From positions 62,001 to 126,000 of the forward strand of contig NZ_WKLH01000003.1 in NCBI RefSeq assembly GCF_010882175.1: a stretch of 64,000 nt of DNA, written 5' to 3'. The notes beneath the pieces were generated by a model. It was given only the letters and a program-made list of their open reading frames with translations. It made no database searches and had not been told where the DNA came from. A program made the translations under genes and the position numbers. Positions 1 to 64,000 of the stretch are shown here, one piece after another (positions within the stretch are counted from its first letter, which is position 1; each line of letters opens with the position of its first letter). The stretch is from Mangrovibacterium lignilyticum. GTDB lineage: Bacteria; Bacteroidota; Bacteroidia; Bacteroidales; Prolixibacteraceae.

Positions 1-1186
1 GTTGACCGGTGAAAAACAGCTCAATGCATCGTTGTTTGTAAATTTCTTCCAAAAGCTCGCTCTGTGACAAGCTGCTTAAATAGGCAGTTTGATCAGCCAA
101 TGACGCATTCAATCCATAAGCATCATCAGTTTTAGTAACTACCGCATTGACATAAGTTACAGCATTCGATAAATCGCTGGATCTGGCGTATGCTTCAGCA
201 ATATTCAATAAGATTTCACCTGGAAGATAAACCGGAATTTCAGAACTGTAGGTACTAAAAAATCCGTTAATCTGCTTCAATGCTGCCCCTCCAAGTTCTT
301 CCAGTTCCACCGTATCCGGCGCTGCCAGGTAAAAGTCATATCGACCGTCACCATCTGCAGGAAGGTAATCGCCTGTCAACCCAAAATTGTCTTTTGGAAG
401 CAGATACGGTGATCCATCAACAGCAAAGGCATACACCGGGTTATAGTTTTCATTATCATACGCAAAGGTTGACATCGATGTCAAATCAATTCCTCCGGCC
501 ACAGCAATACAACTTGTATAATCGCCCTGATACAGGTAAACCCGTGACAGCAAAGCTTCGATACAATTGTCAAGTTCAATGTTCCCCAAAACATTGGATG
601 CAAAGTCGCTGGAAACTCCTGCCTGTACTAAATCCTGCGCTTCAAGCAACAAACTCACCATTTTTGCAAGTCCTTCACTCGCAGTGGCAAACTCAGCATC
701 ACCATCTGCAGAGTTCATCAATGGAAATTGCTCGAAGTTTTGATACAAATTACAAAGCGTTAACGCTTTAAAGTAGTTGGCAAAAGCTAAAATTCCGTTT
801 CTGGTTTCTTCTGCCATCGTAATGTTATCAATCTTTCCGATGATGTCTTCAGCTTGCCCTTTATCTTTCAGCAAGGCCGACCATAAACTCCCAACTCCGG
901 TATTAATATTTGTCAGCGACGTTCCACCATAGGCAAGGTCCATCGGCGTTTGGTAAGTACTTGTCGTACCGATCTCCCGGGTAGTTATCCCCGGCACATA
1001 CACAGCATAACGCAAAGAGCTCACTGAGTAATGTGTTCTCAAGCCAACACAAACGGCATAAAAACCTGCAAGACTGCTGTAAGCATTTTCCTCGTTCGGC
1101 TCGTTAGGATTCGAAAATTCACTGTCGCAAGCCACTGTTGCTACAACCAACAAGCCAAGTAATATATTTCTAAGTCTTTTTTTCAT
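1..1186 (-). CDS. susD: SusD/RagB-family glycan-binding lipoprotein, C-terminus beyond window
   Basis: Surface-exposed starch-binding-like lipoprotein that caps a SusC transporter and delivers ligand to it. Reading leftward from the ATG at 1184-1186, the protein starts MKKRLRNILLGLLVVATVAC, a lipoprotein signal with a lipobox-like Cys near residue 20. An acidic/Asn-rich stretch follows (DSEFSNPNEP). The last residues in the window read IELFFTGQ, which resembles the RxxELfxEGxR segment of SusD proteins, so only the C-terminal part is missing. It lies 14 nt downstream of the susC stop on the same strand, the standard susC-susD order. About 395 codons are present. The substrate cannot be read from sequence; the neighbouring anmK and murQ suggest an amino sugar or muropeptide. 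Confidence 0.9.
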   Translation of the reverse strand, partial: MKKRLRNILLGLLVVATVACDSEFSNPNEPNEENAYSSLAGFYAVCVGLRTHYSVSSLRYAVYVPGITTREIGTTSTYQTPMDLAYGGTSLTNINTGVGSLWSALLKDKGQAEDIIGKIDNITMAEETRNGILAFANYFKALTLCNLYQNFEQFPLMNSADGDAEFATASEGLAKMVSLLLEAQDLVQAGVSSDFASNVLGNIELDNCIEALLSRVYLYQGDYTSCIAVAGGIDLTSMSTFAYDNENYNPVYAFAVDGSPYLLPKDNFGLTGDYLPADGDGRYDFYLAAPDTVELEELGGAALKQINGFFSTYSSEIPVYLPGEILLNIAEAYARSSDLSNAVTYVNAVVTKTDDAYGLNASLADQTAYLSSLSQSELLEEIYKQRCIELFFTGQ

Positions 1187-1200
1187 GATTCTCAAGGGGA

Positions 1201-4152
1201 TTAAAAGTTAACATTTACACCAAAAATTATTGTTCTTGGAATTGGTACGCTAGCCATATCGTTACCTCTTACAACATTCGATTGTCCTTCCCTATTTACT
1301 TCAGGATCCATCCCGTAGTAGTTGTCGAAAGAGAACAAGTTGCGACCGGTCAAACTGAGTTTGATCGATTCACACCAGTCAACCTGGGGTTTAATGCGAT
1401 ACCCAACAGACAGTTCACGCAGTTTGACAAATGATCCATCTTCAATAAAGGAATCATAAATACTGTATTCGGCAACCCCCCAGCCTTTTGGTCGTTCGCC
1501 CAACAGCTCTTTGGCATATCCGTCACCACCGTTGAAACGGTTCAAAATACGTTTATCCCAGCTGATTACATCGTAGCCCTGAACGGCATCAAATTGTACC
1601 CGGAAAGACCAATTCTTATACTTAACTTCATTGATGAGCGAAGCAATAAAATCCGGGTTAGGATCACCAATCACTTTTTTCAAGTTCTCTCCGGTAGGCT
1701 GTCCGTCACTATCGCGATCAGCTACCGCTTCATTGTTTTCATAGTGCCCTTTTTCTCGCTGAGGCAAGCCATCAGGAGTCAACAGAATATTTCCATCATC
1801 ATCGCGGGCATAATAGTAACCGTAAAACACGCCCAGGGGATAACCGTTTTTCGCTGCAGATTCGCCCCATGCATAGGTGATAATATCACCTTCAATTCCA
1901 TTCACTTCGTTTTTATTGGTACTGAATGTTGCAGTCAAGTCCCAGCTGAACGATTTCTTTTGAATCAAACCAGCCTTCACCAACAGTTCAAAACCCTTAT
2001 TGGTCATGGTACCTACGTTTTCTACCCGAAACTCAGCTCCCGTCGATGGTGACAAAGTTCTTTCCAACAGAAGATCTTCGATATCCTGTTTGTAGTATGT
2101 CATCTCAAGACCTAAACGTCCACCCAGAAATTCCATGTCGGTACCAACCTCAAACTCTGTTTGTCTTTCTGGCTTTATATTTTCGTTTCCAAGCGTACCT
2201 GGCTTAATCAAACCGGTAGTCCCATTGATTGAAGCAGTATTGTAATTGGTGTATCTGTCATAGGCTTCAATCGCTGTCATGTTCCCCGCTTGACCCCAGG
2301 ATGAACGAACTTTAAACGTGTTCATAATATGCCCAAAGCCACTTTCTTTCCAAAAATCGTTATCCGACATCACGTAGGACCCACTAAGTTTCGGATAAGT
2401 TTGTCTTCTCTCATCATCTCCAAAAACAGAAGACTCATCGACACGAATCGCACCAGTCAGGAATAACTTATCGCGGAAGCCCAGCGTCTGCTGCAAGTAA
2501 TAGCCACGAATTGACTTTTCTGCTTTATAGTCATTTCTACCGGTCACTGTTCCTGCATTTGAAGATTCAACAGCAGGAATCAGGTTCTCTGCCGATAATG
2601 AAAGAATCTGATAGCGTTCATACTGCAAGCTGTAACCTGCCGATGTCGTGGACACCAGATCATCAGTAATGTTGAACAGGTAACGTGCATTGATATCATT
2701 GTTGATCTTAATCTCATCCAAACTTTGCTTTTTCGACACACCCTGCGGAGTCGTATTGAAACCTACAGGCACATACAATTTACCAAGCGAATTACTGTAG
2801 TCGCAGCCCATCGTATAGTCTAAAGAGAACCCTTTAAAAGGCGTCAAAGCGAGTCTAAAATCAGAAATCACACGTTTGTTAATCTGCTCTGCATCTACCA
2901 GATCTATCGCTTCCTGTATGTTTGTAATCCAACCAAAACTTGGATATACCCCATCGGTAGGGCGCATATCGGTGGTATTGTCAGCAAACAAAAGACTCGT
3001 CAACAGACCATAATTAAAGTCCTCATTATTAAACTGGTTCTGGCTTGTGTTATATGAAACATTTGTACCAATACTTACATTCATCCAGGGAAACAACTGA
3101 TCATCGATTCGCAGGCGAGCAGTTGATCTTTTGAAGTTCGTTCCGTTAACCACTCCTTCGTTATTGAAATGCGAAGCTGAAAAGAAATATTTCGTATCAC
3201 CAATCGCTCTTGAGATTGAAAGATAGTTTTTAGTACCCACGGCGGTCCTAAAAATTAGGTCTTGATAATCGTAGCGCTGAACCGCACTGCCATCCGGATT
3301 GGTAGCAACAGCCTCGTCTCCATCCCAAACTAGATTCACGTTGTTATAAGGCAATTGTTTGCGAACTTCACTAACACTTAGCGACGACACAACATTGATA
3401 GATACATCCTCTGATTTTCCGCGCTTGGTCCAAATCTGCACAACACCGTTACTCGCTCTCGATCCATAGATCGCAGCAGCTGCCGCTCCTTTAATAACTT
3501 CAATCCGCTCAATATCCTGTGGTTCAATATCAACAAGTCTGTTCTGCGTATACCCACCTAAGTCAATCAACTCACGCGACTCATTATTTACAATCACACC
3601 ATCAATAATATACAAAGGATCAGAACTCCCCAACACAGTACTGGAGCCTCTTAGGCGAACAGAAATACCTCCGGATGGATTCCCCGAGTTTTGCATCACC
3701 TGTGCGCCTGCCAATTTTCCGGAGAGTGCGCTTCCAACACTTATTGCACCTGACTCCTGAATGTCGATGGCGGGGATTGTAGAAATAGCATTACCCAACT
3801 GCTTCTTTTTGGTCAAAGCACCTGCTCCGGTAACGACCACCTCTTCCAGGCCTAAAGCATCAGCAGCCATTGTAACATCAACGTGGTTTTGCTGGGTCAC
3901 TTTAACTTCCTGTGTCTTCATTCCAATAAAGGAAAACACCAAAATAGCATCAGATCCAGATACCTTAATGGTGTATTTCCCATCAATATCTGTTACAGTT
4001 CCTTTTACAGTTCCTTTTACAATCACATTAACACCCGGCAAAGTACTACCGTCAGAACTGGCTTTTATTACCCCGGAAACAACTTTCTCCTGAGCAAAGA
4101 CGTTTATGATAAACGCCATAAAAAAAACGAATAATAAGACTTTTTTCAACAT
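1201..4152 (-). CDS. susC: SusC/RagA-family TonB-linked outer-membrane transporter
   Basis: TonB-dependent importer of oligosaccharides or peptides, partner of the SusD protein downstream. The 983-residue protein has a signal peptide (about 1-20, ending INVFAQ) and a carboxypeptidase-regulatory-like beta-sandwich at about 25-98 (LPGVNVIVKGTVKGTVTD). A plug domain follows from about 105 (YIIDGVIVNN, then AIYGSRASNGVVQI), then a 22-strand barrel ending in the aromatic VNVNF expected for an outer-membrane protein. An in-frame duplication of GTVK near the start of the beta-sandwich appears as a 12-bp direct repeat. No FecR/sigma pair lies beside it, unlike many SusCs. Control is more likely through the GntR-type dyad 54-73 nt upstream of the start. 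A hybrid two-component system or SusR is not seen. Confidence 0.95.
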   Translation of the reverse strand: MLKKVLLFVFFMAFIINVFAQEKVVSGVIKASSDGSTLPGVNVIVKGTVKGTVTDIDGKYTIKVSGSDAILVFSFIGMKTQEVKVTQQNHVDVTMAADALGLEEVVVTGAGALTKKKQLGNAISTIPAIDIQESGAISVGSALSGKLAGAQVMQNSGNPSGGISVRLRGSSTVLGSSDPLYIIDGVIVNNESRELIDLGGYTQNRLVDIEPQDIERIEVIKGAAAAAIYGSRASNGVVQIWTKRGKSEDVSINVVSSLSVSEVRKQLPYNNVNLVWDGDEAVATNPDGSAVQRYDYQDLIFRTAVGTKNYLSISRAIGDTKYFFSASHFNNEGVVNGTNFKRSTARLRIDDQLFPWMNVSIGTNVSYNTSQNQFNNEDFNYGLLTSLLFADNTTDMRPTDGVYPSFGWITNIQEAIDLVDAEQINKRVISDFRLALTPFKGFSLDYTMGCDYSNSLGKLYVPVGFNTTPQGVSKKQSLDEIKINNDINARYLFNITDDLVSTTSAGYSLQYERYQILSLSAENLIPAVESSNAGTVTGRNDYKAEKSIRGYYLQQTLGFRDKLFLTGAIRVDESSVFGDDERRQTYPKLSGSYVMSDNDFWKESGFGHIMNTFKVRSSWGQAGNMTAIEAYDRYTNYNTASINGTTGLIKPGTLGNENIKPERQTEFEVGTDMEFLGGRLGLEMTYYKQDIEDLLLERTLSPSTGAEFRVENVGTMTNKGFELLVKAGLIQKKSFSWDLTATFSTNKNEVNGIEGDIITYAWGESAAKNGYPLGVFYGYYYARDDDGNILLTPDGLPQREKGHYENNEAVADRDSDGQPTGENLKKVIGDPNPDFIASLINEVKYKNWSFRVQFDAVQGYDVISWDKRILNRFNGGDGYAKELLGERPKGWGVAEYSIYDSFIEDGSFVKLRELSVGYRIKPQVDWCESIKLSLTGRNLFSFDNYYGMDPEVNREGQSNVVRGNDMASVPIPRTIIFGVNVNF

Positions 4153-4461
4153 AGGACTTCTGGTTTTAGAATGTAAAACTCGTAATACTTCTCCAATATT
4201 AACAATTTGTATTACATCTTACAACTATACATGATCGCTCTTTTGCAAAATCATTCGTTTTTTTAAAAATTAATTAACAGAACCATTTTATCACCCCGAC
4301 ACAATATTATATATCACCAACAATGAGGTTACTTAAAATAGCAAGCATTTTGACATGAAAGCTTTCAATAAAATTACAAAATCAAACTTCAATTTAAACT
4401 GAAATCGATACATGTATGACAAATTATTTATAAATTCGTATATCACAAGAAAAAATAAGCT
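4153..4461. other. divergent intergenic region between susC and anmK
   Basis: About 309 nt, AT-rich. It holds the susC-side dyad (4206-4225). Near anmK it also holds a 10-bp perfect palindrome ATACATGTAT (4408-4417) followed by GACAAATT, a partial match to the same motif. No ORF, RNA gene or terminator was recognised. Confidence 0.5.
4206..4225 (-). promoter_or_regulatory. candidate GntR operator upstream of susC
   Basis: The 18-mer TTGTATTACATCTTACAA (4207-4224) contains perfect arms TTGTA-N8-TACAA. The segment upstream of the symporter (7161-7182) carries the same TTGT-N10-ACAA frame and matches 17 of 20 positions over 4206-4225. It sits 54-73 nt before the susC ATG. On the minus strand a weak promoter match (TTTTG, 16 nt, TATAGTTG) would place the -7 box inside the dyad, consistent with repression. 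Binding by the GntR protein at 8567-9298 is inferred from proximity and from the dyad shape. Confidence 0.5.
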
Positions 4462-5574
4462 ATGGAATATTATATCGGTATCATGTCAGGAACCAGCTTG
4501 GACGGCATCGATGCAATCCTGGTTAGTTTTAAAAACCAGCAAATACATAAAATTGAAAGTCACTCCCAAGCATTCCCTGACGATTTAAAAAAAGAACTGG
4601 ACCAACTGATTTGCACTTATCTAACTGATCTTCAAAAAATCGGAGAGATGGACCACTACCTGGCACTATGCTATGCCGATGCTGTAAATAACTTACTCAA
4701 GAAAGCAGCAATCAGTCAATCTCAGATTACCGCTATTGGCTGCCACGGACAAACAGTATTTCATTCGCCCGAGACCAAACACCGATTTACGATGCAATTG
4801 GGTGACGGCAATTTGATCGCTGCAAAAACGGGCATAAAAACGATTACTGATTTCCGCCGCATGGATATGGCTTTCGGCGGAGGAGGCGCCCCCTTGGCTC
4901 CAGCCTTTCACCAAGCCTACTTAAACTCGACGCATGAGAAAAGGTGTATCTTAAACCTGGGAGGAATCGCGAACATCACGTTGCTAGCCGAAAATGATGA
5001 CGATGTTTTGGGCTTTGACACAGGCCCTGCAAATTGCCTCATGGACAGCTGGACTCAAAAAATTAAAGGTGAAAAGTTCGACAACGACGGAACTTGGGCC
5101 AGATCAGGAACCATCGTCCCTGAATTATTGACAAACCTGCTGGCTGAAAACTACTTTCAGCAACCAGCTCCTAAAACGACAGGCCGGGAATTATTCAATT
5201 TAAATTGGCTCGAGAACCATCTGAAAGCCATTGAAAGTTATTCTGAATCAGATGTTCAGGCGACCCTCCTGGAACTAACGGCCCAAACGATCGCAAAGTC
5301 AATTATTGAATCAGGCAAAGAAACCGATGTTGTTTATGCCTGTGGAGGTGGCGCCTACAACTCATTTTTATTGGAACGCATTTCGTTTAACCTAAACTAT
5401 ATGCGGGTTGTATCAACCGACGAACTTGCCGTTCCGCCTCAATGGGTCGAATCGATAGCCTTTGCCTGGCTTGCTATGCGACGGATGAAAAATCAATATG
5501 GAAATCTTCCTTCTGTTACGGGAGCATCACAAAAAGCATTACTGGGAACAATCCATGACACTGGAGTCTTTTAA
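4462..5574 (+). CDS. anmK: anhydro-N-acetylmuramic acid kinase
   Basis: Phosphorylates and hydrolyses 1,6-anhydro-MurNAc to MurNAc-6-phosphate in the cytoplasm, the step before MurQ in cell-wall recycling. The 370-residue length is normal for the family. Family motifs are intact: the N-terminal nucleotide-binding loop GIMSGTSLDGID (residues 6-17), GGGGAPLAPAFH near residue 138, LNLGGIANIT, the DTGPAN loop, and CGGGAYN in the C-terminal lobe. It is divergent from susC. Its stop overlaps the stop of the convergent symporter gene by 4 nt (5571-5574), so no terminator separates them. The ATG at 4462 is the only sensible start because the catalytic loop begins at residue 9. Confidence 0.97.
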   Translation: MEYYIGIMSGTSLDGIDAILVSFKNQQIHKIESHSQAFPDDLKKELDQLICTYLTDLQKIGEMDHYLALCYADAVNNLLKKAAISQSQITAIGCHGQTVFHSPETKHRFTMQLGDGNLIAAKTGIKTITDFRRMDMAFGGGGAPLAPAFHQAYLNSTHEKRCILNLGGIANITLLAENDDDVLGFDTGPANCLMDSWTQKIKGEKFDNDGTWARSGTIVPELLTNLLAENYFQQPAPKTTGRELFNLNWLENHLKAIESYSESDVQATLLELTAQTIAKSIIESGKETDVVYACGGGAYNSFLLERISFNLNYMRVVSTDELAVPPQWVESIAFAWLAMRRMKNQYGNLPSVTGASQKALLGTIHDTGVF

Positions 5575-7019
5575 TTAGATTTGCCGTTCTTCTCGGACAA
5601 CAACCAAAGGCCGACAAACATGATTAACCCGTTCAGCAACAATAACTCGAAACCGAACTTGTAGCCCCAAAACCAGGTTTCAGAATAGGCATTTATTACA
5701 TAGGTTAACAAAGGTGAGCCCAAACCCAATATCGGAACGAAACGGTCTTTCACCTGCTTTTTAGTTAATATCCCAAAGGAAAACAGGCCAAGCAATGGAC
5801 CGTAAGTATAGCCTGCAACCCGGAATACAGCCGAAACGACACTTTCGTTATTAATGATTCTGAAAACGATAATCACCAAGAACATCAAAAAAGAGAAACC
5901 AACATGAACAAGTATTCGCGTCCTCTTGCTCTTTGATGCCGAAGTATCTAAATTCAAAAAGTCAACACAAAACGAAGTTGTCAAGGCCGTTAACGCAGAA
6001 TCGGCACTCGAATAAGCCGCAGAAAGTATTCCCAACAAGAATAAGGCTCCGGCGAACGGTCCGAAGTATTTCATTGCAAGCAGCGGAAAAAGATCATCAG
6101 TTCGGGCTGGTAAATCAACTCCGGTTTGTTCCGCATAATAATACAACATCACACCGAGCGATAAAAAGAAGATATTTGCAATAATAAAGGCAAAACTGAA
6201 CCAAAAAACATTCTTCTGTGCATCCCTTTGGGTCTTACAAGTCAGGTTTTTCTGCATCATGTTCTGATCCAGACCATTCATTGTCAAAACGATACCAACA
6301 CCGGCAATAAACTGCTTGAAGAAATTAGTTTTCGACCTCCAGTCCCAATCGAATATTTGACTGTAAGGATGCTTATCGACAACCGTGACCATTTCTCCAA
6401 AATTAAGATCAAGCTGTTTCAAAATAACCCATATGGTAATTCCAACCGCTCCTAAAATGAAAACAGTCTGCAATGAATCGGTCCACACAACAGTCTTAAT
6501 ACCTGCCCTATAGGTGTAGATCCAGATTAGAAATAAAGTAATCAATACTGTCAACGAAAATGGGATTCCAAAATCATTAAAAAAAGCTATCTGTAATACA
6601 CCAGCTGCCAAATAAAGCCGGAAGGAAGCTCCAATCGTTTGTGAAACCAGAAAAAAGAAGGCACCAGTCTTATATGATCGGAGTCCAAATCGCTGGTCAA
6701 GATATGTGTATATTGAAATGAGATTCAGTCGGTAATACAATGGAATGAGAACCAGAGCAATAACCCAATAGCCAACAAAATTTCCTAATAAAAACTGAAA
6801 ATAAGTCCAGGCGGAACTTCCAACTTCTCCCGGCACCGAAATAAAAGTAACTCCGGAAATAGTGGAGCCGATCATCCCAAAAGCAACTAAATACCATGGC
6901 GATCTCCTGTTACCGGTAAAAAAGGTTTCTCCATCAGCATTCCGCGAAGTAAACCAGGAAACCCCCATTAATACTGCAAAAAAAGAGAGGATAATGATCG
7001 CAATTAATAATGTACTCAT
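5571..7019 (-). CDS. sodium:solute symporter (SSS family)
   Basis: Inner-membrane Na+-coupled transporter of 482 residues with about 13 hydrophobic segments. The N-terminus reads TM1, then the soluble loop SRNADGETFFTGNRRSPW, then the SSS-type segment GMIGSTISGVTFISVPGEVG. The core AYSSADSALTALTTSF near residue 330 is typical of the family. SSS members move sialic acid, sugars, proline and others, so the substrate is not readable from sequence. Sandwiched between anmK and murQ, it is a good candidate for the inner-membrane importer of anhydro-MurNAc or a muropeptide sugar. Upstream at 7161-7182 lies an operator-like dyad similar to the one before susC. Confidence 0.9.
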   Translation of the reverse strand: MSTLLIAIIILSFFAVLMGVSWFTSRNADGETFFTGNRRSPWYLVAFGMIGSTISGVTFISVPGEVGSSAWTYFQFLLGNFVGYWVIALVLIPLYYRLNLISIYTYLDQRFGLRSYKTGAFFFLVSQTIGASFRLYLAAGVLQIAFFNDFGIPFSLTVLITLFLIWIYTYRAGIKTVVWTDSLQTVFILGAVGITIWVILKQLDLNFGEMVTVVDKHPYSQIFDWDWRSKTNFFKQFIAGVGIVLTMNGLDQNMMQKNLTCKTQRDAQKNVFWFSFAFIIANIFFLSLGVMLYYYAEQTGVDLPARTDDLFPLLAMKYFGPFAGALFLLGILSAAYSSADSALTALTTSFCVDFLNLDTSASKSKRTRILVHVGFSFLMFLVIIVFRIINNESVVSAVFRVAGYTYGPLLGLFSFGILTKKQVKDRFVPILGLGSPLLTYVINAYSETWFWGYKFGFELLLLNGLIMFVGLWLLSEKNGKSN

Positions 7020-7160
7020 TTCGAAATTATATTAGAAAATCACACTAAGACACAAATACAGGTCAAGCCAAGTTGCAAAACCAAACTGGCAAGCAACGAA
7101 GATATCTATTTGAATCAAATTGACATATTAAACGCCAATCCAAAATGGTTCAATAATTAT

Positions 7161-7182
7161 ATTTGTATGACATCTCACAAAT
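7161..7182 (-). promoter_or_regulatory. candidate GntR operator upstream of the symporter gene
   Basis: Perfect 6-bp arms ATTTGT-N10-ACAAAT, with the core TTGTATGACATCTCACAA. This is nearly the same as the susC-proximal site TTGTATTACATCTTACAA. It lies 142-163 nt before the symporter start. Confidence 0.5.
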
Positions 7183-7467
7183 ATATAAATTCAGGAGTAC
7201 CAACAAACCAATGCAAACAAAAAGAATCAATATTTAATACTTAAAACCAGAAAGAATCGACTATAAGACAAATATGGTCTTTTCGATATAAAACATGCAG
7301 TTATCGGATGAAGCATTAAACACTCCCGATTCACAAACAATAAAAAGCCAAAATTATCGCCATATCCTATACATTTAGAGCGCGCAACTAACATTTAAGC
7401 GAAATAAAGAAGCCCACAGCAATCAATAACGCCCTCTTAACTTAACATTAAAAAATTACAAAACTTT

Positions 7468-7482
7468 ACATGTAATACATGT
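7468..7482 (+). promoter_or_regulatory. 15-bp palindrome upstream of murQ, candidate operator
   Basis: ACATGTAATACATGT is a perfect dyad (7-bp arms ACATGTA/TACATGT around one central base). Read on the other strand it contains TGTATTACAT, shared exactly with the susC-proximal dyad. It ends 31 nt before the murQ -7 box at 7514, so it covers the region just upstream of the expected -33 element. Confidence 0.5.
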
Positions 7483-7513
7483 TACACCCTGCCTGTTTAT
7501 AACAGAAATAGAA

Positions 7514-7521
7514 TATATTTG
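7514..7521 (+). promoter_or_regulatory. murQ promoter -7 box
   Basis: TATATTTG matches the Bacteroidota -7 consensus TAnnTTTG exactly. A -33 element is not clear. Transcription would start near 7528, leaving about 207 nt of untranslated leader. Confidence 0.5.
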
Positions 7522-7734
7522 CCCTAGGTTCCAGCGTAAAACAATTCGACAAAAGCTGCGCTCAAAATTCAAGCACTAAAATACCTGTCAGAGAAAGAGG
7601 GAAACATCTGTTTTTGCTAAAACTGAAACCTCAACTCAAAATAGCGTTATAACAAGATATAGTACCTTTTTAAGGTATTGACGTTAAAAACAAAAGGACA
7701 GACTGAGCTGAAATCAAAAAAGCCAGATAACGAA

Positions 7735-8565
7735 ATGAATCACATATTTATGACCAAAGAAAGCATTACAGAATCAGATTCACTTTACAACAATTTGGAA
7801 GAAAAGTCGGTGAGAGAATTATTAGAATGCATTCACGACGAAGACCGAAAAGTATTGCCTGCGGTTCATCAAACGATTCCGCAAATTGAGGAGCTAGTCC
7901 TTCAAATTGTTGAGCGTGTCAAAAAAGGAGGCAGGTTATTTTATGTTGGAGCGGGTACCAGTGGTCGGCTAGGAATTCTGGACGCGTCGGAAATTCCACC
8001 GACGTACGGAGTTGGTTACGATATTGTTATTGGACTGATTGCTGGCGGAGACCAGGCAATTCGAAAGGCAGTAGAAGCCGCGGAAGACAATGAAGAGTTG
8101 GGTTGGAAAGATCTCCAATCGTTCAATATAAACGAGTTGGACACAGTTGTCGGCATTGCTGCTTCGGGGCGAACACCATACGTTATCGGCGCGCTGCGCG
8201 AAGCCCGGAAAAATGGAATTCTCACCGGATGTATTACCAATAACCCAAACAGCGAACTGGCAGATAATGCCGATGTTGCCATCGAGGCAATTGTCGGTCC
8301 GGAGTTTGTTTCGGGTAGCACCCGTATGAAATCCGGCACATCACAAAAGCTGATCCTGAACATGATCACCACCACACTCATGATCAAACTGGGACGCGTA
8401 AAAGGCAACCGAATGGTCAACATGCAGCTCACGAACGAAAAGCTGGTTCAACGCGGCACCCGCATGATAATGGAAGAACTGGGTTTTGACGAGGATAAAT
8501 CAAGACGACTGCTGCTTATTCACGGCTCGGTGAACAAGGTATTGGAAGCATACGACAAAAACTAA
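7735..8565 (+). CDS. murQ: N-acetylmuramic acid 6-phosphate etherase
   Basis: Cleaves the lactyl ether of MurNAc-6-P to give GlcNAc-6-P and D-lactate, directly downstream of AnmK. The SIS-domain signature GAGTSGRLGILDASE, AGGDQAIRKAVE, GIAASGRTPYV and GSTRMKSGTSQKL are all present. I start at the ATG at 7735 (276 residues). The frame is open upstream to a TTG at 7678, but that would add a 19-residue basic tail with no family counterpart. A second ATG at 7750 (MTKESITESDSL) is equally plausible. Compared with the E. coli enzyme from memory, the C-terminus lacks roughly the last 25 residues, a difference I take to be common in this phylum. It is convergent with the GntR gene, one base between stops. 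Confidence 0.95.
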   Translation: MNHIFMTKESITESDSLYNNLEEKSVRELLECIHDEDRKVLPAVHQTIPQIEELVLQIVERVKKGGRLFYVGAGTSGRLGILDASEIPPTYGVGYDIVIGLIAGGDQAIRKAVEAAEDNEELGWKDLQSFNINELDTVVGIAASGRTPYVIGALREARKNGILTGCITNNPNSELADNADVAIEAIVGPEFVSGSTRMKSGTSQKLILNMITTTLMIKLGRVKGNRMVNMQLTNEKLVQRGTRMIMEELGFDEDKSRRLLLIHGSVNKVLEAYDKN

Positions 8566-8566
8566 T

Positions 8567-9298
8567 TCAGGAATTTTTTAGAAATTTATTATAGACCTGC
8601 ATGTTACGACCAATATGTGCCTGCATTTTTTCGTAGGCACGGTCGGCATCTTTCTCCCGGATCGCATTGACAATTTCTTTGTGATACCCAAGGGTAATTT
8701 CCTTTTCTCCCTCAATATTGGCATAAATAAAATTACGCATCCGGGGCAACAAATTATGCACTGGCTCCATGGTCACAATAACAAAAGGATTACCAGTGGC
8801 CCGAGCAACAGTCAAGTGAAATTTATTGTCCAAATCAGACTCTAACTGCGTGTTGTCGGAATCACAGGCTGCAAACTCGATCAAATTGGATTCCAGGCTT
8901 TTTAAATCGTCATCCGTGCGATTCATCGCTGCCATCTTTGCAATTTCCGGCTCAAAGGCTAATCTCAACTCGATGATCTGTGTGATCAGATCCATGTCGA
9001 ATTTGAGATCGTAATAGAGGTTCAGAGAATCGATCGCGTCTTTCATATTGATCTTTTTCACGATCATCCCACTGCCTTTGCGGATTTCAATGAGACCACG
9101 GGCACTCAAGCGACGAAGTGCTTCTCGCAGGGCAGTTCGACTCACAGCAAACATTTCACACAACTCCCTCTCCGAGGGTAATTTCGATCCTATCGGAAGT
9201 TTTTTCTCCCGAATAGCACGCTCAATATTTCGCTCAATCTTCTGACTTAACGTTTGAGTTGTGCCTATTTTCTGAAAGATATCATTCATTTCGCCCAT
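8567..9298 (-). CDS. FadR-subfamily GntR transcriptional regulator
   Basis: A 243-residue repressor or activator. The N-terminal winged helix-turn-helix covers about residues 15-85 (KLPSERELCEMFAVSRTALREA is the recognition region). The C-terminal all-helical FCD effector domain covers about 95-230 and contains the conserved histidines of the metal-binding FCD type (NKFHLTVARATGN, YHKEIVNAI, QAHIGRNM). FCD regulators usually sense organic acids or sugar acids. Its position at the end of the anmK-symporter-murQ group makes it the likely local regulator. Candidate sites are the dyads upstream of susC, the symporter and murQ. No such dyad was seen upstream of the gene itself. Confidence 0.92.
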   Translation of the reverse strand: MGEMNDIFQKIGTTQTLSQKIERNIERAIREKKLPIGSKLPSERELCEMFAVSRTALREALRRLSARGLIEIRKGSGMIVKKINMKDAIDSLNLYYDLKFDMDLITQIIELRLAFEPEIAKMAAMNRTDDDLKSLESNLIEFAACDSDNTQLESDLDNKFHLTVARATGNPFVIVTMEPVHNLLPRMRNFIYANIEGEKEITLGYHKEIVNAIREKDADRAYEKMQAHIGRNMQVYNKFLKNS

Positions 9299-9436
9299 AA
9301 TTCACTATCTAACTGCCACAATTACAAATTAAATTAATTTTTTGAGGATTCTGCTTAATCACTGAAATTAAAGTCGATTGTTGACTGTAATTTATCTACG
9401 CAGCCAAGCTGAATTGTCTTCCAAAAGTCGCAAGAA

Positions 9437-9470
9437 CAAAAAAGGCATCAAACTCATCGAATGACGCCTT
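9437..9470 (-). terminator. rho-independent terminator of deoC
   Basis: On the minus strand AAGGCGTCA pairs with TGATGCCTT around a loop, followed by a run of T. It lies about 20 nt beyond the deoC stop. Confidence 0.7.
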
Positions 9471-9490
9471 AGTATGGTATTATTTTGAAT

Positions 9491-10318
9491 TTAGAAGTAT
9501 TTGATTTCCTCACCGAACATGTCACTTAGCAAGTTATTTGCTAACCGGCTGGCACCAATCCGGAACAATTCCGGATTCAACCATTCAGCACCCAGAATTT
9601 CTTTCACAATCGTCAAATAAAGCAGTGCATCTTCAGTTGTGGAAATTCCTCCGGCAGGTTTAAAACCAACTTTCCGACCGGTCTTCATCCAGAAATCTTT
9701 GATTGCGCGGCATATCACAACAGCAGCCTCCGGTGTCGCTGCCGGGTTCATTTTACCGGTTGATGTTTTTATAAAATCAGCTCCGGCCTCCATGGCAAGC
9801 ATCGCAGCATGATAGATTTTTTCTGGCTCAGCCAAGGCACCACTTTCCAAAATCACCTTTAAATGAGCATCACCGATCGCTTCTTTAACGGTGACAATTT
9901 CTTCCTGACAATTGAGCTTATTACCGTCTAAAAAAGCCCACAGTGGAAGTACGATGTCAATTTCATCAGCTCCCAGATCAACCGCCATCCGTGCCTCCTT
10001 CACCTTAACTTCAATAAATGTCATGCTCGCCGGAAAACCACCTGCCACTGCGGCAATATTAACCCCTTCAACATTCAACACTTCTTTTACACTGGGCACC
10101 ATATTCGGATACACACAAATCGCCGCCACATTGGGTAGTGTCGGGTAATCGTTTGTAAAATCATTCACCCGCCCGGCAAATGCTTTCACATGGCTAACAG
10201 TGTCTGTTGAATTAAGAGTGGTCAGGTCGATGCATGAAAATGCCAATTGCTGCATTTCGCTGTTGTTATAAGTTTTGGCATTTGCTTTCAAAGCAGCCAT
10301 TTCAGCCTGAATTGTCAT
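9491..10318 (-). CDS. deoC: deoxyribose-phosphate aldolase
   Basis: Class I aldolase splitting 2-deoxyribose-5-phosphate into glyceraldehyde-3-phosphate and acetaldehyde, the last step of deoxynucleoside catabolism. The 275-residue protein carries the Schiff-base lysine in DFIKTSTGK (Lys184) and the second active-site lysine in VGFKPAGGI (Lys220). The longer N-terminus compared with bacillary DeoC fits the E. coli-type subfamily. The MazG-like gene starts upstream on the same strand with only 4 nt between stop and start, so the two are probably co-transcribed. A terminator follows at 9437-9470. Confidence 0.95.
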   Translation of the reverse strand: MTIQAEMAALKANAKTYNNSEMQQLAFSCIDLTTLNSTDTVSHVKAFAGRVNDFTNDYPTLPNVAAICVYPNMVPSVKEVLNVEGVNIAAVAGGFPASMTFIEVKVKEARMAVDLGADEIDIVLPLWAFLDGNKLNCQEEIVTVKEAIGDAHLKVILESGALAEPEKIYHAAMLAMEAGADFIKTSTGKMNPAATPEAAVVICRAIKDFWMKTGRKVGFKPAGGISTTEDALLYLTIVKEILGAEWLNPELFRIGASRLANNLLSDMFGEEIKYF

Positions 10319-10322
10319 CTTT

Positions 10323-10685
10323 TTATGATTTAAGTTTCGAATTATTTTGATGACGGGTTTTATCCCGCTGCGTTTTCTTATCCATACTTTTCAAAAAAGC
10401 CTCATTCAGATCAACACCGGTTTGGTTGGCCAGGCAAATCAACACCCAAAGCACATCGGCCATCTCTTCACCCAAATCCTTCCCCAAATCCGATTTTTTA
10501 AAAGACTGATCACCATAAGTCCGAGCCATAATACGAGCCAACTCTCCCACTTCTTCTGTCAAAATAGCCATGTTGGTCAACTCGCTGAAATAGCGCACAC
10601 CAATTGTTTTAATCCAATTATCAACTAACTGTTGTGCTTCCGGTATCGTCACCGATTTTTGATCTTCTTCTTTTTCGCCCATCAA
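10323..10685 (-). CDS. MazG-like nucleotide pyrophosphohydrolase
   Basis: A 120-residue all-alpha NTP pyrophosphohydrolase that would hydrolyse a nucleoside triphosphate to monophosphate and pyrophosphate (house-cleaning). The metal-binding EExxE...ExxD arrangement is present as TEEVGELARIM and GEEMADVLWVL, about 28 residues apart. It is a single-domain short form, not full-length MazG. The ORF begins with two Met codons (MMGEKEE), either usable. It sits 4 nt before deoC, so both may act in nucleotide salvage. Substrate is not readable. Confidence 0.85.
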   Translation of the reverse strand: MMGEKEEDQKSVTIPEAQQLVDNWIKTIGVRYFSELTNMAILTEEVGELARIMARTYGDQSFKKSDLGKDLGEEMADVLWVLICLANQTGVDLNEAFLKSMDKKTQRDKTRHQNNSKLKS

Positions 10686-10820
10686 TATGTTCGTTTTGTT
10701 ATACGAAGTTACGGAATCCTAGTTTAAGGTTACCTCCCTATTTGTTGTTTTTCTAAACACGCAATCCAACACAAATTAACCGGCAAAAATTGAAACTTTT
10801 ACGTTGGCAGTAGAAAAGGC

Positions 10821-11276
10821 CTAGAAATCCTTATTCTGCGAGTCAATGATTATTGTAACCGGACCGTCATTTAATAGCTTAACCTTCATGTCAGCACCAA
10901 ACTCCCCACTACCAACCGGTTTCCCCAGCTTACTCTCCAAGGCAAGCAAAAACTGTTCATACATCGGCACGGCGAATTCGGGTCGCGAAGCCCGAATATA
11001 CGATGGCCGGTTTCCCTTTTTAGTATTGGCATGCAGCGTAAACTGACTCACGACCAAGGCGTCACCACCCACATCCTCCAACGATTCATTCATAACACCT
11101 CCCGCATCATCAAATATGCGCAATTGGCAAATCTTCTTTACCAACCAGTCTATATCTGCATCCGTATCAGCATCCTCTACACCCAGCAAAATCAATAGTC
11201 CGCTCTGAATTGCTGATTTAATTTGGCCTCCAATTGTTACTGAAGCCGATGAAACTCGTTGAATGACTACTCGCAT
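10821..11276 (-). CDS. dtd: D-aminoacyl-tRNA deacylase
   Basis: Removes D-amino acids and glycine mischarged on tRNA. The 151-residue length is canonical. The N-terminal strand MRVVIQRVSSASVTI, the SQFTLHANTKKGNRPS catalytic motif and the cis-Gly-Pro motif (NDGPVTIIID) near the C-terminus are all intact. It appears monocistronic; the divergent TonB receptor begins about 120 nt away. Confidence 0.97.
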   Translation of the reverse strand: MRVVIQRVSSASVTIGGQIKSAIQSGLLILLGVEDADTDADIDWLVKKICQLRIFDDAGGVMNESLEDVGGDALVVSQFTLHANTKKGNRPSYIRASRPEFAVPMYEQFLLALESKLGKPVGSGEFGADMKVKLLNDGPVTIIIDSQNKDF

Positions 11277-11396
11277 AATTAGTTATTTGTTATTTTAAAG
11301 CCGTTACTCGAACAAGCACCGTGTCCTTTTGTTTAAGGAATCAATTATCATTTTAAACAGAATGCAAACTTCAAACTCAGAAGATCAAAGATAAGG

Positions 11397-13856
11397 ATGA
11401 AAAGAAAAGTCACCAGATATTCACGAACTACCGGTAAAAAGAAACCGAAATATATTGCGAGAAGTCAAAACAAAACCAACAAGATTTGGCTAATAGTCAC
11501 ATTGCTTCTCGCCCCTTTTATGGCCATGAGCCAGCAAGGGAGCGTTCATGGGCGGATTTACGATCTAAACAGCAACCAAAGTCTGCCTTTCTCCAACATT
11601 ATCATTTCCGGAACAACTATTGGCACAACAAGCTCAGAAGACGGAACTTTCGAAATATCGGGCTTGCAACCGGGTTTTATTCGAATTGAAGTTTCGCTTA
11701 TTGGGTACAAAAATGCAATCTCTTCTGAACTGGAAATCAGCAATGCCAAAACAGCCCATGTTGAAATTGGCATGGAACGAACCAACACCGAATTAAATGA
11801 AATAACCGTTTCGGCATCGCCATACAGAACCACTGAAGAAAGCCCGGTTTCGCTAAAAACGATCAGTATTTCGGAAATCGAGAACAGTCCGGGTGCCAAT
11901 CGCGATATTTCCAAGGTTATCCAATCATTTGCCGGAGTGCAATCGACTCCTTCCTTTCGAAACGACATCATCATTCGAGGTGGTGGACCGGCCGAGAGCC
12001 GATTCTTTCTCGATGGCGTCGAAGTTCCCAACATCAACCACTTTGCCACACAAGGTGCATCGGGTGGTCCGGTTGGGATTATTAACGCCGACTTGCTGCG
12101 TGAAGTTGAATATTACTCCGGAGCTTTCCCGGCTAACAGGGGAAACGCGCTCAGCGGAGTTTTTGAGTTCTCGCTGGTTGATGGCAACAACGACAAATTC
12201 AGGGGCCAAGCATCGGTCGGTGCCTCCGAAGTTAGCGCGACCATCGACGGCCCAATTGGAGAAAAAACCAGCTATATTTTTTCAGCACGGCGATCCTATT
12301 TACAGTTACTTTTCGGACTATTGGATATGCCCTTCCTGCCGACCTTTAACGATGTTCAGTTTAAAGTAAAAACCCGAATTGACCGTAAAAACGAGATTTC
12401 AATCATCGGTCTGGGAGCCTTTGATATTACGACCCTGAACACAGATATTGAAAATCCGGACGAACAGCAGAAATACATTTTAGCATCCATCCCAACCAAC
12501 CGACAGTGGAGCTATACTATTGGGGCCGTTTACAAACGTTATCACGAAAATGGCTATCAGACACTCGTTTTCAGCCGCAATCATTTGAATAATGAAGCTG
12601 AAAAATACCTGGACAACGACGAAAGCTCTGAAAGCAACAAAACGCTGGACTACCATTCACAGGAAGCAGAAAACAAGATTCGCTATGAAAATTCGATTCG
12701 CTCGGGACAGACAAAAATAAATTTTGGTGCCAATATCGATTTTGTACATTACACCAACCAGACGTTACAAACCCGCTATTATGACGACGGTCCGCTTCAG
12801 GTAGATTACGATACGAAACTGGATTTCATCAAATGGGGACTCTTTGCCCAAGCCAGCCAAACATTTCTGAATGATCGATTAAGCCTGAGTTTGGGTTTGC
12901 GGCTTGATGCGGACAATTACTCAAGCGACATGAAATCACCATTCGATCAGCTTTCGCCGCGACTTTCGGCTTCGTGGAAACTCGATTCCCGATGGAGCAT
13001 CAACTTTAACACCGGTCGGTATTACCAGCTCCCACCCTACACGGCAATGGGCTACCAGGAAAACAACATCTACCTGAACAAAAACAATGGCCTAAAATAC
13101 ATTCAGGCTGACCACTACATCGCCGGACTTTCGTTCCAACCCAAAAGCAACCTTTTTCTGAGTCTCGAAGGATTTTGGAAGAAATACAGCGACTACCCAT
13201 TTTCGGTGAACGACTCCATCAGCCTGGCAAATCTGGGTGCTGATTTTGGCGTAATCGGCAACGAAGAAGTCCGTTCAATATCCTGGGGACGGGCCTACGG
13301 AGCAGAACTACAAAGTCGGTATTCGCTGCCTGGCAAGTTTAGTTTCAACCTGTCGTACACCTACGTACGCAGCGAATTTAAGGATAAAAATGGGCAACTC
13401 ATTCCATCAAGCTGGGACAGCCGACATGTGCTTGTCGTAACCTCAACCAAAAAACTGAAACGAAACTGGCAGATTGGAGCACGTTGGCGCTTTGTGGGAG
13501 GACTACCCTACACGCCATACGACATGGACCGCTCAAGCCTCGTGGAAGCCTGGAATGCCAACAATGGCCCCTACCTGGACACCAATCAATGGAATACCCG
13601 GCGGTTCAAAGCTTTTCATCAACTCGACCTTCGTATCGACAAAGCTTACTACCTCAAAAAAATGACCGCAAAGTTCTACATCGACTTCCAAAATTTCTAC
13701 AGTTTTAAAAATGAAAACCAGGATATTTTAGTTCGTGAAGAAGATGCTAACGGTCAGTTTATCACAACCGATAACGGAACCCGCTATCAATTGAAACGGA
13801 TCAAAGACGAATCCGGCACAGTTTTACCGACAATTGGAGTCATCCTTCAGTTCTAA
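11397..13856 (+). CDS. TonB-dependent receptor with carboxypeptidase-like N-terminal domain
   Basis: An 819-residue outer-membrane receptor. Order: a 28-residue strongly basic N-region, a hydrophobic core (about 29-44, IWLIVTLLLAPFMAMS), a carboxypeptidase-regulatory-like beta-sandwich (about 48-130), a TonB plug (about 140-260, with IIIRGGGPAESRFFLDGVEV), and a barrel ending GVILQF. There is no alternative Met between residues 1 and 42, so the long basic leader is real unless another codon starts translation. It lacks a SusD partner and SusC-specific features and resembles receptors for small ligands or siderophore-like compounds. Ligand unknown. It is followed by lplA behind a separate promoter. 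Confidence 0.92.
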   Translation: MKRKVTRYSRTTGKKKPKYIARSQNKTNKIWLIVTLLLAPFMAMSQQGSVHGRIYDLNSNQSLPFSNIIISGTTIGTTSSEDGTFEISGLQPGFIRIEVSLIGYKNAISSELEISNAKTAHVEIGMERTNTELNEITVSASPYRTTEESPVSLKTISISEIENSPGANRDISKVIQSFAGVQSTPSFRNDIIIRGGGPAESRFFLDGVEVPNINHFATQGASGGPVGIINADLLREVEYYSGAFPANRGNALSGVFEFSLVDGNNDKFRGQASVGASEVSATIDGPIGEKTSYIFSARRSYLQLLFGLLDMPFLPTFNDVQFKVKTRIDRKNEISIIGLGAFDITTLNTDIENPDEQQKYILASIPTNRQWSYTIGAVYKRYHENGYQTLVFSRNHLNNEAEKYLDNDESSESNKTLDYHSQEAENKIRYENSIRSGQTKINFGANIDFVHYTNQTLQTRYYDDGPLQVDYDTKLDFIKWGLFAQASQTFLNDRLSLSLGLRLDADNYSSDMKSPFDQLSPRLSASWKLDSRWSINFNTGRYYQLPPYTAMGYQENNIYLNKNNGLKYIQADHYIAGLSFQPKSNLFLSLEGFWKKYSDYPFSVNDSISLANLGADFGVIGNEEVRSISWGRAYGAELQSRYSLPGKFSFNLSYTYVRSEFKDKNGQLIPSSWDSRHVLVVTSTKKLKRNWQIGARWRFVGGLPYTPYDMDRSSLVEAWNANNGPYLDTNQWNTRRFKAFHQLDLRIDKAYYLKKMTAKFYIDFQNFYSFKNENQDILVREEDANGQFITTDNGTRYQLKRIKDESGTVLPTIGVILQF

Positions 13857-13883
13857 ATTGAAGTGTTTTTGACAGCCATGGGC

Positions 13884-13891
13884 TATATTTG
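13884..13891 (+). promoter_or_regulatory. lplA promoter -7 box
   Basis: TATATTTG matches TAnnTTTG exactly, 51 nt before the ATG. A -33 box at the expected spacing is not clear. Confidence 0.45.
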
Positions 13892-13904
13892 CATCAAAAT
13901 TAAA

Positions 13905-13923
13905 ATTCCCAAACAACGGGAAT
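13905..13923 (+). other. small hairpin at the 5' end of the lplA transcript
   Basis: ATTCCC-AAACAAC-GGGAAT, 19 nt before the lplA start and just after the expected transcription start. It could stabilise the mRNA end; no ligand-binding RNA family was recognised. Confidence 0.3.
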
Positions 13924-13941
13924 GCTTACAAGATTATCCAA

Positions 13942-14925
13942 ATGACCGTACTTTGTTTCCACCTGAATAATCCGGACCCTTATTTCAACCTGGCAACGGA
14001 AGAATATTTACTGAAAAATTTTGAGGAAGATATCTTCATGCTTTGGAGTAGCGAAAGCTCCATCGTTGTAGGGAAACATCAGAACGCACTGGCTGAGATC
14101 AATCACCGCTATGTGAAAGAAAAGAATATCAAAGTTGCCCGGCGTTTATCCGGAGGGGGAACTGTATTTCACGATCCCGGAAACCTCAACTTCACCTTCA
14201 TGCGGAAAGTGGAAAAAATTGAAGAGGTGAATTACAAGATCTTCCTGCAACCGGTAAAAGAGGCCTTGGAGAAGCTGGGATTGGAAATAACCAGCAGTAA
14301 ACGTGACGACTTGGTTTTGGATGGGAAAAAGATATCGGGAAATGCGCAACACGTGTTCCGAAAGCGGGTTTTGCATCACGGCACGCTACTATTTAACAGT
14401 CAGTTGAAGCGACTAAAAAAGGCCCTCAAAGTTGATCTTTCGCGTTTTGAAGATAAGGCTGTGCAGTCGAACAGGAGCGAAGTAACCAATATTGCCGACT
14501 ATTTGCAGAACCCCATGAATGTGGACGAATTCAGCAACTTCATGTTCAAAACCATTGCCCAAAGTTTCCCCGACTATCAATATACTGAATTAACAGACAA
14601 AGACAAAGCAGCCGTTCAAGTTTTGCGCGACGAAAAATATTGCCAATGGGACTGGATTTACGGTTATTCGCCCAAATACAAATACCGCAACACCGTGAAA
14701 TTTTCGGGTGGCGAACTCAAAGTGATGCTGCAAATTGTAAAAGGGAAAATCGACCAGTCAGAATGGGAAGGCAATATTTCCGGTGAACTGGCCTTTAAAT
14801 TAACCGAGCTGTTGCGCGGAAAAAGTCATGCGCTCGAAGCGCTGGAACCGTCCTTTCAAATTATGAAAGAAGAACTTCAGCGAGAAGGTTTACAAGTTGA
14901 CGAACTACTGGATCAATTGCTTTAA
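13942..14925 (+). CDS. lplA: lipoate--protein ligase
   Basis: Attaches lipoate to the lysine of lipoyl domains in 2-oxoacid dehydrogenases and GcvH. The 327-residue protein contains the lipoyl-AMP binding motif RRLSGGGTVFHDPGNLNFTF (residues about 69-88) and the catalytic-lysine segment DDLVLDGKKISGNAQ. It also has a C-terminal accessory domain (WDWIYGYSPKYKYRNTVKF onward) as in bacterial LplA. It is monocistronic with its own promoter. It could instead be an octanoyl/lipoyl transferase of the LipL/LipM type, but the accessory domain favours a ligase. Confidence 0.9.
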   Translation: MTVLCFHLNNPDPYFNLATEEYLLKNFEEDIFMLWSSESSIVVGKHQNALAEINHRYVKEKNIKVARRLSGGGTVFHDPGNLNFTFMRKVEKIEEVNYKIFLQPVKEALEKLGLEITSSKRDDLVLDGKKISGNAQHVFRKRVLHHGTLLFNSQLKRLKKALKVDLSRFEDKAVQSNRSEVTNIADYLQNPMNVDEFSNFMFKTIAQSFPDYQYTELTDKDKAAVQVLRDEKYCQWDWIYGYSPKYKYRNTVKFSGGELKVMLQIVKGKIDQSEWEGNISGELAFKLTELLRGKSHALEALEPSFQIMKEELQREGLQVDELLDQLL

Positions 14926-14941
14926 AAAAATCACCAGTGAA

Positions 14942-14984
14942 TACGAACTAAGTGCCCCCGGAATTTGAGCGAACTTACTTCGTA
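14942..14984. terminator. imperfect hairpin between convergent lplA and the MG2-like gene
   Basis: TACGAACTAAGT and ACTTACTTCGTA pair at 11 of 12 positions around a 19-nt loop. There is no clear U tract, so termination is inferred from position between two gene ends. Confidence 0.35.
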
Positions 14985-15000
14985 CTCCTGATTGAAAGTG

Positions 15001-17337
15001 TTATTTCACATCCAACTCTATTGATTTGGACGCGACGCGACCCTGATTATCTATAGCCAAAACCTGCACAACAAAGGTTCCTTTAGTTTTACTTGCGGGA
15101 AGTTGCTGATTAACCAGCTCGTCGACACCCATTGCCGGCTCCCAAAAGAGCGTTAGGGATTGATTATCGTCCATACTCACGATAGTTTCGGTAAAGTCAC
15201 GCGAAATGCGGTTTCCTCCCTCATATTGCTTGATTGGCTCCTCCTCGGCCTCATCCACCCATTCTCCTCTTTTCGTTTTAATATCAATCAGACCAACTGA
15301 ATTCAAACCCGTATATTGCTGAATATCGATTGGACGGGTAGAAATATCTATCGATTCCACATCGTGGGGTGAAATAGACGCCAACACTGAAGCACTTGTT
15401 CCCATTTTCTGTCCATCGATGACGATCAACGCGCCATCCTGTGCAATCAATGAGTTGTTTCCTCCCGGGAAAATAATCTTATCTCCGTCCATCGTGAAAG
15501 GCTTGATCATCTCAATCGCATCCAATACGGACGAGCCTGAGCTCAAGAATTGTTTGTATGAGTTTCCCTGTGCAGCGATTGTCCGCTTGGGTTTTACCTT
15601 TTGAAATAATGTTGGATTTTCGGTAAAAAATTCGACTGTAAATTCCGGTTTGCGATCAAAAACATGCTGATTCAGGAAACTTTCAACCTGTTTCGGCAAG
15701 TCCTCTTCCAATCGGACCCGACTGATGCCCTCTGCTTGTTTAACGGTTTTCTGCGATTGCTGAATACTTTTCCAGTCACTATTGCGAAACTGATTACCAA
15801 TGAGCAAATAGTTGATTGATGACTCGCTCAATTTCCCACTTCGGACAAGCTGTTTGACGCTTGAAATCGGACTCTCCAACCAGCCATTAACCATCAGCTG
15901 ACTTTCAATTGAGGGTGCATCCAGTGATAACAATGCCTTCGGGCAAACACTGATCGTTGCTACTCCCGCCAGCGTCGATTCATTTTCATCCAACAATCCG
16001 ATCTTTAAACCTTCAGCTGTATTTCGCTCAATCGGATTCTGCGCCAACACTGCATCAATCGCCAAATCCCCTTCTTTTTCGACATAAATTAACCGATCGG
16101 CAAGCGGCTTCAGCTGTTGATCAAAAATCATTAGTTGACAAATTCCATGAGAGAATCCGTCTTTGGGAACCTTCAGACTCAGCCCACCATCAACTGTCAA
16201 CTCGGCTCCCCAAATCATCGTTCCACCTCTAAAGGCAGCAAAAATCAAGTCTTTGGAGGACATTCCAACCAAATTCACCGTGCTGTATATAAATCCTTCG
16301 TCCATCCGCCCTACTGCCAATGAAACACCTTCAGCCTTATATTCAGGTAGGTCGAACACCTGCCCTTTTCCGGCCCCTTCCGTAACTTTTAGTTGATACG
16401 TTTTCCCAACTTTCGCTGTCAACGGAAAAATACCTAAGCCCGGAGCCAGGGTATTAACTTGCATGATCTGATCTTCGGAAGTTTTTTCCTGCAAAGCAGC
16501 CTTAAGGGAGACAGCTTGCCCCAAGGTATTTGTTGCCCGGAAAGCGATATTTTGTCTTATCCCGGCAATAAAGTTGCCTCCTTCAGCAGAAAACTGCAGA
16601 CTAATTTTCTCACTTTCAATATGAAACATCGATGAATAAACCTCAGCTCTTCCATCCAATAAAGTCAAAGTCAACGGCTGGTCGAATTGCCGATCAGGAA
16701 CATCAATATTTAGCCTGACAAGACCGTTTTCATCGGCTTTTACTTTGCCGTCAATAATAAGCTCGCTGCCGTTCATCAACTGGTAGTTCACTTTCCCCTC
16801 AAAAGCCTTTCCGTCCATCTCGGAAACCACAAAAAGTAGTTCATTCAGTCTACCGGGAACCAGTGTTTTCACGTTCTCTTCAGTCTTAACCAATAAGCTG
16901 TTTGAATTGAATTGATCGACATAAATCAGCTTCATAAACACCTCATTGGGGAATATTGTACCTCCGCTGTAGGCTGCCAGCACATACCGACCGGGGTCGA
17001 TGTCCTTGGGCAAATCAAAATCACCGCGACACAGACCTCCAACCATTTTATACTTATCTTCATTAATCGGCTCTCCGGCCTCGTCGTAAACGACCACAAC
17101 CAAGTTGTCACTAACGGTTCCTAAACCATTTAAAGCTGGGTTACGAGCAAAACCGGTGAACCAGACGATGTCGCCGGCACGATATAAATCACGATCGGTT
17201 TGCACAAAAATGTTTTCTGAAGGATATTGTTTGAAATGATTATTCAGCATCTTGTGGATCATCTCAAAGGAATCTTGATCCTGCGAAAAGCAGAACAAAG
17301 TCAACGAACAAAAAAAGACGGTTAGCAGTTGTTTCAT
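15001..17337 (-). CDS. exported MG2/bait-type protein with C-terminal TonB-plug-like domain
   Basis: A 778-residue exported protein. It has a signal peptide (about 1-19, TLFCFSQ). An N-terminal macroglobulin MG2-like domain includes the family phrase FVQTDRDLYRAGDIVWFTGF (residues about 45-65). Further beta-sandwich domains follow. At about 615-715 there is a stretch resembling a TonB-receptor plug (VLDAIEMIKPF, ALIVIDGQKMG, VESIDISTRPIDIQQYTG, VGLIDIKTKRG), with no barrel after it. It is the last gene of the sigma/FecR/STN operon; its start lies 12 nt after the preceding stop. Function is unknown. The plug module without a barrel suggests a periplasmic partner for an outer-membrane channel encoded elsewhere. 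Confidence 0.8.
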   Translation of the reverse strand: MKQLLTVFFCSLTLFCFSQDQDSFEMIHKMLNNHFKQYPSENIFVQTDRDLYRAGDIVWFTGFARNPALNGLGTVSDNLVVVVYDEAGEPINEDKYKMVGGLCRGDFDLPKDIDPGRYVLAAYSGGTIFPNEVFMKLIYVDQFNSNSLLVKTEENVKTLVPGRLNELLFVVSEMDGKAFEGKVNYQLMNGSELIIDGKVKADENGLVRLNIDVPDRQFDQPLTLTLLDGRAEVYSSMFHIESEKISLQFSAEGGNFIAGIRQNIAFRATNTLGQAVSLKAALQEKTSEDQIMQVNTLAPGLGIFPLTAKVGKTYQLKVTEGAGKGQVFDLPEYKAEGVSLAVGRMDEGFIYSTVNLVGMSSKDLIFAAFRGGTMIWGAELTVDGGLSLKVPKDGFSHGICQLMIFDQQLKPLADRLIYVEKEGDLAIDAVLAQNPIERNTAEGLKIGLLDENESTLAGVATISVCPKALLSLDAPSIESQLMVNGWLESPISSVKQLVRSGKLSESSINYLLIGNQFRNSDWKSIQQSQKTVKQAEGISRVRLEEDLPKQVESFLNQHVFDRKPEFTVEFFTENPTLFQKVKPKRTIAAQGNSYKQFLSSGSSVLDAIEMIKPFTMDGDKIIFPGGNNSLIAQDGALIVIDGQKMGTSASVLASISPHDVESIDISTRPIDIQQYTGLNSVGLIDIKTKRGEWVDEAEEEPIKQYEGGNRISRDFTETIVSMDDNQSLTLFWEPAMGVDELVNQQLPASKTKGTFVVQVLAIDNQGRVASKSIELDVK

Positions 17338-17348
17338 GGCTATATGAG

Positions 17349-18878
17349 TTAGTTGGGTTGGTTGTTTTTCCCTACAACGGTCAGCGATTTAATTGCTTTA
17401 CGCAAATCGTCGGTAGGCGCTATAATGTTGTAATTCCCCCAGAAATCGGGATCATAATCGGTAATCATCTCGGTAAAAATATCAGAAGCATTCAGCTGCT
17501 CCTCTTTTGGGAAACGCCGCAAACGAGTGGGTTTATGGCTTGTCACCAGTAAATCGGAAACACTGTGAAAAACAGAATTGACCTGATCGCTCCGGCTGCG
17601 CACGCGAAAACTGACCGATGACTGAGCCGTGTTTAGATACCACAAGCCTTCGTTTTGCCGGTAACTGACCTGGTAATCCAGATTTAGCGCCCGAACATTA
17701 AAACCTTTCGGCTTTTTCCGGATCAGCTGTTCCCTGGCAATCCGGATACCACTTTTCGACAAACTGAACTCAGCGTGAACCAAAGCGAAGGTTTCCTGAT
17801 CGATAAACAGCTTGCCCGAATAGGTCAGAAAATCGTTCTTTCCCAAGGGCGAGAAATAAATTACGTAGGCCGGTCTCCCCAAATAGTCAATCATACTCCC
17901 GGCTTCATACTTGTAATTCGACCGATAATCTTCATCTAAGAAAGAATCCATCGTTTTGACCACATCCAGCTGGGTGGTGTAATACGGACCTCCCTGCATC
18001 TTGAAATCGACCCACTGGAACGTTTCAACATCCGGACTTTTACGCCCTTTCAAAAAACGAATTTTATCGTCGCGAAAAGGCATGCTGTACGAGGCTTTCA
18101 ACAATTGAATGACCGCTTCGGAAACATTAATATAAACGTCATCCTGAGTCAGCACTTCCCGATAAAAAGCAGTCATCAACCTACTTCCATCCGGGTAATT
18201 TTCACCGATATGACCGACCATTTGCTCCAACACCCAAAGCGGCTTTATGGCCCGGACTTTAATCTCTTTCAAGCGAATATTGACGGGTTGAAGCTCCATT
18301 AAAAGGTCTTCGTCTTTTAGGCTATCCAATTGAATCAGTTCCCTGCGGTAGCCCAAACAGGAAAACACCAAATCCTCGTGCTGGTACTTAGGCGGAATTT
18401 TCAGTTCAAACCGACCTTCTGTATTTGATATCGTTCCAAATGCCTTATTCAAAATTGAAATACTAGCATAAGGAATCGCCTCATTGAACTCCTGATCGCG
18501 GATTACACCGCGCACAATTCGGTAACCATCCAATAATGATGCTGATTCCTGGTTTGCTTCGCGCATTCGGATGATAAGTTGATTTCCGAGCTCCTGAAAA
18601 GTGAACTCACGGCCCAGCAAATCAGTCAATACAAATTCCAATGGCTTATCAACATAAGAAACCGTTACCGGAAGCTCTGTATCCAACAAAGTAGGATCGT
18701 ACGAAAAGTTAATTCCGGCAAGCTTTGAAATCCGATCGAGCACCCGATCCAAATGCTCATTTTCAACGTTCAGACTAATGCTTTTCGACAAAAAAACAGC
18801 TTCCTGATCTTGAGCCGCAGCGCTAATAGCCACATACCAAAAGATCAAGAAGCTGAATATTTGCCGGTATTTCCGCAT
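17349..18878 (-). CDS. STN-domain protein with carboxypeptidase-like regulatory domain
   Basis: A 509-residue periplasmic or surface protein. A signal peptide ends near residue 22 (AISAAAQ). A secretin/TonB N-terminal short (STN) domain covers about 30-108 (ISLNVENEHLDRVLDRISKL, SYDPTLLD, YVDKPLEFVLTDLLG). A CarboxypepD_reg-like beta-sandwich covers about 118-200 (AIPYASISILNKAFGTISNT). The C-terminal 300 residues are the conserved partner of such domains in Bacteroidota exported proteins and have no catalytic motif that I recognise. Its ATG overlaps the stop of the preceding gene in a TAATG arrangement, so translation is coupled. In this operon the STN domain would normally contact a FecR C-terminus. 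Confidence 0.85.
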   Translation of the reverse strand: MRKYRQIFSFLIFWYVAISAAAQDQEAVFLSKSISLNVENEHLDRVLDRISKLAGINFSYDPTLLDTELPVTVSYVDKPLEFVLTDLLGREFTFQELGNQLIIRMREANQESASLLDGYRIVRGVIRDQEFNEAIPYASISILNKAFGTISNTEGRFELKIPPKYQHEDLVFSCLGYRRELIQLDSLKDEDLLMELQPVNIRLKEIKVRAIKPLWVLEQMVGHIGENYPDGSRLMTAFYREVLTQDDVYINVSEAVIQLLKASYSMPFRDDKIRFLKGRKSPDVETFQWVDFKMQGGPYYTTQLDVVKTMDSFLDEDYRSNYKYEAGSMIDYLGRPAYVIYFSPLGKNDFLTYSGKLFIDQETFALVHAEFSLSKSGIRIAREQLIRKKPKGFNVRALNLDYQVSYRQNEGLWYLNTAQSSVSFRVRSRSDQVNSVFHSVSDLLVTSHKPTRLRRFPKEEQLNASDIFTEMITDYDPDFWGNYNIIAPTDDLRKAIKSLTVVGKNNQPN

Positions 18879-20446
18879 TAAAAGACTTTCTCCAGATAAA
18901 AGGTTGTTTCAATTTCCTGCCCCTCCCGAAGAACGGTCATATTTATTTTCCGGTCTTCCTTACTCATCAGGATCAAATTTATATCATTTAAAGATAAACT
19001 TTTATGATGAGAACGATTTACCGATAAAATTTGATCATTTTCTTTCAAACCGGCACGTTCACCTGGTGAACCAGCCCGCACCATATCAATTTGGAAGATA
19101 GGCATTCCCGGAAACGGATTGGAAATTTCAAGCCCGCTCATGTTGTAATTGAAATCTTCATTGACTTTGCTCGTTGGTCTCAGCTTAATTTGGCTGCCCG
19201 GATAGTCGATAGTAACATAAAAACGACGAAGAATCTCAGCACCAAGCGTTCCGTTTCGATCATCGGTTATAATCTGATCAACTAATTCCGCCTCGGGGAA
19301 TGACACAATGGGCTCGTCCAAAATCAGTGGTCCAACCCAAATACCGCCGATACGGCCTTTTTTCCCATATAAGTCGCCGTTCAATCCCCGCCCCAAGAAT
19401 GCTTCAATATTATTAACCGGTAACCCAATGCGGTTATCCGATTTTGTTGACAACCAAATGGCATCGCTGGCCCCCGTATCAACCAGCAACTTAACAGGTA
19501 CATATTCGTTTTTATCGGTCACAATGGTCGTCCGAACGTAGGGCTTATTGTGCTCAAAGTGAATTGGCATAACAATGTCGCGGTTAATCACCCGGTCCCT
19601 GTAATATTTCGGTTTAATCAGCGTCAACTTATGATTATCGTAATCAATCTCAACAACAAAATCTTTAAACAAATCGAATCCAATCAGTCCGTGAACAGGC
19701 AGTCCCAAAATCTGTGAAATCTGGAAATCATCATCAATCACCATATGCACTTCCTGGTTGTACGAAACCAGCCCGCTACCGATCTTCATCGTATTATTTC
19801 CTGAACGATAAGCAGTCATGCTCTCACCTTCTCCCAAGCCGGAAATAGAAACCGGCTGCATATAATTCAGACTCAATTTATCAACAAAAGGCAATTCCGT
19901 AATAATCGGAATCCGAACACCAGTATCCAAAATAAAGTTCAGCGTATCAGAGTCATTAATGATAACCGGAATGATGATGAGATTACTGGCTGTTTTGAAA
20001 TCAATCGTCAGACTTTTATCCTTTTTATTGATGAATTCGAAGCGATTTTTACCCGGCGTGTAGCGAATTTTCCGTTCATAGTCAAGCGATTCCTTGAGCG
20101 GTACATAATCGCGCACCACCAGAATATTATCCTCTATTTCGAAAATGAGGTAATAGTCCTTCATCAACTTTTCCAGCACATACCGAATCGGCACATTCGA
20201 AATGTTCAAACTCACTTTTTTGCCTTCAACCAGTTTCGAATTGTACGAGTAATCCAGGTTGAAATACTCACAGATCCGCTGAATGACATTCGAAAGCGAT
20301 TCCTCTTCAGCGACAATACTGATATTCTGATCCAGTATCGATTTTCTAGGTTTGTCATCTTGGGCTGAAGCTGTCAACGAAGCGAACATCAACAGGATGA
20401 TCGCCAGCACAGCAGCCAATCTCCCACTCCATCTTTTCGTTTTCAT
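18878..20446 (-). CDS. STN-domain two-lobed aspartic protease with PDZ domain
   Basis: A 522-residue exported protein with domains in this order. Signal peptide about 1-29 (ASLTASAQ). STN domain about 38-112 (ISIVAEEESLSNVIQRICEY, VSLNISNVPIRYVLEKL). First retropepsin-like lobe with FILDTGVRIP (Asp174 in DTG). Second lobe with KLLVDTGASDAIWLS (Asp323 in DTG). C-terminal PDZ about 435-515 (FQIDMVRAGSPGERAGLKEN). Having both DTG aspartates in one chain is the arrangement of a self-sufficient pepsin-type active site. It follows fecR by 20 nt and is translationally coupled to the next gene. The combination suggests regulated periplasmic proteolysis linked to the sigma/FecR pair; the substrate is inference only. 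Confidence 0.87.
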   Translation of the reverse strand: MKTKRWSGRLAAVLAIILLMFASLTASAQDDKPRKSILDQNISIVAEEESLSNVIQRICEYFNLDYSYNSKLVEGKKVSLNISNVPIRYVLEKLMKDYYLIFEIEDNILVVRDYVPLKESLDYERKIRYTPGKNRFEFINKKDKSLTIDFKTASNLIIIPVIINDSDTLNFILDTGVRIPIITELPFVDKLSLNYMQPVSISGLGEGESMTAYRSGNNTMKIGSGLVSYNQEVHMVIDDDFQISQILGLPVHGLIGFDLFKDFVVEIDYDNHKLTLIKPKYYRDRVINRDIVMPIHFEHNKPYVRTTIVTDKNEYVPVKLLVDTGASDAIWLSTKSDNRIGLPVNNIEAFLGRGLNGDLYGKKGRIGGIWVGPLILDEPIVSFPEAELVDQIITDDRNGTLGAEILRRFYVTIDYPGSQIKLRPTSKVNEDFNYNMSGLEISNPFPGMPIFQIDMVRAGSPGERAGLKENDQILSVNRSHHKSLSLNDINLILMSKEDRKINMTVLREGQEIETTFYLEKVF

Positions 20447-20466
20447 AGCTTATTGGTTTTCAGTTT

Positions 20467-21468
20467 TTAATTTTTCTGTAAGAGATAATTGCTTTCGTCG
20501 ATTTGATCTAATTCCAGCTTGTGAGTCATCGCAATGACCTCTAAAATAAACCGGACAGGCCGGTCATCAAATCGGGCAGTCAGCAACAGCTTTTCCATTT
20601 CCGGATCAGCTGTCGCGATCTCCACCCTGTAAACTTTGTTCAATTGTTCTATGACGTCTTTGAGGCTTGTTTTATTAAAAATGAATGAATGTGTTTTCCA
20701 GGCCAGGTAATTCAGATCATCATTCTGAATTCGTTGAAATTGCGGCGAATCATCATTCAAAACACCTTTTTCGCCGGGAGTTAGAATCACATCATCATCT
20801 GTCGATGCTATTTCGCTGGATGAAACCTGAACACGTCCGGTTTTTACCACCACAGAAACTTCACCCGTTTGCGGGTAGGCATTCACATTAAATGAAGTTC
20901 CCAAAACCTGAATATCGGCTTTCCCCGCATGAATAATAAACGGCTGATCCGGATTGGGCAGAACTTCAAAAAAGCCTTCTCCATCCAACTCGACTTCCCG
21001 GTACTTTCCAGTAAAATGATCGGGATAAGAAAGATGACTACCGTAATTCAAAGTAACCATCGAGCCATCAGCCAATTCGATTTTGGTCAGTCCGTAATTG
21101 TCAACCGCTGCAACTTCTTCCTGTGCGTTCAGCCAACCAGCCTCACTGGCCCAATAAGCAACTGAGCCAACCAGCAAGCCGACCAGAATGACGGCAGCGA
21201 TCCTTCTCCAAACCGAACTTAGTCTGAAAACTTTAGTTTCGGAATTTTGATGAATAGCGGCTTCAACCTTCGGTAAATCCTGTTCTGGTGAAAATCTTTT
21301 CTGCTTAAAATGAAGGTCGATTTGACGAGCAGTTTCCCGGATATCATTCAATTCATCCGGCTCCCAATCCGTCAATTCAAGATTGGACTTTTCGGCAGTC
21401 CGTTCATCAAACAACTGTTTGGCCAAGGCTGCCCATTTTTTGTTGATATCGTTCTTATCTGTTCCCAT
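20467..21468 (-). CDS. FecR-family anti-sigma factor
   Basis: Inner-membrane anti-sigma/sigma-activator protein of 333 residues. The cytoplasmic N-terminus (1-90) is followed by one transmembrane segment at about 92-111 (VILVGLLVGSVAYWA). A periplasmic FecR domain covers about 125-225 (ELADGSMVTLNYGSHLSYP, GEGFFEV, VLGTSFNVNAYP). A C-terminal STN-like DUF4974 domain covers about 255-333 (FIFNKTSLKDVIEQLNKVYRVEI). It sits 44 nt downstream of its sigma gene. The signal would normally come from the STN domain of a TonB receptor. Here the only local STN domains are in the two genes downstream. Confidence 0.95.
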   Translation of the reverse strand: MGTDKNDINKKWAALAKQLFDERTAEKSNLELTDWEPDELNDIRETARQIDLHFKQKRFSPEQDLPKVEAAIHQNSETKVFRLSSVWRRIAAVILVGLLVGSVAYWASEAGWLNAQEEVAAVDNYGLTKIELADGSMVTLNYGSHLSYPDHFTGKYREVELDGEGFFEVLPNPDQPFIIHAGKADIQVLGTSFNVNAYPQTGEVSVVVKTGRVQVSSSEIASTDDDVILTPGEKGVLNDDSPQFQRIQNDDLNYLAWKTHSFIFNKTSLKDVIEQLNKVYRVEIATADPEMEKLLLTARFDDRPVRFILEVIAMTHKLELDQIDESNYLLQKN

Positions 21469-21512
21469 TTGCAGTTATGACAGGGAACCACCGGCAACAC
21501 CCCTAAGGAAAA

Positions 21513-22091
21513 TCAAAAATATTTCCGAAAAAGGCTGATCCCAATCAACAAATGGCGATACTCTTTGAGATCCTCTCGCAAATGTTTCAATGCCAATCCC
21601 ATTTGCGTTTCAACCGTTTTCACGGATATCCCCAGGCGATCCGCAATTTCGCGGTACGTTAGTTCATCCTCGCGGCTAAGCTTGAATATTTCTTTGCGTT
21701 TGGGTGGAAGGGATTCGATACTCGCTTCAATTTTTTGATGTAAGTCAACTTCAACAAAATACTGATCAACTTGACTATCCTTCTCGTCAGACGCCAATTT
21801 GTCCAGGTATTTTTGCTCAACCTTTTTATGATTGATCCAGTTTATCAACTGGTTTTTTACGGCCCGAAACAGATAGCTTTTCACGGAAGTGTGTACCCAA
21901 ATTTGCTGTCGTTTTTCCCAAAGTTGAACAAAAACCTCCTGTACCAATTCCCTGGTTTTCTGATCATCGTCCAAAAGTCCATAAGCGAACAGGCAAAGCC
22001 CCGAATAGTAACGATTAAAAAGCTCGCTAAAAGCTTTTTCATCGTCTTGTTTCAATTTTGAAAATAATTCGAGATCGGTTGCTGCCTTCAT
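21513..22091 (-). CDS. ECF RNA polymerase sigma factor (Bacteroidota FecI-like)
   Basis: A 192-residue extracytoplasmic-function sigma factor. Region 2 is at about 20-90 (FNRYYSGLCLFAYGLLDDDQ, VQEVFVQLWEKRQQIW, YLFRAVKNQLINWINH). Region 4 is at about 120-180 (LPPKRKEIFKLSREDELTYR, EIADRLGISVKTVETQMG). The short variable linker and the motif order match the FecI-like family that pairs with FecR. It is the first gene of the five-gene operon running to 15001. The upstream minus-strand sequence contains near matches to TAnnTTTG (for example CATCTTTG at 22120-22127), none exact. Confidence 0.95.
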   Translation of the reverse strand: MKAATDLELFSKLKQDDEKAFSELFNRYYSGLCLFAYGLLDDDQKTRELVQEVFVQLWEKRQQIWVHTSVKSYLFRAVKNQLINWINHKKVEQKYLDKLASDEKDSQVDQYFVEVDLHQKIEASIESLPPKRKEIFKLSREDELTYREIADRLGISVKTVETQMGLALKHLREDLKEYRHLLIGISLFRKYF

Positions 22092-22185
22092 CTTTCAGGG
22101 GAAATAGGGTGCAAAATTCAAAGATGGCTTAAAACCATTAAAACGAAGCCTCTGTTACTATATTTTTCAACATAAGTAAACATTC

Positions 22186-22193
22186 TATATTTG
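22186..22193 (+). promoter_or_regulatory. promoter -7 box of the peptide transporter gene
   Basis: TATATTTG, an exact TAnnTTTG match, 25 nt before the ATG at 22218. Confidence 0.5.
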
Positions 22194-22217
22194 TAGAAAT
22201 CCTGAAACGAAATACCT

Positions 22218-23600
22218 ATGAAAGAACAAAAATTGCCTGTTCGGTTTAGCCGGCCATTCTGGGTGGCCAACTCAGTTGAACTGCTTGAGCGTTTAGCCTA
22301 CTACGCTATTTTTATCGTTATCACCATTTACCTGTCTAATGTTTGGGGCTTTTCCGATATCGAAGCTGGCTGGATCAGCGGTGTTTTCTCGGCTACTTTG
22401 TACTTGTTACCCACCTTTGTTGGCGCATATGCCGATAAAATCGGATTTAGAAGCGCGATTATCATTGCCTTCAGTCTATTGACAATTGGTTATGCCGGAC
22501 TCGGAATCTTACCCACAATGCTGCAAAGTGCCGGACTAGTGAGCTATGGCATGGAGACAAGCTTCAACGGGCTCAACGAAAGCATTCTGCGGTGGTCAAT
22601 TGTGCCGGTCATGGTTTTAATCGTTATTGGTGGCTCGTTTATTAAATCAGTCATTTCAGGTACCGTGGCTCGCGAAACAACCTCCGAAACCAGGGCCCGC
22701 GGTTATGCCATTTTCTATATGATGGTCAACATCGGGGCATTCATTGGTAAAACCGTCGTCGATCCGCTGCGAAAAAGTTTGGGCGACCAAGGACTCGTTT
22801 ATCTCAACTTCTTTTCGGCAACCATGACTGCCTTGGCTCTGATTGCTGTTTTCTTTCTTTATAAATCTGCTAAAACAGAAGGACAAGGCAAATCATTTCG
22901 CGAAATTGGTACCGGCCTGGTCAAAGTCGTCAGTAATGTGAAACTACTGGTTCTGATTCTAATCATCAGTGGTTTTTGGATGATCCAAAGTCAGATGTAC
23001 GCCACCATGCCCAAGTACGTCATCCGCATGATTGGCCAGGAAGCTTCACCCGGCTGGTATGCCAACGTGAACCCGCTGATCGTCTTCCTGATGGTCAATA
23101 TTGTCACATCGTTTATGAAGAAGTATACTGCCCTTCGATCGATGACAATTGGGATGCTGATCATTCCTTTATCGGCTCTCATCATGTCTTTCGGCACCCT
23201 GATCGGCAAAGACTTCATCCTCGGATTGCACCCGGTTGCTTTTATGATGATTGTTGGAATTGCTTCCCAGGCCATTGCCGAATGTTTTATTTCACCCCGT
23301 TACCTGGAATATTTTTCATTGCAATCACCTAAGGGTGAAGAAGGCCTTTATCTTGGATTTAGCCATTTACATTCGTTCTTCTCGTACTTATTTGCCTTTG
23401 GACTGGGAGGATACCTGCTGGACAAATATTGTCCCGATCCCAAACTGTTTGAGTCGGCAGAAGCTTACCGACAAGCAACAGCTCACGCCCATTACATTTG
23501 GTTTGTGTTTGTCGGAATCGGTATGATTTCAGCTCTGGCTCTGCTTGTTTATGGTTATTTGATAAAGAAAAAAGAACCTGTTCAGCCCGCAAATTCATGA
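22218..23600 (+). CDS. MFS/POT-type peptide transporter
   Basis: A 460-residue inner-membrane protein with about 12 hydrophobic segments. The first transmembrane helix carries ELLERLAYYAIF, matching the ExxERxxYY proton-coupling motif of the POT (proton-dependent oligopeptide transporter) family. The segment GTVARETTSETRARGYAIFYMMVNIGAFIG, given here only by position (about 153-182), is the second POT-like landmark. The likely role is uptake of di- or tripeptides with protons. It has its own promoter and no linked peptidase, so specificity is open. Confidence 0.85.
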   Translation: MKEQKLPVRFSRPFWVANSVELLERLAYYAIFIVITIYLSNVWGFSDIEAGWISGVFSATLYLLPTFVGAYADKIGFRSAIIIAFSLLTIGYAGLGILPTMLQSAGLVSYGMETSFNGLNESILRWSIVPVMVLIVIGGSFIKSVISGTVARETTSETRARGYAIFYMMVNIGAFIGKTVVDPLRKSLGDQGLVYLNFFSATMTALALIAVFFLYKSAKTEGQGKSFREIGTGLVKVVSNVKLLVLILIISGFWMIQSQMYATMPKYVIRMIGQEASPGWYANVNPLIVFLMVNIVTSFMKKYTALRSMTIGMLIIPLSALIMSFGTLIGKDFILGLHPVAFMMIVGIASQAIAECFISPRYLEYFSLQSPKGEEGLYLGFSHLHSFFSYLFAFGLGGYLLDKYCPDPKLFESAEAYRQATAHAHYIWFVFVGIGMISALALLVYGYLIKKKEPVQPANS

Positions 23601-23737
23601 ATTTGGTACCAAAAGAGAAATAAAAATCCGAAACGGAAAGCATCGCTCAAATCGTACATCTCATTGAATTTCAGAATATTTTATTGATGCGCGCAAGTCC
23701 GGTCAAATTGAACACAAAAAGTTTTTAGAGATATTGC

Positions 23738-23767
23738 TTTGAGCGAACGATTTTTCCATTATTTTTG
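23738..23767 (+). promoter_or_regulatory. tRNA-Leu promoter
   Basis: A -33 box TTTG (23738-23741), an 18-nt spacer and a -7 box TATTTTTG (23760-23767) fit the Bacteroidota consensus. Transcription would begin about 60 nt before the tRNA. Confidence 0.55.
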
Positions 23768-23834
23768 CATCGCTAATTCAGCAACGGGTGGTTACCCCGA
23801 GACATCGGAAAACAAAAACCACCAGTGCCAACAA

Positions 23835-23918
23835 GCCCGGGTGGCGGAATTGGTAGACGCGCTGGATTCAAAATCCAGTTCTGGCAACGGAGTGCGGGTT
23901 CGATTCCCGCCCCGGGTA
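23835..23918 (+). tRNA. tRNA-Leu (anticodon CAA)
   Basis: An 84-nt cloverleaf. Acceptor stem GCCCGGG pairs with CCCGGGT (one G-U pair), discriminator A. The anticodon stem CTGGA/TCCAG encloses the loop TTCAAAA, giving anticodon CAA. An extended variable arm, as expected for leucine, lies between the anticodon and T arms. T stem GCGGG/CCCGC encloses TTCGATT. CCA is not encoded. A terminator follows immediately. Confidence 0.95.
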
Positions 23919-23920
23919 CA

Positions 23921-23946
23921 AAGGCATCCTTTCGGATGCCTTTTTT
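23921..23946 (+). terminator. terminator of tRNA-Leu
   Basis: AGGCATCC and GGATGCCT form a strong stem with a short loop, followed by TTTTTT. Confidence 0.85.
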
Positions 23947-23998
23947 ATTTTATATCAAATTATGGTGAGTGGGTATAGCATTTAAGTTTCAGATGCAA

Positions 23999-24006
23999 TA
24001 TCTTTG
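23999..24006 (+). promoter_or_regulatory. response-regulator promoter -7 box
   Basis: TATCTTTG matches TAnnTTTG exactly. It overlaps the upstream TTG (24004) that would otherwise open the frame, so translation must begin at the ATG at 24031. Confidence 0.5.
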
Positions 24007-24030
24007 TTAATCACGATAAAAAAGAAATAC

Positions 24031-24408
24031 ATGATTGTTGTTGATTCACTCAAAATATTGATTGCAGAGGATGTGGAGTCAAACTTTCTGTATTTGAATG
24101 CTGTACTCAGTAAAATCAAAGCAGATATTGTTTGGGCCAAAAACGGGCGGGAAGCTGTTGAGTTGTTTAAAGAACATCAGGACTTTGACTTAATTCTTAT
24201 GGATTTGCAAATGCCCGAGATGAATGGCTACGAAGCAACCAGGCATATAAAATCAATGAATCCAGCCATTCCGGTTATAGCGCAAACAGCTTTTGCTATG
24301 GCCGAAGACCGCGCTAAAGCACTCGATGCCGGTTGCGACGACTACCTGGCCAAACCGATCCGATCAAAAGATTTACTGAATCTGGTCGAAAAATTTATGC
24401 ACGTCTGA
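24031..24408 (+). CDS. single-domain response regulator (CheY-like)
   Basis: A stand-alone receiver domain of 125 residues with no output domain. The acidic pair is in LIAEDVESN, the phosphoacceptor Asp in DLILMDLQMPEMNGYEA, the conserved Thr/Ala switch in IPVIAQTAFAM (Thr), and the Lys in DDYLAKPIRS. I chose the ATG at 24031 because the promoter overlaps the earlier TTG. Receivers of this LQMPEMNGYEA type often pair with hybrid histidine kinases. No kinase is encoded nearby, so the partner is elsewhere. A terminator follows. Confidence 0.9.
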   Translation: MIVVDSLKILIAEDVESNFLYLNAVLSKIKADIVWAKNGREAVELFKEHQDFDLILMDLQMPEMNGYEATRHIKSMNPAIPVIAQTAFAMAEDRAKALDAGCDDYLAKPIRSKDLLNLVEKFMHV

Positions 24409-24432
24409 TTATCTTTCCATTCCAAGAATAGA

Positions 24433-24468
24433 AAAACGCTCATTTCTTAATAAGGATGGGCGTTTTTT
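24433..24468 (+). terminator. terminator of the response-regulator gene
   Basis: AAAACGCTCAT and ATGGGCGTTTT pair with one mismatch around a short loop, followed by TT. Confidence 0.7.
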
Positions 24469-24504
24469 AGTGTTAAAGAATAGCTCAAAAGTAATCGCAT
24501 TTAT

Positions 24505-24512
24505 TACTTTTG
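24505..24512 (+). promoter_or_regulatory. dCMP deaminase promoter -7 box
   Basis: TACTTTTG, an exact TAnnTTTG match, 20 nt before the ATG at 24532, implying a very short leader. Confidence 0.5.
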
Positions 24513-24531
24513 AAAATTCAGAAAAAAAGAA

Positions 24532-24957
24532 ATGGACAAAAAACAATACCTCCTCGACAAGCGATACCTCAAGATGGCCAATATTTGGGCTCAGAATTCC
24601 TATTGCAAACGCCGCCAGGTTGGCGCCATTTTAGTAAAAGATCAGATGATCATTTCCGATGGTTATAATGGAACTCCCTCGGGATTTGAAAATATCTGCG
24701 AAGACGAAAACAATAAAACCAAGCCATACGTTTTGCATGCTGAAGCGAATGCAATCACCAAAGTTGCCAAATCGGGCAATAGCAGTGATGGCGCAACCAT
24801 GTATGTTACTTCCTCGCCGTGTATGGAATGCTCAAAAATAATTATTCAGGCAGGCATCAAGCGTGTTGTTTTTACGGATAACTACAGGCTTGAAGATGGC
24901 ATTGAACTACTTAAAAGAGCAAATATTGAAGTCGTTCAGGTGGAAATTGAAGATTAA
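24532..24957 (+). CDS. deoxycytidylate (dCMP) deaminase
   Basis: Zinc-dependent deaminase converting dCMP to dUMP for thymidylate synthesis. The 141-residue protein has the CDA-fold zinc motif HAEANAI (catalytic Glu after the His) and SPCMECSK (two zinc cysteines), plus the N-terminal QNSYCKRRQVGAILVKD typical of the ComEB/dCMP group. It is followed 23 nt later by the processing protease gene and they may be co-transcribed. A different cytidine-type substrate is possible, but the length and N-terminus fit dCMP deaminase. Confidence 0.9.
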   Translation: MDKKQYLLDKRYLKMANIWAQNSYCKRRQVGAILVKDQMIISDGYNGTPSGFENICEDENNKTKPYVLHAEANAITKVAKSGNSSDGATMYVTSSPCMECSKIIIQAGIKRVVFTDNYRLEDGIELLKRANIEVVQVEIED

Positions 24958-24980
24958 AAAAAAGATTAGAAAACGAAAAC

Positions 24981-26615
24981 ATGAAGAAACGGATTAGCAT
25001 CTACTTACCTTTATTGATAGCAGTATCAGTCATTGTGGGAATATTTTTGGGCAACCATCTAACCAGTCAGTCCAGCCACGGTGGATTCCAGAACTTTGCT
25101 GCACCCAAACCCGATAAACTGAGTACCATTGTCGACTTAATCGCCAATGCTTATGTCGACTCGGTTGGTACCGACCAAATGGTAGAAGATGCCATTCCCG
25201 TTCTGCTCAAAAATCTAGATCCCCATTCAACCTACATTCCTGCTCGTGATATGCAGGAGGTTAACGAAGAAATGCAAGGGAATTTCGGCGGCATTGGCGT
25301 TCAATTTTCCATCCACAACGATACCGTTCAGGTTGTTGATGTTATTTCCGGAGGCCCTTCATCTAAGTTGGGGATCCAACCGGGCGACCGCATTGTCATA
25401 GTAAATGACTCTCTTATCGCCGGTAATGGTGTAAAAAATGAAACCGTCTTAAACCTGCTTCGCGGAGAAAAAGGCACACAGGTTAATGTGGGAATCAAGC
25501 GAAAAGGAATCAAAGATTTAATGCGTTACGACATTACCCGTGGCGACATTCCAATCATCAGTGTTGATGTTAGCTACATGATTAATGATAGTACCGGCTA
25601 TGTTAAAGTGAGCCGTTTTGCTGAGAAGACCGTCGCCGAATTTATGGAGGCTGTCAGTAAAATAACCGGTGAAGGTGCCAAGCAAATCATTGTCGATTTA
25701 CGTGGAAACCCCGGAGGATATTTGATGGCAACGGTTAAGATGGTCAATGAATTTCTGGACGAGGGAGATTTGATTGTTTACACAGAAGGACATTCGCAAG
25801 CACGGAAAACATATTCGGCAACCGGAAAAGCCCATTGGAAAGATAAACGTGTGTTTGTATTGATGGACGAATATTCAGCTTCAGCAAGTGAAATTTTCGC
25901 CGGTGCATTGCAGGATAACGACAAAGGCGTTATCGTTGGACGCCGTTCGTTTGGAAAAGGGTTGGTGCAAGAGCAAATTCCTTTTAACGACGGTTCTGCT
26001 TTGCGACTGACTGTTGCCCGTTACTATACACCAAGTGGACGCTGCATTCAAAAACCTTACAGTGAGGGAACCGATGAATATTATCACGACATCATGAACC
26101 GCGCAGTACACGGTGAATTAGAAGTAGCCGACAGTATTCAGTTTTCTGACACCTTGAAATATGAAACCAAAGGCGGACGAACCGTTTACGGTGGTGGTGG
26201 CATCATGCCCGACTATTTTGTGCCAATGGACACGACTGGTTATTCTGACTATTATTCGAAAATTACCCAGAAAGCACTGGTTTATCATTTCGCTTTCGAT
26301 TACAGCGATAAGCACCGGGTAGAACTCGCTAAACTTTCAACCCCGGAACAATTCGTTCAATATTTGCAAAAAGAAAAAGTGTTGGATCAGTTTATCGCTT
26401 ATGCTGAGGGAGAAGGTGTTAAACGCAGCACTTCAGACTTAAAAATATCTGGCAAAATCATTGAATATCAACTCATGGCATACATCACCCGGAACATTAT
26501 CGGCGATGATGGATTCTACCCGATTATTCAACAAATCGACAAAACATTGCAAAAAGCCATCGAACTTTCGGAGGAAAATCGTTCGCTCACACAACTTTTA
26601 GCTGTAACAAAATAA
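24981..26615 (+). CDS. S41-family C-terminal processing protease
   Basis: A periplasmic serine protease of 544 residues. It has a signal anchor (about 8-27), an N-terminal helical domain, a PDZ domain at about 95-180 (GNFGGIGVQFSIHNDTVQVV, GIQPGDRIVIVND), and an S41 catalytic core. The Ser/Lys dyad is Ser301 in EYSASASEIFAG and Lys326 in RRSFGKGLVQ, 25 residues apart as in Prc. A C-terminal extension of about 150 residues follows the core. It sits directly before the sigma gene (15 nt gap), so it may be co-transcribed with the sigma/anti-sigma unit. Whether it cleaves the anti-sigma factor is speculation. Confidence 0.93.
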   Translation: MKKRISIYLPLLIAVSVIVGIFLGNHLTSQSSHGGFQNFAAPKPDKLSTIVDLIANAYVDSVGTDQMVEDAIPVLLKNLDPHSTYIPARDMQEVNEEMQGNFGGIGVQFSIHNDTVQVVDVISGGPSSKLGIQPGDRIVIVNDSLIAGNGVKNETVLNLLRGEKGTQVNVGIKRKGIKDLMRYDITRGDIPIISVDVSYMINDSTGYVKVSRFAEKTVAEFMEAVSKITGEGAKQIIVDLRGNPGGYLMATVKMVNEFLDEGDLIVYTEGHSQARKTYSATGKAHWKDKRVFVLMDEYSASASEIFAGALQDNDKGVIVGRRSFGKGLVQEQIPFNDGSALRLTVARYYTPSGRCIQKPYSEGTDEYYHDIMNRAVHGELEVADSIQFSDTLKYETKGGRTVYGGGGIMPDYFVPMDTTGYSDYYSKITQKALVYHFAFDYSDKHRVELAKLSTPEQFVQYLQKEKVLDQFIAYAEGEGVKRSTSDLKISGKIIEYQLMAYITRNIIGDDGFYPIIQQIDKTLQKAIELSEENRSLTQLLAVTK

Positions 26616-26630
26616 CATCTCGCTCGTCAT

Positions 26631-27137
26631 ATGGGGAAATGTACAGAAAACCCCATGACCGTTGAAGAGTATAACATTGCCGTGAAGCAGCACGCTGATG
26701 GTGTTTTTCGATTTGTTTTGAAAAATATTCGCGACGAAGAAAAAGCCCGCGATATTGTTCAGGACAGCTTCGAGAAGCTCTGGATTCATCGTAGCAATGT
26801 GTCCGGCGATAAGCTGAAAGCTTACCTCTACTCAACGGCTTACCATCGTTTGATTGACCTGGTAAGAAAAGACCGCCGCCTGAGCCTGATGGACGAAGTT
26901 CGATCGGAAGATGTTCACTTTGAACAGTATTCCGACTTGCATGAAATCCTGAGCAAGGCTATTCTTTTACTTCCAAACGATCAGCGTTCTGTACTGCTTT
27001 TGCGCGACTATGAAGGTTATTCCTACAAAGAAATAGCGGAGATTACAACACTCAACGAATCGCAGGTAAAGGTTTATATTTACCGTGCCCGGGTGTTTTT
27101 GAAGAATTATATTGGGAAAATGGATGTTTTAGTTTGA
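26631..27137 (+). CDS. ECF RNA polymerase sigma factor
   Basis: A 168-residue sigma-70 family protein. Region 2 is at about 20-90 (DEEKARDIVQDSFEKLW, KAYLYSTAYHRLIDLVRKD) and region 4 at about 110-160 (LPNDQRSVLLLRDYEGYSYK, EIAEITTLNESQVKVYIYRA). Translation may begin at 26631 or at the second Met (26655, MTVEEYN), which looks more natural. It differs from the FecI-like factor at 21513. The partner is the membrane protein encoded 3 nt downstream. Confidence 0.93.
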   Translation: MGKCTENPMTVEEYNIAVKQHADGVFRFVLKNIRDEEKARDIVQDSFEKLWIHRSNVSGDKLKAYLYSTAYHRLIDLVRKDRRLSLMDEVRSEDVHFEQYSDLHEILSKAILLLPNDQRSVLLLRDYEGYSYKEIAEITTLNESQVKVYIYRARVFLKNYIGKMDVLV

Positions 27138-27140
27138 AAG

Positions 27141-28175
27141 ATGATGATTAACCGGTCAAATTACGAAAGCTACTTTATTGACTACATCGATGGGAACCTC
27201 CCCAACGATTTGGTGGATGAGTTTTTGGATTTTCTGAAAGGTAATCCCGACCTGGCCGAGGAACTAAAAGCTGTTTCCGGGATTAAACTTCATGCCGAGC
27301 CAGGCATCTTTGCAAACAAAACCAAATTGTACAAAACCGATGACGTTGAAACGGCCGATTTCCAATCCGTAGCTTTCATTGAAGGCGATTTAAATGAGCA
27401 GGAAGAACAGCAATTCCTGGATGACTTAGCAACTGATGACGCAAAACTGAAGGACTTGCAGCTTCTTCAAAAGATAAAGCTTCAGCCCGACCTGGCTATC
27501 CGGTTTCCGGAGAAAGAAAAGATGCTCCACAGACCAAAGCCAATTTACCTGTGGCCCATGCGAATCGCGGCACTTTTACTCTTGTTCTTCTCCGTTTGGG
27601 CTTTGATTCCCAGGAAAAACCAAGTGATTCCGGAAGCTCCAATCGCCCAACAAATTACACCTTCACACGAAACACAAAACGAGGACAGTCAGGAAGTAAC
27701 TGCCAAACCGGAAATTGAAGAACCCGCACAAACTGAGAATATGGCAGTTGCCGATGTGCCGGAAACAAAACCGATCGTCCGCGAAAAACCCAATGCCCTT
27801 CAAACTGATAGCCCGTCGATTGACGACCGAACATTAATTGCCGTGCGTGAGGATATTCCGAATAAAATGCAACCGCTAAACGCCCATTTGGATCTTCAAA
27901 AGGTGGTGGTTTCGGAAGTTTATATTACCACTAGAAATCAATTCCCAAGTCGGGAAACACTGAGCGTCGACGAATTCCTGGCTTACAAACTGATCGATGC
28001 TCCAAAAGGAGAAAGCTTCACCATCAATAACCTGACCAATGCCGGGTTGCGTGCCGCCCAGAACATTTCGAACGACCGATTCGAAGTTGAACGCAACGCA
28101 AAAGGGAAAGTTGAAGAGATCAAATTCGAGAGTCGCTTGATTGCTTTTTCCATTCCTTTCAAAAAAAATCGCTGA
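27141..28175 (+). CDS. membrane anti-sigma-like protein
   Basis: A 344-residue single-pass protein. Its cytoplasmic part holds two similar segments, YIDGNLPNDLVDEFLDFL (about 15-32) and FIEGDLNEQEEQQFLDDL (about 78-95). Each resembles the short helical element of anti-sigma domains, but there are no zinc-binding cysteines. One transmembrane helix lies at about 133-154 (MRIAALLLLFFSVWALIP). A Pro/Glu/Thr-rich linker and a periplasmic tail follow. It starts 3 nt after the sigma stop. By position and layout it is the cognate anti-sigma factor; it is not FecR-like. Function is inferred. Confidence 0.75.
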   Translation: MMINRSNYESYFIDYIDGNLPNDLVDEFLDFLKGNPDLAEELKAVSGIKLHAEPGIFANKTKLYKTDDVETADFQSVAFIEGDLNEQEEQQFLDDLATDDAKLKDLQLLQKIKLQPDLAIRFPEKEKMLHRPKPIYLWPMRIAALLLLFFSVWALIPRKNQVIPEAPIAQQITPSHETQNEDSQEVTAKPEIEEPAQTENMAVADVPETKPIVREKPNALQTDSPSIDDRTLIAVREDIPNKMQPLNAHLDLQKVVVSEVYITTRNQFPSRETLSVDEFLAYKLIDAPKGESFTINNLTNAGLRAAQNISNDRFEVERNAKGKVEEIKFESRLIAFSIPFKKNR

Positions 28176-28270
28176 GCCTGTAACATTCCGCAACAGCTGC
28201 CCGTCATAGGGCTGAAAGAAAACAAAAGACGATTCAGCAATGAGAAAACAAATTGTAAAAATCCAATCCT

Positions 28271-29218
28271 ATGAAAAAGTTATACCTACTGGCAGCACTC
28301 GCTCTTATTGCTGTGCAAATTCAGGCGCAAGACACCACCAACGTTAAGGTGTTGAAGAAAAACATCGTTACAGTGAATGAAGAACCTACTAAAACCGAGG
28401 TCAGTATCCTCAACGATAAAATCAACATCCAGGACAACTATTTCAGCGACACAACAACCATTCGCGTTGGTCGCCGCAACATTGAAATTATAGAGGGCAA
28501 AACCCGCACTTACGTGAATATGGAGAAGGATGACGATGATGGCAGTTGCACTTGGGGAAAACACAAAAAGAAATTTAACGGGCACTGGTCCGGATTCGAT
28601 ATCGGGGTAAACGGCTTGGCAAATACCGACTACAGCTTGTACAAACAACCCGGAAACGAACTCCCAATTGGTGTACCGTCCGAGTTTATGGAATTGCGCC
28701 AGGCAGCCTCCCTTGAGGTGAACCTTAACTTTGTAGAGTACAACATCAGTCTGAAAGAAGATCGAGTTGGTATTGTCTCGGGTCTGGGCTTACAGTGGAA
28801 CAACTACAAGTTTGACAACTCAATAACCATTAACAAAATGGATGACGGCTTGATTCATCCGTTGAACATTGAGGAAAACAACTTCAAAAAGTCGAAACTA
28901 ACTGCTTCGTACCTGACGTTACCAATCATGCTCGAATTCCAGATTCCCGTGAATGATCACTCAAACAGCTTGTTTATTAGCGGTGGTATGGTCGGCGCCT
29001 TAAATATCGGCTCCCATTCAAAAGTGAAAAACGACCATTCCAAAGACAAAGATCACGGCAGTTTCAACATCAATCCGTTTAAATATTCGGCTATTGCTCG
29101 AATCGGCCTTCGCGACTTTTCTCTATACGCCACTTACAGCTTCTCAACCTTGTTCCGCGAAGACAGAGGACCGGAAATGTTTCCGTTTACCATTGGAATT
29201 AGTCTCATCAACTTTTAA
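28271..29218 (+). CDS. outer-membrane beta-barrel protein (PorT-like fold)
   Basis: A 315-residue exported protein with a signal peptide (about 1-19, LIAVQIQAQ). A roughly 70-residue Thr/Val-rich region follows. From about 100 (HWSGFDIGVNGLANTDYSLY) alternating strands end in GISLINF. The barrel part is clearly related to the next gene: both share the W-G/A-phe-ASN-G-like strand, the VxGVG/GLG strand, the LTLPIMLEFQIP-like strand, and RGPEMFPFTIG/RGPELYPFSVG at the C-terminus. It lies 95 nt after the anti-sigma gene and probably belongs to that unit. A terminator follows. Confidence 0.8.
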   Translation: MKKLYLLAALALIAVQIQAQDTTNVKVLKKNIVTVNEEPTKTEVSILNDKINIQDNYFSDTTTIRVGRRNIEIIEGKTRTYVNMEKDDDDGSCTWGKHKKKFNGHWSGFDIGVNGLANTDYSLYKQPGNELPIGVPSEFMELRQAASLEVNLNFVEYNISLKEDRVGIVSGLGLQWNNYKFDNSITINKMDDGLIHPLNIEENNFKKSKLTASYLTLPIMLEFQIPVNDHSNSLFISGGMVGALNIGSHSKVKNDHSKDKDHGSFNINPFKYSAIARIGLRDFSLYATYSFSTLFREDRGPEMFPFTIGISLINF

Positions 29219-29241
29219 GCGACAATAGTCAGACACACAGT

Positions 29242-29273
29242 AAAAAGACCTGCTCAAAACAGGTCTTTTTTCA
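29242..29273 (+). terminator. terminator between the two paralogous OMP genes
   Basis: AAAAAGACCTG and CAGGTCTTTTT form a perfect 11-bp stem with a 7-nt loop, followed by further T. Confidence 0.85.
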
Positions 29274-29337
29274 TTTAGATGAATTAACTTCGGTTAATGA
29301 CCAACCCGAAATGTCTGCTAAAAACAAAATTGATTTT

Positions 29338-29345
29338 TACATTTG
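29338..29345 (+). promoter_or_regulatory. promoter -7 box of the second OMP gene
   Basis: TACATTTG matches TAnnTTTG exactly. It lies downstream of the ATG at 29297 and 33 nt before the GTG at 29378, which decides the start of this gene. Confidence 0.55.
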
Positions 29346-29377
29346 TAGAAACACTTGAATCCCTAAAATTAAATCCA

Positions 29378-30193
29378 GTGAAGAAAAGCTACCTGCTTTT
29401 AATCGTTCTATTATTCGTTTCAGCGCTGAATACCTTATCGGCGCAGGAACCGGAAAAAATTGCGACTGATTCGATAGCTACCGCAACGGACTCCATTGCC
29501 CGTCCGACGATCGTGGATATCTATCAACCGGAAGGATTCAATTTCTGGGAAGAACGGTTTAAAGGAAACTGGGCCGGAATATTTTTCAGCTTCAACGGCT
29601 TTGACAAAGCAGATTACTCCATGTATGCCGAGGAAGATCAAGGGTTTATGGAACCCGAACTTTGGCAATCAAATTGTCTAAGTATCAACCTGATTCAAAT
29701 TTCGATGCGTTTGCAGCGCAACCGGAACTTTATTGGTCTGGTTACCGGCGTTGGGGTCGATATTCAATCTTACCGGTTGTCAACGAACTACAGTCTGCGG
29801 AAGGGGCCTGACCGAATTGAGCCAATAAAACTGCAGCACGAACAGGAACTGAAGTCAAAATTCGCTTCTGTTTACCTCACCGCTCCCCTGTTGATTGAGT
29901 TCCAGGTTCCGATTGGTCATTACGATAACCGCATCTATTTTTCAACCGGTGTAATTACCAGTCTTCGCCTAGACACACACACCAAAGTAAAATATTCCGA
30001 AGGCAATCAACGTAAGAAGATCAAAGAAACAGACGATTTCTACCTGAGAGATTTCCGCTTTTCCGGAACCGTGCGCATGGGTTATCGCTGGATTAACCTG
30101 TTTGCCACTTACGACCTTCAACCACTGTTTAAGGACAATAGAGGACCTGAGCTTTACCCTTTTTCAGTCGGTTTAGCCTTCGTCACTTTTTAA
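29378..30193 (+). CDS. outer-membrane beta-barrel protein, paralog of the upstream gene
   Basis: A 271-residue protein starting at GTG, giving the signal peptide MKKSYLLLIVLLFVSALN (first residue read as Met), cleaved after LSAQ. The frame is open from an ATG at 29297. That start would put 27 hydrophilic residues ahead of a perfect signal peptide, and a -7 promoter box lies between the two. The barrel shares strand motifs and the RGPELYPFSVGLAFVTF end with the 315-residue gene upstream, but it lacks that protein's 70-residue N-terminal insert. It has its own promoter. Function unknown; the PorT-like barrel fold does not indicate a role in secretion by itself. Confidence 0.8.
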   Translation: MKKSYLLLIVLLFVSALNTLSAQEPEKIATDSIATATDSIARPTIVDIYQPEGFNFWEERFKGNWAGIFFSFNGFDKADYSMYAEEDQGFMEPELWQSNCLSINLIQISMRLQRNRNFIGLVTGVGVDIQSYRLSTNYSLRKGPDRIEPIKLQHEQELKSKFASVYLTAPLLIEFQVPIGHYDNRIYFSTGVITSLRLDTHTKVKYSEGNQRKKIKETDDFYLRDFRFSGTVRMGYRWINLFATYDLQPLFKDNRGPELYPFSVGLAFVTF

Positions 30194-30272
30194 CCGCCCA
30201 AATCCTGATTATTTTCCTGTTCACTTCGCTTTAAATGTTTTATTTTAGCGCTAAACAGAAAACGTTCCTGAT

Positions 30273-30980
30273 ATGAAACTTTTATTGAGCAGCAATTCGA
30301 CTTTGCCCGGTGAAGATTACCTGGGCTTCCCGATACCATATATTCAGAATTTTTTAGGTGATAAACCGGTTAAGGCTTTGTTTATTCCGTTTGCCGCGGT
30401 GACTTTCAGCTTCGATGAATACGAGGCCAAAGTGAATGAAGCCTTTCAGCGCGTTGGACACAGTGTGGTGGGCATTCACCATTTCGACAACCCGCAAAAA
30501 GCGATTGAAGAAGCGGAAGCGATTGTTGTTGGCGGTGGAAATACCTGGCAACTGGTGCGTATGCTGCACGATCAGAACCTGATGATGGCGATCCGCCGGA
30601 ATGTACAAAGCGGAACACCCTATATTGGATGGAGTGCCGGTTCAAATGTAGCCTGCCCCACCCTGCGTACAACCAACGACATGCCCATCATCGACCCGAC
30701 AAGTTTCAACACAACCGGACTTGTACCCTTCCAGATTAACCCACACTACCTGGATGCCAACCCGGACGGACATGCCGGCGAAACACGCGAACAACGAATC
30801 AACGAGTTCACCGAGATCAACCCGTTGACTTATGTTGTAGGTCTGCGTGAAGGAACATTGTTGAAGCTGGAAAATGAAAAGCTGGATTTAATCGGTAACC
30901 GGTCGGCACGTATATTTATGCAAGGGCTGGAACCTTACGAACTTAATCCCGGCGATGATTTTGACTTCTTGTTGAAATAG
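30273..30980 (+). CDS. pepE: peptidase E (alpha-aspartyl dipeptidase)
   Basis: Cytoplasmic S51-family serine peptidase that hydrolyses dipeptides with N-terminal aspartate. The 235-residue length is canonical. The nucleophile is Ser121 in GWSAGSNVACPT and the catalytic His158 is in PFQINPHYLD. The VVGGGNTWQLVRML strand-turn is also conserved. A strong terminator follows, shared with the convergent permease gene. Confidence 0.95.
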   Translation: MKLLLSSNSTLPGEDYLGFPIPYIQNFLGDKPVKALFIPFAAVTFSFDEYEAKVNEAFQRVGHSVVGIHHFDNPQKAIEEAEAIVVGGGNTWQLVRMLHDQNLMMAIRRNVQSGTPYIGWSAGSNVACPTLRTTNDMPIIDPTSFNTTGLVPFQINPHYLDANPDGHAGETREQRINEFTEINPLTYVVGLREGTLLKLENEKLDLIGNRSARIFMQGLEPYELNPGDDFDFLLK

Positions 30981-31005
30981 CAAAAAACAACATTTGATAC
31001 CTGTC

Positions 31006-31033
31006 ACCCCGAATTCACTTCGGGGTCTTTTTT
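31006..31033 (+). terminator. terminator of pepE
   Basis: ACCCCGAA and TTCGGGGT around a 5-nt loop, followed by a run of seven T after one C. Confidence 0.85.
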
Positions 31034-31072
31034 TGTAGATCCCGAAACAAGTCAGGTCGACAACATGAACAG

Positions 31073-32275
31073 TTAGCTCTTAATCGATCGTACGGGGTAC
31101 CAGGCCGCCACGAAACCAATGGCCAGAACGATCAGCAAGGTAGCCAACACATCGAAAGTCTGCAGCTTTACCGGGTAGGCTGAAATGGCAAATGCACCAC
31201 CTCCGGGCAGTTTTAAGAGCTCGAAACGGGTTTGCGCCCATACCAGGCCGATGCCGGCTAAAACACCAGCCAAAGCGCCTGTAATCGAAATCATCCAACC
31301 CTGGAGCAAAAAGATCCGGCGAACCAGGCTTTGATTAGCCCCCATACTTTCGAAAATGTAGATATCGTCTTTTTTATCGAGAATAATCATGGTCAACGAG
31401 CCCAGCAAGTTGAACGAAGCAATGATCAGAATAAAACTCAGGATCAGAAAACTGGTCCACTTTTCCGATTTCATCACCCGGTACAAAAACTCGTGCTGTT
31501 CGTACCGATCCTGCACTTTGTAGCCACCGCCCAGCAGTTGTTTAACCTGCGACTGAATGTCAGCAACATCAAAGCCGGGCTTCAATTTTAATTCCAACGA
31601 AGTAACACGGCCATCAAGCTCAAAAATCTCGCGGGCAAATTCAATCGGGACCAAAATATATTGGGCATCAATTTCCTGTTGGACCGAAAAAACGCCGGTT
31701 GTAAACAGAAAATCGTGGTTAAAGGCATTCTCAAGTATCAGGCTGTTTTTCGACTCGCGCTTGGGATAATACACATGAATTGGGTTCACGAAATTCAAAC
31801 TCACTCCTAAATCAACAGCCACGCCTTGACCAATTACGGTAAACATGTGGTTATCCTGGTTCAGGGTGAATTGGCCGTCAATCACCATCGTGTCCATGCC
31901 CGAAAAATCAGCGTAATCAGCCTCAACACCCTTCACAATGCCATATTTCTGGCGGTCGTCGTATTGCAACAACGCATTGTCTTCAACCACCTGCATAAAC
32001 GACTCAATGCCTTCAATCGCTTTCAGTTGCCTGATCTCCGGGCTATCCAGCGAAAAGCTCTTTCCTTCGACCACCATAATTTTCAGGTCGGGATCGAAGC
32101 TGGAAAGCATGCCTTGAATAAAATTGTCGATTCCGTTGAACGCAGAAAGCACCACAATTAGCGCAAGGGTACCAACCGCCACACCAACAACCGATAAGGC
32201 CGAAATGAGGTTGATCACATTCACTGATTTCTTAGAAACCAGGTAACGACGCGCTATTTGAAATGCCAGTTTCAA
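31073..32275 (-). CDS. LolC/LolE-type ABC transporter permease
   Basis: A 400-residue inner-membrane FtsX-superfamily permease. It has one N-terminal helix (about 20-45), a large periplasmic MacB-like domain (about 50-265) and three C-terminal helices (about 275-395; FILSFILIIASFNLLGSLTM and IFLLQGWMISITGALAGVLA). The layout fits lipoprotein-releasing permeases, which extract lipoproteins from the inner membrane. The ATPase is not adjacent, as is common in Bacteroidota. It starts directly after the stop of the methyltransferase gene with no spacer (32275/32276), so they are co-transcribed. Confidence 0.88.
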   Translation of the reverse strand: MKLAFQIARRYLVSKKSVNVINLISALSVVGVAVGTLALIVVLSAFNGIDNFIQGMLSSFDPDLKIMVVEGKSFSLDSPEIRQLKAIEGIESFMQVVEDNALLQYDDRQKYGIVKGVEADYADFSGMDTMVIDGQFTLNQDNHMFTVIGQGVAVDLGVSLNFVNPIHVYYPKRESKNSLILENAFNHDFLFTTGVFSVQQEIDAQYILVPIEFAREIFELDGRVTSLELKLKPGFDVADIQSQVKQLLGGGYKVQDRYEQHEFLYRVMKSEKWTSFLILSFILIIASFNLLGSLTMIILDKKDDIYIFESMGANQSLVRRIFLLQGWMISITGALAGVLAGIGLVWAQTRFELLKLPGGGAFAISAYPVKLQTFDVLATLLIVLAIGFVAAWYPVRSIKS

Positions 32276-33094
32276 TTATTTGAAAGCTTTAACGATCAAT
32301 CCGGTGCCGCTGGTGTGTGTTCCTTTCACATCGAAATAGTTCAGCAGGGCTGAAATTGGGAACGCAACAAGGTAATAGAAAGGCAACAGGATGAAAAACA
32401 GCTTGCTCACGCCCAACAGTTGAATGGGGTATTTCATGGAAAGCCGCCAGCTGATTTTACCGGGATTGCCATACGAATAGCGTGCCTCAACCCTCGAGAA
32501 TCCGGCCGATTTCAGTTTCGTTTCAATCTCGCCAATGTTGTAGCCGTCGCGCACGTGTTCGTCGATGAAACCATGCACACCACCTTCTTCATGATCGTGG
32601 TCGTGCGCATCCGATCCCCCCTGATCCGATGGTGTTGAAATGAGCACCACCCCACCCGGCTTCAGCGATTTATAAAAGTTTTTGAAAACCTGAACATCCT
32701 CTTCAATGTGTTCCATTACATCAATCGAAAGAACCAGGTTGAATTGCTCAGCCTGCACAAATTTGGTCAGGTCTGCTTCTTCAAAACGAACCCGGTCAGC
32801 CTGATTAATCTGCTGAAAGAAACGATTGCAATCAGCGATTTGCTCTTCTTTTACGTCAACTGCCAGAATGTTCGATTTCGGGAACAACCGGCTCATGCGG
32901 TAGGTGTATTGCCCGAAACCAGAACCGGCGTCGAGAATAGCGCAATCGGCCGACAATTGAAGGTTCTTCAGTTCCTTGCGGACATGCCAGCTTCGTAACA
33001 ACAACAAATCGAGGAGGCGGTAAAACAGTTTTCTTAGCGCCGGAGTTTGGTTGAACACCTTGCCCAGCGAACGTTTAATCGGATCGTATTGCAT
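32276..33094 (-). CDS. class I SAM-dependent methyltransferase
   Basis: A 272-residue protein with a Rossmann-fold methyltransferase core: motif I CAILDAGSGFGQYTY (about 48-62), an acidic residue ending strand 2 (ILAVDVKEE), and motif IV NLVLSIDVMEHIEEDVQVF. A His/Asp-rich loop (SDAHDHDHEEGG) sits before the C-terminal part, which contains a hydrophobic stretch (LFFILLPFYYLVAFPISALL), so it may be membrane-associated. Substrate unknown. It is co-transcribed with the permease gene and lies downstream of rbfA. Confidence 0.85.
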   Translation of the reverse strand: MQYDPIKRSLGKVFNQTPALRKLFYRLLDLLLLRSWHVRKELKNLQLSADCAILDAGSGFGQYTYRMSRLFPKSNILAVDVKEEQIADCNRFFQQINQADRVRFEEADLTKFVQAEQFNLVLSIDVMEHIEEDVQVFKNFYKSLKPGGVVLISTPSDQGGSDAHDHDHEEGGVHGFIDEHVRDGYNIGEIETKLKSAGFSRVEARYSYGNPGKISWRLSMKYPIQLLGVSKLFFILLPFYYLVAFPISALLNYFDVKGTHTSGTGLIVKAFK

Positions 33095-33100
33095 AATTCA

Positions 33101-33131
33101 GTTTCGAGTTTCAAGTTTCGAGTTCCAGGTT
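33101..33131. repeat. 7-bp tandem repeat (GTTTCRA)
   Basis: Four consecutive heptamers GTTTCGA, GTTTCAA, GTTTCGA, GTTCCAG followed by GTT, between rbfA and the methyltransferase gene. A small dyad TTGCC-TGGC-GGCAA follows directly. Confidence 0.7.
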
Positions 33132-33169
33132 GCCTGGCGGCAACAAAGACTGAAAACTGCGACTAAGTG

Positions 33170-33508
33170 CTATGATTTCAGGAGGTCGTCAATTTTTTCG
33201 ATGTAATCGAGGCTGTCATCAATGTAGAATTCCAGTTGCGGAATCACACGAATTTGTTTTCCTACACGGCGGCCAAGCAGGAAGCGTATTTTCGGGTTTG
33301 CAATCCGGATTTCCTTTAAAACCTCGCGAATTCCTTCAGCAGGAAAAATACTCAGGTACGACTTGGCCATACCTAAATCGGGTGTTACGCGCACTGTGGT
33401 CACACTAATCATTTTGCCCATGAACATCGTGCGACTTTCTTTTTGAAAAATATCAGCCAACTCCTTTTGCAGCAACCGACTTATCTTTTGTTGTCTTGTT
33501 GATTCCAT
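33170..33508 (-). CDS. rbfA: ribosome-binding factor A
   Basis: 30S assembly factor that binds near helix 1 of 16S rRNA. I start at MESTRQQKISRLLQKELADI (ATG ending at 33508; 112 residues), which aligns with the normal RbfA N-terminus. The frame extends 12 codons further to 33544 with no family support. KH-like core elements include MISVTTVRVTPDLGMAKSYL, KIRFLLGRRVGKQIRVIPQL and FYIDDSLDY. It is not next to infB or truB, as it would be in many bacteria. Confidence 0.93.
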   Translation of the reverse strand: MESTRQQKISRLLQKELADIFQKESRTMFMGKMISVTTVRVTPDLGMAKSYLSIFPAEGIREVLKEIRIANPKIRFLLGRRVGKQIRVIPQLEFYIDDSLDYIEKIDDLLKS

Positions 33509-33624
33509 TTCCTTGTTAAAATTGTCAGCGCCAAAGTTAATCAAAAATACCGGATGGTCTGATTTGATTTGAATTGAGGCGAAAAATGTCCCACTTGAAA
33601 AGCCAGACGCTATTCCGGCAAATT

Positions 33625-33894
33625 GTCCGGGGACAGGTCAACCACCTCCGGGGAGGGCCAACCCTGCTCCTGAGCGGCGAGAAATTGCTCGGGGGACGCT
33701 CGATCATCCTCGTGAAGCGGATCAAAACACCCAGAGGACGCTCAAATTCCAGCGGGGATGGGTTAAATTACTCAGGGGCCACTCAAAGTTGCTCAGGGGA
33801 TCAGAAAAACTAGTCATGACCGCGTCAAACTCATCCGGGACGGGAGAAAAGTTACCGGGGACGGTCAAACCTACTCAGGGGACGCATCAACAGC
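33625..33894. repeat. degenerate tandem array, 21-bp period, 13 units
   Basis: Thirteen consecutive units: eleven of 21 bp, one of 20 (33751-33770) and one of 19 (33855-33873). The first half of the unit approximates CTCAGGGGACG and the second half TCAAA plus variable bases. The best-preserved units are 33688-33708, 33730-33750, 33771-33791 and 33874-33894. It is GC-richer than its surroundings and lies between the starts and ends of known genes, 3' of the 85-residue gene on the minus strand. The two length slips break any reading frame, so it is probably non-coding. Function unknown. Confidence 0.8.
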
Positions 33895-33978
33895 GGCTTT
33901 CAGAGATTCACCGTCCGGAGGTGTGTGACTTTTCTTTAAATGAAAAGAAACGGAACAAAGAAAATTCAACCTGAATGC

Positions 33979-34236
33979 CTATTCATAGATGATACCATTA
34001 TTAGCACAGTATGAGCGAAAGATACCTATTTCGTTTTCGATAATTTTTCCGGAAACCTCATCGATCCCATTTTCTAAAAAATGACCTAACTGATACAAAA
34101 TTTCACTGCCAGTATTCCCGCTCGAAATTATTCTGTCGATTTCTAGTGCCACCATCGGGTTTGTTTTCTTCTTAATTGTTTCGACTAAATCATCTATGTC
34201 CATCAGCAAATTATCTTGATTCTTAAACCCATTCAA
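33979..34236 (-). CDS. small hypothetical protein
   Basis: An 85-residue acidic, probably all-helical protein with no signal peptide or membrane segment (MDIDDLVETIKKKTNPMV, LEIDRIISSGNTGSEILYQL). Translation could begin at the first ATG or at Met12. Codon use looks like the neighbourhood. It resembles the immunity or small regulatory proteins often encoded alone in intergenic space, but I recognise no family. The 21-bp array begins 85 nt beyond its stop. A stand-alone real gene is likely but not certain. Confidence 0.55.
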   Translation of the reverse strand: MNGFKNQDNLLMDIDDLVETIKKKTNPMVALEIDRIISSGNTGSEILYQLGHFLENGIDEVSGKIIENEIGIFRSYCANNGIIYE

Positions 34237-34314
34237 TTTAACAGATCTTTTTGAATAGAAGGCACAGAAAACTGGAAGTTAACCACATAATCAAACTAAA
34301 ACGACCGAATAAAA

Positions 34315-34344
34315 GCCCCTCGCCAGATTACATGAACGAGGGGC
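34315..34344 (-). terminator. terminator downstream of trpB2
   Basis: GCCCCTCG and CGAGGGGC form a perfect 8-bp GC-rich stem with a 14-nt loop. On the minus strand it is followed by TTTTATT. It lies 157 nt past the trpB2 stop. Confidence 0.65.
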
Positions 34345-34501
34345 GCTTTTGTTGATAAAGTCATCCTGAACTTCCAGCCCGGCTGTCTGACGAGGTTTCA
34401 GGAACTCCTACTCTTGCTGTTAAAAGTTCCTTGATAAACTCGGGATGCCCCAATTTAGTGACCGGGTGACTTGAAGTCAGCCAGTCACTAAATGCATCCG
34501 T

Positions 34502-35878
34502 TTATTTGGGTAGCGGATAACCTTTCAGTTTTTCGAGGTTCAGCGCGATTTCCGCATCCGGGTATTCGTAATCGTGCAACTCGCCGCCGAGGTACTTGTC
34601 ATAACCCACCAGGTCCATCAAACCATGGCCGCTAAAGTTGAAGAGAATCGTTTTCTCCTTGCCTTCTTCTTTGGCCTTTCTTGCCTCGCGAATGGTCGCC
34701 GCAATGGCATGCGTGGTTTCGGGTGCCGGGATAATTCCTTCGGTTTTTGAGAACAACAATCCCGCCTCGAAACACTCACTTTGGTGAATGGCCTGAGCTT
34801 CCATCAACCCGTCGCGCAAAGCAGCACTGACCAACGGAGCCATGCCGTGATAACGCAAACCACCGGCATGAATCGGCGCCGGAACAAAGGTGTGTCCCAA
34901 ACTATGCATAGCCATCAGCGGGGTCATTTGAGCCACATCGCCATTGTCGTATATAAACGGTGCTTTGGTCAGCGTTGGGCACGAAAAGGGTTCGGCACCG
35001 ATGACCTGAATGTCGGCCCCGTTAATTTTATCGTAGATGAACGGGAATGAAAGGCCGGCAAAATTACTACCGCCCCCGCAGCAGCCAATCACAATATCCG
35101 GCTTGTCGATACCCACTTTAGCCAGCTGTTTCTTGGCTTCCAAACCAATAATGGACTGGTGCAACATCACGTGGTTCAACACCGAGCCCAACGAGTAGCG
35201 GGTTTGTCCGGTGGTGTCGGAAACGGCCGCTTCAATAGCCTCCGAAATGGCGATCCCCAACGATCCGGGGGTATCGGGAAACTGCGCCAAAATATCGCGT
35301 CCCGCCTGCGTCTCGGTACTTGGACTAGCTACGCACTGCCCTCCCCAGGTATTCATCATCATTTTCCGGAAAGGCTTTTGGTCGAAGCTTACGCGAACCA
35401 TAAACACCTTACATTCGATGCCGCCAATAATCGAACAGGCAAACGACAAGGCCGATCCCCACTGTCCGGCTCCGGTTTCGGTGGTCAGCTTTTTAATACC
35501 AAACTGCTTGTTGTACCAGGCTTGTGGAATGGCAGTGTTGGGTTTATGACTTCCGGCGGGCGAAACACCTTCATTCTTGTAATAAATTTTAGCGGGGGTT
35601 CCGAGCGCTTCCTCCAACTCGTAAGCACGAATCAGCGGACTTGGACGCCAACGGAATAAATGTTGCCGGATTTCTTCCGGAATATCAATCCAGCGTTCCT
35701 GGCTCACTTCCTGTTCAATCAAATTCATCGGGAAAACCGGCGCCAGCATATCCGGGCTAATCGGCTTTCCATCGGGGCCCAACGGCGGATTTAAAGGGGT
35801 TGGCAGGTCGGGTGCCAGGTTATACCATTGTTTGGGCATGTCAGCCTCATCCAAAAAAATCTTCTTTTGTCTAGCCAT
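34502..35878 (-). CDS. trpB2: tryptophan synthase beta chain, TrpB2 type
   Basis: PLP enzyme joining indole and serine to give tryptophan. The 458-residue length and the motifs [13 protein letters not shown] (PLP Lys112), [15 protein letters not shown] and [15 protein letters not shown] identify the TrpB2 subgroup. That subgroup is longer than TrpB1 and usually works without TrpA. No trpA or other trp biosynthetic gene is adjacent. It therefore likely salvages indole or works as a stand-alone synthase. The leader upstream (35913-36042) contains a short ORF with a Trp codon followed by a terminator-like hairpin, which suggests attenuation. The trpS gene is transcribed divergently. Confidence 0.95.
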
Positions 35879-35912
35879 GATTAGTAATTGGTTTAAAGTT
35901 CGTATTCATGCA

Positions 35913-35947
35913 AAAAGGGATTTGCCGACACACAACAAATCCCTTTT
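35913..35947 (-). promoter_or_regulatory. terminator-like hairpin in the trpB2 leader (candidate attenuator)
   Basis: On the minus strand, AAAAGGGATTTG and CAAATCCCTTTT form a perfect 12-bp stem with an 11-nt loop. The descending arm ends in five T. It begins 11 nt after the leader ORF stop and ends 34 nt before the trpB2 ATG, the position expected for a transcription attenuator. Confidence 0.55.
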
Positions 35948-35958
35948 CTCACCCCACT

Positions 35959-36042
35959 TCAGGAACCAAGAACGACATCACGCACTTCCATTTTCACGTT
36001 GCGCCAGGCATGTTCTTTTCCGTATAAGGGTGATTGGTACAT
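35959..36042 (-). CDS. putative trpB2 leader peptide
   Basis: A 27-codon ORF from ATG (36040-36042) to TGA (35959-35961), too short for standard gene lists. The peptide begins MYQSPLYGKEHAW and ends DVVLGS. It contains one tryptophan codon at position 13 and two tyrosine codons. It is followed immediately by the hairpin at 35913-35947 and then trpB2. A single Trp codon is fewer than in enteric trpL, so tryptophan sensing is inference. A chance ORF cannot be excluded. Confidence 0.4.
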   Translation of the reverse strand: MYQSPLYGKEHAWRNVKMEVRDVVLGS

Positions 36043-36203
36043 TTTATTTTGATTTGAATTCTAAAGCTAGCGATTATTTTGAGAAATGGGGAAAGCAACA
36101 ACGGGGAAAATATGAAGAATATAGCACCGTTTCCCGGAATTCAGATAAACGTGCATCCCACCCAAAGCCCGGTGTCAGGTAACTGTCAATCGTTAAAATA
36201 AAA

Positions 36204-36234
36204 TTTTGTGTTTCAAGGAATCAGGTTAATTTTG
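36204..36234 (+). promoter_or_regulatory. trpS promoter
   Basis: A -33 box TTTTG (36204-36208), an 18-nt spacer and a -7 box TAATTTTG (36227-36234) fit the Bacteroidota consensus. The leader to the ATG at 36343 is about 100 nt. Confidence 0.55.
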
Positions 36235-36342
36235 CAGATCGAATTGTTAAAACCTCTTTTCAATTCGTTCAAAGCCGTTGTAAAATCCATTTAAAAGAAG
36301 GACTGCCAGCGGAATTTTTAAAATTCTATCACTTGCAAAAGA

Positions 36343-37344
36343 ATGAATAAACCAATTGTTGTTAGTGGCATCAGGCCAACCGGAAACCTGCACCTGGGGA
36401 ACTATTTCGGAGCTGTACGCAGCTTTTTGAAAATGCAGGAAGATTATAACTGCTATTTCTTTATTGCCGATATACACTCGTTAACCACTCACCCAACGCC
36501 GGGAGACCTGCAAAGCGGTGTGAAACAAGTGCTGGCCGAATACCTGGCTTGCGGCATCGATCCTGAAAAAGCAACCATATTCATTCAAAGTGATGTTCCT
36601 GAAATCAGTGAATTGTACACCTTCCTGAATATGAATGCCTATTTGGGCGAACTGGAGCGTACAACATCATTCAAGGAAAAAGCACGCAAACAACCCGAAA
36701 ATGTGAATGCCGGCCTGCTCACCTACCCGGTGCTAATGGCTGCCGATATCATTATTCATAAAGCCCAGTATGTACCTGTTGGCAAAGACCAGGAGCAAAA
36801 CCTGGAGATGGCCCGTAAATTTGCCGGTCGTTTCAACCGCATGTACAACCAGGAAGTTTTCCCAATTCCCCGTCCATTTACCTTTGATGGTGGCGATATG
36901 ATTAAAATTCCGGGATTGGATGGCAGCGGAAAGATGGGTAAATCGGAAGGCAATGCAATCGCCTTGTTCGAAGATCCAAAGTCGATCCGCAAAAAAGTGA
37001 TGCGGGCGGTAACCGATGCCGGCCCAACAGAACCCAATTCACCCAAACCGGAGCCTATTCAAAACCTGTTCACCTTGATGAACATCATGAGCGACCCCGC
37101 CGTGGTCAAACAGTTTGATGATGCTTATAGCGATTGCAGTATCCGTTACGGCGATCTGAAAAAGCAGTTGGCTGAAGACATTGTTGCTTTCACCACACCT
37201 ATCCGCGACCGAATCACGGAGATCCTTGAAGATGATGCTTACTTAGCTAAAGTGGCTAAAATGGGCGCTGAAAAAGCCCGTGAGTCTGCTCAGGCAACAC
37301 TGAAAGAAGTAAAAAGCCTGATCGGGTTCAAAAAGCTCTTCTAG
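36343..37344 (+). CDS. trpS: tryptophanyl-tRNA synthetase
   Basis: Class Ic synthetase charging tRNA-Trp. The 333-residue length is canonical. The HIGH motif appears as GNLHLGNYFGAV (residues 14-25), the KMSKS motif as SGKMGKSEGNAI, and the Trp-pocket segments YNCYFFIADIHSLTTH and PVLMAADIIIH are intact. It is divergent from trpB2, putting two tryptophan genes on one intergenic region. A bidirectional terminator follows. Confidence 0.97.
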   Translation: MNKPIVVSGIRPTGNLHLGNYFGAVRSFLKMQEDYNCYFFIADIHSLTTHPTPGDLQSGVKQVLAEYLACGIDPEKATIFIQSDVPEISELYTFLNMNAYLGELERTTSFKEKARKQPENVNAGLLTYPVLMAADIIIHKAQYVPVGKDQEQNLEMARKFAGRFNRMYNQEVFPIPRPFTFDGGDMIKIPGLDGSGKMGKSEGNAIALFEDPKSIRKKVMRAVTDAGPTEPNSPKPEPIQNLFTLMNIMSDPAVVKQFDDAYSDCSIRYGDLKKQLAEDIVAFTTPIRDRITEILEDDAYLAKVAKMGAEKARESAQATLKEVKSLIGFKKLF

Positions 37345-37362
37345 ACACGATATACACTGCAT

Positions 37363-37389
37363 AAAAAAGCCGGATAAACCGGCTTTTTT
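37363..37389. terminator. bidirectional terminator between trpS and the stress-protein gene
   Basis: AAAAAAGCCGG and CCGGCTTTTTT form a perfect 11-bp stem with a 5-nt loop, with U tracts on both strands. It overlaps the last codon of the minus-strand gene. Confidence 0.9.
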
Positions 37390-38272
37390 ATTGTCTAAGA
37401 GTTGCTACGATCGTCTCCTTTTTAGGAGTGATACTGAATACAGGAGCTTTCGTTTTTAACAGGACTTCGGATGCCAACCGCCCGATGTAATTAAAATCGA
37501 AAATATTCTCCTGGTGTGTCATAATCAAGGTCAAATCCGGATTTGTTTCATCAATAAACTCCGGAATAAGATCACAAAGTTGTTTTCCGCTGTCTTCCCG
37601 CAACAATGTTGATACCGTCGAAATACCTGCTTCTTCGAGGGTAAAGCGTATATATTTCATCTTTTTGGAGATGCGGCTTTCTTCTTCGTCCAGATTCGCT
37701 TTCAGCGCCGAAACCACATGAACCTTAGCGTTAAATACTTTCGCCAACCGAACGGCCCAGGCCAGTTTGTGCTTGTGTGGCTGAAAGATATCAACCGGGA
37801 ACATGATCGTCTTGAAGTCGAAGGGTTTCTCATCGCCATCGTAGGTTAAGACCGGGCAAAGTGCTTCGCCCACAATCAACTTGATCCCATTGGTCCACGT
37901 GGACTCTGATTTTGGAGACTGCTCCAGTTTTTTATTCAGAATTACCAGGTCGTACCTGATGTGATTGAGCAAGCGAACCACACATTTAGTGATAGACCCA
38001 GCGCGAACTTTCAACCGCACAAACGACGGAAACTTGCCGTCAAACTCATCCGTCACAAAGGCTTTGAATTGCCTGCGATGTTCTCTTAAGTTTGACTGCT
38101 TTTTTACCGGCCGAAACCAATCGGTAATGACAGATTCGTCCGGTACAACATATAAAAACGTAATATTTGTTTGGAATTTCTCATGAATTTGGAGTGCTCG
38201 CCTGATCGCGCTTTTTCCTTGATCGTCCAGAGTAACCGGAACTAAAACCCGATGCACGGTGGTTTTAATCAT
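37388..38272 (-). CDS. universal stress protein, two Usp domains
   Basis: A 294-residue cytoplasmic protein made of two UspA-like halves (about 5-145 and 150-290). The first opens HRVLVPVTLDDQGKSAIRRA and the second FKTIMFPVDIFQPHKHKLAW. The G-2x-G-9x-G(S/T) nucleotide-binding signature is not clear in the C-terminal half, so ATP binding is uncertain. It appears monocistronic, with a 346-nt region upstream shared with porP. The role is likely stress survival; no specific partner is indicated. Confidence 0.85.
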   Translation of the reverse strand: MIKTTVHRVLVPVTLDDQGKSAIRRALQIHEKFQTNITFLYVVPDESVITDWFRPVKKQSNLREHRRQFKAFVTDEFDGKFPSFVRLKVRAGSITKCVVRLLNHIRYDLVILNKKLEQSPKSESTWTNGIKLIVGEALCPVLTYDGDEKPFDFKTIMFPVDIFQPHKHKLAWAVRLAKVFNAKVHVVSALKANLDEEESRISKKMKYIRFTLEEAGISTVSTLLREDSGKQLCDLIPEFIDETNPDLTLIMTHQENIFDFNYIGRLASEVLLKTKAPVFSITPKKETIVATLRQ

Positions 38273-38618
38273 ACTTTAAAAATTAAGTCAATGTTTGTTT
38301 CAAAAAAACTTGTTCGTCTCTTTAACTGAGACAGTCCCTTAAATACAAAATTCAAACCATTTTACTGACTAACTTACATTTAGAGGCCGTATTTAGAATT
38401 CATTTGCAATAATTCACAATCATTATGAAGAATTGGTCCGACCGTCTGAAGTTTCGAACCCAAAACAATTTCTGCCGGAAATTTCGGTTATATAGAATGA
38501 GTGAATGAAAAAATTCAAGTCCAAAGCTGGTTCGAAACCGGGAAAATATCAATCGAAACAAAATTGATTTATTCCGCACGATCAGAAGGATTTATCGGAT
38601 TTTAATTACTTTTAAACC
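38273..38618. other. divergent intergenic region, no recognised element
   Basis: 346 nt between the stress-protein gene and the PorP-family gene. A 5-bp hairpin (GTCTC/GAGAC) lies near 38317-38333 in the leader of the minus-strand gene. No exact TAnnTTTG box, ORF or repeat was seen. Confidence 0.4.
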
Positions 38619-39644
38619 ATGCGCAAAAGGGGGATAACTGGTTTGTTGTACATATTCAACCTGACACTGTTACTCTGGTTGATGGGCACGGCTGTAAGCT
38701 ATGGTCAGGATGTATCCTTTTCGCAATATTATACCAATCCCCTCTACCTAAATCCTGCATTTGCCGGGACCATTGGCGCTCCCCGAATCGCTTTGCAATA
38801 CCGAAACCAGTGGCAACAGTTTGACGGCGCCTACACCTCATACAGCGCTGCTTTCGACGCACCCGTTAAGAAGCTGCAAGGCGGCTTGGGCGTTTATTTG
38901 CTGAACGATGCCCAAGCCAGTCAAATGCTCAATTCTTTTCAGTTAAATGTGGCCTATTCGGTCAAGGTTCGGCTGAATGAAGACTATTTTTTCCACGGCG
39001 GCATTCAGGTTGGTTATGCTGAAAACACCCTAAAAACAAACGAGTTGGTTTTTGCCGACAATATGGAGAACAACGGAGGTATTCCCGGTAGCTCGGCTGA
39101 AGTATTTACCGATCCCAAATTTTCGTACCTCGATTATTCCTTCGGACTCTTGATCTATAGCAAGAAGGTATTTGGCGGTCTGACCATCCATCACCTTACC
39201 GAACCGGATTTGTCTTTTTCGGAAGATAACAGCTACGACAGAAAATTACCACGCAAATACAGCCTGCACGCCGGAGCACGCTTACCGGTTTTCAGACATG
39301 GACATTTACACAAAAAGTTTGATATTTCGCCTCAGCTCATCCTTCAAAAACAAGGCGTATCGGAGCAAGTTAACTACGGGATGTTTGCGACCAAAAACGG
39401 CTTTACAGGGGGTGCCTGGTTTCGGCAAAATTTTGGAATCAAATACGATGCTGTGATTTTACTGGTTGGTTACACAACACCATGGATGCAGCTCACTTAC
39501 AGCTACGACTGGACCGTTTCGGGATTGGCCGGACAAACAGGTGGAACGAGTGAAATTTCGCTGGCTTTTGTGCTGAATAAACGCCGCGATGGCGGACGAC
39601 TCCCCTTCTTTGTGCCTTACGAAGAACGTTTCGGCGGCCAATAA
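38619..39644 (+). CDS. PorP/SprF-family type IX secretion membrane protein
   Basis: A 341-residue outer-membrane protein. The signal peptide ends near VSYGQ (about residue 30), followed directly by the family signature SFSQYYTNPLYLNPAFAGTI. A 14-strand-type barrel follows. PorP/SprF proteins anchor or help export cargo carrying type B C-terminal signals (SprF does this for the adhesin SprB). The gene for a large protein with exactly such a C-terminal domain lies convergent 3 nt away (39648-43301), which makes it the likely partner. The C-terminal tail (YEERFGGQ) is polar, not aromatic. Confidence 0.92.
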   Translation: MRKRGITGLLYIFNLTLLLWLMGTAVSYGQDVSFSQYYTNPLYLNPAFAGTIGAPRIALQYRNQWQQFDGAYTSYSAAFDAPVKKLQGGLGVYLLNDAQASQMLNSFQLNVAYSVKVRLNEDYFFHGGIQVGYAENTLKTNELVFADNMENNGGIPGSSAEVFTDPKFSYLDYSFGLLIYSKKVFGGLTIHHLTEPDLSFSEDNSYDRKLPRKYSLHAGARLPVFRHGHLHKKFDISPQLILQKQGVSEQVNYGMFATKNGFTGGAWFRQNFGIKYDAVILLVGYTTPWMQLTYSYDWTVSGLAGQTGGTSEISLAFVLNKRRDGGRLPFFVPYEERFGGQ

Positions 39645-39647
39645 AAG

Positions 39648-42600
39648 CTACCGGATAAGTAAGATCTGTCCTTTCTGCCGATGTTCCCGCCCCTCAACAT
39701 CGCTGTAGGTTGCCATCCAAATGTAATTTCCCATTGGCGCTTCCTGACCACCTTTATCCAGTCCGTCCCATGGATTTGCCGCCGAAGTAGTTTCGAAAAT
39801 AACCTGCCCCCAACGATCGTAAATCTGTAAGGTGAAGTTTGTGCCATTCAAGCCTAAACCGTAAGGCATAAATACGCGGTTCTCGGGAATATCGCTATCC
39901 GGGCGGAAGGCGTTTGGCGCGTTAAACCGGTTAAACACAACCTGAATCTGAGATGATGTTGAATCTTTACAGCCAAGGTTGGAGCTGGCAACAAGCCAAG
40001 CAATGTAGCTGCCAACTTCGTTATATTCATGTTGTGGCGCATAATCTATCGAATTTTCACCATCTCCAAAAATCCACAAGTAGCTATCGGAATTATCGGA
40101 ATTATTATAAAAGGTAACCAGCGGATTATCCGGAGAAACAACCGGCCGATCAATATCAAAATCAGCAATTGGCGAAGGCTTAACCTCCACCAAAGCATCT
40201 TTTGTCAGCTCGGAGGTACATCCGCTCTCCTCTGCGTCGGCAATCAGCGAAACACTGTAATTACCGGCATTGGTGAAAGTCAATTCCAAAGAATCACCAG
40301 TGAAAACCCCCGCATCCGTTGACCAGCGAATACTACCCAACCCTCCCGGATCTGTAACTGTCAATAAAGTTTGAAGTGAATCACACCCCACAGTCGGATC
40401 AGCGTTGAAATCTACAGTCAACACACGATCAGCCGCAAAGCTTCCAGGCTCTTCTCTATAAAGCGTATCACGACAAGGACCGTCTTCCACAATTAAGCTG
40501 ATGGAAGGTCTCTGTCCAGTATTTTCGTGAACCAGCAAAACCACTTCCCGATCCGAAATTAGATTGACTACCTGTGCATATTTAAAGTCCCATTTAAAGA
40601 TTGCCTGATCGGAAGCAGAACCGGTAAAGCGAATCGTATCGGTATAACTCTTACAGTAAGGTTTAAAATCAAAGCTGAAATCAGCCACAGGAGGCTCTTT
40701 AAATTCAATTTGAATGGTATCGCCACTCACGCATCCATCGTTAGTCGTTATTGTATAATACACATCGTAAACACCATAATCGGGTGCATCGAATACAGCC
40801 TGCGAAACCGATTCATTTCGTTTTGTCAGTCCATTTGATGTCCACTCAAAATGTCCACCATTTTGCCAAAGCGTATCCGGGTAATTAGAAAGATCAGCTT
40901 CAACCAAAGCACTTAACATCCCGCAAATCACAGAGTCAGCCGCAATGGTTACCGGCGGGTTACCAAAGATAATCACACTGGCCGTATCTTCATCCACACA
41001 GCCAAACTCGTTAATCGTGGTAAGGCGGAAACGGGCAGTTGAATCAACATCAAGCGTATTTAAGGTTCCCAGGTTCTTCCCTTCAAGCGACTGCCAGAGG
41101 TAGTCGTAATTTCCGGGTTCTCCCGTAACAGCATTCAGGGTAATGGTAGCCGGTGAACAATCATAAAAACGATCGGCTTGTATCTCAGCATTTACCCCGT
41201 CGGCGAATACGATTTGAATGGTATCACCGCTTACACAGCCATCTTTGGTTGTTAATACGTAAAAAACCTCAAACGTTCCTATCGAATTGACCGACATCAC
41301 GGCAACAGAATCAGTCTCGTCACCAAACGTAACTCCATTACTGATAGCACCCCATTCAAAGCCTCCCGGATCGGTCATCCACAACGAATCAGGATAGTTA
41401 CCCAAATCGGCTCTAATAGTCGTTTCCAGATCGCCGCAAACCAAACTATCAGCCAATATGGTTACTGGTGGCTTTCCGAAGACAATCACATCTGCAGTAT
41501 CTGTAACAGAACAACCATATTCATTCCATACTGTTATCCGGTACATCGCGGTTGAATCCACCGTTAAACTGGGATCTGTGCTCAGACTATCTCCCTCGAT
41601 ACTCTGCCACAAAAAAGAAGCAGCATCCAATGAGTTTGCTTGCAAATTAAACTCCCACGGAGAACATTTCGATAAATCATCCGGCGTGATATTTAAATCA
41701 AGACTAGGTTTCAAAACGAATACTGAATCGTGCAAAGAGCCCGTACACCCTTCTACTGTTGTGGTTACTTTATACCAGCCCTCTTCTGTCACCCGGATAG
41801 ACTGAGTCTCCTCTGTGGTTGTCCAAGCGTAAGTATCAAAGTAAGGTCCGGCATCAAGAGTCAGTGTATCGCCCGGGCATAGCAAGAGTGTATCTCCGCT
41901 AAAATTGATACTTCCACCTAAATCAAGCACAATATTCAGGTTGAAACCAACCGGATAACCGAAAGACTCCAAATTTCCAAAACCATAGACATAAGCTAAA
42001 AACCCTTCATTCGGATCAATATTCTCCAATGTATGGGTTCCTCCTGGAAGTATCATTTGTGCATAAGAGTAATACGTTCCTGGGAAAGGATTGAAAGTAT
42101 AGCCGGTTAGCGCTATTGGCTTTCCGTCCAAATGCAGGTTGGCAACCTGATCGGTTGGAGAAACAATGTTGATATAATGGGCACTAATCGTAGATTGGTC
42201 GTAAGCTTCGAAAGTCACCTTGTTTTTACTTTGCGACTTGGAACTCAATATAATCATGGAAGGGTCACCAGTCTTTCCGTCTACCGAGTGCGACTGGCTA
42301 AACTGAGCGACCATAATCGGCTTATCAGCTAAAATGCGGGAAGCCTGATTCGCATCCAGTTCAACCTCTTTAAACTCACCCCTGTTCAACAAAAATGATC
42401 CATATTCCTCGAGGTCAACTGTTGTTTCATCTTCTGATGCCAAAATACGGAAACGATCTGCTTCGCGCCCCATCAAAGGAACCGTAAAATACTCCAGTCC
42501 CCAGGAATAAAGCGGCGGCATCTGCTCATACAGGTGATCCCAAGCCTCAATTGGATCTACATTCGGAACAGAAGTTGCCAGATTACCTGCATAAACAGCA

Positions 42601-43301
42601 ACTGGTTTAGTCGACTGGATGAAACTCCCCGTGAGATCACCTTGGTTTACAAGTTCACGATTCAACGACTGAACCTGGTAACTTTGCCCTCTATTCAATG
42701 TGACACTGAACTTAACTCCGGCCGGATTTCCGCCTGCTGTTTCAGCGGAAGGGGTAATCATCACATCGGTATTATCTTCCGTACCTATAATTAGAAATTC
42801 ACTGTTCCGACCATTATTATAAGTACCATCTCCATTTTCATCAACATGAGGCTCGTAACACATCGCATAGTAATCCTGCCCGATTGACTCAATTGGGTAA
42901 ATAACTGCGACATCGGATGACCGGTTATCCCAGTTTAGGGCATAAACATTCACCGGACGATCTGAAACCAAATGAATACCTCTGTTTTGAATAGTCTCAG
43001 ATCCCAATGCTTCCAAAACTGGCCATGGAACATTAACCGGGTATGAAGTATTGGCGGAAACAGAAAAGTTACCGAGAGAAATCTCGGAAGGTCCGTAGGT
43101 AACCGTGAAGTTGGCATCATAACTTGATGTTACAGTAATCTGCAATTTATGACCGTTCTGATTGTAGTTTCGACCTTCCATAAAGCCAAACCAAAATTCG
43201 GAACCTTCGGTGGAGCGTATACAACCTTCATGATCTTGAGCAAAAAGATTGAAAAAGCTAGAAACTGTAATAAGCGCAAACAAGAGTTTTTTCACGGTCA
43301 T
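39648..43301 (-). CDS. large T9SS-exported adhesin-like protein (IgGFc-binding-like N-domain, type B CTD)
   Basis: A 1217-residue surface or secreted protein. Order: signal peptide (1-21, SSFFNLFAQ); an N-terminal domain (about 28-460) resembling the IgGFc-binding-protein N-domain (EFWFGFMEGRNYNQNGHKLQ, NVYALNWDNRSSD, PVAVYAGNLATSVPN); Ig/PKD-like repeats; two similar blocks of about 200 residues (each with WQSxEG, VxVFGxPPVTI and TTxDGCVSGDTIQI); a PKD domain (DSYLWIFGDGENSID); and a gliding-motility-type C-terminal domain (YGLGLNGTNFTLQIYDRWGQ, NPWDGLDKG, PMGNYIWMATY). The CTD is the type B sorting signal of type IX secretion. It is convergent with the PorP/SprF gene. The likely role is adhesion or host or particle binding. 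Confidence 0.88.
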   Translation of the reverse strand: MTVKKLLFALITVSSFFNLFAQDHEGCIRSTEGSEFWFGFMEGRNYNQNGHKLQITVTSSYDANFTVTYGPSEISLGNFSVSANTSYPVNVPWPVLEALGSETIQNRGIHLVSDRPVNVYALNWDNRSSDVAVIYPIESIGQDYYAMCYEPHVDENGDGTYNNGRNSEFLIIGTEDNTDVMITPSAETAGGNPAGVKFSVTLNRGQSYQVQSLNRELVNQGDLTGSFIQSTKPVAVYAGNLATSVPNVDPIEAWDHLYEQMPPLYSWGLEYFTVPLMGREADRFRILASEDETTVDLEEYGSFLLNRGEFKEVELDANQASRILADKPIMVAQFSQSHSVDGKTGDPSMIILSSKSQSKNKVTFEAYDQSTISAHYINIVSPTDQVANLHLDGKPIALTGYTFNPFPGTYYSYAQMILPGGTHTLENIDPNEGFLAYVYGFGNLESFGYPVGFNLNIVLDLGGSINFSGDTLLLCPGDTLTLDAGPYFDTYAWTTTEETQSIRVTEEGWYKVTTTVEGCTGSLHDSVFVLKPSLDLNITPDDLSKCSPWEFNLQANSLDAASFLWQSIEGDSLSTDPSLTVDSTAMYRITVWNEYGCSVTDTADVIVFGKPPVTILADSLVCGDLETTIRADLGNYPDSLWMTDPGGFEWGAISNGVTFGDETDSVAVMSVNSIGTFEVFYVLTTKDGCVSGDTIQIVFADGVNAEIQADRFYDCSPATITLNAVTGEPGNYDYLWQSLEGKNLGTLNTLDVDSTARFRLTTINEFGCVDEDTASVIIFGNPPVTIAADSVICGMLSALVEADLSNYPDTLWQNGGHFEWTSNGLTKRNESVSQAVFDAPDYGVYDVYYTITTNDGCVSGDTIQIEFKEPPVADFSFDFKPYCKSYTDTIRFTGSASDQAIFKWDFKYAQVVNLISDREVVLLVHENTGQRPSISLIVEDGPCRDTLYREEPGSFAADRVLTVDFNADPTVGCDSLQTLLTVTDPGGLGSIRWSTDAGVFTGDSLELTFTNAGNYSVSLIADAEESGCTSELTKDALVEVKPSPIADFDIDRPVVSPDNPLVTFYNNSDNSDSYLWIFGDGENSIDYAPQHEYNEVGSYIAWLVASSNLGCKDSTSSQIQVVFNRFNAPNAFRPDSDIPENRVFMPYGLGLNGTNFTLQIYDRWGQVIFETTSAANPWDGLDKGGQEAPMGNYIWMATYSDVEGREHRQKGQILLIR

Positions 43302-43423
43302 CCGGATTACTGCTTTAAATCTAACGAATTTATGCGCAAATCATTTTATGAAGCCGTTCATTTTAACAACATAAGGCCTGTTGCTGTGGCGCTTCCCTTT
43401 CTTCCGCTGTGCCCTCTCTTACT

Positions 43424-43795
43424 TTATTGGCCACTGAAATAACGCCGGTAAAGGACCTTTTTCAGATCGCGAAAAATAATCTGATGAGCGATAACCTCAA
43501 CCTGGTTATAATGCGGAAAGTCAGCTTCCGTGCGATCAATATCGCGCTGGCTGATATCTACCTGGTAAAGAATAGACATCAATAAATCAGAGTTGGCATT
43601 CATGAGATGATCGATCTGCGAAACCAATTGGCGGTGTAACTTTTCGTAAGCATCGTCGATAGACCCCGAATATTCAATTTCAACCCCAAATAGCCCAAAA
43701 TCCTTCATAATCTGGGCAATGGTGTCCAAAATAATATCTTCCCGATTGAGGTACGAACGCAAATTATCTTGCTGAATATTGGGTAGATTTTCCAT
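43424..43795 (-). CDS. conserved hypothetical protein
   Basis: A 123-residue soluble, acidic, mostly helical protein (QMKD-like core: ILDTIAQIMKDFGLFGVEIE, LVSQIDHLMNANSDLLMSIL, ADFPHYNQVEVIAHQIIFRD). It has no signal peptide or known catalytic motif. The well-spaced helices and normal codon use make it a real gene. It lies alone between the large surface protein and the SpoIIAA-like gene. I do not recognise a function. Confidence 0.7.
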   Translation of the reverse strand: MENLPNIQQDNLRSYLNREDIILDTIAQIMKDFGLFGVEIEYSGSIDDAYEKLHRQLVSQIDHLMNANSDLLMSILYQVDISQRDIDRTEADFPHYNQVEVIAHQIIFRDLKKVLYRRYFSGQ

Positions 43796-43956
43796 AGCTG
43801 TTGATTTTCAGGCAAGGTAAGGATTTTTGGAAAGAATTCAGTTTTGCAACAGCTTAACAATACTTAACCAAACATTGAGCTTCATTAACTAACAATCAGC
43901 ATTTCGACTCGTTAAAAAGAAACAAAAGCAAGAACGCAATTTAAAATTAGGATGCC

Positions 43957-44343
43957 ATGCTCGAACAAATTAAAACTTTCGACAACAACGTGCTAGCCAT
44001 CGAAGTAATTGACAGTTTCACGGAAACTGACGAGAAAATTTGCCAAAAATTTTTCAATGAAAAACTGGAACAAGGTTACAAACAAGTGAACGTACTGGTG
44101 AAACTGGACGAAATGAAAATCAGCCACATTCAAACGAAGGCATTTATGGAAGACGTCATTTGGGCACTGCGCAATTACAAGCGTATCGGGCACATGGCAA
44201 TTGTAGCCCACTCGAAAATACTAAAAGCTTTTGTCCCGATCGACAACCTGTTCTTTCAACGAGCTAAAGAAGGCCGTTTGGAGCGCTATTTCGACGTTTC
44301 ACAAATGGACGAAGCCATGGCCTTTGTCAACGCGGTTGATTAA
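43957..44343 (+). CDS. SpoIIAA-like (STAS/CRAL-TRIO fold) protein
   Basis: A 128-residue cytoplasmic protein with the pattern of the SpoIIAA-like family (DUF3478): FDNNVLAIEVIDSFTETDEK, VNVLVKLDEMKISHIQTKAF, IGHMAIVAHSKILKAFVP. Such proteins have a STAS-like fold and lack the phosphorylatable Ser of true anti-anti-sigma factors. The exact role is unknown. It is followed by a membrane-protein gene 82 nt downstream and may be co-transcribed with it. Confidence 0.8.
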   Translation: MLEQIKTFDNNVLAIEVIDSFTETDEKICQKFFNEKLEQGYKQVNVLVKLDEMKISHIQTKAFMEDVIWALRNYKRIGHMAIVAHSKILKAFVPIDNLFFQRAKEGRLERYFDVSQMDEAMAFVNAVD

Positions 44344-44425
44344 AAAAACAATACCCTCCCGCAGAAACTCAGGGGTGATGATTGTTACACAATTGTTGCC
44401 CCTGAATTATTTAACTCCTGACAAT

Positions 44426-45004
44426 ATGAATAAAGGACGACTGGAAGCATTTAGCGATGGCGTTTTGGCCATCATCATCACCATTATGGTACTGGAAATT
44501 AAAGTTCCACACGGACATGAACTGAGCGACCTAAAACCACTCATCCCGATCTTCCTGAGCTATGTTCTCAGTTTTATCTACATCGGAATTTACTGGAATA
44601 ATCACCACCACATGCTGCAAACGGTGAAACACGTGAGCGGTGACGTACTTTGGGCTAACCTGCACTTACTGTTCTGGCTTTCGCTTATTCCGTTTGTCAC
44701 CGGTTGGCTGGGAGAAAACAAATTTAAAGCCATGCCAATGGCATTGTACGGCATCATTCTGCTCATGGCTGCTTTGGCCTACTTCCTGCTGCAACGGCGA
44801 ATCATTCGAAATCAAGGTGAAGGCTCCCTGCTTAAAAAGGCCATCGGCCGGGATATTAAAGGCAAAATCTCACCTGTTGTTTACCTTATTTCCATTGCCA
44901 TGAGTTTTGTTTCGGGTTGGGCGGCCGGTGCAGGCTATGTTCTGGTTGCCCTGATTTGGCTGATTCCAGATCGCCGGATTGAACGGATACTGAAAGAAGA
45001 ATGA
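44426..45004 (+). CDS. TMEM175/DUF1211-family membrane protein
   Basis: A 192-residue inner-membrane protein with about six hydrophobic segments. It starts MNKGRLEAFSDGVLAIIITI, the RxxxFSDG motif in the first helix of bacterial TMEM175-type potassium channels. The open frame extends to 44231, but that part overlaps the upstream gene in another frame and has no family match, so the ATG at 44426 is used. It is probably a K+-permeable channel; the physiological role in bacteria is little known. Confidence 0.9.
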   Translation: MNKGRLEAFSDGVLAIIITIMVLEIKVPHGHELSDLKPLIPIFLSYVLSFIYIGIYWNNHHHMLQTVKHVSGDVLWANLHLLFWLSLIPFVTGWLGENKFKAMPMALYGIILLMAALAYFLLQRRIIRNQGEGSLLKKAIGRDIKGKISPVVYLISIAMSFVSGWAAGAGYVLVALIWLIPDRRIERILKEE

Positions 45005-45021
45005 TGTATTGGCAAACAAAA

Positions 45022-45047
45022 AATCCGGAAACATGCGCTCCCGGATT
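45022..45047. terminator. terminator between DUF1211 gene and metF
   Basis: AATCCGG and CCGGATT form a 7-bp stem with a 12-nt loop. An A-rich flank at 45017-45022 gives a U tract on the minus strand, so it serves metF best. Confidence 0.65.
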
Positions 45048-45073
45048 CAAAAATATCTTTTCAACTTATTTTT

Positions 45074-46027
45074 CTAAAAAACAGCTTCAACAATTTTACG
45101 GGCATTATCCGACATCCCCATGGTGTACAAGTGCAAACTGGGCACTTTATTAGCCACCAATTCTTTCGACTGCTGAATCGCCCATTCGGTTCCAACAACT
45201 TTGGCATCGTCGTTATTTTTACATTTTTTCAGTTCCTTCACCAAATCCTGCGGCAAGTCGATACTGAAAATCTTAGGCAAAATCGTCAGATGATTCACAT
45301 TGCTGATCGGCTTGATTCCCGGAATGATCGGCACATGAATTCCAGCCTCGCGGCATTGATTCACAAAATCGAAATAAACCTGATTATCGAAGAACATCTG
45401 TGTGACGATGTACTCGGCACCGGCATCAACCTTTTGTTTCAAATAAGTCAAATCGGTGTCGAAATTCGGTGCTTCAAAATGCTTTTCCGGATAACCGGCC
45501 ACACCAATACAAAACTCCAACGGTGTTGTGTTTTTCAAATCCGGATCCAGGTATTTTCCTTTCCCCAAATCGACAATTTGCTTCACAAGTTCGTCAGCAT
45601 TGCTATGTCCATTCGGGTCGGGACGAAATACGCTATCGGTTTTCAATCCATCACCGCGTAATGCCAGCACATTCTCAATTCCCATGAAATTCAGGTCAAT
45701 CAGCACGTGCTCGGTTTCGCTTTTGGTAAATCCTCCACACAAAATATGCGGAACCACCGGAATACCGTATTTGTGCTGAATAGCCGCAGCAATAGCAACC
45801 GTTCCCGGCCGCTTGCGAACCACTTGTTTCTTAATCGATCCATCGGGCATTTCCTTGTAAATCATTTCATCACGATGTGTTGTGATATTGATGTACTTCG
45901 GATTGTAATCAATTAAACTTTCAATGGTCCGATAAATATTTCCGGCATCGTTTCCCTTTAACGGAGGAAGCAATTCAAATGAAAATACAGTCTTATTGCT
46001 TTGATTTATGATGTCAATAACTTTCAT
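45074..46027 (-). CDS. metF: methylenetetrahydrofolate reductase
   Basis: Reduces 5,10-methylene-THF to 5-methyl-THF, the methyl donor for MetH. The 317-residue TIM-barrel protein has the MetF N-terminal signature FSFELLPPLKG, the substrate segment NITTHRDEM, FAD-site elements (ENVLALRGDG) and GAEYIVTQMFFDN. It is the last gene of the operon UPF0280-metH-52-residue membrane protein-metF, which places folate methyl supply with its user. Confidence 0.96.
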   Translation of the reverse strand: MKVIDIINQSNKTVFSFELLPPLKGNDAGNIYRTIESLIDYNPKYINITTHRDEMIYKEMPDGSIKKQVVRKRPGTVAIAAAIQHKYGIPVVPHILCGGFTKSETEHVLIDLNFMGIENVLALRGDGLKTDSVFRPDPNGHSNADELVKQIVDLGKGKYLDPDLKNTTPLEFCIGVAGYPEKHFEAPNFDTDLTYLKQKVDAGAEYIVTQMFFDNQVYFDFVNQCREAGIHVPIIPGIKPISNVNHLTILPKIFSIDLPQDLVKELKKCKNNDDAKVVGTEWAIQQSKELVANKVPSLHLYTMGMSDNARKIVEAVF

Positions 46028-46067
46028 TGGTCAGTCTTGCATGTGGAAGTAGCGGAGCTACCGTGGT

Positions 46068-46226
46068 TTACTTAAAAATACTCTCGATCTTCTTTTGTGT
46101 TTTACTACTTTCTCGCTGAATTTGTTTTTCAACCGAATTATTGAAGTGAAAAAACATATCAAGTACAAACATAAGCACCATTCCAAGAACAAAAGCGATT
46201 ACCGCTTTTTTAGTTGAACTATTCAT
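46068..46226 (-). CDS. 52-residue single-pass membrane protein between metH and metF
   Basis: A small gene not found by length-based ORF calling. It runs from ATG at 46224-46226 to TAA at 46068-46070. The product starts MNSSTKKAVIAFVLGMVLMF, continues with a hydrophobic helix to about residue 28 and ends in a Lys/Glu/Gln-rich amphipathic tail (EKQIQRESSKTQKKIESIFK). The start is 20 nt after the metH stop and the stop is 40 nt before metF, all on one strand. The basic N-terminus, clean helix and charged tail look like a genuine micro-membrane protein. Function unknown. Confidence 0.65.
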   Translation of the reverse strand: MNSSTKKAVIAFVLGMVLMFVLDMFFHFNNSVEKQIQRESSKTQKKIESIFK

Positions 46227-46246
46227 TATCTCTAAATTTTTATCTA

Positions 46247-49200
46247 TTAAACTCCTTTATAATTGATATTTACCGGCAGGAACTGCTCCACCAAATCAAC
46301 CGAAACGTCTTTCCGTTTCGCGTAATCTTCCACCTGGTCTTTGCCTATTTTCTCCAGGCTGAAATACCGCGATTCCGGGTGAGCAAAGTACTGACCACAA
46401 ACCGCAGCTGTCGGGTACATGGCGTAGTGTTCAGTTAGCTTGATGCCGATTTTCTCTGCTCCCAACAAGTTGAACAGGTTTTCCTTTTCGTGGTGTTCCG
46501 GACAAGCAGGATAGCCCATCGCCGGGCGAATTCCCTGGTAACGAACTTTCAATATATCATCCCACGTCAGATCTTCGTCCGGAGCATAAGCCCAATATTC
46601 GCGGCGAACTTTTTCATGCAAAAGCTCGGCAAAAGCTTCCGCTAACCGGTCGGCCAGTGCTTCGAGCATGATGGCTTTATAATCGTCATGATCGGCTTTA
46701 TATTCAGCCATCCACTTTTCGATACCAATGCCTGCTGTAACAGCGAATCCACCGCAATAATCCGTTTTCCCAAGCTCTTTGGGAGCTACAAAATCTGACA
46801 AACAGAAGTTGGGCACACCAGGCTTTTTCTTCTCTTGCTGACGCAGGTGATAGAAACGCCCCAGTTCATCACCGCAGTCTTCGTCGTTGTAAAGCACGAT
46901 GTCATCACCATCGGCCTGAGCCGGCCACAACCCGTAAACGCCGTTCGCTTGCAACATCTTCTTCTCAATGATTTCATCAAGCATGATCTGCGCATCTTCG
47001 TAAACTTTACGTGCTTGTTCGCCCTGAACTTTGTCGTCCAAAATTTCAGGGAAACGACCTTTCAACTCCCACACGAAGAAGAAGAAATTCCAGTCGATAT
47101 ACTTGCGAAGCTCTTCAATCGGGAAGTCAATCAACTCAACCAATCCCGTTTGCTTCGGTTTATAAATCTCATTCTTGCTCCAATCGGGTGTGAATTTGTT
47201 GGCACGGGCTTCTTCCAGCGTTAAATATTCCTTCTTTTTCCGCTGCCCGTGAAACTCCCTGATTTGAGCATATTCATCCTTAATGCCTTGAATGTATTCC
47301 TGATTACCGGATACCAAATTAGCCACGACATTCACCGTACGACTGGCATCTTTCACATACACAGCCGGATGAGAATACTGCGGAGCAATTTTGACCGCAG
47401 CGTGTATTTTAGACGTCGTTGCACCACCAATCATCAGCGGTAAGGTAAATCCCCGACGTTCCATTTCAGCAGCAACATTCACCATGATTTCGAGCGATGG
47501 CGTAATCAAACCACTCAAGCCAATCACATCAACCTTTTCTTTGATGGCTGTTTCCAGAATCTTCTCGGTTGGAACCATCACACCAAGGTCGATCACCTCA
47601 TAGTTATTACAGGCCAACACAACACCCACGATATTTTTACCAATGTCGTGCACATCGCCTTTCACTGTAGCCATCAAAATCTTTTTCTGACTGCTCTGCT
47701 GGTTCTTGAATTTCGCTTTATCCGCTTCAATGTAAGGCAGCAAGTGAGCCACCGCTTTCTTCATCACCCGGGCTGATTTAATCACCTGGGGGAGGAACAT
47801 TTTCCCGGATCCAAACAAGTCACCAACCACATTCATCCCGTCCATCAACGGACCTTCGATGATGTTTAGCGTGGGGCTGTAAAGCGGAATCGCTTCGTCC
47901 AAGTCTTCTTCAATATGATCGGGCAAACCTTTGACGAGCGCATGCTCCAGGCGTTTCACCAAGGGCAATTCACGCCATTCGTCCTTGCGCACCACTTTGC
48001 CTTCTTCAGCTTTCAGCGTTTGCGCAAAGTCGAGCAAACGCTCGGTCGCATCGGGGCGGCGGTTCATCACCAAATCCTCAATATATTCGAGTAAATCTTT
48101 GGGAATTTCATCGTAAATCTGCAACATCCCAGGATTCACAATCCCCATATCCAAACCGGCTTTAATGGCGTGGAACAGGAATACGGAGTGAATGGCTTCA
48201 CGCACTACATTGTTTCCGCGGAACGAGAAAGACACGTTACTCACACCACCACTGGTCTTGGCATGTGGCAGATTGGCTTTGATCCAGCGCACCGATTCAA
48301 TGAAATCGACTGCATAGTTGTTGTGCTCTTCCATCCCGGTACCGATGGTCAGAATGTTCGGGTCGAAGATGATATCTTCAGCCGGAAAACCGATCTTTTC
48401 AGTCAGCAGCTTGTAGGCACGGGTGCAAATTTCAACCCGTCGCTCGAAGCTGTCAGCCTGCCCTGTTTCATCAAAAGCCATGACCACAACAGCGGCTCCG
48501 TAACGTTTGATTTTCGAGGCATGGTCCAAAAACTCAGCCTCGCCTTCTTTCATGCTGATAGAGTTCACAATGGCTTTTCCCTGCAAACATTTCAGCCCGG
48601 CTTCAATCACATCCCATTTCGAGGAATCCACCATCACCGGCAGCTTGGCAATATCCGGCTCGGCCATCAGCAAATTCAGGAACGTCACCATTTCCTTGTG
48701 GGCATCAAGCATGGCATCGTCCAGGTTGACATCGATCACCTGGGCACCGTCTTCCACTTGTTCGCGGGCAACAGCCAATGCTTCTTCATATTTTTCTTCC
48801 CGGATCAGGCGGGCAAATTTGCGCGAACCCGACACATTACAACGCTCACCAATATTCACAAAGTTTGTTTCGGGCGTAATGGTTACCGGTTCCAGTCCGC
48901 TAAGACGGGTTAATTCGTCATTCTTTTGTTTCACATGAGGCTCGGCAGCCGCTGCAACTCCCGCAAATTTGCGGATGTGATCGGGCGTGGTACCGCAACA
49001 ACCACCAATGATGTTCACGAAGTGGTGATCGAGGAAATCTTTGACCTGGCCAGCCATTTCTTCGGGCGTTTCGTCGTACTCGCCAAACTGGTTTGGCAGC
49101 CCGGCATTTGGATAGGCGCTGATGTAGAAAGGCGCCTTCTTCGACATTTCTTCCAAATACGGACGCATATCTTTGGCACCCAGCGAGCAGTTCAACCCAA

Positions 49201-49924
49201 TGCTTAACAGGTCGATGTGGCGTACCGAGTTCAGGAAAGCCTCTACGGTTTGTCCCGATAAAGTCCGTCCGCTGGCATCGGTAATTGTACCCGAAACCAT
49301 CACCGGCAAGCGCAATCCACGTTCCTCCAACACTTCCTCGATGGCAAACAAGGCGGCTTTTGCATTCAAGGTATCGAAGATGGTTTCTACCAAAAGCAGA
49401 TCCACTCCTCCGTCGAGCAGCCCTTTCACCTGTTCGCGGTACGATTCCTTCACCAAATCGAAGGTTGTGGCGCGGTAACCCGGGTCGTTGACGTCGGGAG
49501 ACAAGGAAAGTGTTTTATTGGTTGGTCCTAATGCACCGGCTACATAGCGCGGTTTATCCGGATTTTTAGCTGTAAACTCTTCGGCTATATCGCTGGCCAG
49601 CTTCGCCGATTGCTTATTGATTTCGTACACCCATTTTTCGGTGTGATAATCAGACTGCGAGATGCTGGTGGCATTGAAAGTGTTCGTTTCAATAATATCT
49701 GATCCCGCATCCAAAAATGCTGCGTGTATGCTTTTTACGATGTCCGGACGCGTAATCGACAACAAGTCGTTATTCCCGAACAACTCATTGGTTAATTCAG
49801 CAAAATCTTCGGTTCTGAAATCTTCCTCGGTCAGCTTGTACTTCTGGATCATGGTTCCCATGGCTCCGTCGAGTACCAGCACGCGGTGTTTCAGTTCTTC
49901 ACGTATGTCTTTTTTTTGTGTCAT
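46247..49924 (-). CDS. metH: cobalamin-dependent methionine synthase
   Basis: Transfers the methyl group of 5-methyl-THF to homocysteine via methylcobalamin. The 1225-residue, four-module enzyme is complete. The homocysteine domain has zinc cysteines in [11 protein letters not shown] and [14 protein letters not shown]. The pterin domain begins near 355 ([16 protein letters not shown]). The B12 cap and B12 domain carry the axial-His motif [13 protein letters not shown]. The C-terminal reactivation domain (about 900-1225) includes [15 protein letters not shown]. It is preceded by the UPF0280 gene (1-nt gap) and followed by a micro-membrane protein and metF. No cobalamin riboswitch was recognised upstream. 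Confidence 0.98.
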
Positions 49925-49925
49925 C

Positions 49926-50675
49926 TTAAGAAATCAATTTCAATTCGTTATCACCATGAACCGCAATCTGGTCTTCCACAATTAAAACAGCAGCCGTCAC
50001 TTCAGGCATTAGTTTCAGGTGTTTCAGCACTTTTTCCAGATCGCTCAACTTTTTCACCCGGTTACCAACTCCAACGGCCAAAGCTCCGGCGTCGGCTCCG
50101 TTTTTGGCCATGATCATCACGGCATCAGCCTTTCCGTGGTTAATCGGATGACCTTTGGTTCCCAAACCGGTTCCAATGCCAAGGGGCGTTTGTTCAGGCA
50201 TCACTTCGAGGCCCATCAGGCCCGAATCTTCCAAATCGTCGGCAAAAATACTCACAATCAGCGAATCTCGAAGCTTTAAATACAAATCACCGCCATTTTC
50301 TACAATCAATTCGCCAATTTCGAACTTTTCGAGCAGTGCCTGACCAATCAATTCATTGAGCAAACCACTTCGGGCAGCCAGTGGTCCAACAGCTCCCAGT
50401 TCGGCCGAATGAGCCAATTTACGGATCGCTTCCGGTGCTGTTTCGGCAACAGCGCACGCTTTCAAACTCTTCCTAAACAGGGGATTTTCTTCCACGTAAG
50501 CCTTCAGCTCATCAACCGCTTTCGTCAACACCTGAAGGACTTCGACCTCCATGTCGGCCCGGTATGATTCAGGATCTACCCCCACCCAGACATCAGACTC
50601 CAAATATTCTACGACAAACGATTGAAAGCGATCCTTTGGAAAGCTATTCCGAAATGTTCTTGCTTCAAATAACAT
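49926..50675 (-). CDS. UPF0280 (COG2122, ApbE-like) family protein
   Basis: A 249-residue cytoplasmic protein with the UPF0280 pattern: [73 protein letters not shown]. The ApbE-like GGD and H/T segments suggest a flavin-transferase-like fold. From memory, family members in methanogens are tied to homocysteine formation. Lying 1 nt before metH, in one operon with metF, supports a role in supplying homocysteine or sulfur here. The companion COG1900 and NIL-ferredoxin genes are not in this window. Confidence 0.85.
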
Positions 50676-51204
50676 AGTATGATCAATTCATTTTTAGAAT
50701 GAACCCGCAACCGTTCATTGAACGGTATTTTCGTGTTTTAGTTTAAAATTACAGGAAGTTTTACGGGCAAGTTCAGCGCCCGGGAAATCGGATACACGCG
50801 CCAGTCAGCGCATACAACTATTCGCATAGTGGCGGTAACTTAACTTGAAAAGCGATAAAATAGTTGTATGTCGTGTATTCATAGGTAAAATAAGTTTCAG
50901 ATACAGCTTGCGCAACAAGCCGAATTTCCTGAGTTTAAATAATTGAGCTCAAATGTAATGGCAAAAGCCCTAATTTTCAAAACAAACACACCAATTGATT
51001 CGCTTTTTAAAGCTCAATTAACGCTTGTACTATTTAGAATGACAATAAATTATGCTTATTATACATATGCATTATCCCTAGCTTTATAAGGGATACAGCC
51101 CTGTCCGCCGGTGATTATATTTCAATAGCATTTGACAAAGTATTGACTTCCATCTGTCAACTCTTTAATTTTATGTAACAATCTGATTATTAAAACATGA
51201 AATT
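50676..51204. other. intergenic region upstream of the methionine operon and the 222-residue gene
   Basis: 529 nt without a convincing ORF. It contains a two-tier inverted repeat (50792-50878) listed separately. The right half (50940-51204) is AT-rich and holds presumed promoter sequence for the plus-strand gene, with no exact TAnnTTTG match that I would rely on. Confidence 0.5.
50792..50878. repeat. two-tier inverted repeat, candidate structured leader or mobile-element remnant
   Basis: Outer arms ATACACG (50792-50798) and CGTGTAT (50872-50878); inner arms CATACAACTATT (50811-50822) and AATAGTTGTATG (50859-50870), both perfect. The 36-nt apical region contains TGGCGG, which can alternatively pair with CGCCA at 50799-50803. 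It lies 117 nt upstream of the UPF0280-metH operon. It is not a recognised riboswitch. Confidence 0.6.
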
Positions 51205-51873
51205 ATGACCACCTCAGAAACAGGACACGAAAAAAATCTATCTCTTTATGAACAAATGATTGCCGAATTGAAAACCGAGACGGCTGATTACAATCCCCCT
51301 ATAGACAAACTGAGTATGCTGAACCTGGAAGCCAATGTGGCTCCGGTGGCTGCTACACTGTCGGCTGTTCGAAGCTGCCTGGCCGACTACACTTTTGCCG
51401 TCAATGACCGGCAGACCGTTTATGCCGACATGGAGAAACGCGTTACGCGGGTGAACGACCTGCTGCCTATGCTTGGAGTTGATGCCCTGACCATTGCCGA
51501 TATGAAAACCTTTTATGATAAGATTAAAGGGTATGCCGCGAATTCGACGCAAGGATTCGAACACCTGAAAGAATATTTCGATTCGTTCCTGTCGATGCTG
51601 AAAAAAATCAGCCTCTACGCGACCAACGACCCGACGTTGAGCACCACGGCCCTCGATACCCTGAGCGCCGATCTGCAGGTCAAAAATAACGCAACAGCCA
51701 ATACCGATGCCGCCCTGAACAACGCCCGGGAGCTGCGAAACCAGGCGATGTATAATCCGCAAAACGGTATTGTCCCCCTTAGTAAAAGCGTCAAGCAATA
51801 TTACAGATCGAAAGAGGGTGTCAAAGGCATCATGTACAAACGACTGGTCGCCCTGCTGAAACCGATGCGGTAA
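51205..51873 (+). CDS. hypothetical helical protein (222 residues)
   Basis: A soluble, probably all-alpha protein without signal peptide. Long heptad-like stretches (LTIADMKTFYDKIKGYAANS, FDSFLSMLKKISLY) are followed by a basic C-terminus (SKSVKQYYRSKEGVKGIMYK). No catalytic motif or family was recognised. The C-terminal segment ARELRNQAMYNPQNGIVPLS looks the best conserved. Codon use is GC-richer than the flanking AT-rich DNA. The 21-bp array starts 31 nt after the stop, and the array frame is open through the end of this gene in the -1 phase. Confidence 0.75.
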   Translation: MTTSETGHEKNLSLYEQMIAELKTETADYNPPIDKLSMLNLEANVAPVAATLSAVRSCLADYTFAVNDRQTVYADMEKRVTRVNDLLPMLGVDALTIADMKTFYDKIKGYAANSTQGFEHLKEYFDSFLSMLKKISLYATNDPTLSTTALDTLSADLQVKNNATANTDAALNNARELRNQAMYNPQNGIVPLSKSVKQYYRSKEGVKGIMYKRLVALLKPMR

Positions 51874-51904
51874 CCAGGATCACTGCTCGTTTCACAAGAC
51901 CGTC

Positions 51905-52156
51905 TACAGACAATACAAAGCCTTCTCCAGACGTCACCAAGATCAATACAGACGCTCCGAGACGTCATACAGCCGTTGCAAGTGTCTATACAGAATCTCC
52001 GGGAGGCTACACAGCCGTAACGGAAGCCTATACAGGCGTAACAACTGTTCGTACAGGCATAACGGAAGGCTTTACAGGCGTAACAGCCCTTTATACAGCC
52101 GTCGACATCGTCAATACAGGCTTCCAAACAGTTCGTACAGCCGCTAAATCCGCGGC
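51905..52156. repeat. tandem array, exactly 21-bp period, 12 units
   Basis: Twelve consecutive units of exactly 21 bp with no insertion or deletion. Eleven start T[A/C]CAG and one CACAG. The best-conserved core is TACAGSCGTAAC, followed by nine variable bases usually ending in TA, TCA or TCG. Units begin at 51905, 51926, 51947, 51968, 51989, 52010, 52031, 52052, 52073, 52094, 52115 and 52136. It fills most of the gap between the 222-residue gene and the first paralog gene. Period 21 keeps frames open on both strands, so open frames here are not evidence of coding. Confidence 0.9.
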
Positions 52157-52224
52157 TTCTGCTCACCGCTTCCACCTGCCGGAAGATACGTTTACCGTTT
52201 CTCAACCCAACTTAACCCAGCCAA

Positions 52225-53478
52225 ATGATGGCAGCCCCAATAAAGAAATCCTCCCGCAGACCGACGACGCGAAAGCTGGTATCGAAGGCAGGCACAACCG
52301 CTACCGAACAACGGTTACAGGAAATACTGAACGGCGCACAATGCCCCCACCTGCTTTACCTGGTTCCGCAGCCGCTGAAAACGGAACTTCTTCGGCAAAT
52401 TCCCGGTCCTGCTGAAATTAGACGCGGAAGAAGCCTGAAGATGGGTGACGACGAATTTTCGAAGCTCCAAAGCAGCTTACACCGGGAGCTGAACGAGACC
52501 ACTGTTAGCCTGGGCGACAGCGGTCAGCAGGTTAGCATCGCCCGTTTTTTCAGGCATGTGGCCTGTCTGATGCAGCTCGATCGCCGATGCCGGCAAACAT
52601 CGTTTCGGAACGCCGACGAGATTAGCCGGATGATCGGTGAAAAATTTCAGCTCAAACAAGCCTACAAGTCTGCCAAAGCTGCTTTAAACGAGCTGTGCCT
52701 GTACTGCGGGTTAATCTACTCCTGGCCGGAGACGCGCCTGATCTCCATCACACCGGTCATTCAGAACGGGCTGGCCGACCGGAACTTCGCCGGACTGGCC
52801 TTCGTGGTAGAGGAATGTTACAGCGAACAACAAAAGTTTAAACTGGGCGACATTGTCCGACCGGCTTTCCGCATCGGCTTGTCGTGCCGAAACAAGCAGA
52901 TGAACTGGCTTCATCTAAACCAGTCGTTATTTGAAAACAGTCCGTATTCGGATGAAATCAAGCTACCGGTCTACATCCAGATTCATGCAACGAACCGCAT
53001 GATTCAGCGGCTCGACATCATTGACCGCAAATACTTTTACCTGTACCTGATTTTGGCCCTGAAATCGCAAAAAGCCTTTCGGTATAAGCAGAAGACACTG
53101 ATCGAATTGTCGATTTCCGGGCAGAAAGCTGGCTACCTGGTTTCGGCCATCGTCGACGACAAAATACTGATTAAGACCTTTCTGCTGTTGAGCGATCACG
53201 GTACGCCCGAGGGAGACCGGGCTCACCAACTGTGCGAACGTCACCAGGTCGATATGTCGCAGTGGAACACCGACCGCCTAAGCACGTTTAGCCAGTCGAG
53301 CTTAACGAGCGAACACAAACCGAAGTCGCTGGTGAGCAGTGCCGGGTGCCACAGTCTGTTCCAGATTACCCCATCCAGTACGGCCCATCCGGACAGGCAC
53401 CACAGTACACTCGCCCTGTCACAGCTTCTGCAACCCGCCAAACAAGGCAAGCCCAAGTCGTTAACAGCATCCATTTAA
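52225..53478 (+). CDS. hypothetical protein, first of a tandem paralog pair
   Basis: A 417-residue soluble protein with a basic N-terminus (KKSSRRPTTRKLVSKAG), a helical middle, and a C-terminal half (about 205-370) clearly related to the next gene. Shared landmarks are F-R-L/I-G near 215, NQSLFENSPYSDEIKLPVYI, the HATNRMIQRLDIID segment, SAIVDDKILIKTFLLLSDHG, TPEGDRAHQL, WNTDRLSTF and SAGCHSLF. The H-A-x-x-R segment faintly recalls the His/Arg element of DUF4258-type RelE-fold proteins, without other support. GC-rich. Start could be Met1 or Met2. Function unknown. Confidence 0.75.
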   Translation: MMAAPIKKSSRRPTTRKLVSKAGTTATEQRLQEILNGAQCPHLLYLVPQPLKTELLRQIPGPAEIRRGRSLKMGDDEFSKLQSSLHRELNETTVSLGDSGQQVSIARFFRHVACLMQLDRRCRQTSFRNADEISRMIGEKFQLKQAYKSAKAALNELCLYCGLIYSWPETRLISITPVIQNGLADRNFAGLAFVVEECYSEQQKFKLGDIVRPAFRIGLSCRNKQMNWLHLNQSLFENSPYSDEIKLPVYIQIHATNRMIQRLDIIDRKYFYLYLILALKSQKAFRYKQKTLIELSISGQKAGYLVSAIVDDKILIKTFLLLSDHGTPEGDRAHQLCERHQVDMSQWNTDRLSTFSQSSLTSEHKPKSLVSSAGCHSLFQITPSSTAHPDRHHSTLALSQLLQPAKQGKPKSLTASI

Positions 53479-53487
53479 CTACCGCCC

Positions 53488-54738
53488 ATGGCAAACCGAA
53501 AAAAGAAAAAAGCAAAGCAACATCCGCCGCGCCAACAAGACGAGCAAACCCGGATGAACGTGTATTTCCGCAATATGAAAGAAATACTGGCCCTTTGCGA
53601 CTGCGCCGAAGTGGTCGACCTTCTTAATCCGTCTATGAAAAAAGTAGTCTATGACCTTCGACACTTTCCCATACAACTACAGCCCGAAGATGCTCCCGGA
53701 CTTTGCAAAAACCACTTCAAAATAATCCGCCAGGAGTTGGACAGGATCATGCACCATACGACCATGTCACTAAAAGAAGGTGGCGTTGAAATCCCGGCTT
53801 ACAGGTTTTACACGTATCTCCCGGTGCTGTTTGATGTGAAGAGCTGGCTGCAGGTCAGGAAGGGAGAAACCGAGAAGCAAATATGCTGTCTATTGGATGG
53901 CCATATCGATATTCCTAAAACTGAAAAACAATTTCGGGAAAAAATCAACCAAAACTGCCAAACACTCAGCTTATGCAAGTCGAGCCCACCCAACAGCCTG
54001 GTAGCTGTTTTTATGGAGCTCGTGGGCGAGCATGAACTGAGCCGCAGAAGAAACCGGCTTAAATTCACCGTAAAACATCGCAAACAAAAAATACGCTACT
54101 TCAAATTAAAGCAACAAATGCGTCCGACCTTCCGCCTGGGAATTTATACGCCAATGCAAGAACCGGCATGGTCTAAAGTTAACCGGTCCCTGTTCGAAAA
54201 TATCCCTTTCGATCTGGAAGAAACCCTGCCGGTCTACGTCCAGTCGCACGCCCTCGAACGCTTGAGAGAACGAATCGATATCATCAACTTCGATGACCTT
54301 TTCATTTTTATGCTCGACAGTTTTATTGACCCAAAAGTTGTCCGCTGTGCTGGCTACTACCTGGTGGAATACCAGACCTTCTTAGGGAAAATGGGCTACT
54401 GGGTATCCCGGATTGTAGACGACGCCCTGGTCGTTATAACCTTCCTGTTTTTGACCGGAAACGACACACCCGAAGGCGAAAGACTGAATAAACTGAGCGG
54501 ACTGTCGAAAATCGACATGCACTATTGGAACATAGATCGTCTAAGTACCTTTTACCATTCCGACCTGAAAGACAACCCGACTATGAAACAGCTGTTTTGC
54601 GATGCCGGTTGCGCTAATCTGTTCAATCTGGAAAGGTTTGACGAACAATTGTGTTCCAAACATTACCAACTGGCCGAAAAGCTTGTCAACTACCTGCAAC
54701 CTGCCAATCAGAAAGACTTAACAGCTGTTACCGGTTAG
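53488..54738 (+). CDS. hypothetical protein, second of a tandem paralog pair
   Basis: A 416-residue soluble protein starting 9 nt after the first paralog, so co-transcribed. It has a very basic N-terminus (MANRKKKKAKQHPPRQ). The paralogous C-terminal half includes NRSLFENIPFDLEETLPVYV, QSHALERLRERIDIINFDDL, SRIVDDALVVITFLFLTGND, TPEGERLNKL, WNIDRLSTFYHSDL and DAGCANLF. The HALERLRERIDI element is a closer match to a RelE/DUF4258-like His-Arg motif than in its sister. The N-terminal halves differ more, suggesting divergence of partner or target. Function unknown; DNA, RNA or nucleotide binding is a guess from the basic N-terminus. Confidence 0.75.
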   Translation: MANRKKKKAKQHPPRQQDEQTRMNVYFRNMKEILALCDCAEVVDLLNPSMKKVVYDLRHFPIQLQPEDAPGLCKNHFKIIRQELDRIMHHTTMSLKEGGVEIPAYRFYTYLPVLFDVKSWLQVRKGETEKQICCLLDGHIDIPKTEKQFREKINQNCQTLSLCKSSPPNSLVAVFMELVGEHELSRRRNRLKFTVKHRKQKIRYFKLKQQMRPTFRLGIYTPMQEPAWSKVNRSLFENIPFDLEETLPVYVQSHALERLRERIDIINFDDLFIFMLDSFIDPKVVRCAGYYLVEYQTFLGKMGYWVSRIVDDALVVITFLFLTGNDTPEGERLNKLSGLSKIDMHYWNIDRLSTFYHSDLKDNPTMKQLFCDAGCANLFNLERFDEQLCSKHYQLAEKLVNYLQPANQKDLTAVTG

Positions 54739-54778
54739 CTGCAGCAAAGGATCCAAAACCGTCTCTGAAAAATATTTG

Positions 54779-54786
54779 TACCTTTG
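54779..54786 (+). promoter_or_regulatory. promoter -7 box of the small OMP gene
   Basis: TACCTTTG, an exact TAnnTTTG match, about 140 nt before the ATG. The long leader contains no structure that I recognise. Confidence 0.4.
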
Positions 54787-54924
54787 TATAAACTAAATCA
54801 TCCCGGCGTCCGTTCTTTTAGCCGGTGTATTTAGCTTGAAAAGCTCTCCGTGTAACATGATCAAAAACTCCGGTTTTAACGCATGCTGATCATTCTAAAT
54901 TCAATTATTAAATAACAGATTACT

Positions 54925-55374
54925 ATGAAAACGAGAATTTTAATTATTGCTCTGGTGTTGCTAACGGGAACGGTTTTCGCTCAAGGTTCGGCCCCGCTGT
55001 CAAAAGGAGAAAAACAACTTAATTTTGGTCTGGGAGCCAGCGATCATGGTCTGCCGGTTTATGCCGGAGTCGACTTTGCTTTCCACAACGACTGGACTGC
55101 GGGTCCTGTGATTAAACTGGTTTTGGATGACGACACCCGTTTCGCGGCCCTCGGTCGTGTTGACTATCACTGGAACCGGTTGATGGAAATCCCTTCAAAC
55201 TGGGACTTTTACCTGGGAGCCAACCTGGGTGTTTTAAGTGGTAACGGCGTTGATCTGAACCTGGGATTGCAAATTGGCGGACGTTACTACTGGAGTGAAA
55301 AGTGGGGCGTTAACCTCGAAATTGGTGGCGGTACCGGCTTTGATTCCGCCATTGGTGTTAGCATGAAATTTTAA
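54925..55374 (+). CDS. small outer-membrane beta-barrel protein
   Basis: A 149-residue exported protein. The signal peptide (1-20, LLTGTVFAQ) is followed by about eight amphipathic strands (LNFGLGASDHGLPVYAGVDF, FYLGANLGVLSGNGVDLNLG, VNLEIGGGTGFDSAIGVSMK) and a terminal Phe. It is the size and pattern of an eight-stranded OmpX/OmpW-like barrel. Monocistronic with its own promoter and terminator. Function not readable. Confidence 0.8.
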   Translation: MKTRILIIALVLLTGTVFAQGSAPLSKGEKQLNFGLGASDHGLPVYAGVDFAFHNDWTAGPVIKLVLDDDTRFAALGRVDYHWNRLMEIPSNWDFYLGANLGVLSGNGVDLNLGLQIGGRYYWSEKWGVNLEIGGGTGFDSAIGVSMKF

Positions 55375-55396
55375 GCTTCGCAACATATAATGCAGG

Positions 55397-55427
55397 AAGG
55401 CCGGTCAAAAACCGGCCTTTATCTTTT
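55397..55427 (+). terminator. terminator of the small OMP gene
   Basis: AAGGCCGGT and ACCGGCCTT form a perfect 9-bp stem with a 5-nt loop, followed by TATCTTTT. It lies between convergent gene ends. Confidence 0.85.
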
Positions 55428-56832
55428 AAAAATAGTCGCCCAAACCTTCCGGTATAAACTCGTAAGTCATTATTTGCTGAAGCCCTGCATCCATCAGCTC
55501 GGCATACTTTCCTTTCCCTTCCAGCACCTGATCCAGAAGCGCTAAATGCCCGGCATCAAGCAAAAGCGGCAAAGCAGCAGCTGTTCTTTCGACCACCACT
55601 TCTTTCTCACCATTCAGATAAATGGTTTCGAAATCATTCATTCCGGTTGCCTGCGGAAAAATATGACTGACATGATACGCAAGCCAAACAGGTAATTCCA
55701 GTTCTTTTATTTTCTCAAATTGTTCCACGTGAAAATCAAGCCGCCCCGAATAAGCGTTGAAATTGGCTTTCCCGGCGGCAATTTCAGTGTCGAAAGCGTT
55801 TAAAACGATTTCCTTTTGATCGGGACTGATCTTCGTGAACAGGTTTCGAATGAATCCGTTTTCGGTCATCTGCTCCCACGGGTAAATCACAATCGGTGCG
55901 TGCTTCTTCCGGTTAGCCGACTTCTGATGGCGGTTTTTATACACAAACGAGCAGTAGTTGATTGGCAAATCAATGCCTTCGTCCAGGGTAAATTGAATGA
56001 GTCTCAAAGCGGTCAGTTCCGAGTCAATCACTGTTACCTTTTCGCCATGCGTGTAGGTGTAATCGTACTCAATCAACTCATTAAAATTGTAGGGAGTCAA
56101 CCGCATCTGGTGAAAATTCAGGTGACTTAGCCCCAAATCTTTCAACTCGCGAATCTTTGCTTTCAGTAATTCTTCTTCCTGCGGAACAGCTGGAATCTCA
56201 ACGGTCACAACGGGAATTTGTCCCACAGCCAGTTTCAGCTTATCTGTCTTGTATTCGGTAGCGCCAATATCGAAACGCATCTCGTTCAAGCCGGCTTGTT
56301 TAAAAGCTTCAACCTTTTCGGGGGTCAGCAAAATGCCGTTGGTGTACAGCCAAACATACACCTCGTCGCCAAAAGCAGCCTTAACGGCTTGCACAAACGC
56401 AAGACTTTTCTCAAAGGAAATCAGCGGTTCTCCGCCGGAAATACTCACGCCTTTAAACCCGAACTCACGGATATATTCGACATAGGCTTCCGGCTCATCA
56501 AATACGAGCGTATTCGTCTCCGGCCGGGCCAAATCGGTTTGCTGCGTCGGACAGTAAAAGCACTTTCCGTTACACAGATTGTTGATGAATAAACACGACC
56601 ACTCCCCTTCGCCGCACAATTGGCAGCCACGCGAAAGCTTCGTCACATCAACTTTACTTTGATGAAATCCCCATTGAACGCGATCGCCGATAGCCGACAA
56701 AATTGCCTGCCGTTCGTTCATCGCGTTTGCAGCTTCATCGGGCGATGGGAACTTCAAATAGTTGTATTTCACCTGATATTCTTCCTGATTCCTCAGCAAG
56801 TGCCGCTGTTTTAAAGGCGTTAACCCATTCAT
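55426..56832 (-). CDS. radical SAM protein with extra upstream cysteines
   Basis: A 468-residue cytoplasmic iron-sulfur enzyme. The CxxxCxxC cluster motif is Cys87, Cys91, Cys94 (LCNGKCFYCPTQQ), followed by the SAM-binding GGEP motif (VSISGGEPLISFEKS). Directly upstream are three further cysteines, Cys70, Cys73 and Cys80 (GCQLCGEGEWSCLF), which could bind a metal. The TIM-barrel half runs to about 300, with a C-terminal domain of about 150 residues. Substrate unknown. It stands alone, convergent with a small OMP gene and divergent from fumC, so context gives no clue. Confidence 0.85.
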   Translation of the reverse strand: MNGLTPLKQRHLLRNQEEYQVKYNYLKFPSPDEAANAMNERQAILSAIGDRVQWGFHQSKVDVTKLSRGCQLCGEGEWSCLFINNLCNGKCFYCPTQQTDLARPETNTLVFDEPEAYVEYIREFGFKGVSISGGEPLISFEKSLAFVQAVKAAFGDEVYVWLYTNGILLTPEKVEAFKQAGLNEMRFDIGATEYKTDKLKLAVGQIPVVTVEIPAVPQEEELLKAKIRELKDLGLSHLNFHQMRLTPYNFNELIEYDYTYTHGEKVTVIDSELTALRLIQFTLDEGIDLPINYCSFVYKNRHQKSANRKKHAPIVIYPWEQMTENGFIRNLFTKISPDQKEIVLNAFDTEIAAGKANFNAYSGRLDFHVEQFEKIKELELPVWLAYHVSHIFPQATGMNDFETIYLNGEKEVVVERTAAALPLLLDAGHLALLDQVLEGKGKYAELMDAGLQQIMTYEFIPEGLGDYF

Positions 56833-56984
56833 TTAATACATCAAATAACTGCCGGCAAATGTAGGTTTAAATTGAATCGAAGATGCAAGCCCGAAAAATA
56901 TTTCAAAACATGGATGATTCGCATCTGCAAACATTTGCACATCTTAGTTGTCTAAAGGATTAAAATCGTTAAAGTTCCGTTGAA

Positions 56985-58415
56985 ATGAATGAAAGAATTG
57001 AAAGGGATACTTTAGGTGAAATAAAGGTTCCCGCCGACAAATATTGGGGTGCTCAAACCCAACGTTCCATTCAAAATTTTCCAATCGGGAAACCGGCGAG
57101 CATGCCGCTGGAGGTTATCCATGCCTATGCCATTTTGAAAAAAGCCGCTGCGATTACCAACCATGAACTGGGGGTACTTTCCGAATCGAAAAGAGATGCT
57201 ATTGCCGCGGTTTGCGATGAAATTTCGTCCGGTAAACTGGACGACCAATTTCCGTTGGTGGTGTGGCAAACCGGTTCAGGTACACAAACTAATATGAATG
57301 TGAACGAGGTGATCTCGAACCGCGCGCATGTATTGGCCGGCAACAAACTGGGTGAAGGAAAACCTGCCATTCATCCCAACGACGATGTCAACAAATCGCA
57401 GTCGTCCAACGATACGTTTCCAACAGCCATGCACATTGCGGCCTGCACAAAACTGCTTGATCATACCATTCCGGCACTTGATGAATTGCGCGAAGCGCTG
57501 GAAGCAAAATCGCAGGAGATGATGAACATCGTGAAAATTGGCCGAACACATTGGATGGACGCTACTCCGCTAACCCTGGGCCAGGAGTTCTCAGGCTATG
57601 TGTCTCAAATTGAACACGGAATAGTCGCCCTGAAAAATACGCTGCCCCATCTCTTTGAACTTGCTTTGGGCGGAACAGCTGTCGGAACCGGACTGAACAC
57701 TCCGGACGGATATTCATGGACAGTAGCTGAAAAGATCGCCGAGCTGACGGAATTGCCATTTACTTCGGCCCGCAACAAATTTGAAGCCCTGGCAGCACAC
57801 GATGCGTTGGTGGAATCACATGGTGCACTGAAACAAATAGCTGTAAGTCTTCTGAAAATTGCCAACGACATCCGTTTAATGGCTTCAGGTCCGCGCTCCG
57901 GAATCGGGGAACTAATTCTGCCAGCCAATGAGCCCGGTTCATCAATCATGCCCGGAAAGGTCAACCCGACCCAGGCTGAAGCGATAACCATGGTTTGCGT
58001 ACAGGTGATGGGAAACGATACGACCATGAGTATTGCCGGTTCCAATGGCTTTTTCGAACTAAATGTTTACAAACCGTTGATGATCAATACATTTTTACAG
58101 TCTGCAACGCTTCTCGCCGATGCCTGCAGAAGGTTCACAGCACACTGTGTAACAGGCATTAAAGCCAACACCGAACGCATTAACCAACATGTAGAACATT
58201 CACTCATGCTGGTTACCGCACTCAATACGCACATAGGTTACGAAAACGCAGCCAAGATAGCCAAGAAAGCGTATGCTGAAAATACCAGTTTAAAGCAAGC
58301 AGCCATTTCGCTGAACTTACTGACAGCCGAACAGTTTGACGAATGGGTTGTCCCGGAAAAGATGGTTGAAATGAATAAGCACAAAAATCCATGGTGGAAC
58401 ACAGAATCGGAATAA
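56985..58415 (+). CDS. fumC: class II fumarate hydratase
   Basis: Interconverts fumarate and malate in the TCA cycle. The 476-residue enzyme has the fumarase/aspartase signature [13 protein letters not shown] (catalytic loop), [39 protein letters not shown] and [16 protein letters not shown]. The details HPNDDVN and the length favour fumarase over aspartase. cysS follows 42 nt downstream with its own promoter. Confidence 0.95.
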
Positions 58416-58431
58416 TTTTCGAGAAATTTCT

Positions 58432-58439
58432 ACCTTTGC
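58432..58439 (+). promoter_or_regulatory. cysS promoter -7 box
   Basis: TACCTTTG matches TAnnTTTG exactly, 18 nt before the ATG, so the leader would be only about 10 nt. Confidence 0.5.
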
Positions 58440-58456
58440 AAAAATTTCTCTATTAG

Positions 58457-59929
58457 ATGGAAAATCAACTGCAGATTTATAATACATTATCCCGTAAAAA
58501 GGAGGTTTTTACCCCCCTGCATCCAGGTAAAGTTGGGTTGTACGTGTGCGGCCCTACTGTTTACGGTAAGGCACACTTGGGACATGCGCGGCCGGCTGTA
58601 ACTTACGACCTCTTATTTCGCTATTTGAAACACATTGGCTACAAAGTTCGCTATGTGCGCAACATTACTGATGTCGGCCACTTAGCCAACGATGCCGACC
58701 AAGGGGAAGACAAGATTGCCAAAAAAGCTCGTTTGGAAGAATTGGAACCAATGGAAGTGGTTCAGATTTATACCAACGACTACCACAAAAATATGGAGAA
58801 GCTGAATGTGCTTCCTCCGAGCATTGAGCCACGGGCAACCGGACATATCATTGAGCAAATTGAAGTGGTGGAGAAGATTCTGGCAGCCGGCTTTGCTTAC
58901 GAAAGCGCCGGATCCGTCTATTTCGATGTTGAAAAATATGCCAAATCTTATCCCTACGGTGAATTATCGGGGCGCAAAATTGAAGATTTGCAAAGCAGCA
59001 CCCGCGAATTGGACGGCCAGGATGAAAAGCATTCACCACTCGATTTTGCGATTTGGAAAAAAGCGACACCGGAACATATCATGCGTTGGCCATCAAAATG
59101 GAGCGACGGTTTCCCCGGATGGCATCTTGAATGTACTGCGATGAGCTGTAAATATCTCGGTGAAACATTCGATATTCACGGTGGAGGAATGGACTTGACT
59201 TTCCCGCACCACGAGGCTGAAATTGCACAGTCAAAAGCAGCCTATGGCAAAGATTCCGTTCGCTATTGGATGCACAATAACATGATTACCCTGAACGGAC
59301 AAAAGATGGGAAAATCGTTGGGGAATGCCATTTCGCTGGACGAGTTTTTCAGCGGCGATCATCCGCTTTTGGACAAAGCTTACGATCCGATGACCATCCG
59401 CTTCTTCATGCTGATGGCGCATTACCGCAGTACGCTTGATTTCTCGAACGAAGCCTTGCAAGCTGCAGAAAAAGGCATGGAACGTCTGTTAAAAGCAACA
59501 GAAACGCTTGAAAAGCTGAATTCCGGCGATTCATCCACAGTGAACATCGCTGAGTTGACAGCAAAGTGCTACGTGGCCATGAACGACGATCTAAACACTC
59601 CAATTACCATCGCTCACTTGTTTGATGGTGTGAAAATGATCAACTCGATTGCAGATGGAAAAGCAAGTATTTCGGCTCAGGATCTGGAAGACCTGAAAGC
59701 ATTTTATTCAACCTTCGTTTTCGACTTATTTGGTTTGAAAAAGCCGGGCGAAGAGAGTGGCGCCAATATGGAGGCTTTTGATTCAGCTATTGATTTGTTA
59801 TTGCAGTTGCGCCAGGATGCAAAAGCAAACAAAGATTGGGCTACAGCCGACAAAATTCGCAACGAACTGACCAACATTGGATTTGTAATTAAGGACACGA
59901 AAGATGGCTTCAGCTGGGAGCTGAAATAA
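58457..59929 (+). CDS. cysS: cysteinyl-tRNA synthetase
   Basis: Class Ia synthetase charging tRNA-Cys. The 490-residue length is normal. Zinc-site and HIGH elements are [20 protein letters not shown] (Cys in VCGPT; HLGH). The second zinc segment is [15 protein letters not shown] and [25 protein letters not shown] appears as [15 protein letters not shown] terminator follows. Confidence 0.97.
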
Positions 59930-59948
59930 GTCTGCAACAAAATATAAC

Positions 59949-59977
59949 AACCCTTGCGATTAGTCGCAGGGGTTTTT
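59949..59977 (+). terminator. terminator of cysS
   Basis: CCCTTGCGA and TCGCAGGGG pair with one G-T position around TTAG, followed by TTTTTT. Confidence 0.85.
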
Positions 59978-60016
59978 TCATGCTCATTTGTCACTTTTAT
60001 GCTACTGCAAAAAGCT

Positions 60017-60024
60017 TACTTTTG
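60017..60024 (+). promoter_or_regulatory. promoter -7 box of the NikR-like gene
   Basis: TACTTTTG matches TAnnTTTG exactly, 39 nt before the ATG. Confidence 0.5.
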
Positions 60025-60062
60025 CCTGTAGTTGTTGCGTATGAACTGCTTAAAATAACATC

Positions 60063-60464
60063 ATGCCTGTATCCCGATTCGGTGTTTCATTGGAAGAAGA
60101 TTTGCTGAAAGCATTGGACGAATATGTGAAAGAAAACAATTTCGCGAATCGTTCGCAAGCCATCCGTTTCCTCGTGGAAAAAAACCTTGTGGAAAAAAAA
60201 TGGAAGTGCGACAACCTGGTAGCCGGAGCCATCACCTTGGTTTACAACACGAAAAAGAAAGAGATTCGCTCCAAAATTCAGGACATTGAAGCCGAGAATA
60301 CGGAAATCATTCTTTCCTCTCAAATCTTTCACATCAATCCCGAAAATTGTATGGAAATAGTCGCTGTTCGGGGTCCTTCTTTCAAATTAACCGAGCTATC
60401 CGATCAGCTTATTGCCATCAAAGGAATTCAGCATGGGAAACTGATTATGAGTAAAGTTGATTAA
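60063..60464 (+). CDS. NikR-like ribbon-helix-helix regulator with incomplete nickel site
   Basis: A 133-residue protein with the NikR layout: an N-terminal ribbon-helix-helix (RFGVSLEEDLLKALDEYVKE, NRSQAIRFLVEKNL) and a C-terminal ACT-like domain (about 50-133). By alignment to E. coli NikR from memory, the second ligand pair is kept (His90 in IFHINPENC and Cys96). The positions of His76 and His87 are Ala77 and Ile88, and there is no histidine from residue 62 to 89. It therefore should not bind square-planar nickel in the usual way. No nickel uptake or urease genes are nearby; a thioredoxin-fold gene follows 54 nt downstream. Confidence 0.85.
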   Translation: MPVSRFGVSLEEDLLKALDEYVKENNFANRSQAIRFLVEKNLVEKKWKCDNLVAGAITLVYNTKKKEIRSKIQDIEAENTEIILSSQIFHINPENCMEIVAVRGPSFKLTELSDQLIAIKGIQHGKLIMSKVD

Positions 60465-60518
60465 TCATTCACCTGTTTCGAAAACAACAATAATAACCGT
60501 ATAGCATAATTTAAAATC

Positions 60519-61001
60519 ATGAAGAAATTACTGATCCTTTTGCTCATATCAATTGCCCTCGGTGTTGAAGCTCAAGTTGCCCCTATCTACAATCCGAAGG
60601 CCGATGCCCAAGTCGAAATAGACGCTGCCGTAAAACAAGCTTCAGTCGAGGGAAAACATGTTTTTCTGCAAATCGGAGGGAATTGGTGTGTTTGGTGCCG
60701 CCGGTATCATCAATTCACGGCTGAAGATCCGGAAATCAGCGAATATATTGCAGACAATTTTGTAGTTGTGAAGGTGAATTACAGCAAAGAAAATAAGAAC
60801 GAAGAAGTACTTGAAAAACTTGGATATCCGCAACGCTTTGGCTTCCCTGTTTTTGTGGTTCTTGACAGTAAAGGAAACAGAATCCACATCCAAAATTCGG
60901 GCTATCTGGAAGCTGACGGAGGCTATGATAAAGACAAAGTTCTCGGCTTCTACAAGCAATGGTCTCCCGCTGCTCTCGACCCGAAAAGCTACGAAAAGTA
61001 G
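60519..61001 (+). CDS. exported thioredoxin-fold protein
   Basis: A 160-residue protein with a signal peptide (about 1-18, IALGVEAQ) and a thioredoxin_7/DUF255-like domain. The redox motif is WCVWC in GGNWCVWCRRYHQFT, and the cis-Pro is in RFGFPVFVVLDSKG. Such proteins act as periplasmic disulfide reductases or chaperones. It follows the NikR-like gene and could be read with it; a strong terminator follows. Confidence 0.88.
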   Translation: MKKLLILLLISIALGVEAQVAPIYNPKADAQVEIDAAVKQASVEGKHVFLQIGGNWCVWCRRYHQFTAEDPEISEYIADNFVVVKVNYSKENKNEEVLEKLGYPQRFGFPVFVVLDSKGNRIHIQNSGYLEADGGYDKDKVLGFYKQWSPAALDPKSYEK

Positions 61002-61030
61002 TCGTCGAAACATGATTTTCATTCTGTATT

Positions 61031-61076
61031 ATCCCTTTAAATTGCTCTAACTTGCGAGTAATTTAAAGGGATTTTT
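61031..61076 (+). terminator. terminator of the thioredoxin-fold gene
   Basis: ATCCCTTTAAATT and AATTTAAAGGGAT form a perfect 13-bp stem with a 16-nt loop, followed by TTTT. Confidence 0.8.
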
Positions 61077-61172
61077 CATGAAACGAGCTTTCTAAAAGGA
61101 CAGTAAAATCCAACATCAAAACCCGTTAGCATGTGAGTTCCACTAACTGAACACAACACAAACCGTTTACTG

Positions 61173-62201
61173 ATGAAGGCAATTGTAAAAAGTAAAGCAG
61201 AACGCGGCCTTTGGTTGGAAGATGTTCCCATGCCATTTGTTGGTCCGAACGATGTACTCATTAAGGTGAAAAAAGCCGCTGTTTGTGGCACCGACCTGCA
61301 CATTTACAAATGGGACGAATGGGCCCAAAACACCATTAAACCTCCGGTTATTATTGGACACGAATACATGGGAGAAGTTGTTGAAACCGGCTCCGAAGTC
61401 GACCGGGTTCAAGTAGGTGAACGAGTAACGGTCGAGGGACATATTTCTTGTGGTTTTTGCCGCAATTGCCGACGCGGTCGCCAGCACATTTGCGATCACA
61501 CTTTAGGGATTGGCGTTCAGCGTGATGGTGGGTTTGCTGAGTACATTTCGGTTCCTGCCAAAAACGTTTTAAAAATCGACAGTCGAATACCCAATGAAAT
61601 CCTATCCATCATGGATCCGTTGGGAAATGCTACACATACTGCCCTCTCCTTCCCGCTTTTGGGTGAAGATGTATTGATCACCGGAATCGGAGGCCCGATT
61701 GGAGCCATGGCTACGGCCGTCTGCCGCTTCGCAGGAGCCCGTAACATAGTTGGAACAGATTTGTCTCCCTATCGCCGCAAATTGGCCCGGAAAATGGGCG
61801 CAACGCTGGTTATCGATCCGATGAAAGAAAATATCCGGGAGGCCATGGGATCGCTGGGTATGGTCGCGGGTTTCGACATTGGCCTCGAATGCAGTGGTTC
61901 CCCGATTGCGTTTAACGATATGGTCGAAAATATGTACAATGGTGGTAAAATATCGCTTCTTGGATTACTTCCACAGAAAACACAAATAAACTGGAGTAAA
62001 CTGATTTTTAAAGGACTGACACTAAAAGGAATCTATGGGCGTGAAATGTACGAAACCTGGTATCACATGGAGATGATGCTGACTACCGGCCTGGATATCT
62101 CTCCGGTAATTACACACCGTATGAAAGCCGATAATTTTCAGGCTGCCTTTGATATTATGGAAGAGGGAAACTGTGGGAAAATTATTCTGGATTGGGAATA
62201 A
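61173..62201 (+). CDS. tdh: L-threonine 3-dehydrogenase
   Basis: Zinc-dependent medium-chain dehydrogenase oxidising threonine to 2-amino-3-ketobutyrate with NAD+. The 342-residue length matches Tdh. Features are the catalytic zinc segment AAVCGTDLHIYKWDEWA and GHEYMGEVVE, the structural zinc loop CGFCRNCRRGRQHIC (four Cys), and the Rossmann motif GIGGPIGAMATAV. The CGTDLHIYKWDEWA string is specific for Tdh over sorbitol-type dehydrogenases. Kbl, the usual partner, is not in the window. Confidence 0.95.
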   Translation: MKAIVKSKAERGLWLEDVPMPFVGPNDVLIKVKKAAVCGTDLHIYKWDEWAQNTIKPPVIIGHEYMGEVVETGSEVDRVQVGERVTVEGHISCGFCRNCRRGRQHICDHTLGIGVQRDGGFAEYISVPAKNVLKIDSRIPNEILSIMDPLGNATHTALSFPLLGEDVLITGIGGPIGAMATAVCRFAGARNIVGTDLSPYRRKLARKMGATLVIDPMKENIREAMGSLGMVAGFDIGLECSGSPIAFNDMVENMYNGGKISLLGLLPQKTQINWSKLIFKGLTLKGIYGREMYETWYHMEMMLTTGLDISPVITHRMKADNFQAAFDIMEEGNCGKIILDWE

Positions 62202-62224
62202 CAGAAAAGTGAAAACTAATTCTT

Positions 62225-63238
62225 TTACAGGGAAAAGCGCTTACTGAGTGTAAACTCCAGAAAACTTGTTCCGTTAGAGATTTGTAAGCTGTTAAAATTG
62301 ATATCGGAATTAAATTGATTCTGAATATAAGTCGCTCCTAAATAGAATCCGGAAAAATGATAGCCTCCGGCAACCCGGATTGACGCCCCAATACCCGGCT
62401 TACTCTGAATTTCACTATCTCCTTCACTAAATCCTAACTCATTATAGCGATATCCGAACTGAGCAGAAGCCGATCCGGTTAAAATAGCCCTTCGAAAAGG
62501 AACCAACGAATAGGCGTAGCCCGCACTTCCATAAACAGAATAGGATTGAAAATCATACAAACCCATAAAACCGGGAAAATATTCTTCACCCAAGTCATCT
62601 GAAATCAAATTAACATCGCCACCAATCCGGTAATAACCGACACTGCCTCCAAAAATAATGGATCCTGCACTTCTTAATTGTAAGTCAGTCTGATTAAACG
62701 CCGCCTTGTACGAAAAACGATTGTGGTTTAAAACGAACGTAAAATTGGCCCCGAGATTGTCTGTTTGAACATCGCCGCGAACCTGGTACAAACGACCATC
62801 TGACGACAAATCGCTGGCATTTTTCCCATTCAACGACAAATAATAACCACGGGTTCTTAGAGCGAGAACATCCACAATAAACGCTCGAGAAATTAAATAC
62901 GACTGCAGGCCGAAGCTGGAAGATTGCCCGTATTTGTCTTCGTCGGTATAACTAACGGGTAACTCAGCACCGATTTTGAGTCCAAACCATTTATAATTTA
63001 CGCCAGCTCCGAGTTTAAAGTGATCGTTTGAACGATATACCAGGTTTAAATCATTAAATCCATTTGTGATCATCGCATGATTTCCCTTATCCGCTGAATA
63101 CAAGCGAACAATTAAATCATCGTAATACGATTCTACATAGTTAGGATCGTAATTTAATTCTGACAATTCCGGTGCTGACTGCGCATGAAGCAACCTCCCT
63201 GCAACTATAAGTACAAGAAGAACAATTCCCTTTTTCAT
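62225..63238 (-). CDS. DUF4421-family outer-membrane protein
   Basis: A 337-residue exported protein with a signal peptide (1-19, RLLHAQ). The family pattern follows: YYDDLIVRLYSADKGNHAMI, FNDLNLVYRSNDHFKLGAGV, NYKWFGLKIGAELPV. Strands continue to the C-terminal LEFTLSKRFSL. DUF4421 proteins are predicted barrels of unknown role in Bacteroidota. It lies 8 nt downstream of the exonuclease stop and may be co-transcribed with it, though a functional link is not obvious. Confidence 0.85.
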   Translation of the reverse strand: MKKGIVLLVLIVAGRLLHAQSAPELSELNYDPNYVESYYDDLIVRLYSADKGNHAMITNGFNDLNLVYRSNDHFKLGAGVNYKWFGLKIGAELPVSYTDEDKYGQSSSFGLQSYLISRAFIVDVLALRTRGYYLSLNGKNASDLSSDGRLYQVRGDVQTDNLGANFTFVLNHNRFSYKAAFNQTDLQLRSAGSIIFGGSVGYYRIGGDVNLISDDLGEEYFPGFMGLYDFQSYSVYGSAGYAYSLVPFRRAILTGSASAQFGYRYNELGFSEGDSEIQSKPGIGASIRVAGGYHFSGFYLGATYIQNQFNSDINFNSLQISNGTSFLEFTLSKRFSL

Positions 63239-63246
63239 CCAATCTT

Positions 63247-64000
63247 TTAAACGTCCAACTCAAGCCATACCGGACAGTGGTCTGAATGAACCACTTTAGG
63301 TAATATCCCAGCTGAATTAATTTTATCTTTCAATGGTTCGGTAACCATGTTATAGTCGATTCGCCAACCTTTATTTCTCTCTCTTGATCCTGCCCGATAA
63401 CTCCACCACGAATAATGATCCGGATCCGAAACAATTTCCCTGAAGCTGTCAATATAGCCGAAATCGACAAACTGCTGGAACCACTCCCTTTCTTCAGGAA
63501 GAAAACCAGAGGTGTTTTGTTGCTTTTCCGGATTATGGATATCAATCCACAAACGACAAATGTTATAATCGCCCGAAATAACCAGTTTTGGCAAGCTTTC
63601 ACGCAACTCATTCAAGTACGCTGTAAAATCGGCCAAAAAATCCATTTTATAGACCTGTCTGGGACCTCCGGTTGTTCCCGAAGGGAAATAGGCGCTAATA
63701 ACCGAAAAATCGCTAAAATCGGCTCGAATCACTCTCCCCTCACGATCGTACTTCTCATTACCAATTCCCTTTTCGACATGCAAGGCAGGTTCTTTACTCA
63801 AAATAGCCACGCTGCTGTAGCCCGGCTTCACTGCAGAGAAGCTATAAAAATGATAACCTAACGATTCAAATTCAGACTCACTCATTTGCCCGGCCTTCGC
63901 CTTGGTTTCCTGCAAACAAATAACATCCGGATCTTCAGCTTCAAGCCAGGTTAAAAAATCTTTCTTTATTGCAGCACGAATGCCATTAACGTTATAGGAT
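63247..64000 (-). CDS. xth: exodeoxyribonuclease III, N-terminus beyond window
   Basis: AP endonuclease/3'-5' exonuclease of base-excision repair. The reading frame runs into the right edge. The edge-proximal residues read SYNVNGIRAAIKKDFLTWL, the start of the family core, so only about 5-10 N-terminal residues are missing. Conserved elements are DPDVICLQETKAK (catalytic Glu), VISAYFPSG, KLVISGDYNICRLWIDIHNP (Asp/Asn of the active site), RIDYNMVTEPL and VHSDHCPVWLELDV (catalytic Asp-His). Confidence 0.93.
   Translation of the reverse strand, partial: SYNVNGIRAAIKKDFLTWLEAEDPDVICLQETKAKAGQMSESEFESLGYHFYSFSAVKPGYSSVAILSKEPALHVEKGIGNEKYDREGRVIRADFSDFSVISAYFPSGTTGGPRQVYKMDFLADFTAYLNELRESLPKLVISGDYNICRLWIDIHNPEKQQNTSGFLPEEREWFQQFVDFGYIDSFREIVSDPDHYSWWSYRAGSRERNKGWRIDYNMVTEPLKDKINSAGILPKVVHSDHCPVWLELDV

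Follow-up and report, generated by a model that had tools for sequence, protein, structure and literature searches.

A comparative analysis of a five-gene sigma/FecR operon of Mangrovibacterium lignilyticum (assembly GCF_010882175.1, contig NZ_WKLH01000003.1) revealed that, judged by gene order and sequence comparison, gene 4, encoding an exported, periplasmic-type protein with an STN domain, is the constant partner of the sigma-FecR pair across the order, whereas the gene 3 aspartic protease is an apparent family-level addition, set between FecR and gene 4, that gained its STN there. We give roughly even chances to the interpretation that these genes constitute a cell-surface-signaling circuit without a receptor, in which gene 4 would sense and gene 3 would be an accessory protease. 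The window, the whole 64,000-nucleotide stretch of DNA analyzed, carries the genes for the sigma factor, FecR, and the proteins designated genes 3, 4, and 5 on its minus strand between positions 15001 and 22091 (Table 1).

Table 1. Features of the sigma/FecR operon (window positions)
Feature	Position	Strand	Basis
ECF sigma factor (FecI-like, Bacteroidetes subfamily)	21513..22091	-	TIGR02985; Sigma70_r2 and r4_2 over cutoff
FecR anti-sigma/sigma regulator	20467..21468	-	FecR PF04773; FecR_C PF16344
FecR_C domain, residues 262-327	20488..20685	-	Pfam coordinates
Gene 3, exported STN, predicted two-lobed aspartic protease, PDZ	18878..20446	-	Pfam and predicted model
Gene 3 STN, residues 36-114	20105..20341	-	Weak Pfam STN/FecR_C; STN profile cross-scores
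Gene 3 protease lobes, residues 145-427	19166..20014	-	Asp_protease_2 twice; fold; conservation
Gene 3 Asp174 codon	19925-19927	-	Catalytic position
Gene 3 Asp323 codon	19478-19480	-	Catalytic position
Gene 3 PDZ, residues 447-518	18893..19108	-	PDZ_6 and PDZ over cutoff
Gene 4, exported STN, carboxypeptidase-regulatory-like (SusC N-terminal), LolA/RseB-like	17349..18878	-	Pfam and fold comparison
Gene 4 STN, residues 29-108	18555..18794	-	Model vs. secretin N0/receptor signaling domains
Gene 4 SusC N-terminal-extension-like domain, residues 118-203	18270..18527	-	CarbopepD_reg_2; 9hfj
Gene 4 LolA/LolB/RseB-like domain, residues 211-461	17496..18248	-	Fold comparison
Gene 5, exported MG2 protein, accessory	15001..17337	-	MG2; adjoins gene 4 in relatives
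Gene 5 plug-like C-terminal part	about 15253-15462	-	hhalign to SusC plug

The sigma factor matched TIGR02985 (E 2.3e-50), with Sigma70_r2 and r4_2 above the Pfam cutoff, and the 333-residue FecR protein contained FecR (PF04773; E 2.6e-14) and FecR_C (PF16344; E 6.1e-12), both above the cutoff, as its only Pfam domains. A FecI-type ECF sigma factor beside a FecR with an STN-like C-terminal domain is the arrangement of FecI/FecR signaling; FecR_C, the STN-like periplasmic end, is expected to bind STN partners, a role taken from the PupR and FoxR papers. The genome encodes one M50 (RseP-type) protein. By Pfam, no TonB receptor with STN, plug, and barrel adjoined sigma-FecR in the operon, and this absence recurs across genomes, in agreement with the sequence-only reading. 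The nearest TonB receptor (11397-13856) is located on the opposite strand past lplA and has no STN match, and among the 50 FecR genes of the genome, the one in the window was the only one without a receptor-type gene beside it. Because the whole-length receptor model overlooks small TonB receptors (it failed to match three that carry Pfam Plug), the search was repeated with a plug model, which found 25 of 26 positive-control loci; besides gene-5-like proteins, this model detected one receptor (L173; Pfam Plug, STN-less) in 39 loci drawn from the order's other families.

We compared the gene order in 80 relatives, 20 family loci, and those 39 loci. Gene 3 was directly preceded by sigma-FecR in 72 of the 75 relatives with room and directly followed by gene 4 in 74 of 76, and the order was kept in all 20 family loci, with gene 4 seen in L031 and L036; by these counts, conservation of the operon is strong. 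In the other families, sigma-FecR-gene 4 was present in 35 of the 39 fetched loci. The genus g10 carried this set without the protease in 8/8 fetched loci. Among the 80 relatives, L112 and L097 retained the protease but had lost or lacked the rest of the set (sigma, FecR, and gene 4). Gene 3 relatives outside the family were identified in 56 of 291 genomes, where no alignment begins before residue 126, with the exception of one that reads through stops; none of 16 such loci was linked to FecR, and those relatives have no STN. The protease thus appears to be an addition made in the family, because its relatives elsewhere are STN-less and stand apart from FecR. The earlier proposal that the protease replaces the receptor was not upheld, since gene 4 is the constant partner and occurs with sigma-FecR even where the protease is missing.

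The STN match of gene 4 was below the Pfam cutoff (E 4e-4). Among its 63 relatives, STN was detected in 46, CarbopepD_reg_2 in all 63, and Pfam LolA_like in 4, and the STN of one distant relative exceeded the cutoff (46.7 vs. 28.4 bits). The predicted STN model resembled secretin N0 and receptor signaling domains (EscC, Z 8.8; PupA, Z 7.6; FecA, Z 7.1). The second domain matched CarbopepD_reg_2 (E 2.4e-12, Pfam) and the SusC NTE in 9hfj (Z 12.3, 80 aligned, rmsd 1.7). The third domain matched LolA3 in 9tp6 (Z 10.2, 183 aligned, rmsd 4.2), followed by 3bk5 (Z 10.1), LolB (Z 8.7), and MucB (Z 7.8, below the level that the fold-comparison tool treats as distinctive), and Foldseek matched it to RseB with an E of 1e-5. 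Vitellogenin-type lipid transfer proteins were also among the fold matches, and the listed matches contained no TolA/TonB-like folds. The predicted fold, and the fold only, is the LolA-like one of the sensor/protector in RseA/RseB/DegS. LolA-type folds occur in plain carriers too. This C-terminal fold had been missed in the initial sequence reading. In 25 of the 39 loci from other families, a gene 4 sibling without STN lies on the same strand, and the copy adjoining fecR has STN.

Gene 3 contains two Asp_protease_2 stretches and a PDZ domain above the Pfam cutoff, whereas STN (E 2.3e-4) and FecR_C (E 2.5e-4) were below it; at E<=0.01, its relatives showed STN in 32/56 and FecR_C in 47/56. The placement of STN domains on two exported proteins, genes 3 and 4, is accordingly backed by matches in relatives. 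The predicted model exhibited a pepsin-like two-lobed fold at residues about 140-427, the STN part being of low confidence; 9iy9 was its best fold match (Z 19.2, rmsd 3.7, 269 aligned), followed by pepsin-type chains (Z 15-16), and a search of solved structures by sequence returned only PDZ domains. Two D-T/S-G motifs in a single chain with this predicted fold point to a two-lobed clan AA protease. Asp was present at position 174 in 55 of 56 aligned relatives and likewise at position 323, which supports the assignment of Asp174 and Asp323 as the catalytic positions; the earlier reading of gene 3 as STN, aspartic protease, and PDZ in one protein holds. No other protein of the operon was as well conserved as gene 3, which showed 68-73% by domain, vs. 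53% for sigma. Among 68 genomes, mean identity was 71% for the gene 3 STN, 46% for FecR_C, and 36% for the gene 4 STN; because the gene 3 STN is far more conserved than FecR_C, it is unlike a partner evolving with FecR_C alone. Against the gene 3 STN, the gene 4 STN profile scored a median of 49.6 bits and the TonB-receptor STN profile 29.9 bits. The family gene 4 profile thus scores best, yet receptor STNs score nearly alike with it (48.2 bits).

The stop codon of gene 3 and the start codon of gene 4 share one base (TAATG), in line with the translational coupling noted in the sequence-only reading; among relatives, the overlap was one base in 31 and four bases in 4 of 76 loci. Gene 5 adjoined gene 4 in 35 of 67 loci with room in the 80-relative set and was present in 12 of 20 family loci (13 counting the window). 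Its MG2 domain exceeded the Pfam cutoff (E 1.8e-12). Although Pfam Plug was found in 0/27 members, profile comparison of the plug region with SusC receptors (hhalign) gave a probability of 96% (E 4.2e-9), and a custom plug model matched the gene 5 proteins of many relatives. Past the plug-like part, only about 80 residues remain before the end of the protein, which leaves no room for a barrel, so its description as a barrel-less MG2 and plug-like protein stands. Promoter and terminator scans remained at chance level. A comparison of 66 upstream stretches (45 listed) showed an A/T-rich block ahead of many sigma genes, and nothing in those 45 was distinguishable from a housekeeping promoter.

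By analogy with FoxA/FoxR, PupR/PupB, and MucA/MucB (PMC7400510), we infer the docking, ligand, and substrate of the circuit. In the manner of FoxA with FoxR, the gene 4 STN would bind FecR at its STN-like end, and bound gene 4 would shield FecR from proteolysis. The LolA-like pocket may take up lipid or lipoprotein that accumulates on envelope disturbance, as lipid acts on MucB/RseB, and ligand-loaded gene 4 would loosen its hold on FecR. FecR would then be cut by a site-1 protease and next by an RseP-type protease, activating the sigma factor. In its family, gene 3 may use an STN of its own to dock on this complex and serve as an extra protease, with FecR or gene 4 as its most likely substrate. 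Of the signals suggested by the sequence-only reading, an envelope signal is plausible, and peptide sensing found no evidence. We consider rather doubtful the bolder version of this scheme, in which a receptor-less FecR alarm extends across the order with an RseB-like lipid sensor built on receptor signaling domains, a stand-alone pepsin-like protease became dedicated to FecR in one family by gaining the same STN docking domain, and the two STN proteins compete for one FecR.

Several observations speak against a role of the protease in the circuit: the circuit and the protease each occur naturally alone, the catalytic motifs are altered in 5/101 proteases (L102, L110, L111, L112, and L130), and the gene 3 STN is far more conserved than that of FecR. 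The protease may be an envelope output or quality-control enzyme, tethered by STN near the inner membrane and outside sigma switching, with sigma-FecR-gene 4 as the circuit proper. Its top conservation in the operon, the stand-alone STN-less relatives elsewhere, the loci L112 and L097, and the genus g10 all favor this somewhat unlikely alternative; however, STN gain coincides with the site directly behind fecR (72/75 vs. 0/16 elsewhere), and the overlap with gene 4 also argues against it.

Gene 4 might itself be a lipid or lipoprotein carrier that the sigma circuit merely regulates together with gene 5, its STN only positioning it at a membrane complex. LolA and LolB carriers are its best fold matches, with vitellogenin-type proteins listed as well, and the STN-less sibling is consistent with such a function; however, it is the fecR-adjoining copy that bears STN, a known FecR-binding module, and we regard this explanation as improbable. 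An unlinked TonB receptor with STN that drives the FecR of the window, genes 3 and 4 only modifying the signal, is more improbable still. The search for one, proposed earlier, yielded two candidates among 46 STN receptors in the genome (C9:688780 and C9:652857, without FecR just upstream), whereas the other 44 have their own FecR just upstream, one of these orphans has a sigma-like gene close to it in L227, and the receptor-less order recurs through the order.

The receptor-less circuit with gene 4 as sensor resembles several known systems. As in FecI/FecR/TonB-transducer systems (FoxA-FoxR, PupB-PupR, and the SusC type of Bacteroidota), an ECF sigma factor and a FecR with FecR_C accompany a partner with an N-terminal STN, and gene 4 keeps the STN then N-terminal domain order of SusC-type receptors; in contrast, no plug-barrel receptor is present, and STN is on a LolA-like protein and a protease. 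In PUMA3/VreA-VreI-VreR of Pseudomonas aeruginosa (PMC2729926), sigma-FecR is likewise accompanied by a barrel-less, largely soluble STN protein, and genes 3 and 4 both encode exported proteins of this type beside sigma and FecR. VreA is, however, described there as small, with a second domain modeled as TolA/TonB-like, whereas gene 4 has a SusC N-terminal domain and a LolA/RseB-like fold, and an STN protease is present besides. The RseA-RseB-DegS and MucA-MucB-AlgW systems (PMC7400510) share a LolA-fold protein beside the anti-sigma and a PDZ-bearing protease; here, the anti-sigma is FecR rather than of the RseA class, the PDZ protease is a predicted two-lobed aspartic rather than a trypsin-like serine enzyme, and contact would be through STN. 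EcfO-Reo and Das-Dma of Bacteroides (PMC13114119 and PMC12596196) are Bacteroidota ECF circuits whose proposed signal is outer-membrane stress, with no nutrient receptor involved, but their anti-sigma spans to the cell surface, unlike the ordinary FecR here. The closest solved structure to the gene 3 protease, 9iy9, is titled as a pepsin-like "putative endopeptidase" of Bacteroides fragilis (18% identity over the match); a literature search found no paper on it. The open-licence literature yielded no report of STN joined with an aspartic protease, or of FecR with an STN domain and LolA in Bacteroidetes, the large ECF reclassification being outside this scope.

These findings suggest a cell-envelope alarm of a not-yet-recognized kind in many relatives. 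If this is true, the task of RseA/RseB/DegS would be performed in Bacteroidota by an envelope-stress circuit of different composition, with FecR as the anti-sigma, STN-STN contacts for docking, and a LolA-like pocket for sensing, and receptor signaling domains would be detachable and reusable. FecR would also gain a candidate for a protease dedicated to it, which bears on the site-1 cleavage of FecR proteins. The family and its relatives provide natural experiments in the form of a circuit without the protease, a protease without the circuit, and a circuit with an altered-active-site protease.

Relatives of gene 3 with an E value below 1e-60 were identified in 107 of the 140 Prolixibacteraceae genomes; 15 of the remaining genomes had weak matches only, and 18 had none. 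The order sigma factor-FecR-gene 3-gene 4 was present at all 20 family loci compared (mostly one per genus), and gene 5 came next at 12 of them. A second set, which shares some genomes with the first, comprised the best 80 of 534 gene 3 matches, from Mangrovibacterium, Sunxiuqinia, Draconibacterium, Maribellus, Mariniphaga, Tangfeifania, Puteibacter, and other Prolixibacteraceae. In this set, FecR and the sigma gene lay upstream of gene 3 at 72 of the 75 loci with 1900 bases of room, gene 4 lay downstream at 74 of the 76 loci with 400 bases of room, and gene 5 followed gene 4 at 35 of 67 loci. The gene order that the sequence-only reading had taken for a surface-signalling circuit, with its TonB receptor replaced by a protease module, was kept at most of these loci.

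Features of the operon and of neighbouring genes in the window
Feature	Coordinates	Strand	Content or basis
Five-gene operon	22091 down to 15001	minus	Gene calls
Gene 1, ECF sigma factor		minus	TIGR02985, E 2.3e-50
Gene 2, FecR		minus	FecR and FecR_C domains (Pfam)
Gene 3		minus	STN, then two-lobed aspartic protease, then PDZ
Gene 4		minus	STN, then carboxypeptidase-regulatory-like; C-terminal half without domain name
Gene 5		minus	N-terminal MG2; plug-like part towards C-terminus
MFS/POT transporter gene	22218-23600		Divergent from gene 1
S41 peptidase gene	24981-26615		With PDZ
Second ECF sigma gene	26631-27137		Follows S41 gene
344-aa protein	27141-28175		Follows second ECF sigma gene; no Pfam match
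rbfA and FtsX/MacB-type permease genes	31073-33544		Pfam

Genes 3 and 4 share one base (TAATG), and the proteins of genes 3, 4, and 5 begin with stretches that were read by eye as signal peptides lacking a lipobox. The window's own STN matches were weak, falling under the Pfam cut-off. Pfam STN was matched by 46 of 63 members of the gene 4 family and 32 of 56 of the gene 3 family, and the STN-like FecR_C model was matched by 47 of the latter 56. Receptor-STN profiles scored a median of 41-42 bits against the gene 4 STN and 29.9 against the gene 3 STN, compared with 4-8 bits against FecR_C. These sequence comparisons make the STN assignment firm at the family level for both genes.

The source genome (5.63 Mb, 16 contigs) contained 48 STN matches. 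One of these is gene 3 and two share a frame, so that 46 STN proteins remained; their frames span 1070-1245 aa, as is typical of SusC-type receptors, and a FecR domain lay just 5' of 44. Six of the 50 FecR genes were not accounted for by these proteins, namely the window's and five others, which adjoin plug-bearing receptors (L223 twice, L224, L225, and L226; the Pfam Plug check covered the four receptors at these loci, not the 44 STN proteins). The window's FecR is therefore the sole one without a receptor-type neighbour, and its operon has only gene 5 to offer, in which approximately 80 residues come after the plug-like part. Two SusC-type receptors with STN and no FecR just 5' (G000:C9:688780, L227; G000:C9:652857, L228) are candidates for an unlinked input. 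Absence of a receptor alone is not new, because VreA of Pseudomonas (PMC2729926) is likewise a barrel-less STN protein adjoining a sigma/FecR pair.

In the predicted model of gene 4 (mean pLDDT 85.9), the STN resembles secretin N0 and receptor signalling domains (Z 7-9), the middle domain is of the SusC N-terminal-extension type (9hfj, Z 12.3), and the C-terminal domain has a LolA/LolB/RseB fold (LolA3 of Porphyromonas gingivalis, Z 10.2; 3bk5, Z 10.1; LolB, Z 8.7; MucB, Z 7.8); Foldseek gave an E value of 1e-5 against RseB. By Pfam, LolA_like and DUF5686 were each matched by 4 of 63 gene 4 members. A hand count of the matches listed, requiring an alignment start by residue 42 and an end beyond 479, revealed full-length relatives in at least 62 of 291 genomes from other families of Bacteroidales. 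Among 39 such loci picked from the strongest matches (L185, without STN and not within the order, was left out), 35 carried sigma-FecR-gene 4 in order; the contig ends after FecR at L174, and L170, L206, and L211 had neither sigma nor FecR. Over the 39 loci, a plug model picked up a single receptor, at L173, which matches Pfam Plug and has no STN, and two proteins resembling gene 5 (L212, L214). In the class as a whole, strong gene 4 matches, SusC N-termini aside, were STN-less and spanned nothing before approximately residue 122. As judged from these loci, gene 4 is the constant part of the circuit.

At 25 of the 39 loci (L175-L184, L186, L207-L210, and others), the same strand also encoded a sibling of gene 4 that has no STN and is about 420-460 aa long. 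It lay immediately 5' of the sigma gene at several loci and twice formed a tandem pair; two copies were visible at L186, L208, and L220. This sibling could be the regulated partner.

Gene 3 relatives at E<=1e-20 occurred in 56 of 291 genomes outside the family. Their alignments started at residue 126 or beyond, except in genome G415, where the alignment reads through stops and the open protease frame has 416 aa and no STN; sigma, FecR, or gene 4 lay near such relatives at none of 16 loci. Within the family, all eight loci examined in genus g10 carried sigma-FecR-gene 4-gene 5 with gene 3 absent (FecR being split over two frames at L155), and genus g3 had a lone gene 5 relative at four loci. 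In a quick-method tree of sigma, FecR, and gene 4 (53 rows; outgroup, 8 of 20 receptor systems), the receptor-less circuits formed one side of a branch and g10 was nested beside the protease-bearing L050, both with support of 100; L171 lay on a long branch, its placement unsure. The comparisons indicate that the protease joined the circuit later than gene 4. Counts alone fit gain or loss; the most parsimonious history is a single gain within the family, with g10 losing the protease afterwards.

Several observations count against a simple protease switch. At L112 and L097, gene 3 was present with sigma, FecR, and gene 4 absent, its neighbours being rbfA and, in L097, an MFS gene on the other side; L091 had just 2.2 kb upstream, in which sigma and FecR were both absent. 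Catalytic motifs were altered in 5 of 101 gene 3 sequences, with the catalytic Asp lost in L102, L110, and L111 and the Gly behind it lost in L112 and L130. Across 68 sequences, mean pairwise identity was 71% for the gene 3 STN and 73 and 70% for the catalytic lobes, compared with 46% for FecR_C and 36% for the gene 4 STN. The gene 3 STN is as conserved as the lobes. This pattern fits an STN that grips either a partner that varies less than FecR_C does or a small patch of FecR_C that is itself conserved.

The MFS/POT transporter gene had similarly placed relatives in 8 of 20 family loci, and this repeated divergent placement suggests that it may share a control region with the sigma gene. At 7 of 20 family loci, a relative of the S41 gene lay no more than several kb from the operon, and the 344-aa protein may regulate the second ECF sigma factor. 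Members of the gene 5 family (e.g. L154-L165, L212, L214) are MG2 proteins about 780-930 aa long that have the plug-like part close to the end; 8 of 27 members matched the alpha-2-macroglobulin bait region, making gene 5 a macroglobulin-like protein adjoining a protease. At L038, L039, L040, L042, and L044, gene 4 was followed by rbfA and an FtsX/MacB-type permease gene, identified from the window copies; the permease would be of interest beside a LolA-like protein if it were of the lipoprotein-releasing (LolC/E) kind. As read from protein starts, the circuit lay a few kb from a putative dnaK gene (13729-15642) at L181 and near a putative ABC-2 permease, its ATPase, and dnaJ at L167-L169.

Bacteroides EcfO-Reo is likewise an outer-membrane-stress circuit of this phylum, and its anti-sigma factor differs from FecR (PMC13114119, PMC12596196, PMC13088901); we found no description of the present arrangement in the open-licence papers searched. 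The STN of the receptor FoxA binds that of FoxR, shielding FoxR from proteolysis, and PDZ proteases are recruited (PMC11637429); a crystal structure of PupR/PupB reveals an STN contact (PMC7186176); and MucB, which carries a LolA-like domain, guards MucA against the PDZ protease AlgW until lipid is bound (PMC7400510). By analogy, the operon most likely holds FoxA/FoxR- and MucA/MucB-type roles in different parts. FecR would be the substrate, LolA-like gene 4, docked via its STN, would be protector and sensor, and gene 3 would be a PDZ protease likewise docked via STN; the source genome encodes one M50 (RseP-type) protein. In our judgement, gene 4 is probably the partner of FecR, sensing of lipid or lipoprotein has close to an even chance, and cleavage of FecR by gene 3 is rather doubtful.
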